A stretch of 42,044 bases of DNA, taken from positions 1 through 42,044 of the forward strand of contig JAAYVB010000039.1 in the NCBI GenBank assembly GCA_012517405.1, given 5' to 3'. Shown here one piece after another: positions 1 through 42,044 of the stretch. The first letter of the stretch is position 1, and the number at the start of each line of letters is the position of its first letter. Source of the DNA: Propionibacterium sp. (lineage in GTDB: Bacteria; Actinomycetota; Actinomycetes; Propionibacteriales; Propionibacteriaceae). Made by a program: the position numbers and the translations under genes. The notes beneath the pieces were generated by a model, which did not search any database, had not been told where the DNA came from, and saw only the letters and a program-made list of their open reading frames with translations.

Positions 1-70
1 CATCATCCAACACCAACGCCACCGCGTTAGCTTTGTACTCCGCCGTGAAATGCCTCCGCGTAGATCCCAT
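1..70 (-). CDS. IS3-family transposase OrfA, N-terminal 23 residues
   Basis: Translation from the ATG at base 70 reads MGSTRRHFTAEYKANAVALV and then LDD before the window ends. This matches the usual start of IS3-family OrfA proteins, the small helix-turn-helix subunit that recognises the terminal repeats and is fused to the OrfB integrase domain by a programmed -1 frameshift. Only the first helix is visible. A possible weak ribosome site lies in the purine-rich stretch just upstream, inside the element end. Whether the element is intact cannot be judged from this window. Confidence 0.8.
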   Translation of the reverse strand, partial: MGSTRRHFTAEYKANAVALVLDD

Positions 71-139
71 AATCAGCTCCCCTTCACCCTATCGGGAACC
101 GCAAACCTCACCAGTGTCCACCAAACCGGGAACGGTCCA
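1..139 (-). mobile_element. IS3-family insertion sequence, one end only
   Basis: The minus strand begins at base 139 with TGGACCGTTCCCGG, which resembles the TG-starting terminal repeats of IS3-family elements. An orfA-like reading frame starts 69 bases further in, at base 70. The rest of the element lies beyond the left edge, so the second terminal repeat and any target duplication cannot be seen. The next gene on the plus strand stays open through this end, which suggests that the element inserted into its 5' part. The family assignment rests on the OrfA start and the terminal bases; the exact outer base is an inference. Confidence 0.75.
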
Positions 140-140
140 G

Positions 141-782
141 TATCACCGCGATGAATCGCGCCCGAATGCCCTACGCATCGGGGTGCACCTATACGCCTGG
201 CTGGTTGCAGACCTACTCGACCGCCTGAAACCGAACTGGATGGGCTACAGCAGCGCCGACCCCGACGACCTCGAACAACGCACCTATGCGCGGATGGGAA
301 CCAGTGAAGTTTCAACTACCCTGGAGCGCTTCGATGAGGGCTTCAGCATTCAGTCGCGGATGGCTGACGCGCTTCGATCGGGTATCGATCTTTCTACCGC
401 CCCGGAACTGCTCGCAGACTACGCCTGTGAGCGCACGAACGACCTCCACGACTCGATCAGGTACGCCGGAACCTTCATCCGCGACACCCAGGGTCTTGAA
501 AAAGTCTCCGAGATGGACGTCGTGCGGCTGATCTACTCCACTGACCCCATGAAGGGAATTGAGGAGTTGCGTGGCTTCAAGGCACCCATCACGAGGGCAA
601 TGATTCAGCGTTGGGATGACTGGCCAGAGCAGATCCGCCTAGCTGGGGACCCTGTGGAGGCGTTTCGTTCACTGGCCACCTTCGAAGCAAGTTTTGAGGA
701 GTTCGAGGCCAAGGTCAGGGAGTTGGCGCGCGCCGTCGAAGAAGAGATTCAGCTTCGGATGGACATAGCCAGAGGTAAGTGA
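141..782 (+). pseudogene. Hypothetical protein, 5' end cut by the IS element
   Basis: The frame is open from inside the IS end to base 782, and about 213 residues lie outside the IS. I do not recognise the family. The protein is mostly helical and acidic, with no signal peptide or membrane helix, and ends in a charged helix (EEFEAKVRELARAVEEEIQL). The only in-frame ATG near the open 5' end is inside the IS, so the native start is probably lost. Internal methionines at about bases 240 and 294 could serve as starts. Clean codon use across the body argues that this was a real gene. It could still be expressed from an IS promoter. Confidence 0.5.
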
Positions 783-824
783 CGCCGAGGTGCGCCGCTC
801 GCCTGAGTTTGAGGATAGTAAGCC

Positions 825-1150
825 ATGCGGCCAGAACTGTCAGGAGCCAACTGGTACCTAGATCCAGCGGGCTCGCAATGTCAACGATGGTGGGACGGCG
901 AAGGTTGGAGCGGTACCTTCGCCCCGATGCCCACAGTCGCGTCGCCGAGCTCGCCCATCGGGTTTGTGGCGCGCGGACAGGCCGTTCGGAAGCATCGACC
1001 TCTTCGGCGCTCAGCGAACGCACTCCTTGTCAACTTCAGCGACTCGAAGCTGGTGCACGCCCTGGTTGCTGGGCTACGCCGTGACGAACCGCGGTGTATG
1101 GGTTGGCGGAACCGTGATGCTGGAAGGAAGTGTGCTGACATTCCGAACCA
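825..1150 (+). pseudogene. DUF2510-domain protein fragment, frameshifted
   Basis: The ATG at 825 follows a GAGGA ribosome site. The first 35 residues (NWYLDPAGSQCQRWWDGEGW) are a clear DUF2510 module, a short Trp-rich domain found at the N-terminus of many actinobacterial membrane proteins. The frame then degenerates. Around 1075-1145 another plus frame reads GVWVGGTVMLEGSVLTF, which resembles the start of a GRAM/PH-like domain. I infer one broken DUF2510-GRAM gene with at least one frameshift and a lost 3' end. The second half overlaps the antisense gene described next, so its reality is less certain. Confidence 0.45.
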
Positions 1151-1553
1151 GGTATGTCGCAGGGATATGCGGCCATTCGCTGTCCCTTACCGTGAGGACC
1201 ATGGCCAGCACTGGGCGCAGAATGTCGAGAAGCTCGTGCACGGGCATCGACTCGCCCTCGAAGTGTTCATAGTCCGACGTGGCGACCACTTCGGAACCGC
1301 GGAGCACGAGAGTCGTGGTGTTGCCGCCCTGGACCGGCCCATCGTCGGCGTCCTGACAGATCCGATTCGCGTGGTCGATCCAGAAGGTCGACAGCGACGC
1401 CTCGTCCGGGCCAATCGGAGGAAGCGGTGTGATCGCATCTGAAAGCGCACTTCGTTGAACCCTGGCCAATCTGACCCGAGCGGGGGCGTAGACGGCACCA
1501 TCTGAGCTTCGGACGTACGTCAACGCCACGGCATCATCATGCGGCATCGGCAT
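1074..1553 (-). CDS. Hypothetical protein, possibly truncated
   Basis: About 159 residues if it starts at the Met at 1553 (MPMPHDDAVAL); an alternative Met lies two codons later. I do not recognise the family. The middle of the protein (VRLARVQRSALSDAITPLPP, then FWIDHANRICQDADDGP and VHELLDILRPVLAMVLTVRD) has the balanced composition of a real soluble protein. The last 25 residues lie antisense to the DUF2510/GRAM-like remnant, so the natural C-terminus may have been replaced at a junction near 1140. No clear ribosome site decides the start. Confidence 0.45.
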   Translation of the reverse strand: MPMPHDDAVALTYVRSSDGAVYAPARVRLARVQRSALSDAITPLPPIGPDEASLSTFWIDHANRICQDADDGPVQGGNTTTLVLRGSEVVATSDYEHFEGESMPVHELLDILRPVLAMVLTVRDSEWPHIPATYLVRNVSTLPSSITVPPTHTPRFVTA

Positions 1554-1827
1554 CCGATCGTGCGGCTCTGCGCGTGGACGGCCGACCATGCCGTCGTCGC
1601 ATCGGCGGCTCAGCTCGTCCGGACATGCCGCGGTTCGCTTCGCTCGTTCGAGCGGCCGCTCAGCAGGCAAGGCAGCGCGGGTCTTCCCACGAGAGTTCGA
1701 GAAGGGCTGAAGACAGATACGGTGTGGCCGACAGCGCGCCCAACAGCCGCTCACGCTGTCGTCCGCGAGCTACCTGCAAGCCGACTTCGAGGGGCTCCCC
1801 CAATACGAGCGGATGTCGCGAGCCTGT

Positions 1828-2895
1828 CTACACGCCCCAGTGTTCAGCGGTCCAGTCCTGGCAGTAGGGCAAGGGGCGACGGTCGACGAGCACATCCAAC
1901 GGCGACCCGGTGGAGGCCATGATGTTGATGTCGAGCATCTCGTGAACAGCCACCTGCAGATCGTCGTCAAAAGTGCCGTCCATCGCCAGTCGGGCGACTT
2001 CACGGCCCACCCCAGCGAGGACATCCGCAATCTGAATCCGAGCATCCGACCGAGAGTCCGACACGCTCACCCGACGGAGATCTGGAACGGGCTGAGGGTT
2101 GTCCCGGACGGTGAGCGGCGAGCGCGCCGCATTCACAATGGCCTGGCATACCTCCGGCGTCAGCACGCTGTAGGTGTCCGCGAGGAGCTCGAACGGGGTG
2201 TCGCTAAGGCGCATCGCCCAGGTGCGAGCGACTGCGGTCATGGTCGGCGGAAGCGGGTCCAGCTCACGCAACTCAACCTTGCTCGCGCCTTCATACTCAT
2301 GGGCAAAGTGACGCGCGCGCCACAGTTGGAGAAGGAGCCTTCGCGTCTTCTCGTCGGTGCAGTGACGGATCGACTCGTTGAGGGCGGCGAAGAACGGCTC
2401 AGCTGTCGGCGGCTCCGCGTTCTCCCGCTGGTAGGAGCGGATCAGCCGGTTGTAGGTGCCCAATACCGCATCCCAACGGTCCGACCCGACAGCCTCGGCG
2501 GCGTTCTGATCGAGATAGTCGGCGTAGTCGCGTGCGTAACCCAACTCGCCGATGTTCATGCCCTCTTCACTCGCCTGAGCAGCGATGAGCAGGGCGATCA
2601 GCTTGCTGGTGAGGAAGTACGCCTTGTCGACCAGGCAGATGTTCGCAGCGCCCGAGAGGCGCTCGAGGGCGTCCATCAGCGCAGGGCGATTGGACGGGGC
2701 CAGCGCAGTCTTCGACTTCATCTCCGGCGCCTGCGCGTGCATCGCTACCCGCATAGCGTCGAGGAGTTCGACCGCATCCTCCATCGTCAGGTTCACGCTC
2801 GCGTGCACGAAGACAGGATGGCGACTGGCAATGAGGTTCTCGCCCTCGGAGGCCGACTCGTCACATGCGATGACCCTGACCTCGGCGTCTGTCAT
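1828..2895 (-). CDS. DUF3800-like protein
   Basis: 355 residues. The frame is open further upstream, but the ATG at 2895 is preceded by a strong GGAGGAG ribosome site, which fixes the start. The N-terminus (VRVIACDESASEGENL) has the D-E-S signature, and the C-terminal part (ARIQIADVLAGVGREVARL) has the Q-x-A-D-x-x-A-G signature of the DUF3800 family. That family has a predicted RNase H-like fold and is common in prophages, integrative elements and defence islands. The middle is helical. The biochemical role is unknown. Its neighbour is a divergent FRG-domain gene 463 bases away, also a typical mobile-element cargo gene. The family call rests on short motifs and is moderately secure. Confidence 0.65.
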   Translation of the reverse strand: MTDAEVRVIACDESASEGENLIASRHPVFVHASVNLTMEDAVELLDAMRVAMHAQAPEMKSKTALAPSNRPALMDALERLSGAANICLVDKAYFLTSKLIALLIAAQASEEGMNIGELGYARDYADYLDQNAAEAVGSDRWDAVLGTYNRLIRSYQRENAEPPTAEPFFAALNESIRHCTDEKTRRLLLQLWRARHFAHEYEGASKVELRELDPLPPTMTAVARTWAMRLSDTPFELLADTYSVLTPEVCQAIVNAARSPLTVRDNPQPVPDLRRVSVSDSRSDARIQIADVLAGVGREVARLAMDGTFDDDLQVAVHEMLDINIMASTGSPLDVLVDRRPLPYCQDWTAEHWGV

Positions 2896-3358
2896 GAGCC
2901 TCCTCCGTAGCTGGGATCCCGCCACCAACGTCTGCTTGTCCTGCGCTTTCCGCAAGCGCTTCCGCGTGCCCATCCCGGCCCCATCGTCAGGAGAGGTCGC
3001 AAAGTGCGCGGGCCCGACGGACCGTCCCAGAACTACAGCGGTCGACAGGGACCGTATCGAACTTCAGCCCCTGCAGGACGCCAATCATCGAACGACCTCA
3101 TCTACCGCGCTGTGCGAGGGGAGCCTTCGGCTTCGGTTCCCGAGCACGCCGCCGTCCTCTATTGCCGTACCGCGGGAGGTAGCCTCAACGGCTGCCCAGC
3201 CGCGACCCCATCTTGCGGCCGGGCGTTCGCAGGACGGTCTGTCCGACGTTGCCGCAGTTCACGGACGATATCCTGTGGCTGGAGGCCGCTCCATTGCCCA
3301 CCAAGCGCTCGGGCCTGATCTGCCTTTCCGCGACCGTAAACAGCCGTGAAGGACGACC
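2896..3358. other. Intergenic region between divergent DUF3800 and FRG genes
   Basis: These 463 bases carry no convincing gene. Open frames on both strands have arginine- and proline-rich shadow composition. The region must contain the promoters of both flanking genes. I see only the ribosome sites at either end (GGAGGAG at about 2900 on the minus strand, AAGGACG at about 3349 on the plus strand) and no convincing -10/-35 pair or repeat. Confidence 0.4.
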
Positions 3359-4354
3359 ATGATTGACCTCAATCGCTACGAGCCGCGACCGACGAAGGCC
3401 GGACGGTTGTTTGCCACCACAGACCTTAACCGGGATTGGCAGTTCGCCAGTGCCGATGCACTGATCGAGTGGGTGAAGGGTGGCGCTGCCACATGCCCCG
3501 ACGCCGGCCACCCTTTGCCGCACGATCCGGAGCTGCCGCTCCTCTACCGAGGGCAGGCGGATGTTAACTACGGCTTCACATCGTCTCTCTACCGACTCGT
3601 CCGCCAGCAGCGCCCGGGTCCGCGACGAGTCGTCGAACTGGCGGACGACATGCGGCGAGCGGAGGCGGCCATCCTGATGGCCGTGAAGAGTGAAGGTCTC
3701 GGGCGAGGTCTTCGTGATATCGAGCTACTCGCCCTTCTTCAGCATCACGGGGTGCCCACCCGCATGGTCGATGTCTCGTATGGTGCGCTGGAGGCTCTGT
3801 TTTTCGCGGTGAACGAATCGGACGCCAGGCCGGGTCGATTCTTCGCGATCGCCCTGAACAATCCATATCCCGACAGCGGCATCACCAATTGGCATAACCC
3901 TAACGTTCCATGGGGGCCGGTGGACGCAGACCCAAACGCGCAACATCGGTGGAACAACAGCGTTATCTGCTTCCCGGTCCCCCCGAGGGACGAGTTCAGC
4001 CCACCCTGGGCGTTCGATGCACGAATGCGGGCACAGAAGGGCACCTTCCTGTTCGGAGGGCTGAACGACGAACCTCCCGCCCGATCGATCCCTAGGCAGG
4101 TAGGTCTGGCGGACTTCGCCGATGTGCGTTCGCAATCGATCACATTCATCGGATCAAGCCACGAACCGGCTAGTCGGCCGGCTACAGCCTGGTCCATTGC
4201 AGTACCCGCTGCTTGGAAGGAACACATCCGCAGAGTCTTGCGCGATAAGCACGACCTGTCCATGGATTCTGTGTATCCAGCCGTGGACGGAATGCGGCGC
4301 CTCGCTTTGCATGTGGCCAGGCTCTCGCTCCAACGGGGCCTTCCTGACCAGTGA
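3359..4354 (+). CDS. FRG-domain protein
   Basis: 331 residues, ATG at 3359 after a GTGAAGGACG ribosome site. The FRG signature is plain: LLYRGQADVNYGFTSSLYR at residues 61-79 contains the name-giving F/Y-R-G, and LLALLQHHGVPTRMVDVS at about 123-140 is the second conserved block. FRG domains are small modules of unknown activity found in phage- and defence-associated proteins. The C-terminal 150 residues (WAFDARMRAQKGTFLFGG) also match the usual family layout, where an R-x-x-x-Q-x-G-x-F motif follows. No signal or membrane segment is present, so it is predicted cytoplasmic. Divergent from the DUF3800 gene. Family assignment is secure; a defence role is inference. Confidence 0.85.
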   Translation: MIDLNRYEPRPTKAGRLFATTDLNRDWQFASADALIEWVKGGAATCPDAGHPLPHDPELPLLYRGQADVNYGFTSSLYRLVRQQRPGPRRVVELADDMRRAEAAILMAVKSEGLGRGLRDIELLALLQHHGVPTRMVDVSYGALEALFFAVNESDARPGRFFAIALNNPYPDSGITNWHNPNVPWGPVDADPNAQHRWNNSVICFPVPPRDEFSPPWAFDARMRAQKGTFLFGGLNDEPPARSIPRQVGLADFADVRSQSITFIGSSHEPASRPATAWSIAVPAAWKEHIRRVLRDKHDLSMDSVYPAVDGMRRLALHVARLSLQRGLPDQ

Positions 4355-4815
4355 TTGTTTGGCGAAGGTGGCCCCACGAATGGCTGCTGGGTTTGTGCCG
4401 CGGGTGAGCTGTTCAGGGTGACAATCGAGCACCCCAGGTCGGTTCTGGAACCGGCATGCAGGTATCGGCCTCCTGGACCAGGATCGACGAACTTCCCGAT
4501 GCACTCTGTCGCGATCATGCCCTGCCCTGCCTGCCCTGAGGGTGCTCGTCGTCATGGGTCGACCTGCCGCCCGCGCACATCTGCCGCGGTCGGTGAGGTC
4601 TGCTGGATGACCCCGGCGATGGTGCCGGCGATCGCCAGCAGCGTCAGTGCGGTGGTGCACGAGCCCTTTCAGCAGGACCGGGCGCGTCACCGATGTGTGG
4701 CCGGCTTCCCGCACCGACAAGCCGCGGGGGCCTGGACGGCGACGTTGTTCCTGCTCGGGAACTTCCGGCCACGTCGCGCAGTAGCCTGTCATTGGGGCTT
4801 TGGGTAGGGGGTGTG
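4355..4815. other. Gene-poor stretch with possible membrane-protein remnant
   Basis: No intact gene is visible in these 461 bases. On the minus strand at about 4560-4665 a short reading (TTALTLLAIAGTIAGVIQQT) ends at a stop near 4555 and looks like the last membrane helix of a lost protein. It has no visible beginning. The last bases (about 4805-4811, TAGGGGG) are the ribosome site of the next gene. Confidence 0.3.
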
Positions 4816-5247
4816 ATGGTCAGGCGGAGTGTCATCGATCTCGGGTTGGGGCTGGTCCTGGCGGTGGTGGGTCAGTTCGCGCAGTTGGCGGCGTCCGGGA
4901 TGCTGCCGGTGTTGGGGCTGCCACATCCCTACGACATGGCGCCGGAGGACGGCAGTGTCCCGCAGGCGTTGTTGGACCAGATCAGCAGCCAGTTCGTCGT
5001 CGCCGCCGTCATCATGCTGGTGTTGACGTTCGGGCTGGGGTGGCTCCGAAAGGTGCGCGGGCCTGTCGAGGGAGCGCGCACCGGGGCGATCTGGGCGATG
5101 GTGGTGGGGGTGAGTCAGTTCCTGCTGGGACTCGGTCAGGGTGCCGTCCCGGTGATGGGTTTGGTCGGTACGTGGGTGTACCTGACCGCGATCGTGCTGG
5201 GTCCGATCCTCGTCGGCGTGATCGGGGCCCGGCGTCCCGCGCGCTGA
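4816..5247 (+). CDS. Small four-helix membrane protein
   Basis: 143 residues. The frame is open further upstream, but the ATG at 4816 is the first with a ribosome site (TAGGGGG five bases upstream), and the upstream residues lack membrane-protein character. Four hydrophobic segments are visible at about residues 6-26, 50-70, 84-104 and 111-132, with a positive WLRKVR loop after the second. I do not recognise a named family, and no catalytic motif is visible. A GC-rich hairpin follows the stop by one base. A second small membrane protein follows in the same direction, so the two may be related cargo. Predicted inner-membrane protein of unknown function. Confidence 0.6.
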   Translation: MVRRSVIDLGLGLVLAVVGQFAQLAASGMLPVLGLPHPYDMAPEDGSVPQALLDQISSQFVVAAVIMLVLTFGLGWLRKVRGPVEGARTGAIWAMVVGVSQFLLGLGQGAVPVMGLVGTWVYLTAIVLGPILVGVIGARRPAR

Positions 5248-5248
5248 A

Positions 5249-5279
5249 CCCTCACCGCGCGCTCCGCGCGTGGTGAGGG
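5249..5279 (+). terminator. GC-rich hairpin after the membrane-protein gene
   Basis: CCCTCACCGCGCG pairs across a 3-base loop with CGCGCG-TG-GTGAGGG, a 13-base stem with a 2-base bulge, starting one base after the stop codon. There is no U-tract, which is common for terminators of high-GC actinobacteria. Confidence 0.6.
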
Positions 5280-5400
5280 GACGCCTGCCCCTCCGGCTTG
5301 GTTACGGTTCCTGCTTCGGCTGGTCGTGAGCGGATGGTCGATGGCGTCTTCGGGCTGATCGTGTGGCGAGCATGAGGGCACAGGAAGGGGTCGGAGCATC

Positions 5401-5808
5401 GTGATGTACCTGTGGGCGTTCCTGATCACGGCCGCGGCTGGCCTGGTGGCTGGAGTGGTGGCGATCGCCGTGGGAGAGTGGCTGCTTCGGCGGCGACGCG
5501 GGTCGGCGATCGGACTACGGTGGGCCTGTTTCGGGACCGGTACCCTCGGGGCGTTCCTGCTGGTGGGGGGCTTCATGTTTCCCCAGTTGCGGGGCCGCAC
5601 GCCGCCGCAGGATGGTGTCGCGTTCACGCCGAACCCGTTCACTGATCCCTTCGTGCTGTCGTGTGGGCTGGGTGTGTTCGCGCTGGTCGTGGGCTGGTAC
5701 CTCGCGGTCCGCGGCGATTGGGGTTGGCCGGCGCGCGTGGGGCTTGGTACCGGGGTCATCGTGGCGGCGGTCTGGGTGTTCTACCTCATTGGTCGCTTCG
5801 TGGCGTGA
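5401..5808 (+). CDS. Small membrane protein
   Basis: 135 residues from the GTG at 5401; the ATG at 5404 is an equally possible start. The ribosome site is probably AGGAAGGGG, about 10 bases upstream. Four hydrophobic segments lie at about residues 3-25, 41-60, 84-103 and 112-132. A basic LLRRRRGS stretch after the first places it on the cytoplasmic side. No family is recognised. It lies between the hairpin at 5249-5279 and the RelBE-like pair, which is convergent with it. Codon use is like the preceding gene, so both are probably native to the same DNA segment. Confidence 0.55.
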   Translation: MMYLWAFLITAAAGLVAGVVAIAVGEWLLRRRRGSAIGLRWACFGTGTLGAFLLVGGFMFPQLRGRTPPQDGVAFTPNPFTDPFVLSCGLGVFALVVGWYLAVRGDWGWPARVGLGTGVIVAAVWVFYLIGRFVA

Positions 5809-5957
5809 CGTGGCGCGTGACGACAGTTGCGTCGAGCGTGGTCGCCTTCCTCGCGATCCCTGGTATCTGGTCGAGGTCCACAACGGGGTTCTTCGCAGCC
5901 GGGACAACTCTCAAGCGTGCTGACGGCGAACGGCCGATACTGCCGCTGCGGGGTGGT

Positions 5958-6224
5958 TCAGTGGCTCCGGTAGATGTCGGCTCGGTGGTCGATGGCGATG
6001 ATGGTAACCACGTCGGAGATCCGGTAGATGATGCGGAAGTCGCCGCGGCGTGCGCTGTAGAGGCCTTCGAGTTCGCGGCGGAGCTCTTTGCCCACCCGAC
6101 GGGGGTTCTCGGCGACCGGCCCGTAGATGAACTCCACGGCTGCGGCGGCGACCTTCTCTGGCAGCCTGGTGAGGGCACGCTTGGCGGTTGGGGTCCACGC
6201 GATTCGCAGAGGGGCCTCGCTCAT
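5958..6224 (-). CDS. RelE/ParE-superfamily toxin
   Basis: 88 residues, the usual size for RelE. The family core is visible: TPTAKRALTRLPEKVAAAAV forms the N-terminal helices, and the strands carry LEGLYSARRGDFRIIYRI (residues 53-69) and IIAIDHRADIYRSH at the C-terminus. The arginines and the tyrosine in these strands are those typical of ribosome-dependent mRNA-cleaving RelE toxins. The start codon overlaps the stop of the antitoxin gene (ATGA at 6221-6224), so the two are translationally coupled. The toxin is intact and all expected segments are present. Cleavage of mRNA on the ribosome is known for the family and inferred here. Confidence 0.88.
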   Translation of the reverse strand: MSEAPLRIAWTPTAKRALTRLPEKVAAAAVEFIYGPVAENPRRVGKELRRELEGLYSARRGDFRIIYRISDVVTIIAIDHRADIYRSH

Positions 6225-6502
6225 GCGCTGAGGGTGCGCAGGATCTCGTCCTTAGTGAGCATCTCCGCCTCGCCGGCAGCGAGTTCGGTCAGGCTGGCTC
6301 GGATCTGACGCATCAACTGGGGGCGTCCGGCGATGTCCAGGGTCTCCTCCAGCGACGCCAGGTCATCGACGCTGACCACAACCGCGGCGGGGCGGCCGTG
6401 CTTGGTGATCACGACCCGGTCATGTTCGCGTTCCACCTGGTCCACGACTTCGGACAGGTGGTTCTTGACGTCTCTCAACGCCATCGTTCCGTCAACAGTC
6501 AT
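6221..6502 (-). CDS. Phd/YefM-family antitoxin
   Basis: 93 residues. The N-terminal half (ALRDVKNHLSEVVDQVERE, then RVVITKHGRPAAVVVSVDDL) is the Phd/YefM DNA-binding fold. The C-terminal 35 residues form the toxin-neutralising tail. The ATG at 6502 sits exactly where a TACACT -10 element on the minus strand would place the transcript start, so the message is probably leaderless. An internal Met at 6484 is the alternative start. A perfect dyad overlaps the -10 (separate entry), consistent with autorepression by the antitoxin-toxin complex. Partner of the RelE-like toxin immediately downstream. Confidence 0.88.
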   Translation of the reverse strand: MTVDGTMALRDVKNHLSEVVDQVEREHDRVVITKHGRPAAVVVSVDDLASLEETLDIAGRPQLMRQIRASLTELAAGEAEMLTKDEILRTLSA

Positions 6503-6519
6503 GGCTACAAGTGTAGCCA
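6502..6519 (-). promoter_or_regulatory. Promoter and operator of the RelBE-like pair
   Basis: TGGCTACA-AG-TGTAGCCA is a perfect 8-base dyad with a 2-base centre. On the minus strand it contains TACACT (bases 6515-6510), a good -10 hexamer about seven bases from the antitoxin ATG. Binding of a dimeric antitoxin here would block the promoter. Confidence 0.7.
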
Positions 6520-6629
6520 GACTTCCGCGGCGCGCAACGCCCTGATTTGCCGCATGGTGCGCGAGGGTGGCCTGTCGGCTTTGCGGTACCCGAGGCGCGC
6601 TCTATGCCGCGCCGGGTGCGTTCGACCGC

Positions 6630-8181
6630 CGATGTGCACAGGCGGCTGGTGGCACGCTCTCACCGTGGTTGCCGGTGTTGGAGGCAGGCTACTGGAACCC
6701 AGGTGGCCTGGTGGGTGAACTGGGCGCCGGCTGCCTGCCTTGTCGGCCCGGTCCTGCGCCTGCCGGATCAACCGGCCCCGGCACGGACTGTCCGACGGCT
6801 GTCTGTCGCTACCTGGATCGTGACGGTCGGGTTGCTGGTTGTCGCAGGCCTGTTCTGGGACCCGGCGATGAACGGGTACTCCGGGCCGTCGCGGTGGCTC
6901 ACTCTGGTGGCGTCGGAGCCCGCGTACTGGGCTGTGGTAACAGCGATCTGCGTGGCGTTCGCTCCGGTCGCGGTCGGGGCCACGGTGGCGCAGGTAGGCC
7001 GGCTTCGGCGTGCCGCCGGGCCAGGTCGACGGGCCGTCCGCCTGCTTACGTGGTCGTCGATCGCGATGACGTGGGGCTTTGGAGGCACGGTTCGTTCTGA
7101 ATGTCATTGTGTGGGCCCCTTGGGAAGTGCGGATGGTCGTGGACAGCGCCCATCTGATCCTCTCGTCAGCCGTGGTCCTGGTCGTCCTGGGGGTGGCGAT
7201 CGCGGCGAACTGGCGCCGGGCGGGGTTCCTGGATGCGCTGCTGGCGGCCGGTGGGGATGCCGTAGCGATCGAGGCGGTCCTCGGCAGGTATGTCGCCGAA
7301 CCGACGCTTCGGTTGCGGTTCTGCACCGAGGAGGGCTGGATGGATGCCGCGGGGCGTCCGGTGGCCCATGCGTCCCCGTCGGCGGGCCGGGTGTTCCGCC
7401 CGATCGTGGTCGAGCCGGCCGGTCCTGCGGTGGTGGCCGACCTGGACGCGGGGGTCGACTCCGAGAGTAGGGCGGTCGGGTCACTGCTGGACGCCGCGGG
7501 CGTGGTGCTCGCGCGGGCGCGGCTGTCGGTGCAGCAGGCGGCCCAGGCGGTCGAGTTGCGGGCGTCGCGGGCGCGGATCGTGGAGGCGGGCGTCCAGCAG
7601 CGCCGCCAGCTGGAGCGTGACCTGCACGACGGCGCCCAGCAGCATCTGCTGGCCGCCCAGGCGGCGCTGGCGCGAGCCGGGCTGGGCGGCGAGCCGGAGG
7701 CGGTAGCCGACGCGATCGCGTTCGCCCAGTCGCGTCTGACCACGACGATGGCCGAGCTGCGCGGGCTGGCGCGCGGGCAGCACCCGGCCCTGCTCTCCCA
7801 GGCGGGGCTGGCGTCCGCGCTGGGCTCGCTGGTGCAGCTGTCCGACCGCGTCCACGTGGACGCCGCTGGGCTGGACGGCCGCCGCTTCGCTCCGGTGGTC
7901 GAGGCGACGGCATGGTTCGTGGCGTCCGAGGGCGTGGTGAACGCCCTGAAGTACACCGACGACGGGGCGGGCACCGTGACCGCCGATGTCGCCGGCGTCC
8001 TGCGGGTCGGCATCGCGGACGCCGGTGGCGGCGGTGCCGACTTCGCCCCGGCGGCGGGCTCGCCGGGCTGCGCGACCGGGTGCGGGGCGCCGGGGGCACC
8101 TTGGATCTCGACAGCCGCGCCGGTGTCGGCACCACCTTGACCGTGACCCTGCCCGCGACAGGCCCCGAGGAGGACCGGTGA
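6630..8181 (+). pseudogene. Sensor histidine kinase (HisKA_3 type), multiply frameshifted
   Basis: Pieces of one kinase lie in three frames. Frame 1 (to about 7080) carries membrane segments such as TWIVTVGLLVVAGLFWDP and YWAVVTAICVAFAPVAVGAT. Frame 2 (about 7080-8060) continues with another helix, then the H-box ERDLHDGAQQHLLAAQAAL and the N-box ASEGVVNALKYTDDG. Frame 1 resumes at about 8060 with the C-terminal ATPase block GGLAGLRDRVRGAGGTLDLD and ends at 8181. The domain order is that of NarL-type kinases: membrane helices, HisKA_3, HATPase. At least two frameshifts, and probably a third near the N-terminus, make it nonfunctional unless they are sequencing errors. It overlaps the start of the partner regulator by four bases, the normal arrangement for such pairs. 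Confidence 0.8.
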
Positions 8182-8450
8182 GTGAACCGTTGACGGTCGC
8201 GCTCTGCGACGACTCCGGCATCTTCCGTCAGGGGGTGGCGATGCTGCTGGAAGCCTCCGGCATCGTCGTCACGGCCTCGACCGGGTCCGGCCCCGAACTC
8301 CAAGCCGTCCTGCGAAAGGGCCTCCCGGACGCGGTGCTGTTGGACATGCGGATGCCGCCGACCCACACTGACGAGGGCATCGCCGTGGCCGCCGAACTGC
8401 GCCGCGAGCACCCCGGCCTGGGGATCCTGGTGTTCTCCGGCGCCAGAACC
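8178..8450 (+). pseudogene. NarL-type response regulator, truncated after the receiver
   Basis: The GTG at 8178 overlaps the kinase stop, with a GAGGAGG ribosome site inside the kinase end. Residues 1-90 are a receiver domain: LTVALCDDSGIFRQGVAMLL holds the acidic pair, DAVLLDMRMPPTHTDEG holds the phosphoacceptor Asp, and LGILVFSG is the fourth strand. Homology ends there, at about base 8447. The Lys-containing strand, the linker and the LuxR-type DNA-binding domain are missing, and the continuing frame is unrelated. I infer a deletion or rearrangement. With its kinase also broken, this is a dead two-component system. Confidence 0.8.
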
Positions 8451-8624
8451 ACGCGGTTGCCCGTCACGGCGCAGCGCCGGTCATGGGAGACCAGAACCAC
8501 CACCACCTTGAAGGCCTGCTGGCCGTTCCGCGCCGGAGTTGACGCCGAATCAGTGATCGGCTGCCCCCAATGGTTGGGTCCCCACCGGCGAAAGACCCGG
8601 CCCGGCTTGCGGAACGACCGATGA

Positions 8625-9235
8625 GAGCGAGATCCCAGTCGACGCCTTCGCCAACAAGGTGGGCGACCGGGCCAAGGAGGTGTATGGGCTGGCCCAGGTA
8701 CTCGTGCTTGACCCCGCTGCCACGAGGGCATGCGCCGCCCAGGTCGGAGTACGGTTTCGCAGGGCCGGTGTGGACGATCCGGACGCACCAGCCGCATGTT
8801 CGCTTCGATGATCCAGACGACGCCCGCCGGCACCGCATCCTCAGGACGAGCACTCTGGGCACCCGCAAGGACTAAGGCCATCCAGCACCTCCTGGGGACG
8901 TGGCTCGCACCCAGGGCGCGACCCGAGCGGAGGACCCGTCCTGAGGGTGCGCCGACGCTTCGAGAGATTGGAGAACAGGCGCCTGGTCGAGTCAATCGCG
9001 GTGTCTGCCAACGGCGTCGCCAAGATCACCGAGCAGGAACTCCGCGACATTTTCGCGAGGGCTTCGCGGCCTGATCTGATGTGGACAGGCGCGCCGTGGA
9101 GGCGCTGCAGCGCCGGGTCGATGAACTCCAGGAGTCCGTGGAGCGAACCCAAGATCAGAACAGGGCCTCCAGGCAGATCGACGGCACCCAACTCGAAATA
9201 GAGGTGACGCGGCTCGATCTCGACGATCGCGACGG
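8625..9235 (+). pseudogene. Decayed unrecognised gene with coiled-coil end
   Basis: Coding-like pieces appear in successive plus-strand frames: FANKVGDRAKEVYGLAQVLV (from about 8645), then EYGFAGPVWTIRTHQPHVRF (about 8750-8810), then RLVESIAVSANGVAKITEQE (about 8980-9040), then a coiled coil ALQRRVDELQESVERTQDQN (about 9100-9160). They look like one gene with at least three frame changes. I do not know the family. The composition suggests a soluble protein with a coiled-coil tail. No start codon or ribosome site can be assigned, because the upstream end runs into the truncated response regulator. Confidence 0.5.
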
Positions 9236-9254
9236 GCGGTCGCGTGGTTGCTGA

Positions 9255-9437
9255 GCCCCGGGTGTTGCCCTGAACTACTGCGCGCGCGCCCGCGCGGACG
9301 GTCAATGCGACGCGAACAGCCACGTCCACGCCCCGCGCAGACACGACCACTGGTACATCCGCGACGACGGGCACCACGTCCATGAGCATCCGCACTATCC
9401 CGACAGCCATCACCAGCACGGCCACAAACACCAGTAG
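9255..9437 (+). pseudogene. His-rich C-terminal remnant
   Basis: From just after a stop at 9252-9254 to TAG at 9437 one plus frame reads about 60 residues with very strong G/C at third positions. It ends in a histidine-rich tail (DDGHHVHEHPHYPDSHHQHG). There is no start codon with a ribosome site. The opposite strand also has an open, hydrophobic-looking frame, but third-position bias favours the plus frame. A metal-binding role is possible from composition alone. It may be the 3' end of the preceding decayed gene or of a different lost gene. Confidence 0.4.
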
Positions 9438-9452
9438 GGGACCCCGCCCGGT

Positions 9453-10085
9453 TCAGGAGGTCGGGCGCGTCGGGTCGGACTCCGCCCGCTCACGTCGCGC
9501 CAGCACCGCGAACGGCACCGCCACCGCTTGGATTGCCGCGGAGACCACATAGGACGCCGGATAGCCCGACAGGTCGGCGACGCGGCCCAGCGCGGGCTGG
9601 GTCACCACGCCGCCGGCCGAGCCCATCAGCGAGTCGAACGACAACACGGTGGCCCGCTGCGCCGACGGAATGAGACCGTTCAGGAAGGCCTGCCGCACCG
9701 GGGTCGCGATCGCCGAAACGAGCGACCAGACCGCGACCAGGATCAACGCCGCCGCGAGCGAATCGACCAGCCCGAGGCCCAGCAGGACCAGCGCGCCCAC
9801 CGCGAACGCCACGATCAGGACGCTGGTCCGGCGGTGGAACAGCCGCGGCGTCCAGCGGGCGAGCAGGCCGCCCGTGATCTGTGCGGCGGCGACGAGGGCG
9901 GCGGCGAGGCCGGCGACGCTGTAGGCGTCCGGGCGTCCGTAGAGCTGAAGGAGGAACGGCTGCAGGGCGTAGAAGACGTAGATGCCGGTGCCCGCGGTGA
10001 ACGCGCCGGCGATCATGAGCCAGCGCACCGGCGGGGTGCGCAGGCCGCCTTCGACCGCCCCGGTGAGGACGGTCCGCACGGCGCC
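9453..10085 (-). pseudogene. MFS transporter, C-terminal half only
   Basis: About 210 residues with six membrane helices, beginning in the central loop (MRTVLTGAVEGGLRTPPVRW) and ending in a charged tail. Typical blocks are WLMIAGAFTAGTGIYVFYAL and the RQAFLNGLIPSAQRATVLSF loop found in one branch of actinobacterial MFS exporters. A whole MFS protein has 12 or more helices, so the first half is missing. Upstream of base 10,085 the frame stays open but loses membrane character and enters helicase DNA. The gene ends at the same scar that removes the helicase 5' end. It is not expected to function. Confidence 0.8.
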
Positions 10086-10099
10086 CAGCGGACGGGTGC

Positions 10100-11843
10100 C
10101 GGCGTCCGGGCGGACCTGGTGGCCGACACCCAGGAGGAGTTCGCCGAGATCGGCCTCGCGTCAGGCGAGGTGCGCGGCCTTCTGGTTCTCTCGGGACGCG
10201 CGGGCATCGACGAAACGGTGGGCGGCGTCCGCATCGTCGGTGAGCGTGACGCCCTGCGGGCGATCGCGGCCTTCGGTAGCCGGCTGACGTCCAGCCAGGT
10301 CGAGGCTGTGCTCGCGAGAGCCATGGTGTTCTTCACGCCCGCCAGCGCACCCGCGCCCGTGACGGCCACCGTGCCCGAGCCGGTGATTCCGTCCGGCCCG
10401 CGCGAGGTCGACCAGGACGCCCTGCTCAGCATCGAAGAGGTGGACGCCGCCCTGCTGGAGGGGGTACTCGCCCAGCCGATCGAGGAGTGGATGTCGTTCC
10501 TGCACCCGCGACAAGCCAAGTTGGTGCGCCGGTCGTTCGCGGGGCCGTCCCGGATCCGTGGGCCGGCCGGAACCGGCAAGACTGTCGTGGGTCTGCATCG
10601 CGCCGCACACCTGGCGCGGACGCGGCCCGGTCGCGTGCTCGTGACGACCCTCGTCCAGACGCTTCCCGTCGTGCTGTCCGAGTTGCTGCGCCGCTTCGCG
10701 CCGGACGTCGCCGCGCGGGTCGACTTCGTCGGCGTCCACGCGTTCGCGCGTGGGGTGCCCCAGGAGCGTGGCGTGACGTTTCGTCTCGACCCGACCCAGA
10801 GCGACGCGGCGTTCGCGCAAGCGTGGCTGCGCGTCGGCGTCCCCTCTGGCCTGGCGTTGGGGCGGCAGGACCAGCGCTACTGGGCCGACGAGATTCAGTA
10901 CGTGCTCAAGGGACGCGGCATCACGTCGTTCGAGGAGTACGCCGAACTGCCGCGGCAGGGTCGGCGTCACCCGCTCAGCGGGTCCGGGCGTCGGGACGTG
11001 TGGGCTCTGTACGAGGCCTACGACGCCGAACTGCGGAACCGAGGCGTCATCGACTACGCCGACCTGATCTTGCTCGCGGCCGCCGAACTGCGGCGCGAAC
11101 CCCCGTCGGACGCCTACGCGGCGGTGATCGTCGACGAGGCCCAAGACTTGTCGTGCGCGATGGTCAGGATGCTGCACTCGCTCGTGGGGGACGCGCCCGA
11201 CTGGCTCACGCTCATCGGCGACGGACAGCAGTCGATCTACCCGGGCGGCTACACGCTGGGCGAGGCGGGCCTCTCGGTGGCGGGTCGGGGGGCTGTGCTC
11301 GACATCAACTACCGCAACACGGCACAAATCGTGTCGTTCGCGCAACGGTTGGTGGACGGCGACGAGTACGCCGACATCGAGGGTGTGGTCGCGCGGGGTG
11401 ACGTGCCGTCCAGCGTCCCGCGCACTGGGGTCGAGCCGGTGGTGACCACGTTCACCGACACGCGGGCGCTGGAGCGGGCGATGGTCGAGCGGGTGCGGCG
11501 GGTGACCTGCGAGATCGGCACCGGCCTCGGCGACGTCGCGGTGCTCTGCCTCACCCGAAGAGCGGTGGACGCCGTCGCGCGGGCGCTGTCGGCTGCCGGC
11601 CTGCCGGTGCTGAGGCTGGAAGAGTATGACGGCGTCCCGAGCGAGGCCGTGAAGGTCGGCACCATCAAGCGGGCCAAGGGGTTGGAGTTCAAACAGGTGC
11701 TGATTCCCGATGTGTGGCGTTCGCACACCATGGTCGCGCGGCAGATGGACGACACCGAACGCGAACGATGGGAGTTGACCCGACGCGAGCTCTACGTCGC
11801 CATGACCCGCGCCCGCGACGGCCTGTGGGTGGCGTTGAGCTGA
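10100..11843 (+). pseudogene. UvrD/Rep-family SF1 helicase, 5' end lost
   Basis: About 580 residues of a superfamily 1 helicase with all ATPase motifs: GPAGTGKTVVGLHRAAHL (Walker A, base about 10,560), AAVIVDEAQDL (Walker B), LTLIGDGQQSIYPGG (motif III), INYRNTAQIV (IV), GTIKRAKGLEFKQV (V) and ELYVAMTRARDGLWV (VI). The frame is open leftwards into antisense MFS DNA. Real helicase-like sequence begins near 10,100 (ADTQEEFAEIGLASGEVRGL), so the N-terminal module, often a nuclease-related domain in this family, is missing. Possible internal starts exist at about 10,119 (GTG) and 10,323 (ATG), so a shorter ATPase could still be made. DNA unwinding is known for the family. Confidence 0.75.
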
Positions 11844-12077
11844 CCTCGCCTGGACGGCGACCCATGGCCAGCGTGGCCGCTGGAGCGTCCGTGCAGGAAG
11901 CGTCTCGGCTGCCCGGCTTGGCCTTCAGTTCAGCAACACCCTCGACTTGCAGAGTTATCGAGCCGGTGGGGCGACGGATGGCATTCCTGCGGGGGCCTGG
12001 CTGAACCTGTCGCTGGTCGTCGTGGGCGTCGTGGTGATCCTGCTCGTGGCAGCGTCGCGGTCCCCGGCTTCCCGCGA
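11844..12077. other. Intergenic region with a lone hydrophobic segment
   Basis: No complete gene in 234 bases. One plus frame at about 11,998-12,070 reads LNLSLVVVGVVVILLVAASR, a single membrane helix with no start or ribosome site. It may be the tail of a lost membrane protein. Confidence 0.3.
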
Positions 12078-12779
12078 TCAGCACTGCTGTGGGTTGGCGG
12101 GGAGTCGCAGCAGCCGCCAGCCGATCCAGCCGAACCAGAAGGGCAGGAGGAGGCCGTAGAGCAGGTACGCGGGGCCGATCATTGCTCGGAGTGCCTCGGA
12201 CGCCATGCCGAGAACTCCGATCACGGCCCCGACGACCGCCAGCGCCCTCCCGAACGTCGATCGGGCCATGATCAGGGACAACGTCAGGATCGCCGCGGCC
12301 GTCAGGACGCCGGCCCAGGGCATCGCGTTGGCGGTGGCAATGAGGGCATTCGCCGCGCTGACCAGACCGGCGCGCTCGGCGTCCGAGCCGGCCACCTGGT
12401 AGGCGTCGGCCAGCAGGATCAGCCCGCCGTGCAGGGACTGGGGGCTGCTGCCGACCGCGAGGGCGACGACCTCGGAAGCGGCCCCGAACAGGCCGCCGAT
12501 CAGGGCCACCCCCTTGCGGACCCCTGCCAGGGCGACGGCGGCGGCGGCGAACACGACCAGTGCGGGAACGGCCAAACCGACGAAGCACACCAGCTGGACC
12601 AGGTACACCACCCGGTTGGCGGCGATGTACTCCAGCAGTGCGCGTCCCTCGGTCGGCGGCACCGGCGCGGAGAACACCAACGAGACCGGCACCAACACCA
12701 TCACGACGTACACCCCCGCCGCGATGCCGCCGAGCCGATACAGGGGCTGCCACGAAAGATCCGGGAGTTCGGATGCCAT
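12078..12779 (-). CDS. DUF4386-like membrane protein
   Basis: 233 residues, ATG at 12,779, with no strong ribosome site. About six hydrophobic segments are visible (for example GGIAAGVYVVMVLVPVSLVF, LVQLVCFVGLAVPALVVFAA and LLYGLLLPFWFGWIGWRLLR). The motif LHGGLILLADAYQVAG in the third segment and the overall layout resemble DUF4386 and related integral membrane proteins of unknown function. The protein is complete, with a short polar N-terminus and no signal peptide. It lies between the truncated helicase and a TetR remnant and is transcribed away from the latter. The assignment is from general resemblance. Confidence 0.6.
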   Translation of the reverse strand: MASELPDLSWQPLYRLGGIAAGVYVVMVLVPVSLVFSAPVPPTEGRALLEYIAANRVVYLVQLVCFVGLAVPALVVFAAAAVALAGVRKGVALIGGLFGAASEVVALAVGSSPQSLHGGLILLADAYQVAGSDAERAGLVSAANALIATANAMPWAGVLTAAAILTLSLIMARSTFGRALAVVGAVIGVLGMASEALRAMIGPAYLLYGLLLPFWFGWIGWRLLRLPANPQQC

Positions 12780-12957
12780 GGAACGAACCTACCGCTACGG
12801 CCAGTTACTCGATCGTAGCGGGACGTGGGAACGCTCTTCGGGGGAGGCGTCGGCGGCTCGCCAATGAGTCTGGCGTCCGGGGGTGATGCGACGTCTCTCG
12901 CGGTGACAGCCTCCGGTGCATGCAATTCAGGCAGTGCGGCAATTCAGGATGTTGGGT

Positions 12958-13273
12958 TGTCGTTGGGTGCCCGAGCTCTTCGCCCGGCTCTCGACCGAGG
13001 CGTCCGCCCCGGAACACCCCGCCCACGACTACTTCCGTCAACGCTACGACCAGCTTCGCCAAGATCGCCGGAGCCATCCGCTCCGGCCACCTGCGTCCCG
13101 ACCTCGTCCCCGAGGACGCCGCCCTTCGCCTCACGGCCCTCATGGACGGTCTGCAGACCCAGTGGCTCTTCGACCGCTCGATCGACATGGCCGCCAGCCT
13201 GCAGCACGTCGTCGACGACTGGCTGACGCCCTCGGGCCGGGTCGCCTACGAAACGGTCGCGGTCACGGCGTGA
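12958..13273 (+). pseudogene. TetR-family regulator, C-terminal remnant
   Basis: Two frames carry parts of a TetR ligand-binding domain. Frame 1 reads ELFARLSTEASAPEHPAHDY and on to RQRYDQLR up to about 13,055; frame 2 then reads FAKIAGAIRSGHLRPDLVPE and ends in QHVVDDWLTPSGRVAYETVA at 13,273. The join needs a frameshift at about 13,050-13,058. The N-terminal helix-turn-helix is absent, since upstream DNA belongs to the divergent membrane-protein gene. It cannot bind DNA. It lies 90 bases before the YhgE operon, which has its own intact TetR gene at the far end, so this may be a replaced older regulator. Confidence 0.8.
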
Positions 13274-13361
13274 ACGACGGGCGCCCACGGCCGTCAACGA
13301 TGATCCGCGACCGGCAAGAGGGGCCACCTCGCCTCTCCTCCCGATCGTGCTAATCTAGTTT

Positions 13362-13380
13362 TATAATGACCAGTCAGTCT
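13362..13380 (+). promoter_or_regulatory. -10-like TATAAT and TetR-type dyad at the operon start
   Basis: TATAAT (13,362-13,367) overlaps the ATG at 13,366 and runs into TGAC-CA-GTCA (13,367-13,376), then GTCT. TGAC..GTCA dyads of this kind are typical operators for TetR/AcrR regulators. The perfect -10 hexamer sits on the start codon, and no -35 is seen at the right distance. If it is used, translation must begin at a later codon. Otherwise it is only part of the operator. Confidence 0.5.
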
Positions 13381-14166
13381 AAAAAGATCCTGGGACGCCG
13401 TCCGCGCGACACCGACGAAGCGCCGCTGCCGGATGATTCGCCGACCGGCGCCGCCGAGTCCAGCGCGGGGTCGAGCGACCAGGGGGCGTCCGGGGTTGCG
13501 GTCGTGGCGCGCAATCTGCACCTGACGGGCAAGCGCGGCCCGGTCTACGGGCCGATCGACCTCACCGTGCGGACCGGCGAGTTGCTGTTGGTGACCGGTC
13601 CCGCCGGTTCGGGCCGGACCGCGTTGCTGCTCACCCTGGCCGGGCGGCTACGGCCGTCGCCGGGCTCCGAGCTCACCGTGCTGGGCCACCGGCTGCCCCG
13701 GCGGGCGCGGGCGGTCCAGCATCGCTCGTCGGCGGTCGGGTTCGCCGGCCTGGACGATCTGGACGAGGAGGTCTCGGTCGCCGCCGCCGTCCGGGAGCGG
13801 GAGGCCTGGCTGGCGCCGTGGTACCGGATCGTCCGGCGTCCCGACGACGCGCATGTGGCGCTGGTGTGCGGCCGGGTCTTCGGGGACAGGCCCGTGCCGA
13901 CCGCACGACAGGTGGTGCACAGCCTGGACGAGGCGTCCAACCTAATGCTCCGGATCTCCCTGGCGATGCTCGGCAACCCGAGCCTGCTCGTGATCGACGA
14001 CCTCGACCAGCTCCGCGACTCCGGCAGTCGCGTCGAGGTCTGGGAGAGCCTGCGGCGGCTCTCGGCGCGGGACGGCGTCACGGTGCTGGTCGCGTCGTCG
14101 ACGGCGCGGGAGATCGCCCAGCTCGGCTGGGAGACCCTGCCCCAACACGTCCGCCTCGTCCCCTGA
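13366..14166 (+). CDS. ABC-type ATP-binding protein, partner of YhgE
   Basis: 266 residues. Residues 1-42 are polar and disordered; the nucleotide-binding fold follows. The phosphate loop is GPAGSGRTALLL (78-89), where the invariant Lys is Arg. There is no LSGGQ motif; its place holds SLDEASNLMLRISLAML. Walker B reads LLVIDDLDQLRD with Asp instead of the catalytic Glu. Weak or altered ATPase activity is therefore likely. It is the first gene of an operon with the YhgE/Pip protein 39 bases downstream, and I recall similar ATPase-YhgE pairs in other actinobacteria. The start at 13,366 lacks a ribosome site and overlaps TATAAT. An internal GTG at about 13,504, just before the ABC domain, is a possible true start. 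Confidence 0.75.
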   Translation: MTSQSKKILGRRPRDTDEAPLPDDSPTGAAESSAGSSDQGASGVAVVARNLHLTGKRGPVYGPIDLTVRTGELLLVTGPAGSGRTALLLTLAGRLRPSPGSELTVLGHRLPRRARAVQHRSSAVGFAGLDDLDEEVSVAAAVREREAWLAPWYRIVRRPDDAHVALVCGRVFGDRPVPTARQVVHSLDEASNLMLRISLAMLGNPSLLVIDDLDQLRDSGSRVEVWESLRRLSARDGVTVLVASSTAREIAQLGWETLPQHVRLVP

Positions 14167-14205
14167 ACACCCCTGCCAACCACCGACCGAAACGACTCAT
14201 CTGCG

Positions 14206-17148
14206 ATGTTTGCCTGGACCTCCCACGGAACCGAACTGGCGCGTTTCCGGCGCCAACCCATCACCCGCGCGGCCGTTGCCGTCATGCTGCTCATCCCGCT
14301 GCTGTACGGCGCCATGTACGTCTGGGCGTTCTGGGATCCGACCACCCACATGAACGAACTCCCGGTCGCCCTCGTCAACCGGGACGTGCCCAACGCCGAC
14401 GGTGACGGCACCGTTCAGCACTACGGGCAGGACGTGGTCGACGAGTTGGTCGATGGCGACGAGATCGGCTGGCACCAGGTGGACGCCGCCACCGCGGCCG
14501 CCGGCGTGAACGCCGGCACGTACTACTTCAGCGTCACCATCCCCGCGGACTTCTCGGCTCGAATCAACTCCCTGGGCGGCGACGACCCGAGCGCGGCGTC
14601 CATCAACGTCACCTACGACGACACGAACTCCTTCCTCGCCTCGACCCTCGGCAAGTCGGCCATGTTGCAGGTGCAGACGGCGGTCCGCGAGAAGGTCAGC
14701 CAGACGGCCGTCGACACCCTGCTGGTCGGGGTGGGGGACGCCCGCGACGGCTTCAACACGGCCTCCGACGGCGCGTTCACGTTGCGCGACGGCCTGACCG
14801 ACGCGGGCAACGGCGCAGACCGGCTGAACGTCGGCGCCCAGCAACTGGCCGAGGGCGCGGCCAAGCTCGCCGGCGGGTCGAGCAGCCTGGCCGCCGGGGC
14901 CGCGGAGGCGGCGGCCGGCACCCAACCCCTCGCGGACGGCGTCGGCCAACTCGACAGCGGGGCCGCCCAGCTGGCGACCGGGCTCGACGCCCTGAACACC
15001 TCGATGCCGGCGCTGACCGGCGGGCTGACCCAGCTCCAGCAGGGCACGAAGACCGCCGGCGTCGGCGCCGACCAGCTTTCCGACGGCACGGCGACCTACC
15101 TCGCCGGCGTCCAGAAGGCCGGCAGCGGCGCCCAGTCGCTCGCCGCGGGCGCCGCCAACCTCACCGCCCTGCAGCAGGGGCTGGCCCAGGCCGCCGACGC
15201 GAGCACCGGAGCCCCGGCGCTCGCGGCAGGGGTGAAGACCATGACGTCCTCCCTCGGCGCGCTCGCCACCGGCGCCGGGCAGTACGCCACCGGGGCCACG
15301 GCGTTCGCCGCGGGGGCCGGCGAGGTCGCCGGCGGCGCCGAGAGCTGGCGCTCGCAGGTGTACGCCGCCACCGGCGGCGACGGCAGCAGCGGCACCGCCC
15401 AGACCAACCTGGTGACCGCGACGAAACAGCTCGCGGACGCCGCAGGGCAGCTCGCCGATGCGACCAGTTCCAGCTCCGACCTCGGCAAGGCCACCACCGG
15501 CCTGGCCGGCGGGGCTTCCGACCTCGCGTCCGGGCTGGGCGACATCGACTCCGAGTACCTCGCAGTCGCCCAGCAGGCCCTCGCCGACGGCGACTACGCG
15601 AAGGCCGCGACCTACCTCAGCCGCGCGCGCACCGGCGTCCAGAATGCCGAGGGCACCGCCACCGGGCTGGCCGGGTACGCCGCCGGCGTCAAAGACGGCC
15701 TGCTCGGCGACGACGGCGTCCACCACGGCGCGGCGACGCTCGCCGCCGGGGCCGGCTCCCTGAAGTCGGCCTGGAGCTCGATCAACGCCGCGGTCGGCCC
15801 GGACAGCCGGATCGGCCAGGGCGTCTCCGCCCTGGACGCCGGGCAGCGGACCCTCACCGACAGCGCCCAACAGCTCACGGCCGGCGCCGCGCAACTCGCC
15901 GATCCGGCCACCGCGGCGCAGGCCCAGCAGCTCACCACGGGCGCCGACAAGCTCGCCGACGCCCTCACCACGATGAGCGCCGGGGCGTCCAACACCGCGA
16001 CCGGCATCCCGGCCCTGCAGGCCGGCGCCGCCCAACTGGCGGCCGGCTTCACCAGCACCGCCCCCGACTCCCCCGGCCTGGTGCTGGGCGCCCAGCAACT
16101 GCACACCGGCGCGAGCAGTCTCGCCGCCGGCCTCGATTCGCTCACCGCCGGCGCCGGCACCGCCGCGGACGGCGCCACTCAGGTGGCCGACGGCGTCGCC
16201 GCGCTGGACGCCGGGGCAGCCGGCCTGCACTCCGGCACACAGACGCTGAACGCCAAGGTGCCCGCCCTAGTCACCGGGGTGAAGCAGATCGACAGCGGAG
16301 CCCGACAGCTCGCCACGGGAACCCGGCAGGTGGCGGACGGTACGGCTGATCTCGCAGCCAACACCCCCGCCCTGGCGTCCGGCCTCACGGAGGCCCGGGA
16401 CGGCGCCGCCACGCTCGGCGACAAGCTCGCCGACGGTGCCCAGCAGATCCCGCAGGACGACGGAACCGAACGAACCGCCCGCGCCGACGCGGTCTCCAGC
16501 CCGGTGACGGTCGACTCCGCCCACACGTGGGCGGCCGACTCCTGGGGCGAGGGCTTCGCGCCGTTCTTCATCTCGCTGGCCCTGTGGGTGGGCGCCCTGA
16601 TCACGTGGCTGCTGCTGCGCCCGCTGCAGACCCGCGCGCTGATGACCTCGGTCAACGGCTTCCGGATGGCCTGGGGGTCGCTCAACTCCGCGCTGCTGCT
16701 CTCGGTCGGCCAGGTGTTGATCATGCTCAGCGTGATGCACTTCGCGATCGGGCTCAATCCGAAGAACGTGGCCGCGACCGTGCTGTTCACCCTCGTGACC
16801 GCGGCGGCGTTCTTCGCCCTGCAGCAGTTCTTCCAGGTGACCCTCGGCTCCGCCGTGGGCAAGGTGGTGATCATTGTGCTGCTGATGGTGCAACTGGCCT
16901 CGGCAGGCGGCACCTACCCCATTCAGACCACGCCGTCCTTCCTGCAGGCGATCAACCCGTACATGCCGATGACCTACGTGGTGAACGGCCTACGGGAGGC
17001 GATCACCGGAGGCATCGAGGCCCGGTTCTGGATCGCCCTCGCCGTCTTGATCGGTATCTTCGTCGTGTCGCTCGCGGGCACGTCGATCGCCGCGTCGCGC
17101 AAACGGATGTGGTCGATTTCCCGGCTGCACCCGGCACTGAGCATCTAG
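14206..17148 (+). CDS. YhgE/Pip-domain membrane protein
   Basis: 980 residues. The N-terminus (RAAVAVMLLIPLLYGAMYVW, residues 22-41) is the first membrane helix, followed by the typical VALVNRDVPNADGDG block of the YhgE/Pip family. Residues about 190-760 are a long extracytoplasmic region of repeated LAxGAxxLAxG units, which form an alpha-helical stalk in relatives. The C-terminal 220 residues contain six helices of the ABC-2 membrane type (FISLALWVGALITWLLLRPL onward). Relatives are the phage-infection protein Pip and YhgE, which contribute to cell-envelope functions; the substrate is unknown. The protein is longer than many relatives because of the stalk. It lies between the ATPase gene and a TetR gene in one operon. 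Confidence 0.9.
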   Translation: MFAWTSHGTELARFRRQPITRAAVAVMLLIPLLYGAMYVWAFWDPTTHMNELPVALVNRDVPNADGDGTVQHYGQDVVDELVDGDEIGWHQVDAATAAAGVNAGTYYFSVTIPADFSARINSLGGDDPSAASINVTYDDTNSFLASTLGKSAMLQVQTAVREKVSQTAVDTLLVGVGDARDGFNTASDGAFTLRDGLTDAGNGADRLNVGAQQLAEGAAKLAGGSSSLAAGAAEAAAGTQPLADGVGQLDSGAAQLATGLDALNTSMPALTGGLTQLQQGTKTAGVGADQLSDGTATYLAGVQKAGSGAQSLAAGAANLTALQQGLAQAADASTGAPALAAGVKTMTSSLGALATGAGQYATGATAFAAGAGEVAGGAESWRSQVYAATGGDGSSGTAQTNLVTATKQLADAAGQLADATSSSSDLGKATTGLAGGASDLASGLGDIDSEYLAVAQQALADGDYAKAATYLSRARTGVQNAEGTATGLAGYAAGVKDGLLGDDGVHHGAATLAAGAGSLKSAWSSINAAVGPDSRIGQGVSALDAGQRTLTDSAQQLTAGAAQLADPATAAQAQQLTTGADKLADALTTMSAGASNTATGIPALQAGAAQLAAGFTSTAPDSPGLVLGAQQLHTGASSLAAGLDSLTAGAGTAADGATQVADGVAALDAGAAGLHSGTQTLNAKVPALVTGVKQIDSGARQLATGTRQVADGTADLAANTPALASGLTEARDGAATLGDKLADGAQQIPQDDGTERTARADAVSSPVTVDSAHTWAADSWGEGFAPFFISLALWVGALITWLLLRPLQTRALMTSVNGFRMAWGSLNSALLLSVGQVLIMLSVMHFAIGLNPKNVAATVLFTLVTAAAFFALQQFFQVTLGSAVGKVVIIVLLMVQLASAGGTYPIQTTPSFLQAINPYMPMTYVVNGLREAITGGIEARFWIALAVLIGIFVVSLAGTSIAASRKRMWSISRLHPALSI

Positions 17149-17160
17149 AGCGGAGAAGCC

Positions 17161-17772
17161 ATGGCCGGTCACCCGGACCCCCCGGCGGCGACCGCCGGCC
17201 AGGTGGCCCGCCGGACGCGCACCCGGGGCCTGATCGTCGCCGCGGCCACCGCGCTGTTCGCCGCGAGGGGGGTGACCTCCACGTCGATCGACGACATCGC
17301 CGACCGGGCCGGCATCGCCAAGGGCAGCGTCTACTACAACTTCGGCTCCAAGGCCGGGCTCGTGGAAGCCGTGCTCAGCGAGCACACACACCTCCTCGAC
17401 GAGATGCTCGAGGAGTCGACCCGAGGCCTCACCGGGGACGCCCGCCGGGCGGCGGTGGTCACCGTCCTGCTCCGCGCCGTCCAGGACCACTCGGACGCCG
17501 CCCGGGTCATGGTGGCCGAGATGTTCCGCACCGAGCGGTCGTGGCGGGAGAGCACCCAGCAGTGGCGCGCGATCATCCACCTCCGCCTGGTCGACGACTT
17601 CCTGGCCGAGCGTCCCGACGGCTCCCAGGCGCTGGCCTCGGCGCAGGCCGCGGCGATCACCGGCGCCGCCCTGACCGCCGGCCTCGACTGGCTGGCCTTC
17701 AATCCCGATGAGCCCTTCGAACGCGTGCGAGACGCCGTGCTGGCGTCGCTCGGGCTGCCGGTTCGCGGGTAG
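17161..17772 (+). CDS. TetR/AcrR-family transcriptional regulator
   Basis: 203 residues, ATG at 17,161 only 12 bases after the YhgE stop, with a GGAGAAG ribosome site. Residues about 17-63 are the TetR DNA-binding domain: LIVAAATALFAARGVTSTSI, DDIADRAGIAKGSVYYNFGS and KAGLVEAVL. The rest is a helical ligand-binding domain. It is the third gene of the ATPase-YhgE operon and most likely represses it through the TGAC-CA-GTCA dyad at 13,367. The inducer is unknown. It is intact, unlike the TetR remnant upstream of the operon. Confidence 0.92.
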   Translation: MAGHPDPPAATAGQVARRTRTRGLIVAAATALFAARGVTSTSIDDIADRAGIAKGSVYYNFGSKAGLVEAVLSEHTHLLDEMLEESTRGLTGDARRAAVVTVLLRAVQDHSDAARVMVAEMFRTERSWRESTQQWRAIIHLRLVDDFLAERPDGSQALASAQAAAITGAALTAGLDWLAFNPDEPFERVRDAVLASLGLPVRG

Positions 17773-17788
17773 GCCCGGACCCCTTCGT

Positions 17789-18109
<321 letters not shown>

Positions 18110-18130
18110 TCAATTGCCGCTCCCCGGAAG

Positions 18131-18427
18131 TCAGACGGCCTTGAGGGGTTCGATCCGGTCGAGGGCGCTACCGAGATTGTCCTTCTCGATCTCGAGATCG
18201 AAGCGGGTCTGGAGGTTGAGCCAGAAGCGGTCGGTGGTGCCGAAGTAGCGAGCCAACCGGAGGGCGGTGTCGGCGGTGATGCGCCGCTTGCCGTGGACGA
18301 TCTCGTTGATACGACGTGGGGGCACGCCGATCGCGACGGCGAGCCGGTTCTGGCTGACCTGCAGCGGCTCCAGGAACTCCTCCATCAGGACCTCGCCCGG
18401 ATGGATCGGGGTAATGGTGGTTGTCAT
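18131..18427 (-). CDS. higA: HigA-family antitoxin
   Basis: 98 residues. The ATG at 18,427 has a strong GAGGAGGTG ribosome site, which decides the start over upstream in-frame codons. TPIHPGEVLMEEFLEPLQVS is the standard HigA N-terminus, and NRLAVAIGVPPRRINEIVHG is the Xre-type helix-turn-helix. The tail (DRFWLNLQTRFDLEIEKDNL) is also typical. It neutralises the toxin encoded just upstream and represses the shared promoter; both roles are known for the family and inferred here. Gene order toxin-antitoxin, 13 bases apart, is the usual higBA order. Confidence 0.93.
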   Translation of the reverse strand: MTTTITPIHPGEVLMEEFLEPLQVSQNRLAVAIGVPPRRINEIVHGKRRITADTALRLARYFGTTDRFWLNLQTRFDLEIEKDNLGSALDRIEPLKAV

Positions 18428-18440
18428 GGGTGGCACCTCC

Positions 18441-18722
18441 TCAGTGGTAGTCGACGATCTCGACGTCGGCCGGTCCGGCGTCGGTCCAGGTGAAGCAGAT
18501 CCGCCATTGCTGGTTGATGCGGATGCTGTGCTGCCCGGCTCGGTCTCCGCGAAGTGCCTCAAGGCGGTTGCCGGGAGGCACTCGGAGGTCGTCGAGGATC
18601 TCGGCGGCGTCCAGCATCACCAGCTTCCGAAGGGCGACACGTTCGATCCTTGGGTCGATGGTCTTGACTCGTTGTCGTGACCAGAGCCGTTCGGTTGCCG
18701 GGTCCCGGAAGGATCTGATCAC
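18441..18722 (-). CDS. higB: HigB-family toxin
   Basis: 93 residues from a GTG at 18,722; the codon just before it is a stop. The family core is complete: MIRSFRDPATERLWSRQRVK at the N-terminus, LRVPPGNRLEALRGDRAGQH in the middle, then SIRINQQWRICFTW and a C-terminal VEIVDYH. HigB proteins are RelE-fold, ribosome-dependent mRNA interferases. There is no ribosome site before the GTG, and a TATAGT -10 element (18,734-18,729) places the transcript start at or next to the GTG, so the message is probably leaderless. Expressed together with higA downstream. Confidence 0.92.
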   Translation of the reverse strand: MIRSFRDPATERLWSRQRVKTIDPRIERVALRKLVMLDAAEILDDLRVPPGNRLEALRGDRAGQHSIRINQQWRICFTWTDAGPADVEIVDYH

Positions 18723-18728
18723 TCATCC

Positions 18729-18748
18729 ACTATAACGCATGACGTCAT
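18729..18748 (-). promoter_or_regulatory. higBA promoter with palindrome ATGACGTCAT
   Basis: On the minus strand TATAGT (18,734-18,729) lies seven bases before the GTG of higB. A perfect 10-base palindrome ATGACGTCAT (18,739-18,748) sits directly upstream in the promoter spacer, the expected place for a HigA operator. Confidence 0.6.
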
Positions 18749-18900
18749 ACTCGCTCATGCCGCGCCGCGGACCATACCCCTCGGCTGCTCGGCTGCGACC
18801 TCATCTATGGTGCGGGCCGCGATGCCGCCTGTCGGGGTGCCAGCGACTTTGCGTCTGGGCTGGCCGGTCGGCCGCCTCGATCCGGGTCGACTTGGGTGAG

Positions 18901-18948
18901 CTGCAACACCGAGCTGTAACACCGATGTTGCAGCTGGAGTGTTACAGC
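18901..18948. repeat. Four-copy inverted motif CTGYAACA
   Basis: Two forward copies, CTGCAACAC (18,901) and CTGTAACAC (18,914), are followed by two inverted copies, ATGTTGCAG (18,925) and GTGTTACAG (18,939). The outer pair GCTGTAACAC/GTGTTACAGC is a perfect 10-base dyad with a 16-base centre. It covers the stop codon of the AlbA_2 gene and the intergenic region behind it. The same CTGTAACA occurs in that gene's promoter. Confidence 0.65.
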
Positions 18949-20360
18949 TGGCCCAGGGACCAGGTTGCTCGAGGGTCGCGCTTGGAGGTCCCCCGCCACG
19001 TGACGATGCCCTCCTGCTCGAGCGCGGTCAGGGCACGAGTGGCCGTCATGCGGGTCACGCCCGCCAACTCCGCTAGCTGACCGGTCCCCAAGGGCTGGCC
19101 CGCGAGTCGCAGGGCGTCGAGGATCGCCAGAGCGCTCCCGGTGAGGCGGGACACCACCTCGGCCGGCAGCGCGTCGGAGGCGAGCAAGGTCAGCGTCACG
19201 GTGGCAGAAGACTGGGTGTAGATCGGGTCCACCAACCCACGGCGGCGCATTTCGGTGAAGATGCGCAGGATCCCCTCGCCGAGTTCGCGGGTGATGCCCA
19301 AGTCCGCGCAGACCCTCGCGATTCGGGGGTTCCGTGCGGAGCGCTTGATCTCCAGGGGCTTGTCGGGGTTCACGAGGCCCGGGAACCGTCCCGGCGACGT
19401 GATCTCGACCCGGTTCGGGAAGATCTCGAACCGGATGTGGTCTCCCATCATGCTGTAGGAACGGTGCACGACCGCGTTGACCAGCCCTTCGAGCCAGGCG
19501 TCCCTGGGAATCCGGGTTCGCGCCTCGAACAGGCCCGCGGGACCGAGTTGGCGCCACTTGGGCATCATCTGGTCGATCGTGTCGGACGCCACCATGATCT
19601 GGCGGGGCAGGGAGCCCTCTACCCGGACGTCCTCGCCGTCCTCCAGGCTCATCGACCTTCCCACGCCCCGTTCGTCTGCCCCGTACCTGAGGACGCGCAC
19701 CAGGGCATTCGGGAACTCCCGTTGCGGACGGCCGTCGAAGAGCAGTTCAGCGGCCACAGTGAGACGTCCCCGGCGATCAACCAGGTCGCGTGCGGCGAGC
19801 ATGCCCTCGATGGACGCAGCACCAATGGCCCGGGCGTAGCTGGCAAGCTGGTCTTGGTCGAGGTCATCCACGCCGAGAGCAACGGGGGTGGCCTCATAGT
19901 GTGCTGCCCCCCGGTCATAGACGAGTTCACGCTGCTGGGCGGCGGTGAGCTGCCGCGACTCGTCGCCCACCCGCAGGTAGCAACTGCCCTTCTGCGTGGT
20001 GTGCACCTGATCCCCCGGCTCGATTCGAAACACCACCAAGGTGACGGGATCGCCGCCCGCGGAAGCCGCCAACACCTCCTGGACGCGCACCCGCACCGGC
20101 GGATGGGTGAAGTCCAGCGCCACCTGCCTGAGCTCATTGCGCCTATGGGGTGGGACATCCTCGACGAGCCCGTCGTGCAACCCCACGACAAGGACGCCGC
20201 CGTCGGCGTTGGCCATGGCCACCAACGGGATGGCCACGTCCCGCGGCGCCGTCCGGGCTGACTTCCTCTCGAACCACTGGTCTTCAGGCAGGCTCGCCAG
20301 TGCGGGCCCGACCTGGTCGGGAGGCAGGGACAGTGCGCGGTCCACGTCAGCTGAAGACAC
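18942..20360 (-). CDS. AlbA_2/Schlafen-type ATP-binding regulator
   Basis: 472 residues, GTG start at 20,360. Residues about 20-140 are an AlbA_2 domain (WFERKSARTAPRDVAIPLVA, then MANADGGVLVVGLHDG). The middle carries the AAA_4/HATPase_c_4 blocks LEGLVNAVVHRSY, VEITSPGRFPG and ELGEGILRIF. The last 60 residues are a winged helix (AELAGVTRMTATRALTALEQ). Such proteins are usually annotated as transcriptional regulators or helicase-like; the ligand is unknown. TACAGT at 20,372-20,367 on the minus strand is a -10 element placing the transcript start at the GTG, so the message is probably leaderless. A CTGTAACA motif overlaps this -10 and recurs four times at the gene's 3' end, suggesting autoregulation. 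Confidence 0.85.
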   Translation of the reverse strand: MSSADVDRALSLPPDQVGPALASLPEDQWFERKSARTAPRDVAIPLVAMANADGGVLVVGLHDGLVEDVPPHRRNELRQVALDFTHPPVRVRVQEVLAASAGGDPVTLVVFRIEPGDQVHTTQKGSCYLRVGDESRQLTAAQQRELVYDRGAAHYEATPVALGVDDLDQDQLASYARAIGAASIEGMLAARDLVDRRGRLTVAAELLFDGRPQREFPNALVRVLRYGADERGVGRSMSLEDGEDVRVEGSLPRQIMVASDTIDQMMPKWRQLGPAGLFEARTRIPRDAWLEGLVNAVVHRSYSMMGDHIRFEIFPNRVEITSPGRFPGLVNPDKPLEIKRSARNPRIARVCADLGITRELGEGILRIFTEMRRRGLVDPIYTQSSATVTLTLLASDALPAEVVSRLTGSALAILDALRLAGQPLGTGQLAELAGVTRMTATRALTALEQEGIVTWRGTSKRDPRATWSLGQL

Positions 20361-20366
20361 ATCCCT

Positions 20367-20376
20367 ACTGTAACAT
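20367..20376 (-). promoter_or_regulatory. -10 element overlapped by CTGTAACA motif
   Basis: Plus-strand CTGTAACAT (20,368-20,376) covers the minus-strand -10 hexamer TACAGT (20,372-20,367), seven bases before the GTG at 20,360. The motif is the same as the four copies at 18,901-18,948. Confidence 0.55.
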
Positions 20377-20492
20377 TTGGTCAGTAATATTCAGTGCTAC
20401 GAATCGGGCGCCCTTCCGTGGGTGACGTGGGCCTTACCCACTCCACCGGTTGCCCATGACTCCCCGGCACCCGCCGAGTCGAGCTCGATCGA

Positions 20493-21854
20493 TCATGGCT
20501 GGCGTGTACTGGCTTCGATCATGGCTGAGACGTTGTCGGCGACGGTGGTGAGGTAGTCCATTTCGGCGCGTTGGTAGCGCAGGGCCATCTTGGGGGAGGT
20601 GTGGCCGGCGATGGCTTGGACCGCCCGCAGGTTGCCCCCGGACAGCCGGTAGGCCCAGGTGAGGCCAGTCACGCGGGTGCCGTGGAACACGTAGCCGCCC
20701 CGGCCGGTGAGCAGCTCCCGGATCCGTTGGGAGGCGTCGCTTTCCGGCTCACCGGTTTGTGCGAGGTGGGCGGCGGCGTCGGCTTCGAGCCGGTTGGCGA
20801 CGTTCGTGCAGGCCTTCTTGAACGCCCGGAGCCAGTCGGCCGACCTCACCGGTCCCCCGTCCCTGGTCCGCCAGAACAGCAGCCCGGTCCGGCCGGGCTG
20901 GGTGTACTGCCGCAGGTGCACCTTGACGTCGTCGACCAGCGCGGCCGGGATCGGGAGAGTGCGGGACGCGATGCCCTTGCGGGCCGTCTTCAACGGCCCG
21001 ATCTCGATCTTGCCCTCGGCCTCCTTCACCGACTGGTGAACCTTCACCGTCGGGATGTCGCCGGTGAGGTTGAAGTCACGACGCTGCAATGCCCGCACCT
21101 CACCCGACCGCAACCCGAGCACACCCCCCAGCAGGACACCGAGCCGCCACGGTGCGGGCATCTGCTCCGCGACGGCGTACAGCACGTCGATCGGCAGCGG
21201 ATCCGTCTCACGTTCCCGCGACGCCTGCGCTTGGGTGGCCGCCTTGACCTGCACCGGGTTCGCGTCGATGAGCTCGGCCTCGACGGCTGAGTTCATGATC
21301 GCCCGGAGCAGGTCGTAGGCCTGTCGGCACGACGACTCCCGCACGCCCACCGGCAGACCCTGCCACCACAACCGCACATCGGCCCGGGTCAACTCACTCA
21401 CCCGGACCTCGCCCAAGCCCCGCTTCGCGACCGGCTTCCCCTTCGTCATCCCACGCCTCGTCAACGTCGCCGGCTCGGCCAGAATGTAGAATCTGAACAG
21501 TTGCCGGTACCGGTCCCGCGACGTCGCGGCGAGGTCGGCCCGCTCCAGGTAGCGTGAGCCGTAGACCGCGATCGTGGGCACCGCGTCGGCGGCCTCCCGC
21601 GCCGCCTGCCTGCGCCGGCGCTCCTCCTCGGCCGCGTGGAACCGCTCGATCGGTGGCGTCCAGTCCCCGCGGTCGATCAGCCGCCGTTCCCGGTCCAGCC
21701 ACCCCCACGCGTCACCCTTGGCGTCGAACGTCTGCAACGCCGTGTAACGGATGCCCGGATCGACCCCGCGGACACTGCCGATAATGTAGGAAGCCTGATA
21801 GCGCCCCGACGGCAGCCGGCGCACCTTCCCCCACGGCCGCCGACCCTCCGCCAT
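20493..21854 (-). CDS. Tyrosine-recombinase integrase
   Basis: 453 residues from the Met at 21,854 (MAEGRRPWGKVRRLPSGRYQ), a start typical of actinobacterial integrases; the frame is open further upstream through the att region. An N-terminal arm-type binding domain, a SAM-like core-binding domain (SRYLERADLAATSRDRYRQL) and a catalytic domain follow. Catalytic residues are visible: Arg in GLRSGEVRAL, Lys in GPLKTARKG, H-x-x-R in HGTRVTGLTW, His in IAGHTSPKMA and the Tyr nucleophile in ALRYQRAEMD. HGTR replaces the common HDLR and is a mild variant. The 5' end faces a tRNA-like att fragment about 200 bases away. It is intact and probably active. Confidence 0.93.
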   Translation of the reverse strand: MAEGRRPWGKVRRLPSGRYQASYIIGSVRGVDPGIRYTALQTFDAKGDAWGWLDRERRLIDRGDWTPPIERFHAAEEERRRRQAAREAADAVPTIAVYGSRYLERADLAATSRDRYRQLFRFYILAEPATLTRRGMTKGKPVAKRGLGEVRVSELTRADVRLWWQGLPVGVRESSCRQAYDLLRAIMNSAVEAELIDANPVQVKAATQAQASRERETDPLPIDVLYAVAEQMPAPWRLGVLLGGVLGLRSGEVRALQRRDFNLTGDIPTVKVHQSVKEAEGKIEIGPLKTARKGIASRTLPIPAALVDDVKVHLRQYTQPGRTGLLFWRTRDGGPVRSADWLRAFKKACTNVANRLEADAAAHLAQTGEPESDASQRIRELLTGRGGYVFHGTRVTGLTWAYRLSGGNLRAVQAIAGHTSPKMALRYQRAEMDYLTTVADNVSAMIEASTRQP

Positions 21855-22050
21855 CACCCACGTCCCCTCCGGGCCGAACCGGATGGAGGCCCCGCACCGA
21901 TTGAAGCACGTTTCGTGCCCCGAGTGTGCCCCGAGTTTCGCCAGCCACGCCCACGCATGTCCACGCAAACCCGAAAAGCCGAGCACGAATGCCCTAGCCA
22001 GAAGCGTAATTGAGGACTTGGGAAGGGGCTACGAAAATGCTCGTGCTCTA

Positions 22051-22074
22051 ATTCGAATCTCGTATCCTCCGCCA
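22051..22074 (+). other. Putative attR: 3' end of a tRNA(Ser)-like gene
   Basis: ATTCGAATCTCGTATCCTCC followed by GCCA looks like the T-loop (TTCGAAT), the 3' acceptor strand ATCCTCC, the G73 discriminator and CCA of a serine tRNA. The T-stem bases before it do not pair and no tRNA body is present, so this is only a 3' fragment. Integrases of this type often recombine at tRNA 3' ends and leave such a copy at the distal border. The intact tRNA would be on the plus strand to the left, outside this window. Confidence 0.65.
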
Positions 22075-22185
22075 TTGCGATTCCCGCTCTGACTGGAGCG
22101 GGATCATCGTCTCAATGCCCAGCACGGGACGAAGCGATCATCCTTCTGAGGCGACTGCTGAATCGGCCGCTTTCCCGGCACAGTG

Positions 22186-22557
22186 TCAGCGGCTATGGAG
22201 CACCATGTGGGCGATCAGGTTGTCGAGACGCCGGACATCGATGCCTTTGCTGAGCTTGACCTTGATGTGGCCGGCCCGCGTCCACATCTCCAATTCGGAG
22301 TTCCAGTCGATGGTGCCCGCGTTCTCGGACGACCACATGTTGATAGCGGAATACGGCAGCGAGTAGATCTCCACCTTCTTGCCCGATATGCCCTGCGCAT
22401 CCCGGACGATCAGTCGCATATTGGTGAAGATGGCGCTGTCGCGGAAGGTCCGGTAGGCAGCCACAGGTTGTTCTCCCTGCACCAGCAACTGCTGCACATC
22501 CGGCGGGATGGGGCACTCGCTGACCAAGGTCCAAGCGAGGATCGGGGCGGTTTCCAT
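22186..22557 (-). CDS. Bacterial PH-domain protein
   Basis: 123 residues, ATG at 22,557 after a GAGAGGA ribosome site. LLVQGEQPVAAYRTFRDSAI, then FTNMRLIVRDAQGISGKKVE and IYSLPYSAINMWSSENAG, form the bacterial PH fold (YvbH/bPH_1 type), and the protein ends in DVRRLDNLIAHMVL. The length of about 120 residues equals a single domain. It has no signal or membrane segment and is predicted cytoplasmic. The ligand is unknown; members form ring oligomers. It is the first gene to the right of the putative island border. Confidence 0.85.
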   Translation of the reverse strand: METAPILAWTLVSECPIPPDVQQLLVQGEQPVAAYRTFRDSAIFTNMRLIVRDAQGISGKKVEIYSLPYSAINMWSSENAGTIDWNSELEMWTRAGHIKVKLSKGIDVRRLDNLIAHMVLHSR

Positions 22558-22746
22558 GGGGGTTTCCTCTCGATGACAATTCTCAGAGCGTGCACTCTGG
22601 ACCTCGCCGGTGAGGTCACCATCAACTTACCTTCGCCGTAGTTTTCCCGTGCGGAGTTCTCTTCGAAGCCAGTGCGGGACACCTCAGCCCGCCCGAAGAA
22701 TCTACGGCGGACCATCAGTCACGGAGTCTTCTGGTCCTGATGGAGA

Positions 22747-22878
22747 CAGATCCTCCGCCTTTTCCGAAGGATCTGCGGTAGATCTCCTGCAGACTGTTCC
22801 TTCCCGTGCCGAAGGTGATAGCCTGCCGCGGGTTCGCAGAATGAGCTGCGGGCACAAGACCGACGACTCCGCGGAGTC
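22747..22878 (+). promoter_or_regulatory. Leader hairpin and palindrome upstream of the peptide transporter
   Basis: The 340 bases before the transporter hold no gene. CAGATCCT (22,747) pairs with AGGATCTG (22,768) across 13 bases, and a perfect 14-base palindrome GACTCCGCGGAGTC (22,865-22,878) lies 19 bases before the GTG start. The palindrome could be an operator or an RNA hairpin next to the ribosome site ACGAGGAA. I do not recognise a known riboswitch. Confidence 0.4.
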
Positions 22879-22897
22879 ATGAACGAGGAATGACATC

Positions 22898-24400
22898 GTG
22901 TCATCAACCACATCCGAACCATCACCGGCGGTGCCTCCCACCCCATTCGAGGCTGATCAACGAGGCCGGGGTGGATTCTTCGGGCATCCGTGGGGCCTGG
23001 CAAACCTGGCCGGGGTTGAAATGTGGGAGCGTTTCAGCTTCTACGGGATGCAGAGCCTGCTGGCTTTCTACATCTACTACTCCGTCAGCGACGGCGGGCT
23101 GGGCTTGTCCGAGGCCGCTGCTACCTCGATCGTCGGCGCCTACGGCGGCCTGGTCTACCTCTCGTCCGTACTCGGCGGCTGGATCGCCGACCGGCTGCTC
23201 GGCTCCGAGAAGACGCTGCTGAGTGCGGCGATCGTGGTCATGATCGGCCACCTGGCGCTGGCATTCCTCCCGGGGATTCCCGGCCTGGCCGCCGGCCTAG
23301 TCTGCGTGGCGCTGGGTGGCGGTTCGCTGAAGACCACGACGTCCACCACTCTTGGCGACCTCTACGCTCCACTCGACAACCGTCGCGACGCCGCGTTCTC
23401 GATCTACTACATGGGCGTCAACATCGGCGCCCTGATCGGTCCGCTCGGCACCAGCGCACTGTGGGGCTGGAAGGGCTTCCACTGGGGCTTCGGGCTGGCG
23501 GCTGTCGGCATGGCCGCAGGCCTGATCCAATACGTCGCCATGCGCCACCACACCGTGAGCGAGTCGAGCTCGAAGCCGACCAACCCGCTCACCAAGGAGC
23601 AGCGGCGCAAGTGGACGATCGGCCTGCTGGTGGTCGTGGTGGCGCTGGCCGTCGTCATCGCGTCGGGTGTCATCAAGGCCGAGGCGCTGTCGACCATCGT
23701 CGTCATCCTCACCTCGCTGGCTGCTCTGGTGCTGTTCGCGGTGATCCTCACCAGCAAGAACATCGATGTGGACGAACGCAGTCGCGTCTACTCGTTCATT
23801 CCGATGTTCATCGCGTCGTCGGTGTTCTGGTCACTGTTCCAGCAGCAGTTCACGGTCATGGCGATCTACTCCGACCAGCGACTCAACCGTCACGTCTTCG
23901 GCATGAATCTGCCGCCGAGCGTTGTGAACTCGATCAACCCGGTCTTCATCATCATCTTCGCGGGCGTCTTCGCCGCGATGTGGACGGCGCTCGGCGACCG
24001 TCAGCCGAGCACACCGGTCAAGTTCTCGCTGGGTACCGGCATCATGGGTCTAGCCTTCCTCGCGTTCATCCCGTTCTCCGGTGGAACCGACGGCACTGTT
24101 CCCTTCTGGGCGATCATCGTCATCCTCTTCCTGTTCACCATGGCCGAACTGTGTATCTCCCCGGTCGGGCAGTCGCTGTCCACGAAGCTGGCCCCGCGGG
24201 CCTACCACTCGCAGATGGTGGCGCTCTACTTCCTGTCGGTCTCGCTGGGTTCGGCACTGGCCGGCACCCTCTCGGCGTTCTACTCGACCAGCAACGAGGT
24301 GCCCTACTTCCTGGCCATCGGGCTCGGCTCGATCGCCGTCGGCGCCATCTTGTTCCTGGCGCGCAGGCCGATCATCAAGCTGATGCGAGGCGTGAACTAA
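22898..24400 (+). CDS. POT/PTR2-family proton-coupled peptide transporter
   Basis: 500 residues, GTG start at 22,898 with ACGAGGAA as ribosome site. After a polar 30-residue N-terminus, the first helix has EMWERFSFYG (41-50), the E-x-x-E-R-F-x-x-Y motif for proton coupling and peptide recognition. A second family block is FSIYYMGVNIGALIGPLGTS. About 14 membrane helices fit the bacterial POT layout. It imports di- and tripeptides with protons (known for the family). The protein is complete. Strong hairpins follow the gene, so it is probably a single-gene unit. The closest named relatives are DtpT-type transporters. Confidence 0.93.
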   Translation: MSSTTSEPSPAVPPTPFEADQRGRGGFFGHPWGLANLAGVEMWERFSFYGMQSLLAFYIYYSVSDGGLGLSEAAATSIVGAYGGLVYLSSVLGGWIADRLLGSEKTLLSAAIVVMIGHLALAFLPGIPGLAAGLVCVALGGGSLKTTTSTTLGDLYAPLDNRRDAAFSIYYMGVNIGALIGPLGTSALWGWKGFHWGFGLAAVGMAAGLIQYVAMRHHTVSESSSKPTNPLTKEQRRKWTIGLLVVVVALAVVIASGVIKAEALSTIVVILTSLAALVLFAVILTSKNIDVDERSRVYSFIPMFIASSVFWSLFQQQFTVMAIYSDQRLNRHVFGMNLPPSVVNSINPVFIIIFAGVFAAMWTALGDRQPSTPVKFSLGTGIMGLAFLAFIPFSGGTDGTVPFWAIIVILFLFTMAELCISPVGQSLSTKLAPRAYHSQMVALYFLSVSLGSALAGTLSAFYSTSNEVPYFLAIGLGSIAVGAILFLARRPIIKLMRGVN

Positions 24401-24447
24401 GAGCTCCCAGAAGCCGCAGCGATCTCGTCCGCCTTCTGGACGCCCGA

Positions 24448-24491
24448 GACGGGGCCTCTTTTCTTCGAGTTCTCGAAGGAGGGGCCCCGTC
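24448..24491 (+). terminator. Hairpin terminator after the peptide transporter
   Basis: GACGGGGCC (24,448-24,456) pairs with GGCCCCGTC (24,483-24,491). Inside, CTTCGAG and CTCGAAG form a second stem around a TT loop, with TTTT on the 5' side. A large, GC-rich composite hairpin 48 bases after the stop codon. Confidence 0.7.
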
Positions 24492-24524
24492 GTCATGTCC
24501 ACGAGCGCCGGTCTCGCCCACCCG

Positions 24525-24615
24525 GCGTGCCTGATCTTCTTCAGCTTGGGCGTTAGATCGATCTAATCGACCGATTCGGGCCAAATCGGCACCAACTGAA
24601 GAAGATCAGGCACGC
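24525..24615. repeat. 91-base cruciform element with 20-base perfect arms
   Basis: GCGTGCCTGATCTTCTTCAG (24,525-24,544) and its exact complement (24,596-24,615) enclose 51 bases. Inside are a perfect 14-base palindrome TTAGATCGATCTAA (24,553-24,566) and a 6-base stem CCGATT/AATCGG (24,571-24,589). The element can fold into a stem with two side hairpins on either strand. CCACCC occurs just outside both arms, a possible target duplication. It could be a MITE, a bidirectional terminator or a structured RNA. Confidence 0.75.
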
Positions 24616-24670
24616 TCCACCCCTGGCACCGGGCGCCAACCAGGGCGCGCGCGGCCCTTGACCCTCCAAG

Positions 24671-24684
24671 TTAGGCTGGCCTAA
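24671..24684 (+). promoter_or_regulatory. IdeR/DtxR-like iron box
   Basis: TTAGGC-TG-GCCTAA is a perfect 6-base dyad and, aligned with the 19-base actinobacterial IdeR/DtxR consensus, matches at about 14 positions. It lies 50 bases upstream of the siderophore-interacting protein gene, so iron-dependent repression is expected. Confidence 0.65.
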
Positions 24685-24734
24685 GTGCTGCGTTGAGCGG
24701 CACTGAGCATCTCGGGAGCAATCGGAGGAGTCCC

Positions 24735-25574
24735 ATGCCACCTCGCCAGCGCGTTCTGCGCCACGCCACCGTCATCGGATCCGAGCAGATCTCTCCGCAG
24801 CTGATCCGGCTGACATTCGACTCACCCGACCTGCGCGACGTCGATCTGCCTTTCACCGACCACTACGTGAAGCTGCTCTTCCCACCGTAGGACGCGCCCT
24901 ACACGCAGCCGGTCGATCCCGAGGAGACGGCCGAGTTCGCCGACCACCCGCCGGTCACCCGCACCTATTCGCTGCGTCATCGCGACCCGCTCAACGGCAC
25001 GATGGAGATCGATTTCGTCACGCACGGCGACACCGGACTGGCCGGCCCCTGGGCGCAACGGGCCAAGGCCGGCGACCGGATCAACTTCTTCGGCCCGGGC
25101 GGGGCGTGGGCTCCCACTGCCGACTACGACCACTTCGTTCTGGTGGGGGACGAGGCCGCCGCCCCCGCGATCTGCGCCGCCCTGGAGGAGTTGCCCGACG
25201 ATGCCACGGCCGTGGCATTTCTCGAAGTCGCAGATCACTCGTCCGTCTTCGACGTGCCGTCGGTGCCCGGCGTCGAGATTGTCTGGGTCTTCCGGGAGGG
25301 CGCACCCTACGGGCTGAAGCTCGCCCAGGCGGTGCGCGAGGCGGAGATCCCCGAGGGCAGGACCAGCTGGTTCGTTCACGGCGTCGCCGAAGTGGTCAAG
25401 GACCTGCGGCGGCATCTGTTCGTCGAGCGGGGCGTGGCCAAGCAGGATGCGTCGATCTCGGGCTATTGGCGCACCGGGATGACCGAGGACGGCTGGCAGT
25501 CGTCCAAACACGGGTTTGTGGCCGGCATGGAGGCCGAGGAGGCGGCCGCGCTCGGCCAGCCCGAATCGGACTGA
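24735..25574 (+). pseudogene. Siderophore-interacting protein with in-frame amber codon
   Basis: The ATG at 24,735 follows a GGAGGAG ribosome site. The frame encodes 279 residues of the SIP/ViuB family but is interrupted by TAG at 24,888-24,890 (codon 52), in a position reading FPP-stop-DAPY. A single G-to-T change of GAG would explain it. Family motifs lie on both sides: TVIGSEQISPQLIRLTFDSP before; VTRTYSLRHRDPLNGTMEID (flavin binding), VLVGDEAAAPAICAAL (nicotinamide side) and ISGYWRTGMTEDGWQ after. The family uses NAD(P)H and FAD to reduce ferric siderophores in the cytoplasm. Both halves keep normal codon use, so the mutation is recent, or the codon is read through, or it is a sequencing error. 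Confidence 0.85.
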
Positions 25575-25585
25575 CGGCCAGCGCG

Positions 25586-26539
25586 TCAGATCATTGCGGC
25601 GTGGATGGCGTCGATAGTCTCCAGAGTGTGCAGTGTCCTCTGCTGATCGGGGGTCGGGTCGGCCCCGGCGACCAGTTCGGCGAACCGCTTGATCTCGAAT
25701 GCCATGTTCGCCGGTGAGAGATCGATCTTCTGGGATTCGGACTTGCCGTCCAGGTAGGTGACCACGAGTTCGCGGGGGGCCGCGATCCGGTCGAAAGTCA
25801 GGGTCGCAAGCTCGCCCTGGATCTCGCACGGCCGGTCGGATGCGGTGATCTTCGAATAGGACAGGTCGACGACCATGCCCGGATAGCGGGCCAGCACGGC
25901 TCCCGCACCATCGACACCCGATCCGACGGTCACCTTTGCTGCGCTCACCGACTGCGGGGCGCCGAAGAGGTCCACCATCATCGATACGCAATAGACCCCG
26001 ATGTCATACAGCGCTCCCCCGGCGAGCTTGGGGTCGAAGATGTTCACGGATTGTCCGGCGAGCACCAGGTCGTAGCGGGACGACCGCTGTGAGTAGGCCA
26101 GTGAGGCCCGGCGGATCTGTCCGAGGTCGGGTAGCAGGGACCGGAGCGCTGAGGTGCCCGGATCGTAGGCGTTGCGCATGCCTTCGAAGATCACGACCCC
26201 ATGTTCTGCCGCGGTGTCCAGCAGCGCCGAGAATTCGGCGGCGGTGGGGGCTGCGGGCTTCTCCAAGAAGACATGCTTGCCTGCATCGATCGCTCGCAGT
26301 GCCTGCTCGTAGTGGGCACCGTTCGGGCTGGCGACGTAGACGGCGTCGACATCGTCCGACCCCAGCATCGTGTCCAGGTCGGTCCAGGTGACGTCGGTGC
26401 CGAAGGCGGTCGCGGCCTTCTGAGCGGTTTCCGGGCTGCGGGAGTAGACCCCGGCCAGCGCGACCTGCGGAACCTGGTCCATGGCATCGACGAATTGGTA
26501 GGTGATCCTGCTGGTGCCGATCGTGGCAATACGAATCAT
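25586..26539 (-). CDS. Gfo/Idh/MocA-family oxidoreductase
   Basis: 317 residues, ATG at 26,539. An N-terminal Rossmann fold (MIRIATIGTSRITYQFVDAM) is followed by the family motif HVFLEKPAAPTAAEFSALLD, where E-K-P carries the catalytic-site lysine. The C-terminal alpha/beta domain (GGALYDIGVYCVSMMVDLFG) has the conserved D-x-G-x-Y. Such enzymes oxidise or reduce sugars, inositols or related compounds with NAD(P); the substrate is not evident. The gene is convergent with the SIP gene, stops 11 bases apart, and divergent from the exporter gene on the other side. It is complete. Confidence 0.92.
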   Translation of the reverse strand: MIRIATIGTSRITYQFVDAMDQVPQVALAGVYSRSPETAQKAATAFGTDVTWTDLDTMLGSDDVDAVYVASPNGAHYEQALRAIDAGKHVFLEKPAAPTAAEFSALLDTAAEHGVVIFEGMRNAYDPGTSALRSLLPDLGQIRRASLAYSQRSSRYDLVLAGQSVNIFDPKLAGGALYDIGVYCVSMMVDLFGAPQSVSAAKVTVGSGVDGAGAVLARYPGMVVDLSYSKITASDRPCEIQGELATLTFDRIAAPRELVVTYLDGKSESQKIDLSPANMAFEIKRFAELVAGADPTPDQQRTLHTLETIDAIHAAMI

Positions 26540-26699
26540 GACTGAACTTTACGGCAACCGCGCGGTCTCAGCTGGCTCGTCGAGGTGGGCCGACGAGCAG
26601 CAGCGCCGACCGTGGCAGATTCGGCACCGAAGATCCTGCATGATCCAGACTGCGAACGGGCCCGCTGAGGGAGTTCGCCCCAGCGCGTAGGGTGTGCCG

Positions 26700-27896
26700 G
26701 TGAGCAAACGTGTTGGCCTGCAGACGACGATCATCGTGGCGATGCTGTCGATGATCGGACCTTTCACCATTGATTCCGTCTTCCCAGCATTTGCACGCAT
26801 CGGGGTACAGTTCGGCGCCTCGGATGCCGCTCTTCAGCAGATCACCAGCATCTATCTGTTCAGCTACGCCTTCGCGAGTCTGTTCCACGGCCCGATCTCC
26901 GATTCGGTCGGACGCAAGCCCGTCATGGTTGCGGGCATGGCCGCCTTCACGCTCGCCTCGATTGGCTGTGCCCTGGCCCCCAGCCTGGCCGTGCTGCTGG
27001 TCTTCCGGGCGGTTCAGGGCATCTTCGCGGGCGCCGCCCAGATCATCTCCCGGGCGCTTGTCCGTGATCTCCATGACGGCTGGCAAGCGCAAAGAGTGAT
27101 GGCTCAGGTCTCGATGATCTTCGGTATCGCGCCCGCGCTGGCACCGGTGGTCGGCGGCTGGCTGCTGGCGATTGGCGACTGGGAAGTCATCTTCTTCTTC
27201 CTGACCGGCTACGCCGCACTGCTGCTGGCTCTGATCACCTTCGGGCTGCCCGAGTCTCACCCCGAAGAGAAAAGGACGCCGTTGCAGATGGGCCCGATCT
27301 TCGCCAACATGCGCAATGTGGCCGCGGACGGTCCGTTCGCGCGGCTGGCGTTCGCGTCGTCGCTCGGCTTCTCCGCGCAGTTCCTCTACATCGCCGGTGC
27401 ACCGATCTTCATCGTCCGGCTTCTCGGGCTGGGCGAACGAGATTTCTGGGTTTTCTTCGTACCGATGATCACCGGCATGATTCTCGGCTCCTACGTGAAT
27501 TCGCGGCTGGCCGAATGGGGGCATTCTCAGAAGGTGGCGAGCATCGGGCTGGCCATCATGTTGGGAGCGATTGCGCTGAATCTGGGCCTCACGTCGTCAC
27601 CACTGGCCACCCAGCTGCCCTGGCCGATCGTCGGCCCCGCGCTGATCGCCTTCGGCATGTCGCTGGCCTTCCCGATCCTGCAGTTGACGATGCTCGATTT
27701 GTTCCCCGAGAAACGTGGCACGGCCGCGTCCTTGCAGAGTTTCGTCTCGTTGCTGCTCAACGCACTCATCGCGGGGGTCGTCATCCCGGCGGTCTCGGCG
27801 AGCGTCTTCTCAATGGCGCTGGCCAGCGCCGTCTTCGGTGTCACCGCGGCGGGGTTGTGGGCTTGGCATCTGCTGGTTGCGCGGCGGGTGGCGTGA
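26700..27896 (+). CDS. Bcr/CflA-like MFS drug exporter
   Basis: 398 residues from the GTG at 26,700, chosen because TAGGGTG upstream is a fair ribosome site; a GTG two codons earlier (26,694) is the alternative. Twelve helices are visible. Blocks typical of the Bcr/CflA (DHA1) group are FTIDSVFPAFARIGVQFGAS, GPISDSVGRKPVMVAGMAAF (loop 2-3 motif) and VFRAVQGIFAGAAQIISRAL. Members export drugs such as bicyclomycin, or sulfonamides, using the proton gradient; the real substrate is unknown. It is divergent from the oxidoreductase, with 160 bases between. It is complete, with no sign of decay. Confidence 0.88.
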   Translation: MSKRVGLQTTIIVAMLSMIGPFTIDSVFPAFARIGVQFGASDAALQQITSIYLFSYAFASLFHGPISDSVGRKPVMVAGMAAFTLASIGCALAPSLAVLLVFRAVQGIFAGAAQIISRALVRDLHDGWQAQRVMAQVSMIFGIAPALAPVVGGWLLAIGDWEVIFFFLTGYAALLLALITFGLPESHPEEKRTPLQMGPIFANMRNVAADGPFARLAFASSLGFSAQFLYIAGAPIFIVRLLGLGERDFWVFFVPMITGMILGSYVNSRLAEWGHSQKVASIGLAIMLGAIALNLGLTSSPLATQLPWPIVGPALIAFGMSLAFPILQLTMLDLFPEKRGTAASLQSFVSLLLNALIAGVVIPAVSASVFSMALASAVFGVTAAGLWAWHLLVARRVA

Positions 27897-27964
27897 GGCG
27901 GGTCTGGGGCTGAAGGGGTGCTACTCGCCGTCCCCGGCTAACGCAACGCGCCGAAGATTCCATC

Positions 27965-28972
27965 TCATTGTGAACGGCCGTTGCTCTCCCTCGGGGGCTG
28001 CGGCCGCATGAAGCGGGATGCCCAAGCGAGTGCTCCCGCGCCCGCCGCGGTGGCGGCAAGCCCGGCCGGGAGCAGCCAGCCGGACCCGCTGCCGGGCGAG
28101 GTGGAGTCCGTGGATCGAGGGGACGGGCTCGATCGTGCGGATGCCGGGGTGTGGCCGGCAGGTGTGGGGTCGGGCGTCGGCAGGGGCACAGTCTGCTCCG
28201 TTGGGACGGAGGCGACGCTCGGCGTTGGCGCTTGGCTGGGTTGGGACGCCGCGACCAGTGCCCGAGCATCGGGCCACAACTGTGCGCGCACCTGCGGATA
28301 CAGTGCGTCCCCGGGGCAGGTCGTCTGTGACATATCGCGATGCCCGGCGATCGGATCGGTCGCCACCTCGGTGCCTGCCGGCCACAGTGTTGAACCGCGC
28401 GATACGAATCGCACCTGGCTGCCCTCGCTGAGGTCGATTCGGTAGGTCGCGGCCTGCCAAGCCAACAGGTGCGCGGCGGCCTCCATCGCCTCCGGGCTGG
28501 GCTCGATCGATGAGAAGTCTCCGATGAAGCAGCAGAGCACTGCGAACCCCTGACTGCCGCCGGTGGCGTCGCCCTTTACGGGCGAGGTCAGGCTTCCTTG
28601 GCGCCCCTCCCACAGCCCACCGAACGGGTCGACGAAGAAGTTGTAGGCCACGTCAGGCCAACCCTTCGTTTGAGTGTGGTAGTCGAAGAAACTGCGGATC
28701 CGTCCCGGAATCTGGTCGGGCGTGTCCCCGTTCGGGCTGGCCGAGTGGTGGACGAGCAGAAAACGGGCGTCACCTGACTCTTCTGCTTCCAGCTGACCGA
28801 TCGGTGCACGGCCTGCGGCCCAATCATCACGAGGATGAATGAAAGGCGCGTCAAGAGGGGGCGATGCCACCGCCGGACGCGCCAGCCCGCTGGCCAGCAC
28901 CGCCGATGCCCCAGCGACCAGGACCGTGCGCCGGCTCAGCCGCGTGTTCAGCCAACCTGGCGTGGATAGCAA
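27965..28972 (-). CDS. Secreted N-acetylmuramoyl-L-alanine amidase (PGRP/amidase_2)
   Basis: 335 residues from a TTG at 28,972; GAGAGGCGGG upstream is its ribosome site. Residues 11-35 are a twin-arginine-like signal (RLSRRTVLVAGASAVLASGL). The catalytic domain has the zinc ligands in FLLVHHSASPNGD (H75 or H76), DPIAGHRDMSQTTCPGDALY (His and Cys), and the GGLWEGRQGS segment. It is followed by a Pro/Ser/Thr-rich linker and a C-terminal hydrophobic stretch (LLPAGLAATAAGAGALAWAS) with a basic end, so the enzyme is probably membrane-anchored outside the cell. It cleaves the amide bond between muramic acid and the stem peptide (family knowledge). Its start lies 25 bases inside the preceding gene, so translation is coupled. 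Confidence 0.9.
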   Translation of the reverse strand: MLSTPGWLNTRLSRRTVLVAGASAVLASGLARPAVASPPLDAPFIHPRDDWAAGRAPIGQLEAEESGDARFLLVHHSASPNGDTPDQIPGRIRSFFDYHTQTKGWPDVAYNFFVDPFGGLWEGRQGSLTSPVKGDATGGSQGFAVLCCFIGDFSSIEPSPEAMEAAAHLLAWQAATYRIDLSEGSQVRFVSRGSTLWPAGTEVATDPIAGHRDMSQTTCPGDALYPQVRAQLWPDARALVAASQPSQAPTPSVASVPTEQTVPLPTPDPTPAGHTPASARSSPSPRSTDSTSPGSGSGWLLPAGLAATAAGAGALAWASRFMRPQPPRESNGRSQ

Positions 28973-29892
28973 CTGCCGCCCGCCTCTCTGCCGAAGGTGC
29001 TGCAGATCGCCGTCGCCGAGTCACGAGAGCCGTACCCAGTAACGCCGAGAGCCCAATAGCCGCCGTTGAGGCCAGGAATGGCGTCCGAGTCGATCACCGA
29101 GATCTTCGGGCCGTACCCAGCCATCCCAGCGGCACGCGCCTGCGCGGAGGCCAGGGTGTTCTCGTTCTTGGGCAGGCTCTCCAGGATGGTGATCCACGTG
29201 CCGCTCGGCAGCGATGTCACCGCCTGGGCGGTCGACGTTGTCGGCTGTCTCTGGCTTGACGATTGGGACGACGGTGGGTTGGTCATGTGCGTCGGGGCTG
29301 GGGGCGCCGCAGTCCGCGCGGGGTTGCTGGACGCGTTGTCGGTCGCGGACGGCGCCGGCGCGATGGCGATCCAAGGATTCGGGCCCCAGATGCCGGCGGC
29401 CACCATGATCGCTCCGGCGATCAGCAAGACGGCTGCGACACCCACGATGACCAGCGCGAACTGCTGGGCGCCCTTGGGGCGCGAGCCGTACTGCACACCG
29501 ACGGGCTGGGATACGTAGTAGGCGGGGGCACTGGGGGGCTGATCGGCCGGGTACTGAGTGCCATATTGCGAAGAACCGTGGGATGAGGCGGGGTAGGACG
29601 AGGAGACTGGCGCCGAACTCCAGGATCCGGGCCCGGGCGGAGGCGGCGGCGGAGGTGGCGGCGGGGCCGTGGAGTAGGAAGGCCCGGGCGCGGCCTGCAG
29701 CGTCGCGTCAGGGCCGAAGCCGGGAATGATCGGCAGGTCCGGGTCGGTGTCGGCCAGAGCCGGGTCGAAGGACGCAAACGCGGCCGGACTGAAACTCGTG
29801 GTCTGGGGCGCCTCGTCCGCCGAGAGCCCGCAACGCGTGCAAATCCCTTGGGCCACCGCCGCCCCACACCAGTTGCATGCTTGCTCCGCCAT
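28948..29892 (-). CDS. Zinc-ribbon, Pro-rich, single-pass protein with SPOR-like end
   Basis: 314 residues; the ATG at 29,892 has a GGGGGAGA ribosome site, although the frame is open further upstream. Residues 6-21 are a zinc ribbon with four cysteines (CNWCGAAVAQGICTRCG). A disordered region with a run of eleven prolines follows, then one membrane helix (FALVIVGVAAVLLIAGAIMV). The C-terminal 80 residues (WITILESLPKNENTLASAQA and GGYWALGVTGYGSRDSATAI) resemble a SPOR domain, which binds peptidoglycan strands lacking stem peptides. Such strands are products of amidases, and the next gene in the operon is an amidase. I infer that this protein guides or senses the amidase. Confidence 0.75.
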   Translation of the reverse strand: MAEQACNWCGAAVAQGICTRCGLSADEAPQTTSFSPAAFASFDPALADTDPDLPIIPGFGPDATLQAAPGPSYSTAPPPPPPPPPPGPGSWSSAPVSSSYPASSHGSSQYGTQYPADQPPSAPAYYVSQPVGVQYGSRPKGAQQFALVIVGVAAVLLIAGAIMVAAGIWGPNPWIAIAPAPSATDNASSNPARTAAPPAPTHMTNPPSSQSSSQRQPTTSTAQAVTSLPSGTWITILESLPKNENTLASAQARAAGMAGYGPKISVIDSDAIPGLNGGYWALGVTGYGSRDSATAICSTFGREAGGSCYPRQVG

Positions 29893-30225
29893 CGTCTCCC
29901 CCGTCAGACGTTTCCCCTTGTGCCGACAATAGTCGGCCGGGAATGGTGCTGACTGCTGAGGCGTGGATTGCGGACGAAAGGTCCGCGCACGGGCCTGAAC
30001 GCCAGCCAGCTGAACAAGCTTCTCGGCGGCATGCGCGGAGTGAATATGCCGGCGTTTCTCTTTCTCCTTGCTTCTGCTCGCGCTACCCATTGGGCGCCGT
30101 CTATGTGGCGTCCTCAGTTGCGCGAGCATTTGCACGCATCGTCCTCCCATCCAGGCCGAGCAGGATGAATGGCTCGGTAAGGGCCCGCAGCTCCTCATGC
30201 GGGGGCACCCAGTGGGGCTTCGCAC

Positions 30226-30273
30226 GGGGTGAGTTTCTCCGGTACCCCGCGTGACGGCCGACTGATTGAGTAG
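30226..30273 (+). promoter_or_regulatory. LRV-family upstream element, copy 1
   Basis: 48 bases beginning GGGGTGAGTTTCTCCGGTAC and ending GACTGATTGAGTAG, 31 bases before the ATG at 30,304. Two more copies precede two paralogous genes at the same distance. The remainder of the gap 29,893-30,225 shows no gene, only shadow frames. The element may be a promoter or a regulator site. Confidence 0.75.
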
Positions 30274-30303
30274 AGTCGAATCGCCGAGAGAGGAAACCAA
30301 ACG

Positions 30304-31761
30304 ATGACGTTCCACAACGAAGGCGAAGCCCTGGCTGCATTGATGAGCGGCGGAGCCAGCCCCGAAGACCTTCGCGAAATCGTTACCGGCTATCCCCACT
30401 TGAGAGCTGCCGTGACCCTCTATCCGGCGACAGACACGGCCCTACTGGGCTGGCTTTCGGACCTCGGCGACCCCGCAGTCGCTCAAGCACTCGCCTCCAG
30501 ACAACGACCCCAACCACCGCAACCAACGCCCCCACCCCCACCCCCACCAGCGAGCAAATATGTGCAGACCACTGAGCAGCGCAGGAGTCGCCGCCAACTC
30601 ATACCGGCGATCGTCGCAGTGACCGTCGTGCTGGCGGTAGTCGCCACGATAATCGGATACCAGCGACTAACCGCGCCGCACCCCGCAACCCAGGTCATCG
30701 ACACCATCCGCACTGGCAACGGCGCCACCCCGCCGGTAATCGCCCCAGACGGCACGCTCTACGTAGGCAATTTGGGCGAGAGTACGGTATCGGTAATCAC
30801 CGGCAACCACGTCACTGCCACCATCCCCGTCGGCGCAACTCCTTGGGTAGCTGTGGCAGACGACGGCACCGTCTACGTAGTCAACCGCGATGACGACACC
30901 ATCTCGGTGATCAGCGACAACCACGTCACCGCCACCATTCCCGTCGGGAATGACCCCTGTCTGCCTGCGATAGCACCCGCCGGCACCGTCTACGTGTCCA
31001 ATTTCGGCGACGACACGGTATCGGTGATCAACGGCAACCGCCTCACCGCCACCATCCCCGTCCGCAAGAATCCGGAGTATCCGGTGATAGCTCCAGACGG
31101 CACCGTCTACGTTCTCAGTGTCGATGACCGAACCGTGTCGGTGATCAGCGGCAACCGCTTCACCGATGTCATCATCACCGGAGATCACCCTGACTTGCCG
31201 GTGATTGCTCCCGACGGCACCCTCTACGTGGCCAACACCGGCGACAACACCATATCGGTGATCAAAGACAAGCACCTCACCGCCACCATCCCCGTCGGCA
31301 AGGGCCCTTCCCTACCGGTGATCGCGCCGGACGGAACCGTCTACGTGACCAGCGCCGGTGACGGCACCGTATCGGTCATCAGAGGCAACGACGTCACCGC
31401 CACCATCCCCGTCGGCAACGACCCTATGCCGCCGGTGATAGCGCGAGACGGCACCGTCTACGTGGGCGACGGCTACAACGATGACGGCATTAACGACACC
31501 GAGCGCACGGTGTCGGTGATCAGAGGCCATGACGCCACCGCCACCATCCCCGTCGGCAAGCGCCCCTCGCGGCCTGTGGCGGCGCCCGACGGCACCATCT
31601 ACGTGGCCAATGCCGGCGACAGCACCGTATCGGTCATCAGCGGCAACCACGTCACCGCCACGATCCCCGTCGGCGACAACCCTTGGTTACCAGTGGTGGC
31701 GGCCGACGGATCCGTCTACGTTGCCAGCCCCGGGGGGGGAACCGTATCGGTTCTCGGTTAA
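30304..31761 (+). CDS. LRV-domain membrane protein with nine-repeat beta-propeller
   Basis: 485 residues; AGAGAGGAAACC precedes the ATG. Residues 1-66 are a variant leucine-rich-repeat (LRV)-like helical domain (ASPEDLREIVTGYPHLRAAV, YPATDTALLGWLSDLGDPAV). A proline-rich linker and one helix (about 99-118, preceded by RRSRR) place the N-terminus inside and the rest outside the cell. Then come nine repeats of about 39 residues, each like PDGTVYVxNxGDxTVSVI and TATIPVG, forming a YVTN-type beta-propeller. Repeat 7 has an 8-residue insertion. Propellers bind protein or sugar partners; the ligand is unknown. The near-identical repeats also give DNA-level direct repeats of about 117 bases. A G8 tract lies near the end, in frame. 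Confidence 0.85.
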   Translation: MTFHNEGEALAALMSGGASPEDLREIVTGYPHLRAAVTLYPATDTALLGWLSDLGDPAVAQALASRQRPQPPQPTPPPPPPPASKYVQTTEQRRSRRQLIPAIVAVTVVLAVVATIIGYQRLTAPHPATQVIDTIRTGNGATPPVIAPDGTLYVGNLGESTVSVITGNHVTATIPVGATPWVAVADDGTVYVVNRDDDTISVISDNHVTATIPVGNDPCLPAIAPAGTVYVSNFGDDTVSVINGNRLTATIPVRKNPEYPVIAPDGTVYVLSVDDRTVSVISGNRFTDVIITGDHPDLPVIAPDGTLYVANTGDNTISVIKDKHLTATIPVGKGPSLPVIAPDGTVYVTSAGDGTVSVIRGNDVTATIPVGNDPMPPVIARDGTVYVGDGYNDDGINDTERTVSVIRGHDATATIPVGKRPSRPVAAPDGTIYVANAGDSTVSVISGNHVTATIPVGDNPWLPVVAADGSVYVASPGGGTVSVLG

Positions 31762-31822
31762 GCCGCCGGATCACTCGAGCGGAGTTCAGGAGATATGCAC
31801 GCAGACTGCTGGATCCACGGCA

Positions 31823-31870
31823 GGGGTGAGTTCCTCCGGTACCCCGCGCCCCGGCCGACTGATTGACTAC
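31823..31870 (+). promoter_or_regulatory. LRV-family upstream element, copy 2
   Basis: Differs from copy 1 at about six of 48 positions and begins GGGGTGAGTTCCTCCGGTAC. It lies 31 bases before the ATG at 31,901 of the broken paralogue. Confidence 0.75.
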
Positions 31871-31900
31871 CACTGCGTGGCGAGCGAGGGAAGGCAGAGA

Positions 31901-32271
31901 ATGTTCCGAAATAAGGACCAAGCTCGCGCCGCGCTCAGGCCGGCACAGCCGCCCCAGAACACCTTGATGAGATCGTCACCACCCATCCACAGCTACGCAC
32001 CACAGTGGAGGCATATCCGGCAACCTACCCTGCTCTGTTGGACTGGCTCGCCAAATCGGCTGTCCCTAGCACGACCGGAACACTCGGCGCCTCAGAAAGA
32101 ACCATCAAACAGACAACCACATCAGCGCATTCCAATCGCCCAGAGACTCAGGGGTTCTCTCCTGGACCTCTGCCCGCTGAAGCACCGTTCGGCGATCGCA
32201 CCCCCGGTCAGCAACACGGCAAGGCTGATCCGGAGTCCCCGCCAGTTACGAACGGCGCACCATGGGCATGA
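31901..32271 (+). pseudogene. LRV-domain paralogue, frameshifted and truncated
   Basis: The ATG at 31,901 (MFRNKDQARAAL) aligns with the start of the intact paralogues. A frameshift at about 31,935-31,950 moves the rest into another frame: TAAPEHLDEIVTTHPQLRTT, then VEAYPATYPALLDWLAKSAV. These are the same LRV-like blocks in the same order. After the LRV domain there is only a polar Ser/Pro/Gln-rich tail ending at 32,271; the membrane helix and the propeller are missing. It keeps the upstream element and spacing of its relatives, so it derives from the same duplication. The next small gene starts at its stop. Confidence 0.75.
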
Positions 32272-32501
32272 AGTGGGTCGGCGCGGCGGTCGCGGTGTTC
32301 GTCCTTTGCTCCATCATCCAGGCGATGGGCGACTCCGACATGTTTAGCACCTCCTACTATGAGCCCGATAGCCCCATCCTCGATCTGCTGATGAACCTCA
32401 CGTTCTTCCCGGGCTGGTTCGCGACTGTCGCGTTCGCCTTCAAAGGCATCAGCACTCTCCTCAGCCCCGATCCCGAGGTGCGCTCAAGTCATCACGGCTA
32501 G
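32268..32501 (+). CDS. Small membrane protein
   Basis: 77 residues from the ATG at 32,268, which overlaps the stop of the LRV stub (ATGA); an ATG two codons earlier (32,262) is the alternative. Two hydrophobic segments are visible: VGAAVAVFVLCSIIQAMG near the N-terminus and LLMNLTFFPGWFATVAFAFK in the middle. The end is polar. I do not recognise it. The position, exactly coupled to the frame of a broken LRV gene, suggests either a partner of the former LRV protein or a shuffled membrane part of it. Confidence 0.5.
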   Translation: MKWVGAAVAVFVLCSIIQAMGDSDMFSTSYYEPDSPILDLLMNLTFFPGWFATVAFAFKGISTLLSPDPEVRSSHHG

Positions 32502-32600
32502 TGACGCCGCTGACTAGGTGCGGACGCGGAAACACCCAGAGCGTTGGCGAATCGCACCTTCTGGATCAGGGTCACACCATTGAACGTACCGTCGCGAGGC

Positions 32601-32648
32601 GGGGTGAGTTTCTCCGGTACCCGGACAGGCGAATGACTGGTTGACTAC
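32601..32648 (+). promoter_or_regulatory. LRV-family upstream element, copy 3
   Basis: Begins GGGGTGAGTTTCTCCGGTAC, identical to copy 1 over the first 22 bases, then diverges and ends TGACTGGTTGACTAC. It lies 31 bases before the ATG at 32,679. Confidence 0.75.
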
Positions 32649-32678
32649 TGCCACGCGCTGAGGGAAGGGAACACAACG

Positions 32679-34223
32679 ATGACGTTCGGCAACGAGGGCG
32701 AAGCCCTGGTCGCGCTGACGACCGGGAGGGCCACTCCCGAAGACCTCCGCGAAATCGTCACAAGCTATCCCCAGCTGAGAGCCAGCGTTGCCCTCTACCC
32801 CGCCACCGATGCACCCCTGCTCCACTGGCTCTCAGACCTCGGCGACCCGGCCGTGGCCCTCGCACTGGCCAGACGAACCACATCATCAGCAACACCTGAA
32901 TCCTGGAAAGCCGCCGAGCCAGCCTTCCGGGGCGGTGAAGCGCAGCCAGAGGCCCCTGGGGAGACAACGCCTGAATCCCCTCCGGTTGGCGAGCCGACCA
33001 GCCCGTCTCGACGGCTGAAAAAGAGACCGCTGCTCATTGTCGCCCTCGTCATCGCCATCGTGCTCGCAGCAACCGGATATCAACTCGTCCCTCGGCTGAT
33101 CGCTGTCCCGCACCCGGCAACTCAGGTCGTCGCAACCATCCCAGTAGACAGTCTGTTCACGACTCCGGTAGTGACGCCCGACGGAACTGTTTATCTCACC
33201 GGTCGCCTGAGCGGCGAAGTCACAGTGATCAAGGGCACTCAGATCATCAGCAGCTTCAACTTCGGCGACATGCTGACGACTCCGGTGGCGGCGCCAGATG
33301 GAACTATCTACCTGGCAAGAACGTTGGACAAATCGGTGATCGGAATCAGCGGCGCCCATGTCACCAACAAGATCGCTGTCGGAATGACTCCCCAGGAGGT
33401 GGCGGTGGCACCTGATGGAACCATCTACGTCACCCACAGCTCCGAAGCGACAGTGTCGGTGATCAACGGCACCAAGGTCACCGCCACCATCCCCGTCGGC
33501 AACGAACCCCAGGCGCCAGTAGTGGCAGCTGACGGAACCGTGTACGTGCCGAACGCCGGCGACGGTACGGTATCAGTGATCAAGGGCACCCAAGTCGCTG
33601 GCACGGTGACCATCGGCACCGATCCCCACGATCTCGAGAAATCCAGCGCCATCGAAGATCTCATCAACAAGATATTCGCGCCTGACCTGGTCGTGACACC
33701 TGACGGAACCGCTTATGCAACCAGCGCGAGAGATAGGACAGTCTCGGTGATTGATGAGGCGCGGGTCACTGGCACTATCCCCGTCGGCAACAGGCCCACC
33801 ACGCCAGCGGTCGCACCCAACGGAGCCGTCTACGTACCTAACTGGGACGATGGGACAGTAACAGCGATCAACGACAACAAGGCCACCACCATTCCCGTTG
33901 GCAAGAGCCCAGCGACGCCAGCGATCGCACCCAACGGGACCGTCTACGTGCCCAACTCTGGCGAGGGAACAGTCTCCGTGATCAAACGCACCAAGGTCAT
34001 TGCGACGATTCCCACTGGCACCAAGCCCGGCGTGCCAGCAGTCGCGCCCGATGGAACGGTCTACGTCCCCGATGAATCCGACGGGACAATAACAGTCATT
34101 TCCGGCACCAAGCTCGTCGCCACCATTCCCGTCGGCGCTCTGCCATATACGCCGGCGGTAGCACCCGACGGCACCGTCTACGTGCCAGACATCGGCGATG
34201 GGACCGTATCGGTTCTCCGCTGA
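32679..34223 (+). CDS. LRV-domain membrane protein with nine-repeat beta-propeller
   Basis: 514 residues, paralogue of the 485-residue protein upstream. GAGGGAAGGG precedes the ATG. The LRV-like domain (residues 1-66: ATPEDLREIVTSYPQLRASV and YPATDAPLLHWLSDLGDPAV) is about 75 percent identical by eye. A Pro/Glu-rich linker replaces the polyproline one; the helix is at about 117-136 after RRLKKR. Nine propeller repeats follow; repeat 5 has an insertion of about 18 residues (KSSAIEDLINKIFAPDLVV). The repeats are more diverged from each other than in the upstream paralogue. Topology: LRV inside, propeller outside. The RCC1 paralogue starts 45 bases after its stop and is probably co-transcribed. 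Confidence 0.85.
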   Translation: MTFGNEGEALVALTTGRATPEDLREIVTSYPQLRASVALYPATDAPLLHWLSDLGDPAVALALARRTTSSATPESWKAAEPAFRGGEAQPEAPGETTPESPPVGEPTSPSRRLKKRPLLIVALVIAIVLAATGYQLVPRLIAVPHPATQVVATIPVDSLFTTPVVTPDGTVYLTGRLSGEVTVIKGTQIISSFNFGDMLTTPVAAPDGTIYLARTLDKSVIGISGAHVTNKIAVGMTPQEVAVAPDGTIYVTHSSEATVSVINGTKVTATIPVGNEPQAPVVAADGTVYVPNAGDGTVSVIKGTQVAGTVTIGTDPHDLEKSSAIEDLINKIFAPDLVVTPDGTAYATSARDRTVSVIDEARVTGTIPVGNRPTTPAVAPNGAVYVPNWDDGTVTAINDNKATTIPVGKSPATPAIAPNGTVYVPNSGEGTVSVIKRTKVIATIPTGTKPGVPAVAPDGTVYVPDESDGTITVISGTKLVATIPVGALPYTPAVAPDGTVYVPDIGDGTVSVLR

Positions 34224-34267
34224 TTCGGCTACTGGATGGTACTTCCCCACGATCAACAAAGGTGGTC

Positions 34268-35696
34268 ATGACTATTCACGATGAGGTCGACGCTTCCACA
34301 CTGCTGATGACGGGCCGAGCCAGTCTGGAGGATCTGCGAGAAATCGTCTCCAACTACCCACATCTGAGGCCGCTTGTGGCGGCCTACCCCGGCACGGACG
34401 AGGCGCTGCTGGGCTGGCTCGCCAGCCTCGGTGATCCCGTGGTGAATCAAGCCCTCGTAGCACGAAGACCGACGGACGCAATACCGGTTCTAACCCCATC
34501 ATCGTGGTCTGCATCCGCGCCTGCCACCTCACAGCAGCGAAAGCCGGCGAAGCTGCCGCGCGTCATCGGCCTCGGCCTCATCGTCCTCGCGGTGGCGCTG
34601 GCCGGCGTCTTCTTCGTCCCGCGATTGCTGACCAGGGCCCCGGTGCTGGCCGCTGGGAGCAGCCACACCTGTGTGCTCACGTCTGATGGCACGGTCAGTT
34701 GCTGGGGCGACCCACCGACGTTCGGGCACAACGACGAGAACGGCAAGACCACGCCGAGACCGATTCTGGAGCTTACCGATGCGGTCTCGGTGTCCGCGAA
34801 CAGCGAGACCTGCGCAGTCCGCGCTGACGGCACGGTCAGCTGCTGGGGGCCGCGTCTTTCCGATATCAGCACCGGCGGAACCCATACGCAGCTCACCGCG
34901 ATACCGATGCAAGGCATCACCGGAGCGGCAAAGATCGCCGCCGGCGTCGAGCACTTCTGCATGGTGATGGACAACGCTTCGGTGTCGTGCTGGGGGGGAC
35001 AACCAATACGGGCAGGTGGGCAATGGCACGGAGATTCGCGACAGCGCCATGGGCAGCGCCGCATCGGCTCAGGTCGTCGGCGTCGCCGATGTGACCGCGA
35101 TCTCCGCCGGCAGCAGCCACACCTGCGCAGTCAGCAAAGACAACACCGTGAAGTGCTGGGGCTACAACCTTCATGGTCAGCTCGGCGACGGTTCGACCAC
35201 CAACCGGACCACCGCAACCCCAGTCGCTAATCTGCCTGCCGTCTCGGCCATCGCCGCTGGAGCCTGGCACACCTGTGCGCTGGGCAAAGACCGCACCGTG
35301 GAATGCTGGGGCCGCAACGACAGCGGGCAACTGGGCAATGGCACGACCACGTCAAGTCCGAGCCCCACCGCTACCCAAGTGGCCGGGCTGACAGACGTCA
35401 AGGCGATCGCTGCCGGCGGCAGCCACACCTGCGCGATCAGAAAGGATCGCACGGTCGTCTGCTGGGGCGACAATCAGTCGGGCCAACTGGGAGACGGCAC
35501 CCTCACCAGCAGCACCACTCCAGTGCCGGTATCGAACCTCACCGGCGTGGTAGGCATTGCCGCGGGCGGGTCACACACCTGCGCGGTCCGCAAAGACCGC
35601 ACCGTCGTCTGCTGGGGAAGCAACAGTGCTGGGCAACTCGGCACAGGCGACAACACCAGCAGCCCGGTGCCGGTGGAAGTCACCGGGCTGCGCTAG
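34268..35696 (+). pseudogene. LRV-domain membrane protein with RCC1 repeats, G-tract frameshift
   Basis: Starts at the ATG at 34,268 (AAAGG five bases upstream). Residues 1-65 are the same LRV-like domain (ASLEDLREIVSNYPHLRPLV), then a linker and one helix (about 99-118). Seven RCC1-type repeats follow, each with AxGSSHTCAVxxDxTVxCWG and two cysteines. In the third repeat, TGCTGG is followed by a G tract of seven (34,992-34,998). Six would keep the frame (C-W-G-D-N-Q-Y-G-Q); seven shift it, and the rest continues in the next frame to 35,696. About 475 residues if repaired. Either a phase-variable tract, a mutation or a sequencing error. No upstream element of its own, so it probably shares the promoter of the gene before. 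Confidence 0.8.
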
Positions 35697-36374
35697 GAAC
35701 AGGTCCGAGCTTGCGGGGCCGAGCCCCAGGGCATACTCGATGTCCGCCGGTGATGCATCCGGTCCAAGCCCAGCGTCCTGCAGGAACCAGGTCAACTTCG
35801 CCCGTACGCATTCCAACCGGTCGTACGCGGTCTTCGCCGAGATCCCCAGCCGCGCAGCCAACCCCTGCCAGGATTCACCGCGGGCCCGAGCGTGCAGCAC
35901 CTGAAGCTGCCGCATCGTCAATCGCGGGGGAGCGCCCCGGCGGCGGACCAGTTCCCAAGCCTCATCCATCGCGGCCGCGATGGCAATGCCACCCCTGGCA
36001 ACCGTCAGAAAGGCCTCTTCGCCGGCGACCAGTGAATCGGACTTGCTCACCAACCCGGTAGCTCCCGCTGCCAAGCAACGCGCAAGCATAAGAACCCTGC
36101 GCTCAGCGCTGAAAACACACACCCGGTAGCCCAAGGCAATCAGCGCCTCGATTGCTGTCGGTCCCGACAGAGCCCCATCGGCCGCGCCGTCGTGACTTAT
36201 GTCGAGGACCACCAGATCGCATTGAATCCCACAATCAAGAAGCTCCTCCACGGTAGCGAATGTCCCGACAACGACAAGCGAGGGAAAGCAGCAGTGAAAG
36301 CTCGCTCGCACCTGGGTGCAGCAGTCGACGATGACTACCGTGGGTCCGCACCCGCTCTGTTCGGGGCCGCGCAT
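35571..36374 (-). CDS. NarL-type response regulator
   Basis: 267 residues; the ATG at 36,374 has an AGAGGAG ribosome site, which decides against an upstream in-frame Met. Residues 11-115 form a receiver: TVVIVDCCTQ (one of the two acidic residues is Cys), CDLVVLDIS with the phosphoacceptor Asp at about 58, and GLVSKSDS with the Lys at 111. Residues 150-197 are a LuxR-type helix-turn-helix (LTMRQLQVLHARARGESWQG, LAARLGISAKTAYDRLECVR). No kinase gene is near. The last 42 codons lie antisense to the last RCC1 repeat, a 126-base 3' overlap. The altered acidic pocket suggests weak or phosphate-independent control. A regulator of the LRV cluster is a fair guess. Confidence 0.8.
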   Translation of the reverse strand: MRGPEQSGCGPTVVIVDCCTQVRASFHCCFPSLVVVGTFATVEELLDCGIQCDLVVLDISHDGAADGALSGPTAIEALIALGYRVCVFSAERRVLMLARCLAAGATGLVSKSDSLVAGEEAFLTVARGGIAIAAAMDEAWELVRRRGAPPRLTMRQLQVLHARARGESWQGLAARLGISAKTAYDRLECVRAKLTWFLQDAGLGPDASPADIEYALGLGPASSDLFLAQPGDFHRHRAAGVVACAELPSTVASPADDGAVFADRAGV

Positions 36375-36506
36375 TCGCTCTCCTCTGGTCAACACTGAGC
36401 AACACAACTGCCGGACTCGATCGTCATCGTCCGACTGGGTCGCGGGACGATGACGCTTCGCCATCGTCCCGCGATATTTCGGGGTGGGTGACGACTCTTT
36501 GGTCGT

Positions 36507-36779
36507 CTATTCAAAGAACAGGAGGTAAACCGCCCAACCGATCAGCAGGAATGAAATGAGTTCCCAGCCCTCGAATTCGCCAGTGAAAAGCGCTCCGAGC
36601 ATCACAATCCCAATCAGCAGCAACACGAGCCCCGCTCCCTTCACCCACACGGTGTGAACCAGGTTGCTCGTCTTCTCGGCAACTGCCCCGGCCTTCGTAT
36701 CGCTCTCCCGCAGCGTTTCCCAGCCCCAGGTGCAGGCGAAGATGGCGCCCAGCGCCAAGATCCCTGTCAGCCACGCCAT
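36507..36779 (-). CDS. Small two- to three-helix membrane protein
   Basis: 90 residues. Hydrophobic segments: MAWLTGILALGAIFACTWGW at the N-terminus, GAGLVLLLIGIVMLGALFTG in the middle and LISFLLIGWAVYLLFFE at the C-terminus, with a polar loop (ESDTKAGAVAEKTSNLVH) after the first. No named family is recognised. It is the last of four closely spaced minus-strand genes and starts 7 bases after the preceding stop. Probably an inner-membrane component of the same unit. Confidence 0.65.
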   Translation of the reverse strand: MAWLTGILALGAIFACTWGWETLRESDTKAGAVAEKTSNLVHTVWVKGAGLVLLLIGIVMLGALFTGEFEGWELISFLLIGWAVYLLFFE

Positions 36780-36786
36780 GGCGGAT

Positions 36787-37071
36787 TCACCCGTCGATGT
36801 TGCTGATCGGATCCGACTCGCTCCCGACTGTGTTGCAGTACAGCTTGGCCGACTGTTGCGAAAGCAGCACCTCTCCTCCGGAGGGATCCGAGTTGCCCTT
36901 TTCCTCGAAGAAGTTGCGGATCACTTGCTTCTGATCGCTCGCGCTCAACTGCAGATAGTCTCCGCAGGTCGTATTGCCGCCTCCCAGGCCAGCGCCGCAA
37001 CCGCTCAGCGTCATGACGAGCAGAAGGCCGGCCAGCGCCGGAGCCGATCGGATTGTCCGTGCGCGTCCCAT
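36787..37071 (-). CDS. Small lipoprotein
   Basis: 94 residues from the ATG at 37,071, one base after the stop of the gene before it (TGAGATG), so translation is coupled. MGRARTIRSAPALAGLLLVM and TLSGC form a lipoprotein signal with lipobox L-S-G-C; Cys 25 or so would be lipidated. The mature part (NTTCGDYLQLSASDQKQVIR, then LLSQQSAKLYCNTVG) has two cysteines far apart, probably a disulfide, and resembles small HdeA-like folds seen in other actinobacterial lipoproteins. That resemblance is from memory and weak. Located outside the membrane. Confidence 0.75.
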   Translation of the reverse strand: MGRARTIRSAPALAGLLLVMTLSGCGAGLGGGNTTCGDYLQLSASDQKQVIRNFFEEKGNSDPSGGEVLLSQQSAKLYCNTVGSESDPISNIDG

Positions 37072-37072
37072 C

Positions 37073-37312
37073 TCAGTTCTGCCTATCATTGCGCTCGCGT
37101 TCGGCTCGCACCTTCTGCGCGAGTTCATTGGCTGATTGATCGCTCTGATTTCGCTTGACCCACCAGGGGATCGCCGCAAGCACTGCGCCAACCAGAATGA
37201 CCATGATGGGGGCCGCAACGACATCCGACGGCGTGCTGTACCAGAAGATGATGCCGATCAGGACGACGACTGTGCCGCCAATTTCCATGCCGCGGAGTGT
37301 TTCCGGAGTCAT
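37073..37312 (-). CDS. Small two-helix membrane protein
   Basis: 79 residues. Two helices (MEIGGTVVVLIGIIFWYS and VVAAPIMVILVGAVLAAIPW) are separated by a short loop and followed by a charged cytoplasmic tail (KRNQSDQSANELAQKVRAER). Its ATG overlaps the stop of the preceding gene (ATGA at 37,309-37,312). No family recognised. Part of the four-gene unit. Confidence 0.7.
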   Translation of the reverse strand: MTPETLRGMEIGGTVVVLIGIIFWYSTPSDVVAAPIMVILVGAVLAAIPWWVKRNQSDQSANELAQKVRAERERNDRQN

Positions 37313-37716
37313 GATGCAATGTCCTCTCGTTCAATGATGGTGCACCGTGCTGTCGGATCGGCAGCCCGAACGACTTGTTCCAGCGCACCCATGAAGCGCC
37401 GGTATTCTCCGTATCCACCGATCAGCTTGGGCCCGACCGGGATGAGGTAGACGGTGGTCTGACTCGTCATGTAGTCGTCCAGTCTCGTCGACGCACTGGT
37501 GCGCACGCCGTTACCGGTGGCATGCACCGAAAAAGTGAGATTCGTGATTCCAAACGCGTTTTTCACCGCTGCGCTGAATCCGTCAGTGTGCTCATCCGCC
37601 AAATGCACGCCCGGCTGCGTCTCAGCGGTCTGCTTCGAAAGGTCGAGTAACCGATCCACCGGCAATGCCGTATCGATCTCGATCCTGGAATCGTGGTACT
37701 TGTGTTTCTTCGCCAT
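37309..37716 (-). CDS. Hypothetical soluble protein, first gene of a four-gene unit
   Basis: 135 residues, ATG at 37,716 after AAAGGCG. MAKKHKYHDSRIEIDTALPV at the start is followed by alternating strands (NLTFSVHATGNGVRTSASTR, TTVYLIPVGPKLIGGYGEYR) and a helix (FMGALEQVVRAADP). It could be a small alpha/beta or START-like fold; I do not recognise a family. It has no signal peptide. It overlaps the next gene by four bases and leads the operon of two membrane proteins and a lipoprotein, divergent from the FHA-ABC transporter. Confidence 0.65.
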   Translation of the reverse strand: MAKKHKYHDSRIEIDTALPVDRLLDLSKQTAETQPGVHLADEHTDGFSAAVKNAFGITNLTFSVHATGNGVRTSASTRLDDYMTSQTTVYLIPVGPKLIGGYGEYRRFMGALEQVVRAADPTARCTIIEREDIAS

Positions 37717-38185
37717 GACTTCGCCTTTCTTCAGGACGGTTGGGGTCGTCCATTCGATTTGTTCAGCAAACTACGTTGTGACGGCCACACCGTCGATGGG
37801 CAGTCCTCCCCATGAGTCGACATCTGCGGCTCGAAGTCGCACATTCTCCGAGGATCGGTCCGCGAGCAACTTAGCAACGCCCAACTAGGTCGCTGACGCG
37901 ATAAGACGTACGAGTATGTATGACTCTGTCGTCCCGGAAATAGGCCGGTGAGATCACGCAGGACGCGCAACCAAGCGTTTGCAGGTGCAGGCCGGCTTCA
38001 CCCGCAACATCGCTGCGAGCGGCTCCGCAACCGCCTTGCATAGCGATATCGGCCGTACGAACCCGTATGAAGACCGAATCGTCAGCTGATCGAGCGAGTC
38101 TCAGCATCGGTGATACACGAAAGCCGATTGCCCCTGGCACCTTAGAATCTCTGCTAGAACCCCCACAGCGCCGAGAGCCGGAAAC
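37717..38185. other. Divergent intergenic region
   Basis: 469 bases between the four-gene unit (minus) and the FHA-ABC gene (plus). Open frames here have shadow composition and no ribosome sites. Both promoters must lie here, but I cannot assign -10/-35 pairs with confidence and see no clear dyad. Confidence 0.4.
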
Positions 38186-40507
38186 ATGCCAAACAACGTG
38201 GGCCTGATGCCCGTTGCAGCGGTCACCCTTGGAGGTACTACTCGCCATCTGTTCGCCGGGCAGTCACTGCGCATCGGCCGCGACCCCACATGCGATCTCG
38301 TGCCGACTGACCCCCGTACGTCGCGAGTGCATCTCGTCATCCAGGCCGACGCGGATGGTGATCTGGTCGTCCAGGACATGGACAGCGCGAACGGCACCTT
38401 TCACCGCGACACCCGCGTGTCAGCCTGCCGGGTTCTCGATGACGTCACCTTCGGGCTGGGCAACCCCGACGGCGACCAGCTGACCATTCAACTCAACCGG
38501 CCCACGGGTCAGCGGATCTCCGCGGCGCAACCCGCCCACGAGGACTACCAAGCCAGTCCGGCGCCGGGCCACGCCGTGCTTGTCGATGCTGATCAGACAG
38601 CTCTCGGCATCGACATCGCGATCGGTCGCGCGCCGGACAACACTATTGTCCTGGACGATCCGCTGGTCTCCCGCTATCACGCACGCCTCACGCCCACCGC
38701 CGGCGGCTACCGAGTCACCGACCTCAGCAGCCTCAACGGCACCCAGCTCAATGGCCGGGACATCGTGGGTGGAGCCACTCTCACGCCACGAGACCGGCTC
38801 ACCATCGGACGCACCGTGCTCAGGCTGACCGGCGACGAGATTGTCCGCGCGGACGAAGCGCTCGGCGGCGCCCTGATCGCCAACAACCTGTCCTTCACAC
38901 TCAAGGACGGCAAGAGCCTGCTGAGCAACATCAGTTTCACGGTGCCTTCCGGCAATCTGGTGGCGGTGATCGGACCTTCCGGCGCCGGCAAGTCGACGCT
39001 GCTGCGTGCGATCACCGGCTCGCAGCCGGCCACCGAAGGCGAGGTCGTCTATCAGGGCCAAGACCTGTATCGCAGCTTTGCGAGCCTTCGGCAGCTGATT
39101 GGGGTCGTGCCCCAAGACGACGTGGTCCACCGTCAGCTGAGCGTCCGCCGGGCACTCGGCTACGCCGCCGAACTCCGGCTGCCCAGCGACTACAGGAAGT
39201 CGGCCCGCGAGCGTGAGGTCTCGCGCGTCATCACCGATCTGAAGCTGGACGCTCATCAGGACACCCAGATCTCTCGGCTGTCCGGTGGCCAGCGCAAGCG
39301 CACGTCCGTCGCGATGGAACTGCTCACCCAACCACCACTGCTGCTACTCGACGAGCCGACCTCCGGGCTGGATCCGGGTCTCGACCTGGACGTCATGAGG
39401 TTGTTGCGTGAGCAGGCCGACGGTGGGCGCACGGTGCTGGTCGTCACGCACAGCACCGACAACTTGGACATCTGCGATCAGGTACTCGTCCTCGCCCCGG
39501 GCGGAATGGTCGCCTACTACGGGTCGCCCTCCGAACTTCTCGGCTACTTCGGATTCGATCGCTACGCATCGGTGTTCAGCGCCCTGGCCACCGACCCGCA
39601 GGGCTACGCGATGCACTGGGCGCAAACCCACGCGGTCCAACTGCCGCCGCCGGACGCCACTCCCCACCCGGTCGATGTCAGCCCGCCACGGCAACGCGTC
39701 TCGCGCCAGTGGAGCACGTTGATCCGACGTCAGCTGCGCATTATCGCTTCGGACCGTTCCTACGCGTTGTCGGCCGTACTCTTGCCGGTGATCATTGCCG
39801 CAATGACTCTGGTGATCCCCGGGGAAACCGGCTTCGGCAAGCCGCCGCCCGACAGCCTCGGCGAGCCCTCGCAGCTGCTGGTGATCATCACGGTCGGCGC
39901 GGCATTCATGGGTATGTCGGCGAGCATCCGTGAGCTGATCTCCGAGCGTCCGATCTTCTTGAGAGAGCGGACGGTCGGCCTGTCCCCGGTGGTCTATCTG
40001 TCGGCGAAGGTATGCGTCCTGTTCGCGATGACGCTACTGCAGAGCGCGATCCTGATCAGTGTGGTGCGACTAGGCAAACCAGGCCCGGACTCCTCGGTCT
40101 GGGCAGCTGATCCCACCTTCGAATTGTGGCTGGCCGCCTTCGGCACCTCGTTTGTATCTGCCCTACTCGGGTTGCTGCTGTCGGCCCTGGTCGGCACGGG
40201 CGAGCAGACGATGCCGGCGTTGGTCATCACGATCATGGCGCAGTTGGTATTTTGTGGTGGCTTGATCACTGTCACCGATCGCGGCGCCCTGGAGGTGGTT
40301 GCGGCGCTGTTCCCCAGCCGCTGGGGTTTCGCCCAAGCCGCGTCCACCATCGATCTGAGGTCGCTGAATCCGACGGTGCCCCCGGATTGGCTGTGGGAGC
40401 ACACGGTGAAGTCGTGGCTCACCGCCGCTGCAGCGCTGGCCGGCATTGGGACGATCACCCTGGTCCTGACCGCGATCAAACTCATCCGGCAACCCTCGAC
40501 AACCTAA
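38186..40507 (+). CDS. FHA-FHA-ABC transporter (Rv1747-like)
   Basis: 773 residues. Two FHA domains lie at about 8-102 (LRIGRDPTCDLVPTDPRTSR, with the G-R, S-R-x-H and N-G motifs) and 128-215 (IAIGRAPDNTIVLDDPLVSR, SSLNGTQLNG). The nucleotide-binding domain spans about 230-455: GPSGAGKST (263-271), LSGGQRKR (365-372) and LLLLDEPTSGLD (384-395). The last 260 residues have six helices of the ABC-2 type. Domain order is that of mycobacterial Rv1747, where Ser/Thr kinase phosphorylation of linkers or partners acts through FHA domains, linked to cell-wall glycolipids. All motifs are intact. The substrate here is unknown. Followed at one base by a serine hydrolase gene. Confidence 0.92.
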   Translation: MPNNVGLMPVAAVTLGGTTRHLFAGQSLRIGRDPTCDLVPTDPRTSRVHLVIQADADGDLVVQDMDSANGTFHRDTRVSACRVLDDVTFGLGNPDGDQLTIQLNRPTGQRISAAQPAHEDYQASPAPGHAVLVDADQTALGIDIAIGRAPDNTIVLDDPLVSRYHARLTPTAGGYRVTDLSSLNGTQLNGRDIVGGATLTPRDRLTIGRTVLRLTGDEIVRADEALGGALIANNLSFTLKDGKSLLSNISFTVPSGNLVAVIGPSGAGKSTLLRAITGSQPATEGEVVYQGQDLYRSFASLRQLIGVVPQDDVVHRQLSVRRALGYAAELRLPSDYRKSAREREVSRVITDLKLDAHQDTQISRLSGGQRKRTSVAMELLTQPPLLLLDEPTSGLDPGLDLDVMRLLREQADGGRTVLVVTHSTDNLDICDQVLVLAPGGMVAYYGSPSELLGYFGFDRYASVFSALATDPQGYAMHWAQTHAVQLPPPDATPHPVDVSPPRQRVSRQWSTLIRRQLRIIASDRSYALSAVLLPVIIAAMTLVIPGETGFGKPPPDSLGEPSQLLVIITVGAAFMGMSASIRELISERPIFLRERTVGLSPVVYLSAKVCVLFAMTLLQSAILISVVRLGKPGPDSSVWAADPTFELWLAAFGTSFVSALLGLLLSALVGTGEQTMPALVITIMAQLVFCGGLITVTDRGALEVVAALFPSRWGFAQAASTIDLRSLNPTVPPDWLWEHTVKSWLTAAAALAGIGTITLVLTAIKLIRQPSTT

Positions 40508-40508
40508 G

Positions 40509-41453
40509 ATGTCTCGGCGGCGCCACGCCATCGCACTCGCAGCGGCAACGAGTCTGGCCACCATCGCCATAGTCGGCGGGTTAGCGATGGCTGCCTTGCT
40601 CTCATCGCAGGCACCTCTGCCTGACGATGCAATTTCTCCGCCCAAGGCACCCAGCGTATCGATCGCGCCGCCACCCACCACTCCGACGGAGTCCGGCCAG
40701 AATTCGTCGGGCGGGGATGGATCCGCGGTGATCGCCACCGACTGTGCCGCCAGCACACTAGCGGCACCAACGAATGAGATGTTGACGGCCGCCCTGCGCC
40801 AGATCTCCATCAGTCACGGAGCGGAGTTTTCGGCCTCGTGGTACCGGCCCGATGCCGGCGTCATGACGGCTGGCGACCTGACAGAGCAACCGGCCTGGTC
40901 GACATCGAAAGTGCCGTTGTCGCTGGCTGTCATCCAGTCCGGGCAGGGAGACGCCTTGACTCCCTCGATCAGCGCGGCACTTCGCTGGTCGGACAACGAC
41001 GCCGCTGATACTCTCTGGCAGGCGCTCGGCGCTGACGATGTGGATCGAGCGCAGGCCGTCACCGACGTCCTGCGCGACGCAGGCGACGAAGCGACCACCG
41101 TGCCGACGACGGCGAACTATCCGCCATTCAGCATCTACGGGCAGACACAGTGGTCGGCGGCTGCCCAGGTCGGTTTCCTCACCCGGTTGCCGTGTCTGGC
41201 GGGATCAGGCCGGGTGATCGCTGAGATGTCGAACGTGACCAGCGCACAACACTGGGGTCTGGGTGAACTGCCGGGCGCCGTGTTCAAAGGCGGGTGGGGC
41301 CCATATGCCGGGGGCGGCTACCTGGTCCGCCAGTTCGGCTGGTATCCCGATCAAAACGGAAGCCGCGTCCCTGTCGCGTTCGTCGTGCACGCGTCATCAT
41401 TCGATGCAGGCGTCGACATCGTCAACGAGATGACGGCGGCGCTGGCCTCCTAG
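40509..41453 (+). CDS. Secreted serine hydrolase, beta-lactamase/PBP-like
   Basis: 314 residues; the ATG is one base after the transporter stop (TAAGATG). A membrane anchor or signal (residues 6-32, AIALAAATSLATIAIVGGLA) and a Pro/Ser-rich linker precede the domain. Catalytic motifs of the class A beta-lactamase/DD-peptidase fold are visible: S-T-S-K at 131-134, S-D-N at 161-163 and K-G-G at 259-261 (in place of K-T/S-G). The lack of a clear Glu166-type loop makes beta-lactamase activity doubtful. A peptidoglycan-related or signalling role outside the membrane is more likely. Coupled with the FHA-ABC transporter. Confidence 0.82.
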   Translation: MSRRRHAIALAAATSLATIAIVGGLAMAALLSSQAPLPDDAISPPKAPSVSIAPPPTTPTESGQNSSGGDGSAVIATDCAASTLAAPTNEMLTAALRQISISHGAEFSASWYRPDAGVMTAGDLTEQPAWSTSKVPLSLAVIQSGQGDALTPSISAALRWSDNDAADTLWQALGADDVDRAQAVTDVLRDAGDEATTVPTTANYPPFSIYGQTQWSAAAQVGFLTRLPCLAGSGRVIAEMSNVTSAQHWGLGELPGAVFKGGWGPYAGGGYLVRQFGWYPDQNGSRVPVAFVVHASSFDAGVDIVNEMTAALAS

Positions 41454-41458
41454 CGAGT

Positions 41459-42044
41459 TCAGCGGCGCAGCCACACCTGCGCGTTGTTTCCACCGGTACA
41501 CGTGATGATGCTTGCTTCCACCGCCGAGCAGTCCATTGTGTAGTACTGGTGAGTGACGGGGCTGTAGGCCTGTATCGTGCCGACTCCTGCACGCGAGAAC
41601 GCGTCGGCCACATTGTCGGCAAACTGGCAACTGGTCACCGAGTTGACGGCGACTGCCCCCGTTCCCGGGCACAGTGTGGCATCGTCCGGAGGCCACTTGG
41701 GCGCAGCGGCCTGGGTCGGCGGCTGCGATTCCTGGGTAGCAGGCGAAGCTGCCGCTTCTGTCTTGCCGACAGCCGAACCGTGGTCGGTCGCTGTGCTGCC
41801 ACCCAAGACCAGATAGCCCACCACTCCAGCGAGGACGACCAGTAGTCCGATGATCGCGCCGACCAGGGCAGGCGTCCGGTTCTTCGGCGGCGGGGCCACA
41901 TATGCGACGGGCATCGGCGTCATCTGCATGCCGGGAGTGAACTGAAATCCGGGGGTCAGATACGAACCACCGGTGGCGAAGCCGCTGCCCGCTGGATTAT
42001 TCGTGACCCAACCGGCGCCAGGTTGACCTTGAATGGTGGGAAGA
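41459..42044 (-). CDS. Single-pass membrane protein with Cys-rich outer domain, 5' end outside the window
   Basis: The frame runs from the stop at 41,459 to the window edge without a stop (at least 194 residues); the Met at 41,929 is internal. The visible N-terminal part is Gly/Pro-rich (LTPGFQFTPGMQMTPMPVAY) and cytoplasmic. One helix follows (ALVGAIIGLLVVLAGVVGYL), then a linker and an 80-residue domain with four cysteines (VNSVTSCQFADNVADAF, IQAYSPVTHQYYTMDC, CTGGNNAQVWLRR). I recall this domain at the C-terminus of actinobacterial kinases and membrane proteins with zinc ribbons. An N-terminal zinc ribbon outside the window would fit. Convergent with the serine hydrolase, 5 bases apart. 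Confidence 0.75.
   Translation of the reverse strand, partial: LPTIQGQPGAGWVTNNPAGSGFATGGSYLTPGFQFTPGMQMTPMPVAYVAPPPKNRTPALVGAIIGLLVVLAGVVGYLVLGGSTATDHGSAVGKTEAAASPATQESQPPTQAAAPKWPPDDATLCPGTGAVAVNSVTSCQFADNVADAFSRAGVGTIQAYSPVTHQYYTMDCSAVEASIITCTGGNNAQVWLRR

What the first reader, a model, noticed from the sequence alone, without database searches (positions are those of the whole stretch)
30226..34223. Identical 48-base element at a fixed 31-base distance from three LRV genes
Copies at 30,226, 31,823 and 32,601 are highly conserved (the first about 22 bases almost identical) while the gene bodies have diverged, and each ends exactly 31 bases before the ATG. This indicates selected shared regulation of a gene family, possibly a dedicated sigma factor or regulator site, and even the broken copy keeps it.
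Basis: seen in the sequence. Interest (0 to 1): 0.7.

Follow-up and report, generated by a model that had tools for sequence, protein, structure and literature searches.

The report
Shared switch site before LRV genes
Three neighbouring related genes in one bacterial strain carry nearly the same 22-letter DNA block exactly 78 letters before their start codons, kept far better than the genes themselves; it is likely a docking site for a gene regulator, predicted to be the one encoded just downstream.

Summary
The repeat is real but shorter than claimed. Block A (22 bp, GGGGTGAGTTYCTCCGGTACCC) is invariant at 21 of 22 columns in three copies, each starting 78 nt before an ATG; a weaker 13-bp block B follows at fixed spacing. 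The 48-mer is not identical. The best three-way match elsewhere in the aligned leader plus gene is 15/22, and the last 30 nt before the ATG are only 37-43% alike, so equal divergence after recent duplication does not explain it. The genome has no further copy. All four of its LRV_2 matches lie here; the fourth gene, 44 nt behind the third, lacks the block. A complete genome of the same species lacks the stretch. RNA folding, Rfam and sigma-70 scans are negative. The NarL/FixJ-like protein nearby has a narrow family. In 1 of 9 relatives with (partly) readable upstream DNA, 18 of 19 bases of copy 1's block region lie 31 nt before the kinase gene that precedes the orthologous regulator; that relative shares the window's recognition helix, the other eight do not. 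I favour an operator private to this array, with the local regulator as its likely but unproven reader. A dedicated sigma factor has no support.

The parts
30226..30247 (+). block A, copy 1
   Evidence: identical to copy 3, 21/22 to copy 2
30260..30272 (+). block B, copy 1
   Evidence: GACTGATTGAGTA
30304..31761 (+). LRV gene 1: LRV_2 domain, YVTN-type propeller repeats
   Evidence: PF25591 47.1 bits (cut-off 27); TIGR02276
31823..31844 (+). block A, copy 2 (one base differs)
31857..31869 (+). block B, copy 2
   Evidence: GACTGATTGACTA
31901..32271 (+). LRV gene 2, degraded: LRV_2 stretch out of frame with the ATG, no propeller found
   Evidence: (match 31924-32088, no stop inside, frame differs from ATG)
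32601..32622 (+). block A, copy 3
32635..32647 (+). block B, copy 3
   Evidence: GACTGGTTGACTA
32679..34223 (+). LRV gene 3: LRV_2 domain, YVTN-type propeller repeats
   Evidence: PF25591 44.2 bits; TIGR02276
34268..35230 (+). LRV gene 4: LRV_2 plus RCC1 repeats, no block A; presumed to be read from gene 3's promoter (inferred)
   Evidence: 44 nt after the stop of gene 3
35571..36464 (-). NarL/FixJ-like regulator, candidate reader of block A
   Evidence: GerE 20.1 bits (cut-off 23.5); UhpA-like 29.3 bits (cut-off 258); orthologue in G026 (53%) passes GerE

Best explanation
The 22-bp block A lies exactly 78 nt before the ATG of three LRV paralogues and is likely the operator of a local promoter module, predicted to be bound by the NarL/FixJ-like regulator encoded at 36464-35571 on the other strand. 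Shown: blocks A and B keep a fixed spacing to each other and to the ATG while the bases around them have diverged, and the module is confined to this array. Inferred: block B marks the core-promoter region, so block A would sit just upstream of RNA polymerase, as an activator site does. Inferred: the regulator switches the units together, and gene 4, 44 nt behind gene 3, is read from gene 3's promoter. Inferred: each duplication carried the module along with its gene, and selection then kept the module.
For: 21/22 invariant columns in block A against at most 15/22 in non-overlapping windows of the same alignment, and fixed spacings. Only three copies in the genome, all before LRV genes. The one LRV gene that lacks it is the closely packed one. 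The pattern GAGNTNCTCCGGTACCC has six exact matches in 198 family genomes: the three window sites, one in G206, and two in ORFs of G215 and G245; reversed control three. The G206 site lies 31 nt before the ATG of a HATPase gene (30.3 bits, cut-off 26.4) that directly precedes the orthologous regulator (54%). No site with 1 mismatch in G000, G181, G205 or G206. The recognition-helix segment ISAKTAxDRLE is shared by the window, G206, G205 and G216 only, of 15 aligned.
Against: Binding is untested. One G206 site is a sample of one and the pattern was chosen after seeing it. Eight other operons with at least partly readable upstream DNA lack the core (5-7 mismatches of 15), and three of them (G064, G253, G235) are cut by the locus end. 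G216 shares the helix but has no exact core in its genome, only TTCCGGTACC near its regulator. Block A is not found before the window's own regulator (best 9 and 11 mismatches). Regulator and LRV genes lie on different contigs in all 7 other genomes that have both. No sigma-70-like site. Copy 2 precedes a broken gene.
Confidence: 0.42

Rival explanations
1. Blocks A and B are a real, selected promoter/operator module, but another factor reads it (a regulator encoded elsewhere, or an alternative sigma factor), and the neighbouring NarL-like protein is unrelated to it.
For: Same conservation evidence. Regulator and LRV genes are unlinked in all 7 other genomes with both; block A is not before the window's regulator; 8 of 9 orthologous operons lack the core.
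Against: Only three sites in the genome, beside one regulator gene; the G206 site is hard to ascribe to chance.
Confidence: 0.34
2. The block is a leftover of duplication: the left edge is a duplication breakpoint, and exchange between copies (gene conversion) keeps the blocks alike without function.
For: Upstream of the block the copies are unrelated (10-16 of 60). Copies 1 and 2 are 42/48 alike in bases 1-48 but 114/201 in the LRV coding DNA, which suggests exchange. The broken copy keeps the block.
Against: The likeness stops at base 22, is low in 23-34 for copy 3 (4 and 3 of 12) and returns in 35-47; one conversion tract would not leave that pattern. A near-identical core in G206.
Confidence: 0.16
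3. The block works as RNA: a leader hairpin or a short upstream reading frame.
For: GGGGU and ACCCC can pair in copies 1 and 2 (25-nt folds). A GTG at base 4 of the block opens a frame in phase with the ATG (read).
Against: The 81-nt leaders fold no better than shuffles (z 0.15, 0.99, 0.68); the 25-nt fold is different in copy 3. No Rfam match near a gathering score. The upstream frame stops early in copies 1 and 3 and runs on in copy 2, and the one change in block A alters an amino acid (read).
Confidence: 0.05

Closest known systems
NarL/FixJ-family response regulators and their operators (properties of the family recalled)
   Same: The candidate regulator has a receiver-like half and a LuxR-type helix-turn-helix; a site of about 20 bp upstream of a promoter fits a dimer (recalled).
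   Different: Here it stands without a kinase gene beside it, and its receiver has VDC where 14 aligned orthologues have two acids or equivalents such as VDD/IDD. No binding data exist for it.
LRV_2 (PF25591) multi-gene arrays of related genomes of the same family
   Same: LRV_2 at the N-terminus, often in tandem arrays.
   Different: None of 45 examined loci of relatives has block A. Four other LRV-rich genomes show no comparable shared distal site. The best protein relatives of gene 3 are metagenomic P0001-P0003 (41-43% over the full length), whose upstream DNA could not be read here.

Membership tests
Operator of a NarL/FixJ-type regulator | A NarL/FixJ-type regulator is encoded nearby | tested here: met
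   Window protein: GerE 20.1 bits, below the cut-off 23.5; its 53% orthologue in G026 has 24.1 bits, above it.
Operator of a NarL/FixJ-type regulator | The site recurs at the regulator's own or other target promoters | tested here: inconclusive
   Core before the orthologous operon in G206 only, 1 of 9 readable; not before the window's own regulator.
Operator of a NarL/FixJ-type regulator | The regulator binds the site | not testable with these tools
   needs footprinting
Sigma-70-type promoter | Two consensus hexamers at 16-18 nt | tested here: not met
   0 found in 29800-34500, 0.9 expected in shuffles
Alternative (ECF-type) sigma promoter | Group-specific -35/-10 boxes and a cognate sigma gene | not tested
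   compared by eye only; no match recognised
Structured RNA leader or riboswitch | Stable conserved fold, or a known family | tested here: not met
   z 0.15, 0.99, 0.68; no Rfam match near a gathering score
Dispersed mobile repeat (MITE, REP) | Copies scattered over the genome | tested here: not met
   three copies, one strand, one locus

The most novel reading that the evidence does not exclude
A regulator that elsewhere stands behind its own kinase has lost that kinase and become the private switch of a strain-specific array of mosaic LRV-propeller proteins; the array grows by duplicating gene and operator together, and the operator code (a TCCGGTACC core read by an ISAKTAxDRLE recognition helix) can be read across genera from the regulator's own promoter.
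Probability: 0.33. Interest if true: 0.5.

Novelty: new member of a known kind. Interest (0 to 1): 0.33.

Why it matters
If right, it gives a first handle on what controls LRV_2-propeller genes and a testable operator for a narrow NarL-like family. A search for 'leucine rich repeat variant' with 'Propionibacteriaceae' found 0 papers (the group name is my guess from gene content), and in the 10 papers listed of 109 the LRV term occurs 0 times. It would also show how a co-duplicated operator keeps a young gene array under one control. As biology it is a modest, local case of a familiar arrangement.

Tried and rejected
Regulon: the 19-mer at up to 3 mismatches in the own genome gives 6 further matches (3 in the reversed control), and all 6 lie inside an ORF of at least 100 aa. 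In 146 genomes (own included) at up to 2 mismatches 45 have a match; these sites were not checked against genes.

Public collections: no exact 20-mer in genome contigs; one viral match, inside an ORF on the other strand. Profile scans of genome and viral contigs gave 124 and 49 pattern stretches, none confirmed as a relative. A plasmid search gave 228 records, none covering 80% of the query; the ten listed are propeller-type or unnamed genes.

Block A before other LRV_2 genes: 45 loci of relatives, 300 nt each, best 7 mismatches of 22 (L062), then 8 (L058, L078, L091). Left out: L051 (partial match), L054 (no upstream), L077, L082, L088 (repeats). One search read minus-strand loci in the wrong orientation; one search replaces it. 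One search made only 30 loci, so many of its matches were seen only through the exact core search.

Other tandem LRV arrays: best shared 16-mer mean 11.0, 12.7, 11.5 and 10.4 of 16 for G242 (9 of its 10 matches used), G249 (4 of 6), G243 (3 of 3) and G026 (9 of 9), against maxima of 10.6, 12.3, 12.0 and 10.6 in 20 shuffles; so G242 and G249 slightly exceed chance. The window's four genes give 13.7 against 11.7.

Regulator loci: of 16 scanned for block A, L130 (G206) and L136 (G253, strand opposite to the regulator) beat their 30 shuffles, both at 6 mismatches. Exact CTCCGGTACC occurs, on the regulator's strand, in L130 only of 18 loci (17 genes).

Co-occurrence of regulator and LRV genes: 8 of 17 regulator genomes have LRV against 32 of 198 (hypergeometric 0.0017; 7 of 16 without the own genome, 0.005); not corrected for kinship, so given little weight.

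Foreign contig: 22589-27902 is 99.5% identical to conspecific G181, so the contig is genuine to there; a chimeric join at 27902 is not excluded, and the assembly is listed with 5.43% contamination.

Papers: only listings with abstract starts were seen; none was opened and none is used as evidence.

Full report
Observation. The window is a whole contig (42044 bases) of a 3.17-Mb genome in 46 contigs. At 30226, 31823 and 32601 a 22-bp block starts that is identical in copies 1 and 3 and differs at one base in copy 2; the ATG follows 78 nt after its first base each time. The wider 48 bases are not identical. Positions 23-34 vary (9, 4 and 3 of 12 alike for pairs 1-2, 1-3, 2-3), positions 35-48 are kept again (12, 11 and 13 of 14), and positions 49-78 are 11/27, 13/30 and 13/27 alike where aligned. 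The element is thus bipartite: block A (1-22), 12 variable bases, block B (35-47).

Chance and ancestry. With up to 3 mismatches there are 3 matches in the window against a mean of 0.00 in 100 shuffles. In the alignment of leader plus LRV coding DNA, block A has 21/22 three-way invariant columns and the best non-overlapping window 15/22. Coding identity is 149/200 (1-3), 114/201 (1-2), 117/199 (2-3); third codon positions of 1-3 are 38/68. Uniform divergence since duplication is therefore not a sufficient cause. Copies 1 and 2 are 42/48 alike in bases 1-48, more than their coding DNA would suggest, so exchange between copies is possible.

The genes. Copies 1 and 3 precede genes with LRV_2 (PF25591, above cut-off) and YVTN propeller repeats, with a hydrophobic segment between them (by eye). 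Copy 2 precedes an LRV_2 stretch that is out of frame with its ATG. A fourth LRV_2 gene (34268), with RCC1 repeats, starts 44 nt after gene 3 and has no block A. These four are all LRV_2 matches in the genome. The three with the block have 139 nt or more to the preceding gene; the closely packed one lacks it. That fits a promoter-associated site, by inference.

Distribution. Block B has three exact copies in the genome, each with block A. Block A's core has no other copy at 0 or 1 mismatch. The 20-mer has no exact match in genome contigs, from which the window's own genome may be left out. A complete genome of the same species, G181, is 99.5% identical to window 22589-27902, ending six bases after an MFS gene, and then carries other genes: an nSTAND1-WD40 protein, a sortase, a pilin-type LPXTG protein. 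Of 27903-42044 it has only matches of about 100 nt or less. The array thus lies in a strain-variable stretch whose right end is off the contig. Of 45 LRV_2 loci of relatives none has block A, and four other LRV-rich genomes show no comparable shared distal site.

What it is not. Folding energies of the leaders equal those of shuffles, no Rfam match comes near a gathering score, no sigma-70-like site is found, and it is not a dispersed repeat.

Who might read it. Among the ORFs of the stretch that I searched the only transcription regulator is the NarL/FixJ-like protein. Its family is narrow: 24 homologues at E<=0.001 with the 8000 best candidates scored, and 17 of 198 family genomes at E<=1e-20. 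In G026, G103 and G206 a HATPase-type gene directly precedes it (26.0, 31.0 and 30.3 bits, cut-off 26.4); in the window I found none beside it. In G206, GAGATTCTCCGGTACCCCG, 18 of 19 bases of copy 1's positions 6-24, lies between a DUF6788 ORF (259 nt away, divergent) and the kinase ATG, 31 nt after the 17-base core. The core GAGNTNCTCCGGTACCC occurs six times in 198 genomes: the three window sites, G206, and two sites inside ORFs (G215, G245); the reversed control has three. In G000, G181, G205 and G206 no site has 1 mismatch, and 2-mismatch sites do not exceed the control except by little in G206 (11 at 2 mismatches against 15 control; the others 8, 8 and 12 against 23, 29 and 27), that is, none exceeds it. 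By hand, three chance sites in about 1.2 billion bases (both strands) would fall within 100 nt before one of the 16 other regulators about 4 times in a million; allowing for a pattern chosen afterwards, perhaps 1 in 10,000.

Recognition helix. In 15 aligned regulators (L139, L141 and L142 of 18 sought did not enter the alignment) ISAKTAxDRLE is shared only by the window, G206, G205 and G216. G205's kinase start is off its contig. G216 has no exact core but has TTCCGGTACC in a 17-base stretch 20-36 nt before a GTG that may start its regulator (4 mismatches of 15 to the core). Eight operons with at least partly readable upstream DNA (G064, G037, G061, G253, G235, G247; G026, G103) have no match better than 5 mismatches of 15, and their recognition helices all differ.

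Against the link. Block A is not before the window's own regulator, and in all 7 other genomes with both, regulator and LRV genes are on different contigs, though many of these assemblies are in small pieces.

Judgement. Block A is best read as an operator or activator site of a local promoter module that travels with duplicated LRV genes. The neighbouring regulator is its most likely single reader, at less than even odds. Known in kind, new in detail.

Noticed in passing
window 27903-42044: Strain-variable stretch: absent from the conspecific complete genome G181. Its FHA-ABC transporter gene (38186), the hydrolase-like gene behind it and 41459-41929 have counterparts in the same order in G004 (72% and 66% DNA identity), partly in G001, which have no LRV_2 match.
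   Followed up: partly
window 24521-24617: A stretch of about 90 nt that recurs at 12 other places in G181 at 75-83% identity: a dispersed repeat family of this species.
   Followed up: no
window 34268-35696: The LRV-RCC1 gene falls into two overlapping frames that meet near a run of seven G at about 34991-34998; a homopolymer sequencing error or a real break.
   Followed up: no
window 31901-32501: Degraded LRV copy: LRV stretch out of frame with the ATG, followed by a 79-aa ORF (32262-32501) without a Pfam family above cut-off.
   Followed up: partly
L148 (G242:C69): Two neighbouring LRV genes (matches at 2726 and 4470) share the last 20 nt before the ATG and the first codons, but not the DNA further upstream: the reverse of the pattern in the window.
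   Followed up: no
L185 (G216:C45): A regulator with the same recognition helix as the window's, also without a kinase ORF found beside it, with TTCCGGTACC just upstream of its possible start.
   Followed up: partly
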